Below are positions 1 to 64,000 of a stretch of DNA of 64,000 nucleotides, piece by piece. The DNA is from Astropecten irregularis (taxonomy: Eukaryota > Echinodermata > Asteroidea > Paxillosida > Astropectinidae). The stretch lies in NCBI GenBank assembly GCA_963971285.1, contig OZ020256.1, positions 4,156,501 to 4,220,500 on the forward strand, in the 5' to 3' direction. The position numbers were made by a program, and so were the translations under genes. Every line of letters begins with the position of its first letter. The stretch's first letter is position 1. The notes beneath the pieces are model-generated. The model had not been told where the DNA came from. It did no database searches and saw only the letters and a list, made by a program, of their open reading frames with translations.

Positions 1-599
1 ACACAAAATCTTGGAGCCTGTCAACTCTGACTATGCAGCCCCCAAAAGCCAGTGTTGTAACCAAGTCATTTTTTATCAAGTCAAGTCAAGTCAAGTCAAG
101 TCGCAAGTCATTCTGTCTCAAGTCAAGTCACAAGTCATTTCGTTGCAAGTCAAGTCAAGTCAACAAGTCAAACATAAAATATTTTTCCCCAAAATGAACT
201 ACTCGGCACAGTCTTTGCTGCAGATGAGGAAACATTTTTATTTAGATGGCAGTTGAATAAAAGAAGGGAAATCTAAACACGTTAGAGGGTGCATATGAAA
301 CAAGAACAGCATAATGATCTTGCCATTTGCGATATATAAGCACAAGCAAAATGAACATTCACTGTGGGTTATGGAAGATTTCCTTACCTAGTGAAAAAAA
401 AAAAAATAATCACCATAAAAAAATATGTATGGTGATTTATCTTTCACAAAAGCCTCTGAACTTGATTAGGTTAGGGCTGGGTAAGGACACCCTTCTATGG
501 AGGTTTGTCTTGATGAGATGAGTAACCAGCTTTCCAACCTTTGCAATGTATGACGTAGCTTTTCACCGTGGCCATCCTTTCCTCCCTTTGTCCTTTCAG
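1..599. other. Partial intron upstream of the first visible exon
   Basis: No coding exon found; the expected preceding exon (second half of a C8 domain) is not here. Bases 61-170 are a degenerate CAAGT pentamer tandem repeat. The 3' end carries the pyrimidine-rich acceptor tract (571-599) of exon 1. Confidence 0.7.
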
Positions 600-802
600 C
601 CTTCGACTGCCCTGCCAACTCATCTTACAGCCTCTGTGCCCCAGGCTGCCCAAGCACGTGCGCCGATCTCCGCCAGAATGGCACTGACTGTCGGGAGAGG
701 TGCCGAGAAGGCTGCCAGTGCAAGGAGGGTCACGTGCTGAGTGACAACAAGTGCGTTCTCCCTGAGCACTGCGGCTGCCTCTACAACGATAGATATCTTG
801 AG
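600..802 (+). CDS. Exon 1: TIL domain, module 0
   Basis: Acceptor AG at 598-599, donor gtgtgt at 803. It starts with two bases completing a codon (phase 1 intron) and ends in phase 0. It reads from [12 protein letters not shown] to [13 protein letters not shown], with the Cys spacing of a trypsin-inhibitor-like domain. It is the TIL of a module whose VWD and C8 lie upstream of the window. Confidence 0.92.
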
Positions 803-3800
803 GTGTGTTATAGTTTGGCTTCAGTTTTTATATGATGACGAGATCATTGCAAGTGATGAGAATAGTGAACATTTAGAGCATTTTGGCAGCTGCACTCTCG
901 CCTACTAGAGCTTGATGACCTGGGCCCAATTTCATGGAATCTGTTACCGTTAGAAAAATTATCCGCTAATAGCAGACTTTTTTGCTTATTTCATGGGAGA
1001 GCTGTCTTTCTCACTATGCTATTAAAGCAAGGACTTTCTGCAGAATGCATATGACAGCGCGTTAGCAGAAAATAATCACGGTTACACTAGAAATTCTTCG
1101 CTAACCGAAAGTCTTGCTTACGGATTCCATGAAATAGCGTAGCAGTGCCCGTAAGCACAAAAATAGGCTGTAACAGATTCCATGAAATTGGTCCCTGATA
1201 GCTAGATGTGATGTGTTACTGCAGCTGATTGGCTGATTGGCTGTGCGATTTTGTATCAGACAAAATTAGAGCGCAAAATGTCCCACAATGTATTTCTCTT
1301 ATACCTTCACTGCCCACCACCAGCCTGTCTGCTAAAAGGTTCCATTCTGACAACAATAAAACCCCAACAGTCACAGTGGTAATTTTAAAAAAGGATCTCT
1401 CGTAATAATACCAGTCATTTTCAGAAATTTCAGGAAATGCATATATATGCACCTCATATCCTCGTCAAGTATTCTAATCCATTCTTCTTTTCAGTACGGA
1501 GAGGAGTTTTACCTCGAGGACTGTGTGCAGTTGTGTCGGTGCGGCGAGGACGGTGCAGTGGAATGTGAGGATTCTAAATGCCACAAGAATGCCGAATGCA
1601 CAGAGAAGGAGGGGAAGTTGGGCTGTGTTTGCTACGAGCCACAGATCGGAGACGGTGTTGAGGAATGCAATTGTAAGTCTTAGAAATCTCGCTTTACCAA
1701 AAAAACGGCCACCCAAAACCTATAAATGAGATGTGACATCATCTTTTTGTCGACGCGTGCTCCTGAGTTTTTCCCGAAGATCATTTTGTGAAGATTTATC
1801 CTTGTACTGCAAAAATCAATAAACATGGAGTGAAAACCAATGAAAGAAAATTAAAAAAAAAATTTTTTTTTTACTCCGAGCCAACCCTAGCAGGATCGAA
1901 ATCAACCCTAGTAGGGGTTGAAAATCAACCCGGTTCCAAACTGCATTTCTCGCAGTGATGCGTTTCATATGAACTGGTTCACCATAAACGTAGCGTCTCT
2001 TCGATTCGGTTCACAAACTTGCCGGGCTGAACCGTGGCAGATCCGGGTTGGTTTCAACACTGATTGAAAAGGAGATAGTGTGAAAAAGCCTATTGAGATT
2101 TCACTGGCTTTAATACTCAATGTTGTTGTTTTGTTGGCTAGATAACCCCTGCATGGCCAAACCCTGTAAGAATGGAGGTCGCTGTGAGGTGACAGATGAT
2201 GACGATTACTGCTGTGTGTGCAGTGAGTGGTGGTCTGGTCGCCAATGTGAAATACGTAAGTTTGATTTGTTTAAGCATCATTTCTCCATTGACAAGTGAA
2301 TAAAGAAATATTTTACCGGAGCGGGATTCAAACCTGGAAATCCCCACGGAATACTGGTGCTCTAACTACCAACCGAGCTATCCAGCTCTATGTTTGTGTT
2401 GTTCCCGAATTGTTTGATTATGTTTCTTTGTTTGCCAGTCAGAAATCATGAAATCACTCACATATGATCATAATCATCTTTTCTGAGTCCTTGTAATTTC
2501 TCAACCTGCCTTTATTTTATTTGTTTGAATGAATGTCTTTGTTTTCGGAAACCGAAATCTAAGATTCTCCCCAAGAAGAACTAGGCTTTGTCCAATGGTG
2601 CTAAGATGAGGAAGACCTATTTAGAGATATTTTAGGTTCGTTCTATGCAAGGACAATTGAACTTGAATGCATGGATACTTGGTATTGGCTGGGGGGATAC
2701 CCAGTCCTGACCTTCACCAAAGTGGGATTCAAGCCCCTTTAAAGGCCATGTACAACATTGGTAACAAACCCAAACAGAAATTTTCACAGATTTACGGTAC
2801 AGTGAAGATGGTGCTGGTAGTAACATACCGTTAAAACCAAACACCAAAGACAATTTTGATCTTGCCAAGATGTAAAATCCTTCTTTATGTTTTGTATTAA
2901 GAAAAATTGAGTTGGGTTTTTGCTATTTTTCGGGACTCAGATTGAGCTCAAATTTTTACAGGTTTATTATTTCATGTACATGCTGGATCTGACAAAGTGT
3001 GAGTGCTGTTCTGTCGCCTTTGCCAACGTTGTACACACCCTTTAAGTAGCTCTGCATCATCCCGTCCCCTATTGTTGAAATGCAAATAGGAAATTGAACG
3101 TGGACCACCTCTTTTCACTCTTCAGGTCAATCGCAGTGCACTGTCTACGCAAGTGCACATTACAGTTCCTATGACAGTGCAGCCTTCCCATTTGTTGGAG
3201 AGTGCAGCTACATTCTGTCCAAAACCTGTAATCCTGCCTACGAACCCTCCTTTGAAGTTATCCAGGAAAATGAGCGCTTCAATGCCCAGACCTCTGTGTT
3301 GATGGCCATCCGTGTCCGAATCGGTGATAAGGTGAATGTCTTCTTTCACAGATCAAGATTGTTTATAATAAGACATCTGGAGGTCATGCATTAGTATTTG
3401 TTACATAAACCATTGCATAAGGTGGCAAGTGCGTTAGGCACTCGCCTCTCACCAATGTGGCCTGGGTTCGAATCCGGCCTGGGTCATATGTGAGTAGAGT
3501 TGTGCGTTGGTTCTCTCCTATGCTACGAGGGTTTTCCTCCCTCCACAAAAATCAAACACTTTCGATCTCAGGCTGTACTCCGTGATCATATATGGGTTGA
3601 TGTGGCTGGCAGCTAAGGGCGCCCATGAAAGCCTGCTACTCAATCACGTTGAAGTCGCATCCTTCGCAATTCAGCGCCCCAGCTGCGAGTAAGGATGATT
3701 AGCCTCCCAAATTATTATTATAAGTACAGTTAGTTGGAGGGTGATAACCTGAAGGGTGAATTAATTGACTGAAAATGATCAACAGTGAACATTTCCAATA

Positions 3801-6800
3801 CGATTAGTAACTTGAGAGATTGTTGAAAGTGGGAGACAGTTTTCTGAGCCCCCATCCATAAAATGAAAAGATGTTTGAATGATTTTCAACTGCAGACGTG
3901 CAGAGAATGTGATTTATGCAGTGATGTATATGACATTTTGTCTCGCCCCCCCCCAAAAAAAAAGTCATTTTAAAGAAGTCATAGTGGAAGCGAGTGTTAG
4001 AAGAAGGGTCTAGCCACCCCAAAATATTGGGTCTTTTATCCCCCCCCCAAAAAAAAATGTCTCTTCAAGCCCCCCAAAAATATTGGCTCTTGAACCGCAC
4101 CTGTGTTGCCTGCAACTGGTGCTTTTGTTCTTTCTTATTTTCTTTTTTATACTTTTTGTCATAGCTTAGCAAAACAGTTTCTTAAAAATGGATCTAGTTT
4201 TGTTTTTGTTTTTTGGGGGCAAAATCAGGAAGCTGATTGTTTCATGCTAGACAATGCTAGTGTAATTTTGGGGGTGTTACTTAATTCTTGAACTTGATGT
4301 ACTTTGTCCAATCTAGCATATAAGGCTTGGACGCGGACAGACGTGTCACGTGAATGGAGTCAAGGTTGCCCTGCCCGTTACACTGGACGGAATCAACATC
4401 ACACTAAGCGGCATGAATATGGTGGGTACTGGTGAATGCATGTTGGCCAATGGCACATTAATGTGATCAAATTGGGAAGAGGTTTAGGCTCAGGCTCCAG
4501 CTCCGACAACCATATGCTGAAACTATAGCTGAAGCTCTGTTTTCTTTTTTGATACCCGTTATTTTAGAAGGTATATTCATAAAATTTAGCCTGAGTCTGA
4601 GCCAGAGACTCTGTTTCGTAGCACCTTGATACGAGACCTAACACCCTGATACGAGACCTAGCACCCTGATACGAGACCTAGCACCCTGATACGAGACCTA
4701 GCACCCTAATACGAGACCAAGCACCCTGATACGAGACCTAGCACACTGATACGAGACCTAGCACCCTGATACGAGACCTAGCACCCTGATACGAGACCTA
4801 GCACCCTGAAACGAGACCTAACACCCTGATACGAGACCAAGCACCCTGATACGAGACCTAGCACCCTGATACGAGACCTAACACCCTGATACGAGACCTA
4901 ACACCCTGATACGAGACCTAGCACCCTGATACGAGACCTAGCACCCAAATACCAGACCTAGCACCCTGATACGAGACCTAGCACCCTGAAACGAGACCTA
5001 ACACCCTGATACGAGACCAAGCACCCTGATACGAGACCTAACACCCTGATACGAGACCTAGCACCCTGATACGAGACCTAGCACCCTGATACGAGACCTA
5101 GCACCCTGATACATGACCTAGCACCCTGATATGAGACCTAGCACCCTGATACGAGACCTAGCACCCTGATACGAGACCTGGCACCCTGATACGAGACCTA
5201 GCACCCTGATACGAGACCTTGCACCCAAATACCAGACCTAACACCCTGATACCAGACCTGGCACCCTGATACGAGACCTAGCACCCAAATACCAGACCTA
5301 GCACCCTGATACAAGACCTAGCACCCTGATACTAGACCTAACACCCTGATACAAGACCTAGCACCCTGATACGATACCTAGCACCCTGATACGAGACCTA
5401 GCACCCTGATACAAGACCTAGCACCCTGATACGAGACCTAGCACCCTGATACGAGACCAAGCACCCTGATACGAGACCAAGCACCCTGATACGAGACCAA
5501 GCACCCTGATACGAGACCAAGCACCCTGATACGAGACCAAGCACCCTGATACGAGACCTAGCACCCTGATACGAGACCTAGCACCCTGATACGAGACCTA
5601 GCACCCTGATACAAGACCTAGCACCCTGATACGAGACCTAGCACCCTGATACAAGACCAAGCACCCTGATACGAGACCAAGCACCCTGATACGAGACCAA
5701 GCACCCTGATACGAGACCTAACACCCTGATGCGAGACCTAGCACCCTGATACGAGACCAAGCACCCTGATACGAGACCAAGCACCCTGATACGAGACCTA
5801 ACACCCTGATGCGAGACCTAGCACCCTGATACGAGACCTAGCACCCTGATACAAGACCTAGCACCCTGATGCGAGACCTAGCACCCTGATGCGAGACCTA
5901 GCACCTTTATATGAGACCCTACATTATAACAAGAAAGGTCCATTGGCTTTGACTTACCAGATCTTGAAGTCGGACATCGACCTGAAGGTTGTCTACGATG
6001 GATGGTACTTGGCCACGGTCACAGTTGGACCACGTTATAGCGACGAATTGTGTGGAATCTGTGGCGACTATGATCGTTCCTATAGGAATGACTACTATCC
6101 CGAGGGAAGACGGGTACGTGATGTTCAGAGTCACTGCTAGGTTTTGTTGATTATTATACCAGCTGAGTCGAACATTTAGATTGTTCTCAATCTTGTATTG
6201 TAAGATCTTTGTAGTTTTTCTTGTCATTGTACAAAATGCTTTTGTCTGGTTTTGTATTGTTATTGGTAGGTCTCCGCTTAACAATCTTAGGCTTTTTTGG
6301 AGACATCCATTCACACACATAGTTCTGAGAATAATACATGTATATCTGCACTTGCGTTTGTAAAACGTAAGAAAAGAAGATTTTGAATGAATGAATGCAT
6401 GAAATTGGTTGGTTGAGAATGTTATTTGTCCATGAATATGTTTCATATTGTTTTGCCATTCTCTGCTATTGTTTTCTGGCGTGAAGTTGACGGGAACCGG
6501 AATCGGCAACCTTTACCGGGTTAAAAACGAGGCCTGTGCCATACCAGTAGAACCTGAATATGAGAGTGACGGCGATGCCTGTAGCTTTGTCAGCGCAGAA
6601 ATACGTGCGAGAGCTTACGCATTCTGCGATCGACTGTTGGAAGGTAAGTCAAGTTTCAATTATGGTACGCTTTAATAACCAGGAAAAAAATATCATGTGT
6701 GGTAGATTGTGGTATGCAGGTGGGTAAGGGTTAAGAAGAATTTATTTGTATTGCATTGGATTTAAAGGGATGGTACAGAACTGGTTTTTGCGACAAAACC

Positions 6801-9800
6801 GTTGCTGACAGTGAAAGCACATTATGCAATCCATCATATACCTTAACTCACAAACCTGTAGAAGTTTGAGGTCAATCAGCCATCTGGGTCACGAGAAAAT
6901 AGTGAAAACCTGTTTACACATTTCAACGATATGATGCTTTCATAATAAAACGCTTCGAAGCGATTTATTCCAATCGGAAAATAGTTTCATTTATTTCTCA
7001 ACGAGTATGGCATTTCAGACAAAGACATTTCATTGGATGTTTTCTCCTATCATCACTATTATACTGTGTAAGTGTTATGTGAATCTGTGATCTTGAAGTG
7101 TATTTTGTCTTACCAATTTTGTACCATCCCTTTAAATAGAAGCCTAGTGTAAAAAAAAACAAAAATCATCAAGACTCAAGAGCAATCCAGGCTTGTCAGA
7201 TCTGATGGTAGGAATCCAAGCTAAGCATGACATTATATCAGCAGTATGGGATTTGTCATCTATATGAATGATTGGGCTAGTGCTTAAAGGCATTGCATAC
7301 GTTTGGTAATGACTCTGAAAATTTATGGCAATAAAAACTTACTTGGTGAGAAGTACAGCTGCTTTGGATAGTATAATGCATATTGAGAAACGTTCAATTC
7401 GAAGTACCGGGGTTATGGACAAATATGTCACTTTTTATCTCCAAAAATTATGAATCTGAGAACCGTTATGGCCGTTACGCTTCTCAGCTATTGACTAACT
7501 GTTCTCTGGCGTGAAATAACCGCTCTAGTTTGTCGCCAAAATCTCAAAAACGCTACCACCTTTTGAATTGAAACTTTCACAGGTTAGTTTTATGGTATAT
7601 ATATACAATTATATTGGTTTGAAACAAACAGTAGGCTCAAATTACCAAACGTATGCAATCCCTTTAATAGGATGGCCTTGTCAAGACTGTTTCAGCTTTC
7701 TTGTCTTAAAGGTACTATCATACTTTGGTAGGAAACCAAAACAGAATTAGTCACAGGTTTACGTATAACTTACAGGGTATAAAGATGGACCTGTTACAAA
7801 TATAACCTTATAACTGTTCTGCCCGAAATGCTATATTTATCCAGAAATGAGTAAAACAAAATACCGAAAACAGTTCTGATCCCTGAGATCAAAACCTCAC
7901 AACTATTACAATTACCTTCAAATTTCCTGTAACAATTGCAATGTTTTTTTGCTGTTTTCTACTGTTTCTAAAGATCCATTGAACTGAAAATTTCACAGGC
8001 TTGTTTTTATTCCATGACAAATCAAATTATGAACAGACTGCCGCTGTTCTATCAACATTACCAAAGTATGGTACTACCTTAAAGTGGCATTCAAGCATCT
8101 CGGTTATCCTCCGGGGTGCATTATCCAAGAGGCTCTGCTTAATGATTACAGACTCTCTGACTCTCACTTTCTGCACATTCTGCATGTTCTACTAAATTAA
8201 TATAGGACCGCTGGAACCATGCAGACGTATTCTCAACATCCCGGTCTTCTTGAGAAGATGTCGGCACGACTCTTGCGCCTCCAAGATGGACCCAACAATT
8301 GCCTGTTTGCACCCGTTTGTGTTCTACAAGCTGTGCTTGCGTTACGGAGGAAGTCCGGAACCCTGGAGACGAGTTGATTATTGTCGTAAGCTGGATTCCT
8401 TGATGTAGGGGTTAGGGGGTGTCGACCATCAGGAGGTCGATTGTTAGGATTCTTTCATCTCGGCATCCAAACCCAGTCTTAATAATAATAATAATATAAT
8501 TTATAGAGCGCAGACAATTCCACTTACAAAGTGATCAAAGGCGCAAGAAGTCTTAGAAGCCGGGAGAGGTCCCATCCTCCCATCTGATCCCAACTTTGAC
8601 ATCGCCCAAAGGCATGATGAGAATTCATCTGAAGTGATACAATTGGGAAAAGAAATGAAAAAAGAGATCGTTCTAGATTAAACTAGAAAGATTTGAGGCT
8701 TTGCATGGTGACAACTGGTGTGTGGATCGGTTTTCAGGAAACACCATGTAATATTTGTTCCTACTTTCGCGCTTCTATTTCGTTCGCACTTCTCGTAAGG
8801 TCTCACATTAATCTAATGGATCACCACGAAACGAAGATGCCATTTGGCGTTTTAACTCCTGCTTTTCACGCTCGATGCTTATCTTTATACATCAGTTTTA
8901 TCGAACGGCGGTGGCTAGAATTATTTTTTTGCCATGAGTGCAATTCTTCAAACTTCCCAAACCCTGGCAGCACAAGTCATTAAAGCCATGATGTGTCATG
9001 CCTCCATTGAGTCCCATACACTGAGCGTAATAATAATAATAATATAATAATAATATAATAATTATAATAATTACCGATAATGGGTACTTAGGGAGACATT
9101 CCCATAGGGACGTGCACGCGACTTTACTTACCTTTTTCTTAACATCCTCCAAACCAAGGAACTTGAAACTGACATATGTTCATATTGAGAGCATTCTCTG
9201 TCTTCTATCAAAATATGGACATTAAAAATATGTCTTTAAGATGTAGAAATATTTTTGGGGAGACAACAAAATGTCTCCCTATTGACCGGTGTCTCCCAAA
9301 TGTTAACTTTCAGATGCTAACCTGTCTCCCTATTATGCAATTTAATAATACCATGATTTATAAAGCGCATTTGCCAATGGATACAATGTGCATCAATAGG
9401 AATGATCTGGAAAAACAGCAAATAAGTTGAAAACTAATGGAAGTGAAGAGAAAATAAGTGTGTTTTCAGATTACTCTTAAAGTTGTTGAGTGAGTGCATG
9501 CTATGCATATTGTGTGGGAGAGAGTTCCAGTATCGCGGACCAGCCATATCTTGTAATAAGTACCCATATGTGTTGCCGCACAAACTGCAATAAGAACAAC
9601 AACCGCAGACAATGAAACCAAAGGAAAATCCAATGTTTATCCGGTTTCTTTTGATTTCTTTTCATCTTTGTGATGCGATTTTTGTTTTGTTTTGTCGGGG
9701 TTTTTTTTCCCCACCGAAGCTGTCAACTGCACCCAAGGCTCTCACTACAGCCCAGCATCATCAGCCTGTCCGAAAACATGCGTGGACGTGATTCTCAACC

Positions 9801-12800
9801 GGACACCAGAATGCAAGAAATCACCACCAGTGGAAGCCTGCGAGTGCGACGACGGCTTTGTCCTGAGTGGTTCGCGCTGTGTGCGAGAGAATGAATGTGG
9901 ATGCTACTTCAAAGATGCCTACTATGAGGTACAGCAAGGGTTTCTAGTCTGGAGTTTGTCTAGTGCTTGTTTGTCCGATGGGGTGTTTGGATGTTTGTCT
10001 GTTGTCATTTTGTCAAGTAATTTTTTCCGAGCCAAGTCAAGTCCAATGTTTCAAGCCAATATTTCAAGTGTTTAAAAGTTACCATATATTAAAACGGTTG
10101 TAGCCTAGAATGGCCTCAAGTTTAACAACTAAGCAGCCAAAGGACTCATGAATCAGATTCATCAAATTTTCACAGGTTTATTATTTCGTATACATGTTTC
10201 ATCTGACAAAGTAAGAGTGCTGTTCTGTGACCTTTACCAATCATGTATTATACCTGATAGAAAATAGGTCGTAGCATCGAGGGACGCAATCAACAGGTAG
10301 AGTTTCAAAAAGCTTGTTCGTTAATAATAGTTGATGTCTTGTAATTTTCAACCGAACAGCCGGGCCACGTGATGCTGAATGAAGACTGCACCATGCTGTG
10401 CATCTGCCAGGAAGGGAAAGTGGTGTGCACACCCTCCAGCTGTCACTACAACGCCTCCTGTGTGGTGGCCGACGGCCGCCGTACCTGCAGATGCAATGAG
10501 GGATACCTAGGAAACGGCATGGAGTGCAGACGTAGGTCATTTGTCTCTTTTCAAACAAAATTTATTAGTAGACGACGAATAGGCATTCAGTCTCTGTGTG
10601 GAGGTTTCTTTGAAGGATGTGCTTAAAGATGTACTTGGTGGTTTCAGTGTTAATAGATTGAAACGATGCGTTGATCTTTATTCCAAGGATTCCTATGGGT
10701 TGTCAGATTTTCATTCAACAAAACCAGGAGTCAATTCCACCAAACTTACTATCAATCGTAGGACTTATGATGCATTGCATCCCTACGGAAGATACGATGG
10801 GTTATCCTTCGTAACTCAAGTTCTGATTGATTGTAGGGCTCGCGAAATCAACCCCCGGTGCTGATTACACTAACGCTTAAAGCCCAAATCCATCACTAAA
10901 CGGAAAATCGATCACTGCTTTGTGTTGCAATTTTCATTTAGCGATGGATTTGGGCTTGATAGATGTTAGTGAAATCAGCCCCTGGTCCATTATGTTGCTT
11001 TCCATTGTCCACACTTTGTTTGTTTTTTATCACCGTTGATATCTTCTTTGCATTTCACATTTTGAAAGTTCCCGTCAGTCTGTCATGTTTCTCAGCCTTG
11101 TTTTCCTCTCATTGTTCCTCATCTCTTACTCCCAATTTGTCTTCTGCATCTTTGGTATGTCGTTGGCTCTATCTCGTTGTATAGCTTCTTACCCAAGCAT
11201 CAAGCTTTCTTACCATTAGCAGTATAACCTTGGTACCCTGCTTACTAAAAATGTTAAATAGGAAACATTTGATATGCAGACTTACATGTATATCACTGTT
11301 CTTTTTTGTGTTCTTAGCATCCCCTTGCCTGACGGCCGAGTGTCAGAATGGCGGCAGATGCATATTAGGACGTGAGGATTCTTACAGCTGCTACTGTCCT
11401 CCGACCTTTGGTGGAAGGCACTGCGAATTCGGTGAGAGAAAGCAGCAGGAAAATATCCCAATGGGAAACCTTTGAGACGTTGGCGGCAACAGACTGAGGT
11501 TTCTTTTTTGCTAGCTCTGAGCATGTGCTCGCAAATGTGAGCATGCGTGCATTGTTGTGCGCTTGAGCTATCAAGTTGAAGACCCAGCTCCAAAGTCTCC
11601 CATTCACAGTCTTGGAGCTTGGGACTCATTCTATCGTTGGGCAAAAATACCAATGCTGGGATTCAATCAGTGTGTGTGTCAGAGAGTGTGTACTCTTACA
11701 AGGCTCTGCAAGAGAGGGGAGTTTGCCTTCCAGTAGTCGGCTTGCTTGGTCTCGTCTGAATACAAGTTCCTTAGATCATGATCTTAACCAGCCATAGTCG
11801 ACTCCAAAAGAGTCTAGTGATTTTGATACTTAGTAGAGAAGAGGACCCTGAGTTGTCCAGCCAGTTGCAGCATGCAGATATCAGAGAGGCTAGACTCCAC
11901 TGAAAACTATTTGGCCTCGAGGACATTGCAGTCACGGTACCCCAGAGAGGGAACAAACTTGTATAGATGTTGAAGGCTTATTAGGGCCTCAAATTGATTC
12001 TTTGCAAATTCAGAGTCTACCACCCCATGCACAACAATGCCAAAGGTCCCACGCTTTGTGAAACCACAAACCAATTTTCATAGATTGCAGATTTGGTTGC
12101 TTCCCAACTCTGACACGATTGTAACCCTCCCTCCTTCTCTTCCGGAAACAGCCGTGCAAACTTGTCTGGCCTACAGCAACCTCCACTTTGCGACCTTCAG
12201 CCAAATTCCCTTTGACTTTCCGGGAAGCTGTAAGTATTACCTGACTAGGAGCTGCAGAGGCGAGGGACCGCAGTTTGCCGTCATCAAGGAGAACGACCGC
12301 ATATCGCCCACCTCTCAAGCCTCTGCCATCTCTGAGGTTACAGTCCACGTATATGGCATGGTACGTGCAATGAAATATACATCCCTCAACAAGAATAGTT
12401 TGGGTTTACACAAATTACAAGCCTCAAATTTAACTTTTCTCCTCTTTTTATACCTGACAAGTTACCCTCTCAAAACTCACTGAACTCTTTAATTTAATGT
12501 CGAATTATAAACTCTATTAATTAAAGGAATCTCGAAAAACAAATCATAAGCCTGAAGATCGAGTTCTGTTCTTGAAAACTGTGTTGAATGTCTGAAAATC
12601 ATGTTATTTTCCTTAAATGAGGGTCAGAAACCATTGAGTTGTTTGGTGAAAGAAAATGCTGTTGAATCGAAGTTGGTTCAAAACCTGCGTGGCATGCCCA
12701 AAGTATGTCATAATTATGCATCAAAATCAAATTGGTTATGTCTGAATTTATAGTTAGTATCATACTTTATTTTTAACTTACAGGGTATAAAGATGGTGAT

Positions 12801-15800
12801 GGTAGAAACATACTGTTTAACTGTTAACATACATAAAATGTTTTTGCCTGAAATGCTGTACTTATCCAGAAGAGAGTAGAATCAGTGACCAAAATTATTT
12901 TTGATCTTTTAAAGATCAAAAATAAAAGAGAAAAGACTCACAAAATAATGTGGCAGTTTTTCACTGTTTTTTCAAAAAGTGGGTACCGTATGGGACTGAA
13001 ATTTTCACAGATGACTGTTACTGTATCTGTCTTGATATTTTTGCCCATGAATCTTTGTTTCTTTGACAAAAAAACAAAGTATGATATTACATTTGAATAA
13101 GACAAATCATGCCGTAGGTTTGTTCCGTCTCATTCTTCATCGTGATGGCTTAGATTTGGTTAAAAGTATCAAGTTTTATCTGTCTCACTACTGTAGAAAA
13201 TTGAACTGAGCAAAGATCATAAGGTGACAGTCGACGGACTGGAAATTCTACCTCCCTTCAGGGTAGAGGACCTTGTGCATATCTACTACCTGAACGACAG
13301 AGTGGTAAGTTAATGCCAACTGACTGCTGTATTTGTTGTACCGGCAAAATTAAACATTGGATATTCATAAAAATGCAAGGAAATTTAATGGCAACCAAAA
13401 AAAAATTGGGTGGAAAAGAGAAAAAGATTATAAAAGGGAGGAAAAACTGGAATACTGGTCAGGTCCTGCCACTGAAACGCCAGGCTGGGCCTAGGAAACA
13501 GCTCATGACAATTGCAGAGCTGTATGGGGAGTTGCTTAGACTGAGTGACAAGATCAGGGAACGACGCTTGAGATTTGCCCGGCACTGCAGTAGGTGGAGT
13601 GAGGCGCTTGCAATACTCATCCTCTGGCAACCAATGGATACAGGAAACCTGGCAGACCAAAGCTAAGCTATAGACCGATCCGAAGGCATGAAATACTCTC
13701 CGCCATTACTGGTGTGTCCCCGCCCGCCTTTTGTCTGGCAACAAAAGAATTTATGCTCCGCCATACTCACTGGCTACGTTCGAGCGAGCTACTCGTATTA
13801 ACACGAGTATATTCCTGAGCGCTCGAACGGCTGGAGTAAGACACTCGTGTCAGCGAGAGTATACTCTCTAGATATGGGGAGTATACTCCTGCACCGGAGA
13901 GTATTGCGCGCGCATCATACCTGGAGTAACCGTTTGAACACAGCTTATAATTGCAGGGTGAACGTCCCATGATTAGGGGATGTACGCCCTGCAGTATAGA
14001 GTGCGGCGGACAGAAATCCTTTTGTTGCCGGACAAAATACGGGCGGGGACACACCAGTAATGGCGGGTGTTTTTTACCTCTACGTTCGTGCCGTCAGATC
14101 AGTGTATAATGATATCTTGAAGATAGACACAGTACTCGAGGCAACAGATCTGTGGACTGCAATGCAGGACAGGACCCTATGGAAAGCCATCACAGTTCGG
14201 GAACACCACCCTAATGAACTACTATTAACTAACTACGCCTAGGCTTTGCTTTGGCTGTTTCTGTAGTCCCTAGCTTTAAACAGTGGACCAGCTGCATTGA
14301 TTCATTGCTTTGTCCCGAGTCCCATTTAATACAGTCTTCGAAACATGAAGCTGGCTTACCGGAGCCTCCCAGCTGTCGTTTGATATTTTCCATTAATGAT
14401 TAGCATCATAATTATGAATGCTGTTTCTTTTCTGTAGGTTGTGTCAACAAACTTCAGCCTGGAGGTTTCGTGGGACGGAGTGCATTTTGTCTTGGTCAGG
14501 CTGGCAGAGGAGTTTTTTAATCAGACGTGTGGCCTGTGTGGAGACATGCAGGGCTCCATTGATCAGGATCTGTCCACCAGGTTGGGCTCAAGAGTAAGTT
14601 GTGCTTAAGCAAAGAAACAAACAAGAAAATGGCCGCTGTTGGGTCGTCAGTCAGTTCACAGGCAAATCTGGGTTTGCCTTGTACTGGCTAACAGCACCAG
14701 TACGGTATTCCGGAGGTCGTTGGTTCGAATCCCACTCCAGTCAACTTTTCAATGACAAACACAATTCAAATGAAGTTGGTTATCCTGGAAAGGAAGTATT
14801 TGAGTCTTGGAGTTTCAGAAGGGTTGAAACTGATCCACTGTTCCTTGGATCGATGTACTCGTATATGCGCTCTCTCACACCTTTTTTGTCATTCCATGTG
14901 GCAGGAAGCGCTGTCTGAGTTTGGTGACATGTTCAAAGCTGACGCTGAGGAATGCGACTCGGTCACGGGACGTCGTCCGCCCGACGAATGCACTGCAGAA
15001 GCCCAGGAACTCGTCAAGCCAGTTTGCAATTTTATAAGTGACATCCGAGGTGAGCTCAAGACGAGATGGCGTGTAGCATTTTCGTTCATATGCCACGCTG
15101 CCAAACTTGGAGAAATGTATTAATACTTAAAGATATAATACATGATTGGTAAAAGTCACGGAACAGCACTCACACTTTGTCTAATCCAACATGTACATGA
15201 AATGATAAACCTGTGAAAATTTGAGCTCAATCGGACATCTGAGTCACAAGTAAATTAATAGCGAAAACCCAACTTAAATTTTCTTATAAAACATGAAGAA
15301 TGGTTTTGATCTTATTCCGAGATCAAAGCTGTTATCAGTCGTTGTTTTACAAATTTCAGGAATGCAGCATTTCAGGTGAAAATATTTTAATGTGTATTTT
15401 TCTACCAGTACCATCCTCATATTCTGGAAGTTGTTCGTAAATCTGTGAACATTTCTGTTTGGGTATATGTTACCTATCCTGTACTGTACCTTTAACATAT
15501 CTTTGTTCTGTTCTGTATCATGTCCATCTAGGGCCCTTCCGTCGATGTCTACAAAGTGTCCGCCAAATCATCTTCAACAATTGCAACTTTGATGGCTGTG
15601 CTCTGAGTCCGCATCTCAACTTCACCTGCCCGGCTTTCACCACCCTCGCCAAGATGTGCCAGCTCGTTGGTCTGCAAATCGACCCGTGGCGAACTGACGA
15701 TTTTTGCCGTAAGGAAAAACACTTGGATGTTAAGACCCAGGGCAAATTTCATCAAGCTGCTTAAGCACCGAAATTTGCTTAAGCACCCAGAACCTTTGTA

Positions 15801-18800
15801 AAATAAAATCAGTATGCCAGCCAAAACTCCTTGTGAATGTTATGCTCAGCAAACAACGGCCGAATAGAAAGTCAAAAGCAGTAAACATCACCTAAACATT
15901 TGGTTGGTTATCCTGTTTGATCAAGGAAGACTTTTCATACTTAAGCAAATTTTGTTCTTAAGCAGCTCTATGAAATTGACCCCAGGGTGCAGTTGACTGG
16001 TTAACCCCAGGGTGCAGTTGACTGGTTAAGAAAACTGCACAGATGGACTACATTTGAAATTCGTTAGCAGCTAGACATGCTAGTTCATTAAATTTAGATC
16101 GCTTGGCTAGATTTGGAGTTTGACGTTGTTTCATCATGCTTTCTCGTTTCTTCTGGGGTGGGTTGATCCTTATAGCCATGAGATGCCCCGAGAACTCAGA
16201 GTACGGGCTCTGTGTCAACCCCTGCCAGCGACGTTGCGGTCAGGAACAGAGGCCTGCCGGCTTTGTTTGCCCGTATCCCTGTGAGGAAGGCTGTCAGTGT
16301 AAGGAAGGCTACGTCCTGGACGCGGACAGGCGCTGCAAACGACTTGAGGAGTGCGGCTGCTTCGATAATGGCTACTACCACTTGGTGAGACTCCTCTTTG
16401 AAGTATTTTCAGCAAATCATTGGACCTATCGTTACCTGACTCGTCCACCAATTTAGCTACATACTGATCAACAGCCCAGAGGATCAACCTCAGACATGTC
16501 ATGCTTGAGCAAGTTTATATTTTCAGATTGTACTCAAACAGAGTACACCAAGGAACTATTGACATCCAAGGATATAAACTGGTGTCACTTCTTACATTGT
16601 CCTTGTTGGACTTAATCTTTGATAAAGTTGCTGCTACGGATTAAAACAATCTTGTGTCTATTTAGGTTATAAGGGAATAGATTTATGCTTAATTTTTGCA
16701 CTTAAAGGTACAGTACAGGATTGGTATTAACAGACCCAAACAAAAATTTTCACAAATTTACGTATAGCTTTCAGGATATGAAGATGGTGGTGGTAGAAAC
16801 ATACCGTTAAAATATTTTCAGCTGAAATGGTGTATTCATTCAGAAAAGTAAAACGACGGCCGAAAACAGTTTTGATCTTGGGGTGAGATCAAAACTCCTG
16901 TGAATAGATTTGGAAAAAACTGTGAGCGTTTTTCACTGTTTTTCTACAGTTTCTGATGATGATATGAGCTGAAAATTTCATTGGCTCGTTTTTATTCCAT
17001 TTATTTCAGAACTCGGAGGAATACTATCGGGAAGGATGCATGGAGAGATGCGAGTGTGAGGGAGGTGTTGTCACCTGTGAACCCGTAGAGTGCCACGAGA
17101 ACGCGACCTGCGGTGTAGATGACGGCGACTATGGCTGCTACTGTAATGAGGGATATATCGGCAATGGACGAGAGTGCGAGGGTAAGGCTTGGTCTCAGAT
17201 GAGAGCACTAGATGACGTGTCTCATTGTGATGTCCCCTGGTAGGATTTGAACCCCTATATCAGATGAGAGCGCTATATGACGTGTCTCATTGTGATGTCC
17301 CCTGGTGGGATTTGAACCCCTATATCAAATGAGAGTGCTAGATGACGTGTCTCATTGTGATGTCCCCTGGTAGGATTTGAACCCCTATATCAGATGAGAG
17401 AGCTAGATGAAGTGTCTCAATACAATGTCTGTCGGTGGGACTCAAACCACTGGTCCCCTTTTTTTAGACAAAGTGTCTCAACATATGAATGATAATACTA
17501 AGTCTCAATTTATATTTCTCCTCCTGCTAATCCCATCTCAGATGACCCCTGTGACCCCAATCCGTGTCAGAACGATGGCATATGCAAACCAGCCGAGGGT
17601 GAGTGGCCCTACAAGTGCACCTGTGTGGGCCACTGGAAGGGAAGTCACTGCGAAATGGGTAAGAAAATGGCTCGCCATGCCTACTCCGATGAAATATCTC
17701 TACACCTCAGAAATGTAAAGTTGATTCCAACATTATACAACTTTTTTTGCAAAGCTGAGTTAATGTCAGTGTCATTATAAAAGGTCAGTAGTACCAAAGT
17801 GCCCAGATAAATGCATAAAACCCACTGATTTAAAGGTATAAAACATGATTGGTAAAGGTCTGACAGCACTCATACTTTGTGTGGTCCAACATGTACATGA
17901 AATAATAAACCTGTAGAAATTTGAGCTCAATCGGACATCTGTGTTGTCACGAGAAAATAGCGAAAACGCGACACAGTTTTTCTTATAAAACATAAAGAAT
18001 GGTTTTGATCTTACCTCGAGATCAAAACGGTCTTTGACTAATTTCTGGATAAATACGCTATTACACGCGGAAGAATTTTGATGGTATGTTTCTACCTGCA
18101 CCATCTTCATACCCTGAAAGCTGTACTTAAATCTATGAACATTTCTGTTTGGGTATGTTACCAATCTTGTACTGTACCATTAACAGCGAACATTTTGCAC
18201 AGTCATATAAATTATTATAGGTAAATATATTCAGATGGGATACATAGAGTTTAAGACCTCGTTACACTTTTGAAAAACGACAGGGTACTACTGAAATGGT
18301 GGAATTATTCTCACTGAGATGAGCCGCAAAAATGCTGTACACAACACTCATTGTGCTATAGCTTTACTGCCTGTTGATATATGGCAGTAGGCTATGTATT
18401 TTTTAATTTTCAAAGATTAAACAAATATAAATTAATTTTGGTGATTTTTTTCTATGTATTTTGTTTTTGTCCTAAAATTCAGGTTACCAGGCCTGTTCGG
18501 TCAGCGGCCATACTCACTATGACAGATTTGACGGCTTTGTGTTTGATTTCTATGGCAACTGTTCGTACGTCCTCACCATGCCTTGCGTGGAGAGAGAGGA
18601 AGACATGTTTAAGATCATCCTGGAGAATGAGCCTGATGATGACATCCGAGGACTGCCCAACATCGAGGCTGTTCACGTCATGGTCAACGAAATGGTAGGA
18701 ATTAAGCCGTTTCCCCTAGCAAATATGCTACATTTCTTTTAATGAGACACAGCCTGAGCCTACCAGTGAAAAATGCTTTTGAATTAATGATTTTTTTAAT

Positions 18801-21800
18801 CGGTATTAAGAGGCAGAAAAAAATGGTCGATTTGCAAACACCATGACCATTGTAGTAAATAATTATCAAATAACACAACTTCTGGGAAAATGACTGGATG
18901 AATTCCAAGTCAATGAAAAATTAACAGAGAGAATTTGAGTGGTACTGTGTTCCGGGGGTCGCCGGTTCGAATCCTCGCTCCAGTAAAATTTTCTTTGTTC
19001 ACTTTTCAATGACCGGCTGGTCCTATGGAGTGGAACAAAAATTCCTTTACATTTCAGGGACGCACCATCTATCTCAGTTTTCAAGCAACTTCTCAAAACT
19101 GTCCTCTTTTCATCGTCTCCGTAGCCCTGCGCGGCTGCTCTTTCCTGTACAGCACTTTGATCTTGCTAAAGGCGCTATGTAAATGCCCTTGATTATTATT
19201 ATTATTGTAGTCAGGTTGCTTCTAAACTGCTACCCAACAAAAAAACTCAAAACTTTCTGTTTTGCATTTCTGTAAGAAATGTTTGAGATATTTTCCGTGT
19301 TTTTAGATATGAATTATCGTTTGTTTGTTTGTTTTGTTTTTCCTCAGCGCATCACTCTGAAGGATGACATGGAGTTTGAGGTGAACGGTGAAGAGATGCG
19401 CTTTCCTTTCCGTCGGCCCGGACTGGTCATCGATCAGTATGGATGGTTCATGGTACGTGGACCCTTTTGGAGTTTTGTTTCGTGGTCTGATGAGACAACT
19501 ACAATTACCATCACAGAATGCTCTCCGTTCACGCAGCAGGAAATAGCATTGTGTCCATGGCTGGATTTCACCAAACACTAAGATTAATCTTAAGATGAGT
19601 TGTTCAGTATCACCATAGTGATTTGTATTGTGACATCACACGTTGCTTAGCAATTCAGATGAATTCACACTTAAGATCAATCTTAGTGCTTCATGAAATC
19701 GACCCCAGATTACCTAGCATCTGCTGAAAAAAATGATTTTATTTAAACATGTTTAAAATGAGCACTGTGCAGATGATTCTTGAGGAAAAAGCTAACAGGC
19801 TGTTTAAAGTGGGATTCGAACCCCGTCAGTGCCCACACTCAGCTGCCTAGCTGAAAAAAAAAACATTGTTCTAAATATTGGGAAAATGTGAAATATGTAC
19901 CCTGGCCAAAAAAAAAATAAATAAAAATTAGCCAAGTACCAGTTACAAACTATATATTTTACACACAATTCTGGTTGGTAACCTGTATACGTAAATTTAC
20001 ATGCTTTATAGAAGATATGTCTGTTGGCTGTTGGTTTGCAGCCAGACAACCAAGCTCACCATTGTCATTTGGTGAATTTGAATTCTGTCCAGCAGCAGGC
20101 CTTGTTGGAATATTGTAGTATCTAGATGACAACTCAACGTTTGATTCAGTTCTTGGTCTTTGTCCCATTGTTCAAACTTTATACCAATTCTCTGTTTGTC
20201 TCTACATTCCACCTTCAGAAAGTGACCACTGATTTCGGTCTGGTTGTGGCATGGAACGGGGAAGACCTTGTAGAAGTGACCCTTCCGTCCGACTTCCGAG
20301 CGAGTACGTGCGGTGTCTGCGGCGATATCAGCAATCCCGTGGAGGGCTTTGGAGAAGTACGACAGACTTTTTTGTTTGTTTTTCTTGATTTGTCGAAGAG
20401 AATCCCAGTTATCAGTAATATCATTCATCTGAGATATCACATACTGAAGTGCAATTTGAACTCTGTGATCGTACTGGCACTCTACCAGCTTACCTTCCCA
20501 GCCCAATGTTGGCGGTCTTGCTAATTGCCAGGGACAATTTCATAGAGCCGCTTAAGCACCAAAATTTGCTTAAGCACCAAAAACCTTGGTAATCAAAATC
20601 AGTATGCCAGCCAAAACTCCATGTGAATGTTATGCTCAGCAAACAATGGTCGAATACAAGTCAAAAGCAGTAAACATCATATGAAAATTTGGTGGGTAAT
20701 CCTGTTTGATCAAGGAAGACTTTTCATGCTTACGCAAATTTTGTGCTTAAGCAGCTCTATGAAATTGGCCACATGTTATCTTTGTTTTGGTTGCCACTGA
20801 GGAACCCTGAAACTGCACACGCATGCTGCTGTAGCCTATTAAGGATGCCTTGATAACTTGATATAAAACTTTGATAACTTACTTAGGACTTTTCCAAGTT
20901 TAAGAGGACTGATCCGATGATTTTTTTTGGGATTCCAACAGAGCGAGAATGCTAACCAGTATGCCTGGGCCTGGGTTGACAAACCTGAGAATTGCCATAC
21001 TTCACCTGAACCATGGCAGCCCTGCAAGGAAAGAGCCTGCAACGTTCAACCTGCAGTGCAACTATGCTCCATGATCATGGCACCAAGAGGTACGTGTACG
21101 TGTATGTATGTCCACCTGAGAGATCTTGATCCTCACCTGTGGAACTATGACCAGGGCCCTGGTATTGCCTGTCTTACTCTACGGTTGTGAGACATGGATC
21201 TTGACTGGGGGCCTGGGGAGACGACTCAATGTCTTTGGTACTGGGTCTCTGAGGAGGATCCTTGGGTATACCGCTGGTCGGACCATGTGTCTAATGAGAG
21301 GTAATACTCGGGGAGAGTCAGATGAGACCTATTACCTGCATGATACGTGAGCGCCAGATGCGACTGTACGGTCATGTGGCTAGATTCCCTGCAAACGATC
21401 CTGCCAGGCAAATTCCCTCTATGAGAGAACCTACTGGTAGGACTCACCCGGTAGGGTATCCGCTTGACACATGGTTGCGTCAGATGAATCTGCTGCGGCA
21501 GCGCATGCTCCCACTGATTGATTCATTGTGGTGTTTTTTTTACAGGGTTCTTATATTATATTTGCTATCAGAGGGGTGATAGGCAGAATGTTGAGTATGT
21601 CTAATCATGGCAACCTCATTTTTAATCAGATATCCATTGTTTCATGAGCTAGTGATTCGAGAGTCATTTTTAATAATCTGTTGGCCTGTCTGCATATGGT
21701 ACTGTATAACAGATGCTTGTCCTCCCGGCTGGACGGCAGTCGGCCTCAACGACCTCCACTACATGTGCTACTTCGTCCGGCCCGCCGAGGAAGGCCTGAC

Positions 21801-24800
21801 CTTCGAGGCGGCCAATCTGGAGTGCCAGCGCCGGGGCGGTCGTCTTTACGACCCGGCACTGGAGGAGCAAGACCAACGGTTGCGGAACTGGACCGCAGGG
21901 ACGTTTGAAGGCAACTACTGGCTGGACTGCTCTGATGAAGATGAGGAGAACTCATGGCGCTGCAGACGGGAGTCGCACCGCTGGTCCACCGAGGAAGTCT
22001 CCGGATTTTGGTGTAAGTACTGCTATTAACTGGTGGTGGCCTCCCATGATGGCACTTTACTCTTCACTTCATTCGAAGGACTGAAAAAAAAGACAGGACT
22101 GCCTCAGCATGAGTCACAAATGCCATTTTGAATACTGAAAAGCCTTACCAAAAAATGGAAATTGTCCAAACCATGTGTGACCTGGGGCCGATTTCACTAA
22201 CGCTTTGCGATCATCGTAAAGCCCAAATCCATCGCTAAACGGAAAATTCCTACACAAAGTAGCGATGGATTTTCCGTTTAGCGATGGATTTGGGCTTTAG
22301 CGATGATTGCAAAGCGTTAGTGAAATGGGCCCCTGGCATTGCTAAAGAAGTGGACTATAAAATCACCAGGGGTCGATTTCATCATCAATCGTAGGACTTA
22401 TGATGCATTGCAGCCCTACGTAAGATACGATGGGTTATCCTTCATAACTCCAGTTGCAATCGATCATAGGGCTTCATGAAATCAACCTCTGGCTTCACTA
22501 ACCTGGCCAGCTATTCTTTAAACAAAACATCTTATATTGAAACTGTCCTAGACTTAAACAGACAAGAGAACAGTAAAAGCAAAAATATCATACATACATT
22601 GCCCACCGTCCAACATCTGGTTCTGCCCGACTTTATTATTATTTTTATTTATGGTAATGACACCAAGGATTCCTCAAAAGTGACCAAGGCACTGTAGCTC
22701 GCAAGCCTGATGAAACCTGTTATGGAAAGATGATGAGAAGAAGATACAGTTTTAGAGGTGGGAGGAAAACCCCAGAGTAATATTCTGGGCAAAACCCACG
22801 GAATCAGGCAGGGACTGAAAACCCAATCCACTTGTGAACCGAGCCGGACTTGAACCCGGTACACAGAGGTGAAAGGTGGGGAAAGAACCGCTATGCCAAC
22901 CTGACTCCCCCTACGCCAACCTGACTCCCCCCAACCTAACTTGCTCCTCTTCTTCAGTCTTTTCCTTCGTTTTCTTGTCTTTCCTGAACAGCGTGGGACG
23001 CCATGGAGCCAAACAACGGCCCGTTCCCCACCATCGAGGAGGATTGCATCATGGTGTTTGATGAAAATCGCTGGAGGACTGTACCCTGCACGGCCTTAGC
23101 CACTAAACTGATCTGCCAGATCGACGTCCGGATTCCTCATCTTGGTGAGACGTCATTCAAAAGAGGAACCATGATTCTGCCAATATTTGCGCTCAATGAA
23201 TCTTTAGTAAACATCAAAGCCCTGAAACAATAAGAGGTCGCTGCTTGTGATGATACCTTGTGAATAATCTCTGTTTGGGGAAAAGATTTAATCCCTAAAA
23301 GTATCTGACTTGTTAACTTGATGTGCTGGCCGTTTTGCTCTTCCAGTTGAAATGTTGACTCAATCAGCAAGTCATTATCCTTTCAGAAATGCACCATTTT
23401 CCCTGGAAAGAATTTATTCACATTGTGTGACCAGAAAGCTTTCGATCATAGTTGAAATCTAAGTTTATACGCTGGTTTATGATAATATTAGCATTTTCAC
23501 TTGTAACGGGAAACAGAAGAATGTGCCCTGATATGCCAAAGTTGAACAAAAATCTCATTTTGTTTGATTTTTTCAGCTCCCTTTAAGGAGTGCCACGAGC
23601 TTGTTTCCCCGAAGCCGTACTTCCAGGGTTGCATGAATGACGTCTGCGCAGCACTACCTTCCCGCGACTGGTTGTGTTCGGCTCTGAGAGCATACGCTGA
23701 TGTCTGCCGACTGGCCGGTGCAAAGGTTGACCTGTGGCAATCCAGAGATCTATGCCGTAAGTTAACGGGGTGATTGTCCGACAGCTGGTCTTGAATTCAG
23801 ACACATGGACTATCATTATCTTGCCTGTCAGTGCCAGGAAATTCATAGAGCAGCTTAAGCACAAAAACTGCTTGAGCATGAAAAGTCTTCATTGATCAAA
23901 CAGGATTGCCAACCAAATTATCAATTGATTTGACTGCTTCTGACTTATATTCGGCCATTTACAGACATGTGTTTTGACTGGCATACTGATTTTATTCAAA
24001 AATTGTTTTGGTGCTTAAGCAAATTTTGGTGCTTAAGCAGCTCTATGAAATTGGCTCCAGGTGAAAACCCTCAAACTATTGATGTTCAAAGACAATTTTA
24101 TCTGGTCTAATTCCCCCATTGCCATTCATTTTATTTGTATTTCTTTCCCTTTTAAAAGTCTTGCCCATGATTTGGCATCTGATGCCGTGTCTTTGATTTT
24201 CCTTTGGTTTTGCACGAGTTGTGATTCTATAATGTGATTACCTTACTGAGGATGCCCTTGCTGTAAGAGGTGCATTGATAAGATTCAATGTAGACTTTCA
24301 GCTCTTATATAGGATTCTTGCAATTCTTGATTCTTCTGATTTTTCAGCCCCGTCCTGCCCAGAGGGAGCGTCGTTCACCCGCTGTGCCAGCCCCTGCCCG
24401 CCAACCTGCGCCCACCGTGATCGCGCCTGTGCCCTGCCATGCAAGCCCGGGTGCAAGTGCAACGATGGGCTGGTCCTACAGGGCGATAAATGCGTGCGCA
24501 GAGATGAGTGTGGTTGCTTTGCGGAAAGCTTGGGCCAGTTCATTAAGGTAGAATTGAAACAACTAGTTATAGAAGCTTCCATCCTCTCTAGATTTCCACG
24601 TTTTTATCTGTCTTTCCAGTTCTAAAGTTGCATTATTCTTTTCTTTCTTTTCCTTATATTTCCTGCTTAGCTTTTTTAAAAAATTATCTTCCTTTTTTGT
24701 TTAATCTTGTGGGAATTGTCATTCCTGTATGTTTCCATCCGTTTTTGAACATTTTTGAACAAGTACAAAACATTAGGCATATCACCATTTCAATTTGTTT

Positions 24801-27800
24801 TATTTTCCAAAAAGTTCAGTCAATACTTGTTATCTCAGAAATAAAAATCCACACAACTTTAATTGCAACCACCACTGTGGTTTTGAATATGTCCTTAAAA
24901 CTTAAAACTTAAGACTTCCTTGCGACCCTTGCATTTTAATCTGTACAATTCTAAGATAAAATGAGTGGTCAAGCAGTTTGTCGCTGGCCATGATTTCAGA
25001 TGTTATGTCATAGCTTTTGCTTATATTACAGGAGAGCTGTGTGAATCTGTTTTAAATACAAATCTGCCAGATATTTCTGAAGTTGTAAGTTTTCTTCCAT
25101 TATTGGGGTGAATCAAAAAGCTAATAGGGTTGAAGTCTTCTAGATTAAATAGAGAAGGTCTTCTCCTCTTTGTTCCCTGTTCAGGCGGGTGAGAGGTATT
25201 TCAAGCCCAACTGCACTGAGTCTTGCTCTTGCATGTACGGCGGCATGATTCAGTGTCATGAGGTCAACTGCACTGAGAACGGCCAGTGTGACACTGAGGA
25301 GAGCGGTCTCAGCTACGAATGCAGCTGTGAAGACGGCTTCGCTTTTGATGGAAACAAATGCGCACGTGAGTCTTTGAGGCCAAATCGGCCCCAGGGGCCA
25401 ATTACATATAGAGCTGCGTAAGCACAAAATTTGCTTAAGCATGAAAAGTCTTAATTGTTTAATAAACAGGATTACCAACCAAATTTTCATGTCATGTTTA
25501 CTGCTTTTGATTTGAGTCGGCTGTTGTTTGCTGAACATAACATTCACCATGAGTTTTGGCTGGCATACTGATTTTATTTAGCAAGGTTTGTTGCTTAAGC
25601 AAATTTTGGTGCTTAAGCATCTCTGAAATTGGCCCCAGAAGAGACCGTTGAGACAAATATGGGAAAGAAACACCGGCAGCCAAAATGTCGACACCAGGGT
25701 GAAAATTAGCATGGATTTCAAACAAAGAAGGATTCACCGATTCAGAAATATTTCTGTGTTTGCCTTTTCATAAAGTGGGTAAAGAGGACTGCAATTACAA
25801 ATGATGGCCTTCATTTTGAATCTTGAGGCAGTAGCTTTCCAACACCCCCCCTCCCCAGTACCTCTATCTCAAAAAAAGTGTTGTTTTTCCCCAAAAAATT
25901 TATCTAGTTTTTCTTCTGACAATCTTTACAACAATTTTGTGTTTGTCTTTTACAAAGTGTTTACCACCAGCCCTATTTCTGGTGCTGATGTTGCATTTTT
26001 TTTTTTTTTGATGGTTTATGTTTTGGTTTCCTTCAGCCGATGCGTGTGCGGCGTACAATGTACAATGTGAAAATGGCGGAGTTTGCAGAGCCCGGGGCCT
26101 CAGCGAATATAGTTGCCTTTGTCAATTTGGCTGGGCAGGACGGCACTGCGAAGAAGGTAAAAGACAACAATGTTTATTTTTATTATTCTGATCTATTTCC
26201 ACCCTAACCCACCTCAATCCTCCAAAATCCTTCTGGTAGTTTTGGAGGATTTCGGAGGATTCAGGATATAATGTCGTTTTCAAGTGAGGACCACTGGAGG
26301 AGTGGCAAGGATTCAGGATAAACACATTTTTTGAGGTAGGGCCACTGAAGGATTCTGAAGGATTCAGGTACCTCTCATTTTGAGTATAAGTGAGATCACT
26401 GGAGGATTTTGGAAGATTCAGGATGAACGCAGTTTTTAAAGTGTGACCATTGGAGGATTGTGGAGTATTCAGGAGGGTACACAGTGAAATGCCCCTAGGG
26501 GGTTAGGGTTAAAACAAAAGATCATCAAATAACCACAAGGATATTGACTGGAGGGGGATTCGAACCGTCGGCATCCTGAATACCGTATAAGCTCTCTACC
26601 AACTATCCAGCCCTATATTGGTGGTGACCCTTATTTTATTGTCCCAATTTTCTTTGTTCGTTTGGCAGTCAGTTCACTTTTCAATGAAAAAAAAATGTCA
26701 GCAGTCATTACAGTCAGTGTCTATAGACTTGAAATCCTTAAAATTATCTTATTCTTTTAACGGTCATTAAGGGTCAGCAGCTTTAATGAAGCATAGAGTT
26801 GGCAAAAACTTTTTTTTAGCAGTGATAGCATCACAGTTTGTTATGTGACCTACTAATGTGTTGTTAGGCTGTACATATCTTGCCAAATGAGGATTATAGG
26901 GCTTTTCTCACTCTAGTTCCTTTTTACCTGTCAAAATTACCGGGTCCCACCCGGTCCAAATTTCAAGAGGGGCCAATCATGCTCTGCGTTTACTCAACAA
27001 GTTCAAGTCTTTGTTCAAGCCACCACTCTCAACATACATCGACATTCTCACCAGGGATCACCAGTAGAGGTAGTTTCAATCCGGGATGAATGCTCTACAC
27101 TGGTTGACACCTCGTCACATTGACGCAGGTCAGATAAGTATGTAACCAAGAGATTTTTGAAAAAGGCAGGCCTTGAATTAGGTTCTGAAAGGGGCAAGGC
27201 CACTTCTCCATTGCATGGGGCACTTCCACTGGAAAATCATAATGTCTATGGAAACATTTGAAGGGGGCACGAAGGCCAAGAACAAGGGCAACGAAGGCTA
27301 TGGCCTCCTTGGCCTCCGTTAAATTCAAGGTCTGAAAATGGCCTCTCTCTCTCTCACTCTCTGTCTCTTCACCGTTTTTCAGAAATGGCCCGGTGCAGCG
27401 TTCAAGGGTACCATCACTACCGTACGTTCGACAAGCAACCTTACAACTTCAACGGGGATTGTGTCTACCATCTTGCTCACCACTGCGGGGAGGACGTAGA
27501 AGAGCCACAGTTCAAGATCCTGGAGAAGAACCAGAGGCATCCTCTACAGAACAACGTCACCTCAACATTGTGGCTAGAGATTCACCTTTCGGACATGGTA
27601 AGGAACTTAATCAGGCTGCCCGATTTCACGAATCTCTTAAGATCTTAAATCGTGAATCAATCTTAATTGCTAAGCATGATGTCACAATACAAATCACTAT
27701 TGTAAAAAATGACAAGACAAAGTTATAAAGTTTGATCAAAGTGTTTGGTGAAATCCACCTCTGCTCCCCATCAGCTAAACTTGTTGGATTTGAACCTATT

Positions 27801-30800
27801 GCTTTGCAATGGATGTCATGGAAAGTCAAACATGACATTGACCGGACTCCTTTTCGTCTCTGGATGTAGGTTATCCGATTGATGCAAGGCCATCGGGTCC
27901 TGGTGAATGGCACGAGGAGGAATCTACCCGTCAATCTTCCGGGTGGTCGCATACGGTTACTCGGAAACAGTGTGGTATGTGTGGTAGTAATTGGTCTCTA
28001 AAGAACATGTTTAATAATAGTCTTATGTCAGGGAGCTGCCCAAAGGGTTGCTTTGTTTGAGCTCATTCTGTTGTGAGTTTAAAACTCCTCAAAAAACAGT
28101 TCTGCGACTCAAATTTGTGGGATGATTTCTTTTTTGTTCCTGATCTATGAACAGTAAAACTGGTGTCATTAGAAAGCGTGATTATCCCTCTTTACAAGGA
28201 TGTGTCATTTATTATCCTAATGTAATCATGGAATGTACAGTCCTGATAAATAGGCAGCAATGTCAAAAATGAAATGTTGCAAAATTCATTGTTTTCAGTA
28301 GTGAATTCCCAATCGAGGATGTACTGAGTTTGATGAATGGTGTTAATTTAATGTGCTGATGCATGAAAGCACGGTCCAAACATGGTGTATTCTCATTTGC
28401 ATTTTGCAACATCTCACTTCTGACTTTGCCCTTTATTCAGGCGAAATGCACATTCCATGATTACATAATCACAACAGATGGCACATAATTGTAAAGAGGA
28501 ATAATTACGCTTTCCAATGATACCAGTTTCACCGTTCATAGATCAGTAACATAAAAGATATCATCCCTCAAACTTGAGTTGTAGAACGTTTTTCAGGAGG
28601 TTATGTTTTATTTGAGTAAATTTATGAAGCAGTCTCCTCTCAACTGTAGGCTTATTATCGATAAGCCTAAAGCTTATCTGTTGTAACAAACATTCTTGCA
28701 AACCTGGAGCCGATTTCATAAAACTTACGACACGTCGCAGAGTTAAGACGCATCCTTTCTCTATGGACTCACTGCATAGATGCGACGCGTCACAGCTATA
28801 GACGCGTCGCAACTGGAGTTGCGACGCGTCGCAGAGCTTTATGAAATGGGCCCCAGGAATCTGGTAATCTGGTTAATAAATGAAGCATTTTTGTCTGCAA
28901 ACGCAAGGAAATTGTCATCATTATCATCAGAGCAACTATCATTTTGTTGTACTGCATTCCTGCAGGTTCTGCACACTATGTTTGGCTTGGGGATAAAATG
29001 GGACGGCCGCAGTTTCACAGACATCATCATTCCGGAGGTCTTCAAGAACCAGACCTGTGGCCTGTGCGGCAATTACGATGGGGAACATGACAATGACCTT
29101 CGTATCCGAGACGGAGAGCTGGTGAGTCCCTAGCAAAGATTCCCTCGACTCATTCTGACCAAAACAAAAAAGAAGAAAGAAACAATTTGATCAATGTTCT
29201 CCTAAACTAAGATTTCAAATACAATTAATAAAAACTTCTGCAAACTGCTCATCAGCCAAAATGACCTGAAATATATCAAATGCTTGGAGTTAGGAGGGCC
29301 TGATGTGTTTTGATCCTAGCAGGATCTTTCTCAAAGGCTAAATGACACAAAGATTTCAAATCTTCAACCCCCCCCCCCCAAACCTGGTGGAATGGACTGT
29401 TCCGGCTTTGCTCTTAAGCGTTGCTCTTTTTGTGTGTAGATTTCAACTCGGAGCTTCAGCTTTTTTCTACACCTTCTCTGTACAAAAGTATCAGAACTTT
29501 TAAATTTAAGATTTTTTGGGGTGTTTTCAGATTTTATTTTTGTGTGGCCACTCACATCCCTAATATCCTATGTGACCGAGTTTGACCGAGGTCATGGACG
29601 ACGACTGCAATAGCGGTGCGCACTTGCGCTAAAAATAGCACAGAACCTCAGACAAACATTGCAACCGGCCATGCAAACGTGTGGCGAGTGGGGGTATGTG
29701 TGCGCATGCATGCATCGTGTGATGTCATTACTGCGGAACGCTATTGGTCAATGCACACAGTTTGATTGACAGGCCGGAAGAGTCCATTGGCATTGACCCT
29801 AATTGTTCCGACAAAAAAATTGTGATGTAATTTGTATGTTTTGTTCATGTTTGTAGCTTTCACTATTTGCTGTTTTTTTGTCTGTTTCTGTTATTTTTAG
29901 GCGGCAAGTGCAGCTGAATTCGGAAACAGCTGGGTGTACAATGATGAAGACTGTAAACCAGACAATGGAGACTTGCCTCCTTTCGATTGTGGCGCCCTCT
30001 TAGGAATAGTGCACAGTTTCTGTAATAATCTACAGAAACCCGTAGTAGGCATGTATTCCATTTGACATTCTTTCTTTTTTTCCATGCAATTGTCCAATAA
30101 AGACCACTCAGGAAGGTGACATTAAATATTTCATTTCATATTTTGTTTGTCTTCAATCGTGGCCTAATTGCCAAATTCCAAATGACAATTACAAAACTCA
30201 AAAAGGGAGAAGAAAATAGTTTCTACACACAAAATGAATTATTACAAAAGAGGTTATTCATGTGACGTCATCATCTTCTTGTTGGCCATCAAGCACATCG
30301 ATTGCACACGTGTTAACAATAAGCTTCCGTGCAAACGCAACATGCAGTGCAGTGATCAAACATACAGTGTAGTCAGTACGGCTAGTGCTATTGTCGTACT
30401 AGAAACCTTGGAGGAATGTCCACAGGCTTTGATGGAAAATGAAGAACCTCTATGGGGTTAGTGTGGAGAAACCAGTCCCTCACACTAAACAAGACTGTTG
30501 GTTGCAAATGGTATGAATTTCAAAGGTACAAATTGGACAGAAAGAGGGTATACCTATAGTCCACAGCAAAGTAGTTCATGCTTCTTTACCCCTATGGTGT
30601 AAAGCAACCAGTCCTTCACATTGAAACAAGACTGGTAGTCTCCTCCCAGATACTACGACTGGAAGAGGTGCCTGGTCCACAGCATTTAGTCTAATGTGTT
30701 TCATTTTTTAATTGATTTCTTGCAGCGGTATGTGGACGGGGCGGTTTTCTCATTGACAACTGTCTTGCGGACGTGTGTCGTCTGGGCAATGCCAGGTTTG

Positions 30801-33800
30801 GCTGTGGCTACTCCTCCTGGCTCGTTGGCTCCTGCAGGGCCCGCGGCGGTCACTTCAAGGAGGCCATTGACTTTCCTGAACCTTGCAGTAAGTATGAGCC
30901 AAGTTATAACTCTTTCAATAAGATTTGAGGTTTTCATGGTGGAGACTAGCACTGAGTAAAGTTTTGCAGATTTCATACCATGTATTGAAGGAGTGCTGGA
31001 GCACTCTTTCCTGAAGATGGCCAGAGCACACTGACCGAAATGTTTGATAGTATTTTACTTAATGTATCTCACCCACAAACTTTCACTTGATACTCGTAAC
31101 TTAATTGCCTAGCAAAGCTAGCTAGATAGACTAGGGCCCAATTTCATAGAGCTGCTTATAAGCACAAAAGTTGCTTAAGCATGAAAAGCCTTCCTTGATC
31201 AAACAGGATTACCATCAAATTTCCAGATGATGTTTACTGCTTTTGATTTCTATTTGGCCATTGTTTGCTGAGCATAACATTCACAAGGAAGTTTTGGCTG
31301 GCATGCTGATGTTATTTACCAAGGTTTTTGGTGCTTAAGCAAATTTTGGTGCTTAAATAGCTCTATAAAATTGGCTTCTGCGTGGTGTGCACATTTTGTT
31401 TATTTTTGTTCCCTCCTTATTGTTGCCTAGACACTCATCAATGCCCGGAGAATTCCGAGTACGATTTCTGCATGGGTACCTGTGAAGAACAAACCTGTGA
31501 TGACATCCGTGGGTTCGGACGATCCTGCCCGATTGGTCCATGCGTAGAAGGATGCAAATGCAAGGAAGGCTTTGCACGCAGTGGTCTCCAGTGCGTACCT
31601 TGGGACAAGTGCGGCTGCGTGGATCACAGATATGATGGGGCTTACTATGAGGTAAGTGATTTGATAGGATGACTGTAATGTAATGATGGTCAAAGGAGGG
31701 GCCGTGACCTTGTATTTGCTAGCTTTGAAGCAGCAGTCTGGGCTGCTCACCACTCGCTGGGGTGAATAAACGGCCACGAGGTAGAGTTGGTTATTTACTC
31801 ATCACAAGTCACCTCTAGACATGACAGAAACACTTGTGGTGACTTGTGATGACTTGTGGTGACTTGTGATGATCTGTGGTGACTTGAAGTGACTTGTGAT
31901 GACTTGTGATGACATGTGATGACATGTGGCGTCTTGTGGTGTCTTGTGGCGTCTTGTGGTTAGTCAACCAACAGCTGCTTCAAGGTAATACATGTTGCTC
32001 AATTACCATGGGATATGTATTTCACTCTGTTGTTCACCATACAACCTGGAATATAATTGTCAACCATGCACAGGGTTTACTTCAGATAACATCCTTTTGT
32101 TCTCAAACAGGAAGGGCAGAAGTTTGCTCGCAGAGGCTGCAAGGAGCACTGTGAGTGTGAAAATGGCACCATTAGCTGTGAACCTCTGGACTGTCATTGC
32201 CAAGCTGAGTGCCGCACTGACAGACATGGACGATATGGCTGCCACTGTCCACCACCGTACATGGGAAATGGCTTGGAATGTGCCGGTAAGGTCACTGTGC
32301 TTCAGGCCTACAGATCCCAAACAATATTAATGTCATCACTACTTTTATTTTCATTTTGTCTGGCCAAATTTATTTGGCCAAAAATCAACAGAAATAAATA
32401 CAGTTTAAAGGTAGTATCATACTTTGGTAAGAAACCAAAACAGAAATGTTCACAGATTTACGTATAACTTACAGGGTATAAAGATGGTGGTAGTAGAAAC
32501 ATACCGTTAAAATTTTTCTCGCCTGAAATGGTGTATTTATCCAGAAATTAGTAAAACAACAACTGAACAACTTTTTAATCTAAAGATCAAAAATAAAAGA
32601 GAAAAGACTTAAAGAAATACTGTGGCTGTTTTTCACTGTTCTCTCAAAAAGTGGGCACTGTATGGGACTGACATTTTCACAGATGACTGTTACTGTATCT
32701 GTCTTGATATTTTTGCCCATGAATCTATATTTCTTTGATCAAAACCAAAGTATATTACCTTTAATGTATATCAAGAAAAAGATTCCAAATTATTTCAGAA
32801 AGTGCAATTTTGCATGCGACCTTCATTCCTTTGACCCGAAGCCTTACTTTATTTATAACATTCAAGTGAAGACAGTTGCTTGGGGAAGAGGCATCTGAAA
32901 GAAATTTGTTTTTATCCTGAGAAATTTGCAAAATGTTGAAGTAAATGTCTTGTCTTCCTCTTTGATACTGCAGTGGATCCTTGCTTCAGCAATCCTTGTG
33001 AGAACGACGGCAAGTGTTTAACCTTACAAAACGGCAACTATACCTGCGCATGCAAGCCCCAGTGGACTGGCCAGGACTGTGAAATTGGTACGATCTGACA
33101 TGCTTTTGTAGCTTAGATCCATTCCCTGATAGGCGTCCTATGGGATTTCATTGTTATTAAGATTTTCTATCGGAGGTGACAAAAATTATGCACTGTCTCA
33201 GGTGGGATTCGTACCCACGACCTCCTACTTACTAGTGCAGTGTATTTCATACCTCTGGACCACCAAGTTAGCTGGAGTCAACTTATTGTTGGTCGTTTAG
33301 TACCTCATTATTAAATAAAAGGTAAAGACATACAACTTAAAAGCGTAATGTTATTAAATCTACCAAGCAAAATTCCTTTTAAGTGATTGTTCAGACTTAC
33401 AGTAAAAGCATGTCATCACCACCTTCTTGAATGTTGCATGCCAACAGAACAGAGAAATTGCAGCGTCTCCGGAAATCCCCAACATTTCAAAACGTTTGAC
33501 GGCGCCTCCTACAACTTCTTTGGGACCTGCAAGTACACCCTGGTCTCCGATTGCTCTGACAAGCCCGTCTTCAAGGTTGTCATCGAGAATGAGCCTTCTC
33601 GCGGAAGGCCTGGGCTGACCAAAGTCAAAAGTGTCTACGTACTGACTGGTGGATATGTAAGTGGAAGTTTTCATTTGGTCACTCGGGTGCCAAGGAGAAT
33701 GGTGAACTCTTCTTGGTCACTCAGGTGCCAAGAGGCCCTTTTGGTCACTCGGGTGCCAAGAGGCCCTCGTGGTCACCCAGGTGCCAAGAGACCCTCTTTG

Positions 33801-36800
33801 TCACACGGGTGCCAAGAGGGCCTCTTGGTCACTCGGGTGCCAAGAGGCCCTCTTTGTTACTCGGGTGCCATGCAAGAGGCCCTCTTGGTCACTCGGGTGC
33901 CAAGAGGCGCTTTATCAGATTGATGTATTGTCATCCTAGTTTATACTGAGGTGCCAATGGTCTACTTTCTCAACTTGGTAACAAAGATGCCAATGTCTAT
34001 GTTGTCAGCTTGGTAACCAGTGGCGTATTTAGGGAAAACGGCGCCTGGGGCAAGCGCAAAAATTACGCCCCTAATTCCAATTTCTGATGCCAATGAAAAA
34101 AAAAAGATTTCAGACAATTTGAAATTTCAAATTGGTATCTTGCTTTGTTTGTTCATTGGATTAGATTTTTCAATAATTTCACTGACAATACAGCTACCTT
34201 TTGTTCTTTTTTTTTTTAGGATTTCTAATAGCCTAAACCTTGTTTTGCATCATTGCTTCAATTTGTTCTTTTCAGAACTAATTTTAATTGAGAGTTCAAC
34301 CATTCTATCCTTGTGATGCACTGCATGGTATTTTTTATTTTTTACAGGTTTTGGGTCTTCACCAGCATAAACAGCTCTCCCTCAACGGGTCAAGAGTGTC
34401 TGCTCCTGTTGTTGTGAAGGATAGATTCATTGTACAGACAGGCACACACGTGGTAAGTATACGTCCTTCACATCAATGGACCTTATCGAGGACAGCGCAA
34501 AACTGGCTGTGCGCAAAGCACTCTGGGAAACGCAGGGTTGTTAGGGCTGGCGCTGAGTGCATAAAACGTATGGACATGAAATTTCAACTATAAACAAGTA
34601 CTCAACTTTATACCGCTGGAACAAGTGACTCGACAGTAACATTCCATGGACCGTTGTGCAGCATCGTTATGTATAACAACTCAAAGCAAGGCTTTCTTCT
34701 AGGAAAATCTAGACAACTTTAAACTTCGCGAGCCGGCAGCTATACGAATATACGCGTGTCGACGGGTGTGGTAAAACTTTTAAACCCATGTTACCCACTG
34801 TCCTTTGCGCGCGCGCGCACAGCGCGGAAAACAGGCTATCTTCGATAAGGTCCATGTCCTTAAGCAAGGCACATTGCCCTTGATGGCTTCTCTCCAGGGA
34901 AGGTTGATTTGGCTCAGTAAGCCTTTTGCGACTTAAATCCGAATAAATGTCTGGCACACAGACTTCTTTCATTGCATATAAACACTCCAGGTTGAATTTC
35001 CCAGATTCAAGACTCTATGACACATGATGCAGTGCTAGCTATTGCATAGCGATACCTATCTCTGGAATGGACTGGTTCCTTTGTACCATTCTTATCCATT
35101 ATGAACAGTGCATTGGTGCAAGACGTCTGTCATGTACCTCAGCTGCTGCAGTGATCCTTATTTTGAATTTGTAATTCTCACATGTATGAATCCTGCATTT
35201 CCTTGGTCCTTCTAGGTTCTGAAATCGACAATTGGCGTGACGTTACGATGGAACGGTTACAGCGATGTGGACGTCTGGGTGGCCTCCAACAGCGGATTCA
35301 ATCTGTGTGGACTCTGCGGCAACACAGACGGAAATCCTCTGAACATTCTTGACGAAACACCAGACAGACAGAGGGTGGGTCCCTTCATACACCCAGCAGA
35401 AAGCCTACCCACCCCTAAAAAAAACCTGCTTTGCACAAAATTTGCTAACCATGAAATTTCTGTCTTAATTAATTAAAAACAGGATTATCAACCAAATTTC
35501 CATGTATTTGTGATTGTTCTTTGGCTGTTGTTTGCTGACCATGAATATCAAATGGAATTTTTTAATGGTGGTTTTTGGCCCCAGAACCTAGTGAAAGACT
35601 ACTCGGTCCTCTGGGGTTGATTTCACAAAACACTAAGATTGATATCAACTGCTAAGCAAAGTGTGATGTCATGAATCAAATCACCCTGGTGATATAGATA
35701 GTTTTGGCAAAATGCCAGGATCAATTTGTAATTTTTGTCGCAGACTGAAACGTAAAACCTTCTTTGATTTTGAATTTCCCCTTTGCGTACAGGTGCTTAA
35801 CTCCGTTGCTTTTGCCAATACTTGGGCTGAGAATCCCGAGACCTGCAAGGACCGCGGAACCGATGTGGAGAACTCGTGCAATGGAGACATCGAGGTTGCA
35901 GCTGCCAGTGTGCTGTGTAACGTCATCCTTAACCAAGCTGGTAATGTATATGACCAACCTTTTATCCCCGTTTCCATTTCTGTTGAACCAGACCCAATTC
36001 CATCGAATCCGTTACGGTCTATTTTTGTGCATTTCAAGTCTCTACTTCCACCCCCTGTCTGTCTGTTTTATCCAGGACCATTTGGGCGCTGCATAGCACA
36101 CGTGGACCCAGAGCCCTTCTACACACTCTGTCGGTTTAGCGTCTGTGCCTCTGGACAGCTCACCAATTATTCCACCATTTGCTCCAGCCTTCATTTACTA
36201 GAGAAGGCATGCCGGGACAGATCCATTGAAGTCGGTCAATGGAGACATCCCAAATTCTGCGGTACGTTTCAAAGTCACATTTGTCTCTTTTTAAATTTTC
36301 TTTCTTTACAAATTTTCCAGCATGACCGTCATTGGAATGCATAAAAATGAAACTTTTTTTTTTAAAGTGAGAAAAATAAACGACGGCAATTAGATTTTCA
36401 CCGAATAACCACAAGGGGAAACTGACTGGATTTTGAGTCATCGAAAAGTGAACCAAGACAAATTGACTGGAGATGAGTTTGAACCAGCGACCTCCAGAAC
36501 ACCGTACCAGCGCTCTTACCAAATGAGCTATTCAGCCCTACTTTGGCGGTGTCCCTAATAGACTTGTTTGGCTATCTAAAGTATTAGACATTCCACTGGC
36601 ATTACGCTCTAAGATGTACTGAGAGAGGCCATCTTCCAAATTTTACATCCTCTCTCATTTTCAAACATTTCCCTTCCCCGAATGATTATTAGATTCCTCC
36701 TCCAATTTTGTATCGGGGACAGTGTTTTGCGAATCAGTTTTTGGACAATTATGAATCTGACAAATAGTCCATTCAGCACATAGTGCAGCGGTTTGTACCA

Positions 36801-39800
36801 GGTCTGCAATAGAACTACTAGTCCAGTCTCCTCCTCGCAGCTCCAGCATTCTCCTGAAGACGGCCAGAGCATACTGACCAGAAGGTCGAGTTAACCAGCT
36901 CTTTTCAGAGCCACCCCATACTCACAAAAGAGATAAATGTATGTTTCATGGTTTTACCGCAAAACCTATTCCTTTACGAATCTGGTTTTGTTTGTTTGCG
37001 TTTTACAGAGCCCCAATGTCCGTCTGGTTCAGAGTTCCGTCCCTCTGGTCCCGTGTGCGGCCAAACATGCTTTGGTCTCATCCACGAGAGGAGTCTACCA
37101 TGCCCCTTCTTCTACCAAGCTGGCTGTCAGTGTGCACCGGATTATTACCAGAGCGGGAACGAATGTGTCTTGAAAGAACACTGCGGATGCATCCATGAGG
37201 GCCTGTATCGCAAGGTACGTTGTGGTAGGCCTCGAATCTAACAATGGCCACTGGCCGCCGTGGCCCACTTCACTGGCTGTAGCCCACTTCACTGGCCGTA
37301 GTGCCCTCAAAACCAGATATTTCTCACATTTTGCAAAAATCTAGAAGGCCAAAGTGGCCGTATCCTAAAAATGCCCAAATTCAAGGCCTGCTGGGGGCCA
37401 TATCTTCTCATCAATCTTCGATCTTCTCATCCGACCCAGATCACGACTTCATATGTCTCAGGAATTGCTCCATAAATTCAACAGCCAAACAGAAAATTGG
37501 GGAAAGACACATGAGCAACAAATCAAAACATGTTGCCATTTTGTGCCTGTTCTCTGTGCCCACGTTCAATCCATATCTTGAATACTTCTTACGTAAACTT
37601 TTATCATAATAGTCAATCGTCACCATGCAAAACTTGTGGCACACTGCACGACTGAGAGTTGGTGTTTAGTTTTCACGCTTTAATACTAGATCCTGTAGGC
37701 TGATTACTGTTGATCTATTCTGCAGATCTCTTGTGAAGCTTTCTCAGATTCCCATCAGGGGCCAATTTCATAGAGCTGCTTAAGCATCAACATTTGCCTA
37801 AGCACCAAAAACCTTGGTAAATAAAATCAGTATGCCAGCCAACACTCCTCCTGAATGTTATGCTCAGCAAACAACGACCGAATACAAGTCAAAAGCAGTA
37901 AACATCCCATGAAAATTTGTTTGGTGATCCTGTTTGATCAAGGAAGACTTTTCATGCTTAAACAAATGTTCTGCTCAAGCAGCTCTATGAAATTGGCCCC
38001 AGGATGCAACATTGGGAATGATTTCCTAAATAGCTCTTAAAATGATGAGTTTGTGGGGGTTTTTTCCTCCCCGTTTTGGTGTGTCATTGTAGGCGGGTGA
38101 GGTTTTCATCTCCTCTGATTGCAAAGCGAGATGCACCTGTAAACGTGGCAACCGTGTGGAGTGCGAGGAGCATCGGTGTAAGGAGGACACCTTCTGTGGT
38201 GCCAAAGACAAAGTCCACGGCTGTCACTGCAAAGATGGCTATGAGGATGACGGTTGCCAAGGATGCAGGGGTGAGTATATTCAGCCTCAACGATGAGGCC
38301 ATGTCTATTAAGACAGGATTTCTGTTCATCATACTGTGCCTTGGCCCTGGAGGCCTGGCCATTGACAAAAATGGTCTATTTTTGGACTTGGCCTGAAAAA
38401 TATACATCTGTATCCTTCCTGAAATTCTTGGCGGAATTTTGAAACTCTCAGGCATTTTGATGCCACTGGCAGATGACCCTGGTTGAAAAGTGGCAACCAT
38501 TATGTCAAATGTCATATTTTTGGCGCAAAAATTGATGTTTGAAATTTGACGTGGTGGACAGGTTGGCATAGCTGGACTTCGACTTTTGGAGCCTCAGTTT
38601 CGAACCCCACCAGTGACCCCCTGATTGTGTGAGCTTTTGGGTGAATACTTCGGGAGTTTTCCTTAAGAATTCTTGGCATGTTTCAAGAATTTGTGGCAAG
38701 CTTACAGTATAGAGGTTGTGCAGTCACGTGATCAGGACGCCATTTTGGACAGCAACGCTGTACACATGTATAATGCAGGTACGTACAGTGTATGTATTAA
38801 CCCACATGCGTTCACGTAGCTTGCAAATCAACCGGACGCGTACGCAGAAGTGCATGCATATATGATGCTGTCTGGTACGTACGCATACGCAGTTTTTTGC
38901 CGTCCAAAATGGCCGTTAAGCTGTCAAGTGACGTCACGTGCACGCTCTCTATAGTAGCCCTGTCAGAGATTTACAATCTTAGTACCTTTTTTTAGGCTCT
39001 GTCTGGTGGAGTTCTTCCTTTTAGAGAGGTTTTTTCGTCCATCTATCTATCAATCACTTTTTTGTCCTACATTTTCGTTTCAGCCAATCCGTGCCTTTCA
39101 CGTCCCTGTCAAAATGGCGGCAACTGCACCGTCATCAGTGACGACAACTTTTTCTGTGATTGTCCAGATGGATTTGCTGGGCGCCAATGCGATGAAGGTA
39201 AGGCCCCCCAATGACCACTCATTGGCTTCTTGTTGATATTCAACATGTCTACATTCTCTTTCAACTTCAATAGCCCGCCATAGCTATTTAGTGTCTGAGT
39301 GCCACAAGAAAAGCTTCTATTTTGTATAAAAAAAAAAGTAGACTCATGGAAGAACTAGACATGTAGTACTATGGAAACTCCTGTCAATGCGACAGATGAG
39401 TAGGCAGACAAGACATTTGCAGAGTTGGGTCCTCGTGTGAGAATGAAGTCCAATTAGCTATGCACACAATCGGTCACAGTTGCTACAAGTGGGGCGTTCC
39501 CCTTCCTTCTCTCTTCTTTGACTGGGTGCCGATTGCTCTGTTCGTTTCAAAAACCTTTATGCCCTGTATACACTGGCGCCTCCAAAGAGCTCTGTTGTGG
39601 GCTGTTGCTTCCCTAGAGCTCACATTGAAGTTGCAGTTCGTAAGGTTTGCCTTCAAAGTATACTTGTGCCTCTTGATGGGTCTTCCCTGACCGCGGTGTC
39701 CCTTCTTCAAGAGATGTAGTAGCATATTGATTAAACTCAATACTATTGTTATTCCCTGGAAAAAGCTGATGAAGGCTAGCAGTACCAGCAGCCGAAACCT

Positions 39801-42800
39801 TGCTACTAGCAACACAACATTGCGTGACTTTGATCACCTTTTTTCTTATCTGTTTACTACCACGTTGAACAACCCTTTCATCTGCGTATTTGTTGATTAA
39901 AGTTTTGGCTCCATTTCCGGTTCGTAAAAAACAAACCTCAGGTGGTCGTTTCCAATAAAACTCTTTCTCTTTCCCTATGTGTCGTCAGTTTTGTCCCAGT
40001 GCACCATATCCGGAGACCGCCACTACAAGACCTTTGACGGACGAAGGTACAGGTTCAGTGGAGTGTGCCAGTACATTCTGCTTCACAACTGCTTTGACTC
40101 TGAAAATGCCAAGTTCACCGTGCTCCAGACCACCAGGATGTCCGAATCAAATCCCGGGGTCACCGAAACGCACAAGATTGCTATATTTGTGGAAGGTGTA
40201 GACGGATACGTAAGTAGCAGTTTATTTATTGTCTATGTCTGGTTATGAAACCAAGGATTCCTCAAAAGTGCCCTAGGCGCCCCTGTAGCTCGAAAGCCTG
40301 ATGAAACCTTTTTATGGAAAGAAGATGAGAAGAAGATACAGTTTTAGAGGTGGGAGGAAAACCCCAGAGTAATATTCTGGGTAAAACCCAGAGTATCAGG
40401 ACAGAAAACCCAATCCACTTGTGAAACGAGCCGGACTCGAACCCGGGCCGCTAGAGGTGAAAGGCGAGGAAAGAACCGATACGCCAACCCCCACCCTTCT
40501 CATCTTGCCTGATGTTTAAGACAAGAATTGAAACCAACTGTTTTTAGGGGGAAAAACTTTGGAAATTTGAGAATAAATGAATGAACTTTATCCCGATTGA
40601 GTGATAATTTTTCATACAAATTAATTTTGCGATTGCTGATTCTTGACTTGAAACAGATTTTACAGTTAGAGGGGAATAGATGAAATAGACCCAATGTTTT
40701 GAAGCTTTACGGCAGCAAAACTCATCTGTGTCTTTTCTAGCAATTTTGAGGAACGTTTTTGTCAACCTCTCTCTCTCTTTCATAGTACCTGGAGATATTC
40801 CGAGGCAATAAACTGTACATCAACTCAGTTCGTCAATTCCTTCCCGTCATCTACCCGTGGTCAGAAATACATCACGCTGGATCATGGATTGTGAGTTTAT
40901 ATATGGATATATTTGATTATCTATCTAATTGCCAATCAAATTGACCTAATCAATCCAATTGCTGACCAATTTTTGTCTTAAAGGTAATATCATACTTTGG
41001 TTTTTGTCAAAGAAATACAGATTCGTGGGCAAAAATATCAAGGAAGATACAGTAAAAGTAATCTGTGAAAATTTCAGTCCCATACGTTGCCCACTTTTTG
41101 AGAAAACAGCGAAAAACGGCCACAGTATTTCTTAAGTGTTTTCTCTTTTATTTTTGATCTTTTAAAAGATCAAAAAGATTTTCGGTCGTTGTTTTACTAA
41201 TTTCTGAATACATACACCATTTCGGGCGGATCTGTGAACATTTCTGTTTTGGTCTCTCACCAAAGTATGATACTACCTTTAATAAAGACAGGTTTAACAA
41301 CCAAATTTCCACGTGTTGCATATCACTCGTGATTGTTCTTTGGCTGTTGTTCGCTGACGATGAATATCAAATCAAATTTTTAATGGTGGTTTGTTTTTAT
41401 AGAGCAAGATATTTTGTGCTAAGCAATTTTTTTTTGTGCTTAGCAGCTCCATGAAATTGGCACCTGATCTTGTGCTAAGCAATTTTGTGTGCTTAGCAGC
41501 TCCATGAAATTGGCCCCTGACCTTTTCTCAGATAGCATCCTCGTTCAATGCATTTTTGTTGGTGCTTTGTTGCCTTTGAGGTAGCCGCAAGGCTCAATCA
41601 TTTTTTTTTTTACTATGAAAGTACTGGTATTGCATTCCTCAGGTCGGAGGTTAGAATCCCACTCCAGTCAGTCTTCTCTGTTCACCTTTCAATGACAATA
41701 TGTACGGCTCTCTTTATTGACTCAAGGTGCTGAGGGATCACAGGAGGGGACTCGTATTGAGGTACGACGGAGAAGAGAGCGTGGAAATATTCCTGCGCGG
41801 CAAACACGGCAAAACCTGTGGGCTCTGCGGAGTCCTGGACAACGATCAGTCCAATGACTTCCTGCAGCAGTTCACTGGTGCAATTGTAAGCATTTCATTT
41901 CATTTTGTGTCACTAAAGATTCCATGGGAAATTTTCAAAATTTGATGACATAAGTGCCATCCACGTCGGTGAAGGGCAAGCCTCACACCAAAATCATTTA
42001 ATATTCATGATTTACTGCTGTACCCGCTGCGATATTGGATTCGATTTACCCTGCAGACCCCAGCTAGCTCGGTGGCCTAGCAGGTAAGGCATCTGCACTA
42101 GTAAGCAGGAGGTCGTGGTTCGAATCCCACCTGAGCCAGCATGTGACTTACAGAGTATACAGTGCTCGTCCACGTTGGTGGAGGGCAAGCCTCATTTGCA
42201 TATTATAAGTGCCAGATGTTAAGACAAATTTCCTTTTCAGCATTTCCTTTTTTTATAGCCCATTTGGAAAATACTGAGCTAAAATATATAATGTCAGGCT
42301 CTTTTAAAGGTACCAGTATAAAACATGCTTGGTAATGGTCACAGAACATCACTCATGCTTTGTTCAATCCAGCATGTACATGAAGTACATAAACCTGTGA
42401 AAATTTCAGCTCAATCGAACATCTGAGTCACAAGAAAAACCAACTCGTTTTTTCTTATAAAACAAAGAATGGTTTTGATCTTATACCCGAAAATCAAAAC
42501 TGTTTTCTGTCTTTGTTTTACTAATTTTGATAAAAAACACCATTTCAGGTAAAACAAAATTAAGAGTATGTTTCTATCAGCACCATCTTTGTGACCTTGA
42601 AAACTATACGTAAATCTGTGAATATGCCTGTTTGGATATGTTGCCAATCCTGTACTGTACCTTCTAACTGTAAAGACTATATATTTTGGGTCATAATTCT
42701 TGTTAACAAGCAGTTTGCAGCGTTTCATTTCTGTAATTTGAACAATAATAGGATCTAGACATGTTTGCTAAAAGTTTAAATAACTGGTTTTTTTTTATTT

Positions 42801-45800
42801 TATTTTTTTTTTGGGGGGGGTGATGTGATGTTAACATTCATTTTAGGGGCCGTCCATAAAGTACGTACGCATGAAGGGGGGGGGGGGTTGTTACCGATGC
42901 GTACGCCATGCGTACAGGGGGGGGAGGGGGGTTAAGGCCAATGCGTACTGTACGCAAACGAAAATTTTGCATAGCATTATCGCACGAAAATAGAGGTAAA
43001 AAACGTGAAAAAAGCACTGGGATTGTTTTGTTTTTTCCTTTTTTTTCTTATTCAACATGATAAAAAATAGTAAAATCCATCTGTAAATGTATAAAAACCT
43101 GTTAAACTTTAGTCATTCATTTCAGAATGACGTCCCAATAAAGGTACCGGCCCGGATTACGGTGACATTTTAATGATGCTAAAGCAAGGGACCACGAGAA
43201 GTGAAAAACCTAATGTGGAATGCGTATGCGTACAGGGGGGAGGGGGGTCAAAAAAGTCGGCATTTCGTTCGTACGTACTTTATGGACGGCCCCTTATCAA
43301 CAAAAGAAATCAGGTACAGGGATAAGTGATTCTGAGTTATTGCGTTCAGGTCGGAAGGTTTGTGTCAATCAACTGATCTTCCCCCGACGACCCTTTGTGT
43401 CCTGATGATGACCAGAGCAGGCTAGTCGAAACGTTGAGACCTTACGAGAAGTGCGCACGAAATAGAAGTGCGAAAGTATGAACGATTCTTACATGGTGTT
43501 TTCCGCAAACCGATCCACGTAACAATTGTCACCATGCAAAGCCTCAACTCTTTCTTGACGCCTTTTGTTTTGTTGGAGCAGGCTACAGATGCAGTACAGT
43601 TTGGCAATAGTTGGAAGAATGATCCCACGTGTGCTGGGGGTTCCTCACTTCCGAGTCAATGTGATGGAGATACCAACAAGCATGCGTTGGCCGACAATGC
43701 TTGCAACATCATCCGAGATACCGTCGGTAAGATTCCCTCCTTTTGAGATCTTTCCAACTTTATTTTATTCCAGAAGTGAATCAGTACCAAATTGAGTTCT
43801 TAATGATTACATTTCTTATTGCTTTTTCTATTTCTGATTGCTTTTTGAAAATGTTTAATCACGCTTAATATCAGACACAATTAAGTAATACGGGCATTTC
43901 ACAATAGTGCGCCATCATGAGTTTGCAACGCGTTGGCCAGTTTTGTTGACAAACTGCGCATCTTTTATCATGGTTGTCGACAAAATGAATTCCGCGCATT
44001 GTGATTGGCCAGCGCGTTGCAAACTCATGGTGGCACACTATTGTGAATCGCCCATATTTTGCTGGTAGCTTTTGTGAACTGACCACAAGGTTGTAAAAGT
44101 GGGACACCGCCATAACGAACACCGCTATACCAAATATTTGGCTTTACCGAACATCATCCTTTGGGTCTAAGTTTTTATGTACAATGTATAGGCATGCCGA
44201 ACATTGTTCACTTTAAAGAACGACTACTATAACGAACAATTTCTGTGCCCCCTGCCATGTACTTTACACAGTGTACTTCTTTTTTTGGGGGGGGATCAAT
44301 GTTTTTGTCTGAACATCCATGGGATCGCACACTGTTTTCTCATGAAATGCCTCGGATTGCAAATTTAGTCCTGATGTCGAGCTATTTTCTCACGGGTGCA
44401 TGGAATTTGATGAATTTGCCAGGTTCCCTCAGCGCCTGTCACTCTGTGATTGGCTACGAGCTGTTCTACAACAGGTGCATGTACGACACCTGCAAGGCAT
44501 TGCCAGACACCTCGGCCCGCTGCGCCAACATCCGGGATTACGTCCAGCAGTGCATCAAAGCTGGAGTAGCGATCAGCCCTGGCTGGCGTCAGGAGAAGAA
44601 CTGCTGTAAGTACACATTGCGGAGCAAGTCTCTACCTGCGCTTTAATATAAAGTTAGAAAAGAAATTAACAAAAGATGCTGTACATACAAGATTTAGGAA
44701 AATGACAGGGGCATATTAAAGGTAGTATCATACTTTGGTAAGAAACCAAAACAGAAATGTTCACAGATTTACATATAACTTTCAGGGTATGAAGATGGTG
44801 CTGGTAGAAACCTTTTACAATATTTCTGCCTGAAAGGGTGCATTTATCCAGAAATTAGTAAAAGAATGACCGAAAATCTTTTTGATCTTTTAAAAGATCA
44901 AAAATAAAAGAGAAAGTCTTAAGAAATATTGTGGCCATTTTTCATGATTTTCTCAAAAAGTGGGCACCGTATGGGACTGAAATTTTCACAGATGACTGTG
45001 ACTGTATCTTCCTTGATATTTTTGCCCATGAATCTGTATTTCTTTGACAAAAACCAAAGTATGAAATTACCTTTAAATAAGCAGTTCTTTAGGTTAGATT
45101 TAAAGTCTTCTATTGAATGTATGGACCTCATAGAAGCTGGGAGAGTGTTCCATAAAACAGGAGCAGCGTAAGCAAAGCTACGCTCACCATAAGTCGTCGT
45201 AATGGCTTGTGGTACAACAAACAGGTTTTGCTTACTCGAGCGTAAATTTCTTACAGGTTTATACAGATTAAGTAATTCAATTAAATATGATGGAGCAAGG
45301 TTATGGAAGCATTGATATGCAAGTAACAGTATCTTGAATTTTTTGCGAGAATGGACTGGTATCCAGTGTAAACTCTGCTGGATAGAAGATATAGATTGGT
45401 GTTTACTGCAACGGGAAACTAACCGAGCAGCTGAGTTTTGGATAATTTGCAATCTTTTGTATTTGCCGAACTGGTAACCCTTGGAGAAAACTTATCAATA
45501 GGAAATTTATACCGTACTTCAGTTCAGAAGACTTTAGGTAATTAAGACGTCGTAAATGGTGAAGTTGCTAGCTTTCATACTTAATGTGTATCTCCCATCA
45601 ATTTTTTGTTTTGTTTTTGGCATGATGCCATTGTCCTTGTAGACTTAACGTGCCCAGAGCACTCTCACTACTCATCATGCATCAGCTCCTGCCCCGATTC
45701 CTGCTTGGCCAGAGCACTGTACCAGGACACCAGGAGGTGCTTGGAGTACTGCAACGACGGCTGCGAGTGTGACGAAGGCTACGTCTTGTCCGATGACACT

Positions 45801-48800
45801 TGTATCCGAAAAGAGGAGTGCGGATGTTATGCACTCGGTTTACTTCACGTACGTTGGGGTGTTTGTTTGTTTGTTTAGGTGTTTGTTTGTTTGTTTGTTT
45901 GTTTATTTGTTTTTTGATAATAAAATTGACTCAAAGTTGCATCAGGCATGGTCTATTAAGTGAAGAGGGGTGTTGGATAGAGGGGCTTTAGCGCCCCCAA
46001 AAATCAACACCAAACTGGAATCTATCCTTGCCCAAAATGTCAGTCAAAGAAGCTGGAGAATACTTGATCTGCACTTTTTTTGATAATTGATAATTTATTG
46101 ATAATGCTTACTCTTAAAGTCTGTGAATAAGTGAATAATTTTAAGCCTTTTTTTTTGGCTCAAGTGGAATTATTTTCCCAATCCTGTAAATCATTTATGA
46201 AAACAACAGTGTATTGGCGTTTACGAAACGGAGGCTCAGGCTCCATCTCAGGCTCCGAATACCATTTCGTAAATCCATTCTGAAATAACGGGTATCAAAA
46301 TATAGGCTTCTGGCTGGGGTTTGGAAGTAGATTCTCCGGTTTGAAAAGGAAAACAGAGCTTCAGCTTCAATGAAAAACCACAACCCATATTGTCAGAGCT
46401 GGAGCCTGAGCCAGAGACTGAGCCTGAGCCTGAACCTCCTTTTCGTAAACGCCCTATGTCTTGTTTTCACAATTCAGAATCCCACCGCCTTCCCTGTAAA
46501 CCACGTGCTTATAACCACTGACTGTGAAATGAGTTGCACGTGCGGTGCCGACGGGCAGGTGACGTGCCAGAACATCACCTGCGATGACAATGCAATGTGT
46601 CAGCACAAACAAGGAGAGTTCAAGTGTGTCTGCAATGACGGGCTAGTGGGAGACGGCCTGACCTGCAACGGTGAGCACTGTCCAAGATTATATGTCCTCC
46701 TCCGTTTTTAGCTATAAACAAAGAGTCATTTAGGAATACAGTCGCTAAAGTGGGCATAGATGGCCCTAGCACTCGCCTCTCATCAATGTGGCCCGGGTTC
46801 GAATCCGGCCTGGATCATATGTGAGTAGAGTTGTGCGTTGGTTCTCTCCTAAGCTTCGAGGATTTTTCTCCGGGTTCTCCGGTTCTCCTCCCTCCACGAA
46901 AATCAAACACTTTCGATCTCAGGCTGTGCTCCATCAAATCCTGGTGCAACTAAATTTCCTACGCAACAATAGTTTGATGAAAATTAAACCCGAGAAGTAG
47001 TCAATTATACATTGATCTGATATTGCATTGTGTCATTATTATGATAATTTTCTTTTTACTTTGGGTGAAATGTCTTTTAAAGGTATAGTACACCATTGTC
47101 CAGCATTAACATGAAAAAATAAAATCTTTTTGATCTTTTAAAAGATAAAAAATAAAAGAGAAAAGACTTAAGAAATACTGTGGCCGTTTTTCACTGTTTT
47201 CTCAAAAAGTGGGCATTGTATGGGACTGAAATTTTCACAGATGACTGTTACTGTATCTTTCTTGATTTGTTTGTCCATGAATCTGTATTTCTTTGATAAA
47301 AACCAAAGTATGATACTACCTTTAAGTCTGTAATTCTGAGGAACTGACATTATTTTTTCAGTGAGTCCTTGCGTGTCCAACCCTTGTCAGAATGGTGGCA
47401 CCTGTCACGTTGATGGAGGTGGATCTGCATACTACTGTGTCTGCAGACTGGGATGGGGTGGAACAGTCTGCTCATCAGGTAAACCCACCTGGGTGTCAGT
47501 TAGTTATTTGGGAGGGGATAGGGTGGTTCAAAGGCCTCTCCCATCTGTTCCCTAGGAAGGTGTGCCAGGGCGCCTTATTTCACTAAACGTTTTGCAATCA
47601 TCGCTAGAGCCCATGCAAATCCATTGCGAAACGGATCGCTACTTTTCTTTGCAAATTTCCGTTTAGCGATTGAGTTTGACTCAATAAGCGATGATCGCAA
47701 AACTTGAGTAAAATCGGCCCCAGGGGTCGATTTCACCAAACTCATCGTGACTTTACTATCAATCGTAGGACTTTTGATGCATTGCAGCCCTTCATAGGAT
47801 ACAATGCGTTATCCTTCGTAAGTTGAGTTATGATCGATCGTAGGGCTTCGTGAAATGGATCCCGGTTCATATTTTAGGGTATATTGGCCTCGATGAGAGT
47901 TAGTAGAGAGGGTATAGCATGCTTGTTTGTCTCCACCCTTGGGGTGGGTGTCTAAAGGTTTGGGGATTTGCATTGAGAGGGATGTAGACTGTAGTACAGT
48001 GGAATGCCACTATAACGAACACCGCTATACCAAACATTTGGCTGTACCCAACATCATCCACAACTCCCAATTTTTGTGTATGATACATACCCAATATGGT
48101 TCTTTAATACACTATAATGAACGACCACTATAACAGACAATATCTGTGCTTCCTGCCATGTTCGTCACTGCGGCACTCCACTGTTCTGCTGTGTCTGTTT
48201 CATAGGGTGGGTCGGGATGCAATTTAGTGTATGTATTGATCAGATTCACCACACACCAGTTATAGGAGCGTATAGGCCTATGCAGCCGATATCTTGAATT
48301 GATAAACGTTTGGAGTACAATTTCCTGATCCAGAACAGCAATTTGATGCAAGTTATTGCAGGCGTGCAACTTTTCCTCGGATCAGCTGATTTTCTTGTTT
48401 TTTTCTCATCACACTCATGCCATTGAAATTAGAAAAACACTGCACAAAGTCTTGTAAAGATTGGAATTTCCTTGGCTTTTTGTTATTGGTCGGGTTTTCA
48501 TACCTGTTTTTGATAGTGATCTCATACTTTATGTGTGCATTATACACACAGCGACGTACTTCGCAGTTTCTTATGGGGATCCCCACTACCGGACCTTTGA
48601 CGGTGTATATTACAACTTCATGGGACAATGTTCCTACAAGCTCTTTGAGATGAACTGCCAGCCAGGAGGTCTGACCGTCTTCCAAGTGAATGAGTTGGTG
48701 GGCGGCACATCACAGTACACTATCATGAAGGAGCTGATCATTCAGACACCTGGCAAGGTATGTATACTCAGTGAATACCAATGCTAAAATCAATTCATAT

Positions 48801-51800
48801 TTGACCAATTTTCCAACGTTGTAGAAATCTCTCAAGGACTTTTGTAATACACCGATACAGAAGGCCACGCCCACTATAGCAACGTCCAAGCAACAACACA
48901 CACACGCACGCACACAACGGAGCATGCTTTGCACAAAAGCACCTCTCTCCATTGGTTTTGCAAAAGGCCAAAAATGTACATTTCCTCTCAGCCAGGGTAT
49001 CGAGAGTCAGGATTACAATGAAAATATAAACACCGCTTGAACATGGTTAAGAATAAAACTTGGGTTTGTAAAAAAAATTGACTTGTACATGCGAAACAAA
49101 AATAATCTCAACGAAAAGTGTGTAGTAAAGAATACACAAATTAAAACAATTTGCCGGACAAAATGACGGCAATTTGTCGGATTTTAAATAACGCATTGTG
49201 ATTGGGCAATTTGTCAAGGGGTGTGGCCTACTGGTTCAGTGTATTTTTTATCTTTCTAATTCCAAATTTTTCAACCTACCTATAATGTCACGATGACTAC
49301 CGGTAATATTTCTTTTATGGATGCCTAGGCTGGAACCTCCGGCTTTAGCTCAGGGTCCGACTTCATCTCTGTCATCCATATGCTGAAAATACATGTTGTG
49401 GTTTCATTGAAGCTGAAGCTGAAGCTCTGTTTTCCTTTTCACTCTAGAGAATCTACTTCTGAACCGCGGCCAAAAGCCTCTATTTTGATACCTGTTATTT
49501 TAGAATAGATTCACGAAATGGAGTCGGAGCCGGGAGCCGAGGTTTGGAAAAGGCTTCTAGATCTCCACACTCTCTTAAATTTGTTGACCTCGGTTGGAGA
49601 TTATGATTTGTGCGTTCATCTGTTTTAGTTTTGACTCGTGGATTCTTGCTTTTTTTGTTTTTGATTGCAGAGCATCCTTATGGTACCAAATGGAGGTTTT
49701 ACAATAGATGGTTTACCGCAGACTCTACCATACGATGAAGCCGGAGGCCTCTTCCAGATGCGGAGAGTCGGCAATTGCATTGTGAGCATTTTGCTTTATA
49801 GTAATATACTACCGTAAATCAAAAACAAAACAGAGAAAGAAAATTAGGAACAGGTTAGTAGGATTTGAAGCTTTGCATGGTGGAAGAACGTAACAAAGTG
49901 AGCTTGCGGAGACATCATGTGAAAATCTCTTTTATGTAAGTGTGGTTCTGAAAAGAACCGGTGAGAAAAGTCTCTGACGACAATAAATCAAATGACTTTG
50001 ACGACGGCAATGCTGGCACGGTAAGGTAGCCAAGGCTTGGCACAGTGTAGGTCACAATACAAGTTGAAATCCCTCCATTAACGCATTCAGCATTCTCATT
50101 AGTCAAAACGGCCCGCAAGGAACAGGGTGTTTGTTGCGAAGTGAATCAATTGATTCAATTGGGTCACGGGGTAAAAACCCTGAACAGAATGCAGTAGTGT
50201 TTGGGATGCCTCTTCGTAAAAATTAGAAATGTTGAATGCTAAAAAGGTCAGACATTTTCACAATTGGTCTCCGATTTTTAGTACCCGAGCCATTTCACTG
50301 AATTCAACCTAATAGCGCTCCGCACTAATGACGTCACAAAATCCCCGGATGTCAGACAAACATTGTCTCACCGGTAGTGTATGCATGCGTGCACGCACAC
50401 ACGTTTGCATGGTTGCAATGTTGTCTGAGATTCGGTGCTATTTTTAGCGCAAGTGCCGAGCGCTTTTGGCAGCCAAGATGGACTTATTTTCTGTTACGAC
50501 TCCATTTGCACTCGGCACTCACACTTTGTCTGATCCAATATGTACATGAAATAATAAACCTGTGAAAATTTGAGCTCAATCGGACATCTGAGTCACGAGA
50601 AAATAGCGAAAAATCTGACTAAATTTTCTTATAAAACATAAAGAATTGTCGGATCTCTGCACAAGATCAAAATTAACTGTTTTCGGTCTTTTCGGTTTCT
50701 GGATAATTTCTGGATAAATCAAACACTTCAGGTGGAAATATTTCAACAGTATGTTTGCACTAGCACCATCTTCATACCCTGAAAGTTATACGTAAATCTG
50801 TAAACATGTCTGTTTGGGTATGTTACCAATCCTGTACTGTACCTAAAGTGAACATGTACACAGTATATAAAGGCAGTATAGTTGTCCAGATTGTTGTGTG
50901 CTATGCTTGCTCCTTGGGGACATAACTTCAGTTGATCTGACGCAAGAATTTTGACTTCTCCTCCGGCAGATTGTGAGAGTAAACCCAGGCGTGGAAATCA
51001 AATGGGACGGTGGCTACAATGTGGACATCACACTGGACAGAATCCCCCCCATTACAGTCTGTGGTTTGTTTGGCGACGCTGACGGCAACTCAAATGACTT
51101 TGATGACGGCAACCCTCTCACGGTAAGGTAGCCAAGGCTTGGCACAGTGGAGGTCACAATTCAAGTTGAAATCCCTCCATAAACACATTCAGCATTTTCC
51201 TCATCAGTCAGAACGGCTTGTGGGAAGAATTCCACTGACGACCATCACTTATGGCAGGCGCGGTTCTAGAGCCAATATTTTGGGGGGCTAGAAGCCCGAG
51301 AGCCATTATTGTTGTGGGCTAGAAGACCCAATATTTTGTGGGCTAGAAGACCCAATATTTTGTGGGCTAGAAAACCCAATATTTTGTGGGCTAGAAGACC
51401 CAATATTTTGTGGGCTAGAAGACCCAATATTTTGTGGGCTAGAAGACCCAATATTTTGTGGGATAGAAGACCCAATATTTTGTGGGCTAGAAGACCCAAT
51501 ATTTTGGGGGGCTAGAAGACCCAATATTTTGAGAGGGCTAGAAGACCCAATATTTTGGGGGGCTAGACGACCCAATATTTTGGGGGGCTAGAAGACCCAA
51601 TAATTTGAGAGGGCTAGAAGACCCAATATTTTGTGGGCTAGACGACCCAAGATTTTGAGAGGGCTAGAAGACCCAATATTTTGGGGGGCTAGACGACCCA
51701 ATATTTTTTGGGGGGTTAGAAGATCCAATATGTTTTGGGGGGTTAGAAGACCCAAAATTTTGGGGGCTACAAGACCCAATATTTTGGGGGGCTAGAAGAC

Positions 51801-54800
51801 CCAATATTTTTGGGGGGCTAGAAGACCCAATACTTTGGCGGGCTACACTCTTTCCACTCGCTTCTGCCATGTCTTCCTAGTAGTAGAAAAGCACACACCT
51901 ATAGCCTACACAACACATTTTTTTATGTAAAAAAACTGAGAAGATCTAGTATTTTTTATATTTTTTTTTCATTTGCATGTTTTGTAGGGGAGCTAGACAA
52001 AATTGAGCCCCCTTTAGCACCCCCATAGAACCGTGCCTGACTCATGGGACCTATGGGACCGACAAAATGGCTGCCGCTGCATTTGAAGTGTATCGTTGTA
52101 GGTCCAAAACACCCAGTAAAACTCACTTTTTAGATATGCCATCCCAGTGTTAGACAGATGAGATTAAAAGTCATCGTAAATTGTATTCAGTTTAGTTATT
52201 GCTTAGAGGATATAACCCTTTTTCCGTAATGGTCCTCAGTGGAAATCTTCCCAGCCTGGCCCTAGTCTAGTGGCCAAAATGTTGAATATATAAATTAAGT
52301 TCTATCATAACCCCCCTCTCCCGATCTCTCGATCTCCATTTCTCCAGAAGAATGATTATAATATATATATTATATTATTATTTCTGGTTTATTCATTTAA
52401 AAAAAAAATGTACAGGGTAGGCAGCCACATGGAGTCCCTGATAAAACCCCATTTACATTGATTTAAAAGAACAATATTGTACAGTATTCGATAAAAAAGA
52501 CTTTTAAATGGTAAGAGAGTTATAGAAAATAATTTATTGGCAGGAAGAATAAAACTTGTTCAAAATTAAGTTGCACTAAAAAGACTTCAAATTGAGTAAG
52601 AGTTAATAATAATAATAATAAAAAATAATTTATAAGTTGTAAAACCAATTTTAAAAAAATATGTAAAAAATTAAGTTGCACATAAAAGTTGTACACAAAA
52701 AAATAATAATAATAATAAAAACCAAATTCACCCACCCACATAAGTTAAAAACTGTCATGAATTATGAAAGGTTGGCTAATACCGGAATTGTGGACTTCAT
52801 GCATATGCGACATTGTCGTGAGGGAACAAGATGTTTCCTTGATTGATTAACTTTCTGTTGACCTCTTGTGATCATTTCCCCCCTGGCAGGTGGATACGGC
52901 CATCACCTTTGGCAATAGTCATCTTGTCCAAGATCCTACCTGTCTTCACATGGTTACGGTACAGCCCGACCCTTGTGCCGACGACCCCATCGGAGAGAAG
53001 GCAGAGTTGATATCCTATGCATGTCGCCCATTGGATTCATCCCAACGTGAGTCACACGGCCTAAGCTTGATCGGGCATTTTAAACCCCCTATTAATTTTT
53101 CCATAAAGAAACAAAAACCTAGAAAATTAAGTCCAGAAGAGTATTAAGCCTTTTGTACATTAAATTTGCATAAGTATCTGGCACACAGACTTCATTCATT
53201 GCACATAAACGCCCCAGTTTGAATTTCCCAGACTAAAGACACCGTTGCTATATCACGTGATGCGATGCAAGCTTTTGCTTGGTTACATAACAGACGTCTC
53301 GCACCAATACACAGTTCACAATGGATAAGAATGGCATAAAGGAACCAGTCCATTCCAGAGATGGGTATCGCTATGCAAAAGCTTGCACCGCATCACGTGA
53401 ATTATAGCAACAGTGTCTTAGTCTAGGAAATTCAAACCGGGGTGTTTATAATGCAATGAAAGAAGTCTGTGTGCCAGATACTATTCAGACTTAATGTGCA
53501 AAAGGCTTATTGAAATGTTTCCTTAAAAACATTTCTTGGAAAAATTCACTGACATTTTATCTTTTTCTGTAATTTGACGACATTTGTATTGAATGGTTGT
53601 TGTTGTTTTCTTTTGTTTCAGCAAACTATGCTTTCCAGGGTTGTTCGGAGCCCGTTGATACTTACTTCCAGGCTTGCAAACATGACATTTGTGTGACGAG
53701 TATCGCAGACCCTACAGCTTGTAGAATCATTGCTACCTATGCCCAAGTATGTCGAGACCTCGGATTTGAAAACAACGGCTGGAGGAGTGAACGCTTATGT
53801 GGTGGTAAGTGGATGACATCCAGGGGCCAATTTCATAAAACTGTTAAGCACAACAATTTTACTCAGCACAAAAATGTCTCGCCCCAAAAAAAAAACCACT
53901 ATAGAAAATTCCATTTGATATTCATGGTCAGCGAACAACAGCCAAAGATCAATCACAAGTGATTCACAACACATGGAAATTTGGTTGTTAGTACTGGTTT
54001 TTATTTAGACAGACATTTCATGGTTAGCAAATTTTTTGCGCTAAGCAGGGCCGTGAAATTGTCCCCTGCTGGTTTGCTCTGCATTCTACGTCGGATTAAA
54101 TTTGTTTTGATTGAGTAGTTTAACTGAGAGGCAATTCCAAACCAGCAATCTGCATAGCTGCTAAGCATGCAAAGATGGCTTAGCACAAATCTCTGTGCTC
54201 GTTTATAATTGGGTTATGCCAGTCAGAGAGCTCACTTGTGTTATTTTGTTTGTACTTGAGTTATTTCGCACTGCTGTTCATATTGAAAAAAAAAAGAGCT
54301 TGGCCAGGGGCCAATTTTATAGAGCTGCTTAAGCACCAATATTTGCTTAAGCACCAAAAACCTTATTCTTGGTTAATAGAATCAGTATGACAGCCAAAAC
54401 TTCTCGTGAATGTTATGCTCAGCAAACAATGGCCGAATACAAGTCAAAAGCAGTAAATAAGCACCACATGAACATTTGCTTGGTAATCCTGTTTGATCAA
54501 GGAAGACTTTTTCATGCTTAAGCAAATTTTGTGCTTTAGCAGCTATATGAGATTGGCCATGGTCATGTACTCGATTAGGAGTCATTAGTTCGGGAGCGAT
54601 GTACTTCACCATTCATGTTGTTTTACCTTCTCCTTCCCTTTTTCGCTCCTTGCCTCCTTCTTCCGCCCCTCCAGTCCAGACCTGTCCTGACAATGCCATG
54701 TATGCAGCTTGCGCTGACCCTTGTCCCAAGACCTGTCGAAAGCCAGACCTGGACACCCAGCCCTGCCACCTGCGCTGTGCCGAGGGCTGCACATGCGAGG

Positions 54801-57800
54801 AGGGCTACTACCAGGAGGATGGCAAGTGCCTCCAACCTCAGGATTGTGGCTGCACCTTCATGGATGGAGAACGTTACCTGAAGGTAGGAGAGATTGACAA
54901 GACCCACAGTGGGCCAGGGGAGGGAGTGTTTTATACGTCAGATCATTCTTCTTCTTCATCTCGAGTCACTTATAAATGCTTAAAGGTAGTATCATACTTT
55001 GGTAAAAGCCAAAACAAAAATTTTCACAGATTTACCTGTAACTTACAAGGTATGAAGATGGTTGTGGTAGAAACATACCGTTCACATTTTTCCACCTGAA
55101 ATGCTATATTTATCCAGAAAAGTGTAAAACAACGACCGAAAATCTTTTTGATCTCTTTTAAAAGATCAAAAATAAAAGAAAAACTTAAGAAATACTGTGG
55201 TCTTTTTTTTTTACTATTTTCTCAAAAAGTGGGCACCGTATGGGACTGAAATTTTCACAGATGACTGTTGCCCATGAATCTGTATTTCTTTGACAACAAC
55301 CAAAGTATGCCGATACACTTAATGATACTGTTGACCTTGTACAGGGTTTCTCCTGATAACTTATTGATTTCTTTTAAAGCCATTTTCCCTGTATTAACTT
55401 ACTTTTTTTGTAACGATAAAAGTAAGTTAATACAGGGAAAATGGCTTTAAAAGAAATCAATAAGTTAACCAAATTATGATATTACCTTTAATAATAATGT
55501 ATAAGGTAGTGTGGTGGAAGAATTAGCAGGAATGAGATTCCTGACAGGGGTTGCGACATGAACGCTTCTTCTATGACCCCTGGCAGACCATTGCATTAGT
55601 ATCACAAAGATACTGTATTAAATGTTTTTGATACCCACAACAGTAGTATGCTGTCAAATGTTCACAAATTGCATTACGATAAACAGTTTGCCAAAAATAG
55701 TAGTATACCGCAAACTGTTTACCAGTTGCAAAAGTTTAGAATTGGTCGATCATACAGTATGAACAACAACATAAAGTGGCACCATCTTTTTGCGAAAAAC
55801 TATGCAAAGCGCTTGGAGAAGGTTTTTCCCCTGTGTTGTGGATGACGAGGTGTAATCGTTGTGCGTTCACAGAAAACTGACTATTACGACAGTGAAGGAT
55901 GTTCCATGCGATGCAGCTGCAGTGAGGCCTTTGGTGAAATTGTTTGCGTGCCGGGAGCCTGCCACGCTGATGCCACTTGCGAGACAGTCAACGGGCTGCA
56001 GAAATGCGTCTGCAAAGACGGCTTTGTGGGTGATGGTCAACAGTGCGACTATGCAGGTATAAACTCTTCTTAATAACTTAAGCCCTGGACTCCGCACTGG
56101 ACTTTTTTTTTTCGGGCGTTTTACCGAGCCAATGGGTTATGGGCAAATATTACCGGTGTTCACACGGGTAACTTAACCTTGCACGCGCAGAGGAATTGCC
56201 GAGCTGTCAATACTATAGGCTCATAAGGGGTACCGCACTGGACTTTTCGTCTCGGGAAAAGTGTCTCTGGAATTCTTCCTGGGCAGAAGTTGGCCGGTAG
56301 AAATGCCTGTGCGGGTCAGGAAAAGTAACTGAGAGAAAGACTTCCTGAGACGTCTGCAGCGGACTTAAAATGGGTAAAGTACGCAGCGTCTCGGTAACTT
56401 TGCCCCAAAAAAGTCCAGAATCTATGGGGGAAAATGCACAAGGTCTTCACTATGATGCTTCACACCATTCGGTCATAAAACCCAACCATTAATATCCAAC
56501 AGCAATAATGAGGCCAATGAAGGAACAGATTCATAACATGACATGAAATTTTGTCTTTTCTACCACACCTCGTACCAGGGAAGACGTCCCCATTTTACTG
56601 TTTCTCAGATTGCACAGCATTGCTAAACGCTATGCGTATCTTTAGTTTACTCTGTCTGGGGTTATTCTGGTGAACGTGCAGTCATTACGTTTGTTGGCTT
56701 TTTCATCTTTGCAGAATGTTACAGCAATCCATGTGTCGCAGGCGTTTGCCAACGAAGGATGGGAGGCAGTCCAAACTATGTCTGTGAGTGCCCGGAGAGC
56801 AACGTAATGGGCAACAGTTGCGACATCCCTGCTGGTAAATTATTCACTATGTTTCATGTCTACATTATCCAGCATTGTAAAGGTAGTAATGGGAAACTTG
56901 ATCTTTTAAAAGATCAAAAATAAAAGAGAAAAGACTTCAGAAATATTGTGCCCGTTTTTCACTGTTTTCTCAAAAAGTGAGCAACGTATGAGACTGAAAT
57001 TTCCACAGATGACTGTTACTGTATCTGTCTTGATATTTTTGCCCATGAATCTGTATTTCTTTGACAAAAACCAAAGTATGATATTACCTTTAAGACAGGT
57101 TTGTACATTACACTGTCTATAGCTCTTTCACAAAATCTTGTTTTTCTTGTCTTGGTCATCCTCTCCCCTCTCAGAATACAGTGAGCGCTTTGCATGCTAC
57201 GGCGCTCAATGTGCAACAACCATGTTTTCATCACCTGGCTACGATGAACCCAATACAAGGTACCCTGACTCCTGGACTGGGTTCTACCAAGTCTGGGTGC
57301 CCACTGCCAAATACATCAAAGTCACCTTCCAGCAGCCGTTTGAAATCGAGGAGGGTCGGGACTATCTGTACCTCGGTTATGGCTTCCAGTATCCGACGGC
57401 TCTGAACAGCGGTCCCAGGGCGACAGATGCCAACAATCAGTTTTACCAACTGGATGGATTTGCGATTCCGGGACCCATTTACGTCAAAGGAGACGCAGTG
57501 TGGATGTACTTCAAGACGGATTCTCAGACACGTCATCGCGGATGGAAGGCTACCCTGGAGGCAGGTCAGTGGTAGTATGAGACCCAGTCTGGATATACCT
57601 ATCCCTACAGTTCAGTGTGGTCATGCCATGTCTTGTCTGTATTTCTCGTTACCTTCACGTAAAATATCATTCCCATGCACCGTCGGTATATGATAATGTG
57701 TCATCAGTTTAGCACGATCAACCTTGGTTCCATTGGTGTAACTAAGAAAAAGGGCGCCTGGGGCAAGTGCTGAAATTCTGCCCCTCATTCTAACTTCTGA

Positions 57801-60800
57801 TGCCAATGAAAACAAAGTGAGACAATTTTGAGAAATCGGAATCTTTCTTTGTTCAAACATCACCGAATTAGATTTCCAATAACTTAGACAATTATACAGC
57901 TTCTTTCTTTTTTCTTACTGTTAATGAGACTTGACAAAAGGATTCATTTGTTGGGGATTGATTGAAATATCAACTTTCTTCCGCCTGTTTTTTTGGCAGA
58001 ATTCACCGACTTATCTGGAACGGCACAATGCTGGGACGGTACACAGACCAGGCTCAGCGGGCCTGCATGGCGTTACGGCAGATGCGACGATTGCACGTGC
58101 ACTGATGTTGGTCATATAACATGCAGCTTGGTAAGTTACGCAAAATCATTCATTATTCATCTCAACGTCTTTTCATTTGATATGGGGAATTAAACGAAGA
58201 GTTCCATGGTGAGGTTGAAGCCCAATGCTACGGTCAGAAAGATGGCCATGTTTAAAGGTAATATCATACTTTGGTTGTTGCCAAAGAAATACAGATTCAT
58301 GGGCAAAAAATATCAAGGAAGATACAGTAACAGTCATCTGTGAAAATGTCAGTCCCAAAGGGTGCCCACTTTTTGAGAAAACAGTGAAAAAAAATTGGCA
58401 CAGTATTTCTTAAGTCTTTTCTCTTTTATTTTTGATCTTTAAAGGATGAAAAATAATGCTGGTCACTGGCTTTACTCTTTTCTGGAGAAATACAGCATTA
58501 TAGGCAGAAATATTTTAACAGTATGTTTTTGCCATCACTATCTTTAGACCCTGTAAGTTATACGTAAATCTGTGAAAATTTCTGTTTTGGTTTCTTACCA
58601 AAGTATGATACTACGTCCAATAGACCTCTGAATAGTACAAGCTTTAAACTGTTTTGTACTTGATTAATGCTCATTTTGTCTGTGGAGCATCTGTTAAAAG
58701 TACATTACAGGATTGGTAATAAACTCAAATAGAACTAGAGATTGTGTCTGTTGAAAACAGAACACAAGGCTTTTCCGTTTCCGTTTTTATTGAAAAAAAT
58801 GTACTTATGTTTTATACATTTGAAGTGTGCACCTTTAATCGTAAACTCACATGAATTGGTCGTTATTTGTGTCACAAAGAAAGACCTTGCCTAACATCGA
58901 CTTTCGACAAAAGAATCATGATCCAAGCCCTTACCACTTTTAAATTAGGAGCTACTTCCTGTTTGACCGGAAGTAGTGGTCACAGAGGTCAAACAATGTG
59001 TCACAAAGAAAGAGCTTGTCTAACATTGATATTTGTTGAAAGAATCATGATCCTAGCTCTTACCACTTTTAAATGAGGAGCTACTTCCTGTTTGACCGGA
59101 AGTAGAGGTCACAGAGGTCAAGCATTTTGTCACAAATGAAAGACCTTGCCTAACATTGTCTATTGGTGAAAGAATCAAGATCATAGCTCTTACCTCTTTT
59201 AAATGAGGAGCTACTTCCTGTTTGACCGGAAGTAGAGGTCACAGAGGTCAAGCAATGTGTCACAAATGAAAGACCTTGCCTAACATTGTCTATTGGTGAA
59301 AGAATCATGATCATAGCTCTTACCACTTTTAAATGAGGAGCTACTTCCTGTTTGACCGGAAGTAGAGGTCACAGAGGTCAAGCAATGTTTTACAAATGAA
59401 AGACCTTGCCTAACATTGTCTATTGGTGAAAGAATCATGATCATAGCTCTTACCACTTTTAAATGAGGAGCTACTTCCTGTTTGACCGGAAGTAGAGGTC
59501 ACAGAGGTCAAGCAATGTGTCACAAAGAAAGACCCTACCTAACAATCATTATTGGTGAAAGAATGAACTTGATATCTCAAACCGTTGATTTTTTGTTGAT
59601 TTTTGAAGATTTTGATTATTAAATTTGAATTGCTTGTCACATGACACCTGATGACGTCACAATGACGAAAAGTTTCGGGAGACAACTACCCTATATGGAC
59701 TTCCTTCAGACGAAGTTTGGTTAAAATCGGCTATTTAAAAGAGACCAAAGTGGGGTCCAGAATGCCCCTGTGCTTTGTCTATGGGAATTTTGGCGACAAG
59801 AAGAGGAAGTGGAAAAAAAAAAAAAAAACAGAACAGAAATAAAGGCTTTTCGCTTGCGCGAAAAAGCCAAAAATTTACGAATTACTTATAACTTTCAGGG
59901 TATGAAAGTGCTGGTAGAAACATACCGTTAAAATATTTCCACCTGAAATGGTGTATTTATCCAGAAATTAGTCAAACAAAGACCAAAAAGCAGTTTTGAT
60001 CTCGGAGTGAGATCAAAACTCCTGTGAATAGATTTGAAAATACCGTGAGTGTTTTTCACTGTTTTCTACAGTTTTCCGATGATGACTTGAGCAGAAAATG
60101 TCACAGATTTGTTTTTATTCCATGACAAATCAAATTATGAACAGTTGCAGCTGTTCTGTCACCTTTTACCAATCCTGTATTCTGCCTTAAATATGAAATT
60201 GTTCTGAAAGTGTGGGGATCATCAATAGCGCTCCGCACTAATGACGTCACAAAATCCCCGTATGTCAGACAAACATTGTCTCATACACGTAGTGTACAGT
60301 ACATGCACGTGCACATGCACCCACGTTTGCATGGTTGCAATGTTTGTCTGAGATCTGGGGCCGATTTCACACAACTTACGAGGCGTCGCAGAGTTAATTT
60401 TGACGCATCGACTCACCTCATAGATGTGACGTGTCGCAGCTAGGACGAGTCGCAAATCGAGTTACGACGCATCACAGAGCTTTATGAAATCGGCCCCATG
60501 TGCTATTTTTAGCGCAAGTGCGGAGCGCTATTGACATGCGTTGAGCAGAAGGTAATGAATTTGTCTCTTTTTCCAACAGATGGCATCCAAGCCGATCAGC
60601 TGTACCAGCAACGCTGACTGTCCCTCAAGTACTGCTTGTGTATCAAACGACAATTTACCACTTTGTCAGATGCAACCATGCAGTGGCATGTACTGCACAG
60701 TGGGAACCATCTATGACGACTGCGAAGCCAACCCCCGCTGTGCCAGGCTATCCGTCTCGGCCATCAATCCCGTATGATAATCTATTAAACTCTTCATTAT

Positions 60801-63492: not shown

Positions 63493-64000
63493 TTTCCAGG
63501 TCTTCATAATCTCCATTTTCACCGGTTAAGTTGTTAGTCATCATCATCATGTAATAATTAAATCTTCCGATTTTTTTTTGGTGATTTTTTTGTAATCGCA
63601 TAAAGAGTATTAACTTTTGATTGTTGTCATAGAAACTCAAGATATGAAATGTGAAAAGTATAAAGATTCATACGAAATGTTTGAAAGAGAATAATCAGCA
63701 TATATACTGTAGTTGTACTTTGTTTATACTCAGTATATAATCAGTACGGTAGTTAATGTATCTAACTATAAAGTAACAACTAAACAAGTAAACAACTAAG
63801 TACCTCAAAAAGTGAAAGGAAGAAAGGTGCCAGATTTTGTTTAAAATGTCAGAAGAATTTCGTGGTTTTCAACGGCACCGAATTGGAACTTAATTGTTTC
63901 CCTCCAAAAAAAATCAACTTAATGACAAGAATAACACAATTAATGTTCATATCAATTATATATAGTTACATGTATATGATTGTCATGCAGTTTGGACTGT
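63493..64000 (+). other. 3' untranslated region and flank
   Basis: AT-rich. No AATAAA is present; ATTAAA at 63557-63562 is a possible poly(A) signal, 65 bases after the stop. No further ORF of note. Confidence 0.45.

Follow-up and report, generated by a model that had tools for sequence, protein, structure and literature searches.

The window analysed here (the whole stretch of 64,000 nucleotides from Astropecten irregularis) covers much of a giant cell-surface gene with repeated VWD-C8-TIL-TILa-EGF modules, and its third module raises the question whether a C-type lectin-like domain (CTLD) has been spliced into the inside of a C8 domain. Upstream of the window, EGF and TIL were seen by eye at further loci, and a CUB is present there too. 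The mitochondrial code of the genome is table 9, that of echinoderms and flatworms. The exons of module 3 that bear on the question are as follows.

18483 to 18694, + strand: VWD exon a, read from the sequence, with a VWD match on the joined module
19348 to 19452, + strand: VWD exon b
20219 to 20356, + strand: VWD exon c, with the CGVCGD motif
20942 to 21089, + strand: exon 23, end of the VWD region, pre-C8 segment and C8 Cys1, ending in phase 1
21713 to 22012, + strand: exon 24, the first two thirds of the inserted CTLD, with phase 1 at both ends
22992 to 23144, + strand: exon 25, the last third of the CTLD (WDAMEPNN...EEDC...WRTVPC...LICQ), likewise with phase 1 at both ends
23577 to 23756, + strand: exon 26, C8 from about Pfam position 8 to the end, with six invariant cysteines
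24348 to 24547, + strand: TIL exon (TIL, E 8.9e-11)
25185 to 25365, + strand: TILa/EGF-like exon (TILa, E 8.2e-9)
26037 to 26156, + strand: EGF exon (EGF, E 1.3e-4)

On the joined module, Pfam returned VWD (PF00094, E 2e-24) and C8 (2.5e-16), together with TIL and TILa at the values listed above, and the order of VWD followed by C8 and TIL is that of the FCGBP/zonadhesin/mucin superfamily. Exons 24 and 25 amount to 300 + 153 = 453 nt, which is exactly 151 codons, and the entry, the internal junction and the exit of the insert are all in phase 1. This agrees with the insert of about 150 residues, phase 1 in and out, that the preliminary description had reported, and the equal phase (1-1) of the flanking introns around these 453 nt is the symmetry associated with exon shuffling. 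With the exon boundary written as a slash, exon 23 has the donor gag/GTACGT, exon 24 the acceptor ACAG/ and the donor ggt/GTAAGT, exon 25 the acceptor ACAG/ and the donor ttg/GTGAGA, and exon 26 the acceptor TTTTCAG/ and the donor gcc/GTAAGT. Inspected by eye, exons 24 and 25 both have good-looking donors. On a scoring matrix built from 29 sites, a kind of score that predicts splicing poorly, the acceptor of exon 24 was weak (score -3.6, rank 78 of the 135 AG sites in the region, with 1 of the 29 training sites lower), and the acceptor of exon 26 ranked 1 of 135. The weak exon 24 acceptor argues somewhat against constitutive inclusion of the CTLD exons. Codon use was strong in exon 24 (score 0.396 vs a gene mean of 0.32), a value that none of 679 same-length open windows outside the annotated segments attained (maximum 0.20). 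Exon 25 was compatible with coding and no more, since 61 of 7765 such open windows scored higher, or 95 of 7765 when synonymous choice alone was considered. The insert fits coding exons in its frame, its splice junctions and its codon use. The surroundings of exon 24 contain transposon-like debris.

When exon 23 was spliced directly to exon 26, C8 (PF08742) was matched over positions 2-67 with 68.3 bits against a cut-off of 23.7 (E 7.3e-19), and with the insert included the match began at position 8 (E 1e-16). The insertion site comes about 8 positions into the 68 of the Pfam profile, between Cys1 and Cys2 of C8. Exons 23 and 26 had been taken for the two halves of C8, which the matches do not bear out: exon 23 carries Cys1 with its preceding segment, roughly the first 8 Pfam positions, and exon 26 carries about 60 of the 68 as well as six cysteines that are invariant in six aligned modules. 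The idea of shuffling into the middle of C8 therefore holds in part, for the CTLD exon pair is symmetric (1-1) but its site is near the N-terminal edge of the domain. The spacing between Cys1 and Cys2 already ranges from 10 to 14 residues in six modules when the insert is left out; with exons 24 and 25 included it becomes 163 residues, and the Cys1-Cys2 segment is then broken by the 151-residue insert. Skipping both exons leaves an in-frame, intact C8 (MAPRAPFKEC).

The identity of the insert as a CTLD was supported by several matches. The joined exons matched Lectin_C in Pfam (E 7.6e-8), the insert alone scored 36.0 bits against the C-type lectin-like domain PF00059 (cut-off 22.6), and a local CTLD model built without the window's copy gave 55 bits, compared with 10.2 for the highest of 1000 shuffles. 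With C8 and the frames and coordinates of the exons also in agreement, a full CTLD exon pair in the intron that splits C8 is confirmed at the DNA level. The domain search of the spliced protein proposed at the outset succeeded for C8 and Lectin_C on the joined exons, but Lectin_C was absent from the Pfam listing for the whole 578-residue module 3; on that same join the local CTLD model, with filters off, gave 50.1 bits, and our guess is that the HMMER prefilter caused the miss. The eight cysteines of the insert align by eye with a local CTLD subfamily of the form WIDC...W.C.

Sugar-binding C-type lectins carry EPN or QPD together with WND at Ca site 2. The insert keeps EPN and the E that follows, and its WND reads WRT, so that it lacks the WND of a Ca-dependent sugar-binding C-type lectin; the D of WND is kept in nine of nine local CTLD relatives read by eye (9 of 18 loci gave a segment), where automatic placement of the WND column went astray in 4 rows. 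Because the N and D are replaced by R and T, any lectin function of the insert is putative, the earlier wording that C8 'displays a lectin' goes too far, and classical Ca-dependent sugar binding is doubtful as judged from these motifs. Compared with the 79 other CTLD matches listed in the genome (150 of 320 candidates scored), the insert was 26-39% identical. Recent transposition from another CTLD of the genome was rejected, the matches listed being only 26-39% identical.

The other modules of the window have an intron at the same place, given here from the last base of the C8a exon to the first base of the C8b exon, as determined by hand.

6643 to 8206, + strand: module 1 C8a/C8b intron, phase 1, CTLD not found
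15049 to 15532, + strand: corresponding phase-1 intron of module 2, CTLD not found
30048 to 30726, + strand: corresponding phase-1 intron of module 4, probably GC-AG, divergent C8, CTLD not found, read by eye
35940 to 36076, + strand: corresponding phase-1 intron of module 5, CTLD not found
43726 to 44423, + strand: corresponding phase-1 intron of module 6, CTLD not found
53046 to 53622, + strand: phase-1 intron of module 7, with its acceptor shifted two codons upstream, away from Cys2, CTLD not found

Five of these six modules use GT donors, and for module 4 our by-eye reading calls for a GC donor at 30049; with this, the direct joining of C8a to C8b across a phase-1 intron in all six, as first described, was upheld. 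Among 31 C8 rows examined, 25 have a phase-1 acceptor at the same place before Cys2, and therefore the cassette entered a shared intron. Several C8 places, for example on C16, C19 and C20, have a match within a single open frame that begins at profile position 1 or 2, and at those places outside the fetched loci the Cys1-Cys2 intron may be absent, as far as profile matches indicate. Such early starts can mislead, because the match of module 3 also starts at profile position 2, the intron happening to read CLIFS in frame directly upstream of exon 26.

A second nested CTLD was sought in the window and in 18 fetched 10-kb loci (the upstream part of the gene, a further 10 kb on the downstream side, and C8 clusters on C10, C12 and C23), using CTLD models with and without the window's copy, and among 6288 open segments only exons 24 and 25 appeared at E<0.5. 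Outside the fetched loci, C8 loci are present on C16, C17, C19 and C24, with two more on C20, and none of them contains any of the 150 or 81 CTLD matches listed; the listing of 150 omits the window's own split CTLD and would miss similar copies.

Taken together, these observations make it likely that the CTLD cassette in the shared intron of module 3 becomes, by in-frame splicing, part of the Cys1-Cys2 segment of C8 in at least some transcripts. The phase-1 intron found between Cys1 and Cys2 in most C8 copies read in this genome would have been the point of entry, a two-exon, phase-1-symmetric CTLD cassette would have settled in it in module 3, and the predicted in-frame splicing would give, in at least some transcripts, a protein with a CTLD growing out of C8. 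Cys1 presumably bonds the third C8 cysteine, as in VWF (C1060-C1084), and C8 could then still close with the CTLD outside, helped by the closeness of the N and C termini of CTLDs. The most likely role would be to give a mucin- or zonadhesin-like adhesive or barrier protein an extra head for ligand binding or cross-linking. That the nested fold is constitutive, with C8 closed by the Cys1-Cys3 disulfide across the extruded CTLD and the Cys1-Cys2 loop a docking site for foreign domains, is a rather doubtful extension judged from sequence.

A serious rival, with a considerable chance somewhat short of even, is that exons 24 and 25 are mostly skipped and included in limited tissues, giving forms with and without the CTLD. 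It overlaps with the preferred explanation, which requires inclusion in some transcripts alone. A cassette of 453 nt with symmetric phases, the contrast between the weak exon 24 acceptor and the first-ranked exon 26 acceptor, and the strong C8 of the exon 23-26 skipped form all fit mostly skipped exons, although a 29-site matrix predicts splicing poorly and the donors of both exons look good by eye. The same weak acceptor and the transposon-like debris near exon 24 would also suit CTLD exons that are decaying and never spliced in; however, 151 codons without a stop or frameshift, the strong codon score of exon 24, and CTLD cysteines kept despite 26-39% identity to the matches listed make such a relic quite unlikely.

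It is very unlikely that the CTLD exons belong to another transcript starting or ending in the intron. CTLD places are indeed very numerous in this genome (1281 candidates, 150 scored), but the pair has phase 1 at both ends, exon 25 ends at a consensus donor whose phase suits exon 26, and a non-systematic look at intron 23 noticed no start or signal-peptide exon. Moreover, many of the 79 other matches listed have most of the domain in one frame, unlike exons 24 and 25, in an exon-by-exon search that favours single-open-frame copies. Misplacement of the CTLD exons by the assembler, for which nothing was found in favour, is extremely improbable given a contig of 18.8 Mb, exons on the correct strand and in the correct phase, and only one near-identical match in the assembly among the matches listed.

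Exon shuffling mostly adds domains in tandem, and a domain locked by disulfides is less often the target of an insertion. The present case marks the Cys1-Cys2 loop of C8 as a tolerant insertion point tied to the shared intron, and that intron predicts where further nestings should be sought. If the nested fold were constitutive, C8 loops would offer exon shuffling a general port of entry, and relatives could carry other domains there. Where binding domains are to be grafted onto mucin-like or adhesive proteins, a nested CTLD-C8 might also provide a natural template.

Among known systems, the D assemblies of FCGBP, MUC2 and VWF (VWD-C8-TIL-E) have the same C8 family as module 3, and the best PDB chains for its C8 include 8rde, 8r0t, 7a5o and 7zwh. 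FCGBP, MUC2 and VWF show no insertion at the module 3 point in the alignments displayed, which were those of 5 of 27 matched sequences. Zonadhesin of mammals and fish resembles the present gene in its repeated VWD domains, EGF, transmembrane and short cytoplasmic parts, and differs in that lectin is mentioned 0 times in the text of the zonadhesin paper. N-terminal MAM domains and mucin repeats characterize zonadhesin. Its MAM domains are documented (PMC1325057). The titles, abstract openings and excerpts consulted in the open-access literature (PMC) contained no CTLD inside a C8, in line with the earlier statement that no zonadhesin, FCGBP, tectorin or mucin of this kind is known, and they did contain proteins with CTLD and VWD-C8-TIL in tandem. 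The sea star footprint protein Sfp1 of Asterias rubens, compared with module 3 by description only, is an echinoderm adhesive with VWD, C8 and an EGF-like domain in the excerpted account (PMC6410801), and has galactose-binding lectin domains. The limpet protein P-vulgata_1 combines two vWFD, a C-type lectin-like domain and six EGF in one protein, and the excerpt of its source does not describe nesting (PMC7333891). Mlig-ap1 and other Macrostomum ap1 flatworm adhesion proteins, according to the extracts of their descriptions, possess a CTLD plus VWD, C8, TIL and EGF (PMC6410801, PMC8621496); there the CTLD comes first and VWD, C8 and TIL come after it in tandem, whereas the CTLD of module 3 is placed inside C8.

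A C-type lectin domain (CTLD) coded by exons 24 and 25 lies within the C8 domain of module 3, one of seven VWD-C8-TIL-TILa-EGF modules that a giant gene has in the window, and this CTLD-in-C8 arrangement is a genuine, unusual architecture at the DNA level. Exon borders were taken from direct reading of 20500-24200 and splice-site checks.

Exons around the insert in module 3, read from the sequence (window coordinates)
end at 21089: exon 23, with Cys1 of C8, donor gag/GTACGT
21713-22012: exon 24, CTLD
22992-23144: exon 25, CTLD
start 23577: exon 26, remainder of C8

Phase 1 is compatible with all four junctions (23-24, 24-25, 25-26 and 23-26), and exons 24 and 25 total 453 nt (151 whole codons), which leaves the frame intact with or without them, as the preliminary description had stated for an insert entering and leaving in phase 1. 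That the two exons code a full CTLD was likewise confirmed by domain search of the joined exons. In Pfam, Lectin_C was matched in the join of exons 23 to 26 (E 7.6e-8) and in the insert by itself (E 1.3e-8), and was not listed for the 578-residue whole-module join. With a local CTLD model (nine sequences from 9 of 18 CTLD loci tried, window copy left out), the insert alone scored 55.1 bits (at most 10.2 in 1000 shuffles) and, with filters off, the 578-residue join scored 51.4 bits (best stretch 50.1). Eight cysteines are present in the insert, which, judged by eye, falls in a local CTLD subfamily marked by W-I/L-D-C and W-x-C; the 79 other matches listed in the genome share 26-39% identity with it. 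The 476 Mb assembly holds 1281 candidate CTLD places, 150 of them scored, which is a very large expansion in one genome.

EPN and WND are sugar-binding motifs of C-type lectins at Ca site 2. The insert keeps EPN and the E preceding the next cysteine, and the WND position reads WRT, while the D of WND is kept in all nine local relatives (by eye); the change to WRT makes classical site-2 sugar binding doubtful, and possible ligands could be protein or other.

The exon 23-26 join gave a C8 match of 68.3 bits (Pfam, E 7.3e-19, profile positions 2-67), and inclusion of exons 24 and 25 gave 61.4 bits with the match beginning at position 8. Exon 26 contains six cysteines, invariant across the six modules aligned. 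Alignment to FCGBP, MUC2 and VWF chains (five sequences), none of which has an insertion at this point, places the insert between Cys1 and Cys2 (..C-x-I-L-x-P-x-G-P-F-x-x-C-H..), and thus near the N-terminal edge of C8 rather than in its middle, as had been described. Cys1-Cys2 spacing is 10-14 residues in modules 1, 2, 3 (without the insert), 5, 6 and 7, and 163 residues in module 3 with it. VWF disulfides include C1060-C1084 and C1071-C1111, a pairing that would put the insert inside the Cys1-Cys3 loop.

A phase-1 C8 intron had been ascribed to all six other modules. GT donors in phase 1 follow Cys1 in modules 1, 2, 5, 6 and 7, as in module 3; in module 4 (29900-30900), whose divergent C8 is outside the listed Pfam C8 matches, the intron requires a GC donor at 30049 (read by eye) and is probably of GC-AG type. 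Among 31 C8 rows from the window and 18 10-kb loci, with weaker or partial matches removed earlier and module 4 undetected, a phase-1 AG stands exactly 14 nt upstream of the Cys2 codon in 25, which hold 22 distinct sequences besides module 3, many from one tandem array on contig C10; these acceptors were inferred from sequence alone. In module 7 the AG is 20 nt upstream, and two rows of a gene on contig C23 have no AG at 14 nt; a further three rows, two from the C23 gene and one from an upstream module, departed from the pattern and went unscored. C8 places beyond the loci read may be without the intron. Three C8 copies in the C10 array (27080001-27090000) have identical scores, which suggests recent amplification within one gene. 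The nesting is best explained by exon shuffling, also favoured in the preliminary description, in which CTLD exons would have entered the shared intron (phase 1), which interrupts a tolerant C8 loop; the phase 1-1 insert and the shared intron argue for it.

Codon use was scored after training on 49 segments of the gene (2699 codons, exons 24-25 excluded). Exon 24 scored 0.396 per codon against a mean of 0.32 for gene segments, a value reached by 0 of 679 equal-length stop-free windows outside annotated segments (best 0.20), and exon 25 scored 0.226, inside the gene-segment range. Of 7765 open windows, 61 score higher than exon 25, or 95 when only synonymous choice is counted; the control windows may contain unannotated exons. 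In an acceptor matrix built from 29 sites, exon 24 ranked 78th of the 135 AGs in the region (just one training site is lower), exon 25 sixth and exon 26 first, which makes skipping of exons 24-25 plausible. Since the skipped product would be an ordinary C8, the chief rival to constitutive inclusion is an optional cassette. Exons 24-25 may thus be spliced into at least some transcripts, and C8 may still close with the CTLD outside it.

Intron 23 carries, adjoining exon 24 upstream (21120-21576), broken open frames resembling by eye a non-LTR retrotransposon reverse transcriptase; a Pfam scan of two pieces of these frames gave no match, and they could bear on the arrival of exons 24-25. Intron 24 contains a MITE-like foldback element (22181-22336; 47-nt arms 83% complementary, 31-nt perfect inner arms). 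The three 10-kb loci upstream add three C8 copies, a CUB (E 2.7e-7) and, as read by eye, repeats of TIL and EGF, and within the window the gene closes with a CUB (E 3.2e-9), a sub-cut-off VWC match and a transmembrane segment at about 63.2 kb (by eye). Tandem repeats read WARRPNIL in one frame (51270-51880, probably intronic) and GHCLDDP (upstream locus L031, 3050-3400). Downstream of the gene, open frames resemble a kynurenine/aminotransferase-type gene (locus L032, 8540-9807; by eye). Code 9 is common to echinoderms and flatworms; the assembly's mitochondrial COX1 fits it, with AAA at five conserved Asn and AGA at seven conserved Ser positions. In the COX1 search, C168 resembles the mitochondrial contig, C131 has a bacterial-looking COX1, free of stops under the standard code (symbiont or contaminant), and C25 at 9951047 has one with 7 TGA, resembling a nuclear mitochondrial insert.

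Across 6288 open segments of the window and the 18 10-kb loci, the CTLD model without the window copy recovered only exons 24 and 25 (next best E 0.54); the search spanned part of the 57 C8 places of the genome (among 80 candidates scored), so absence elsewhere holds for that part. No CTLD nested in C8 was found in a search of open-access papers, including PMC10880436, PMC1325057, PMC11933400, PMC6739602 and PMC9169620. A limpet protein combines VWD and CTLD and is not described as nested (PMC7333891). Flatworm adhesive proteins contain a CTLD along with VWD, C8 and TIL (PMC8621496, PMC6410801), which are described as following it in tandem (PMC8621496), whereas in module 3 the CTLD lies within C8.
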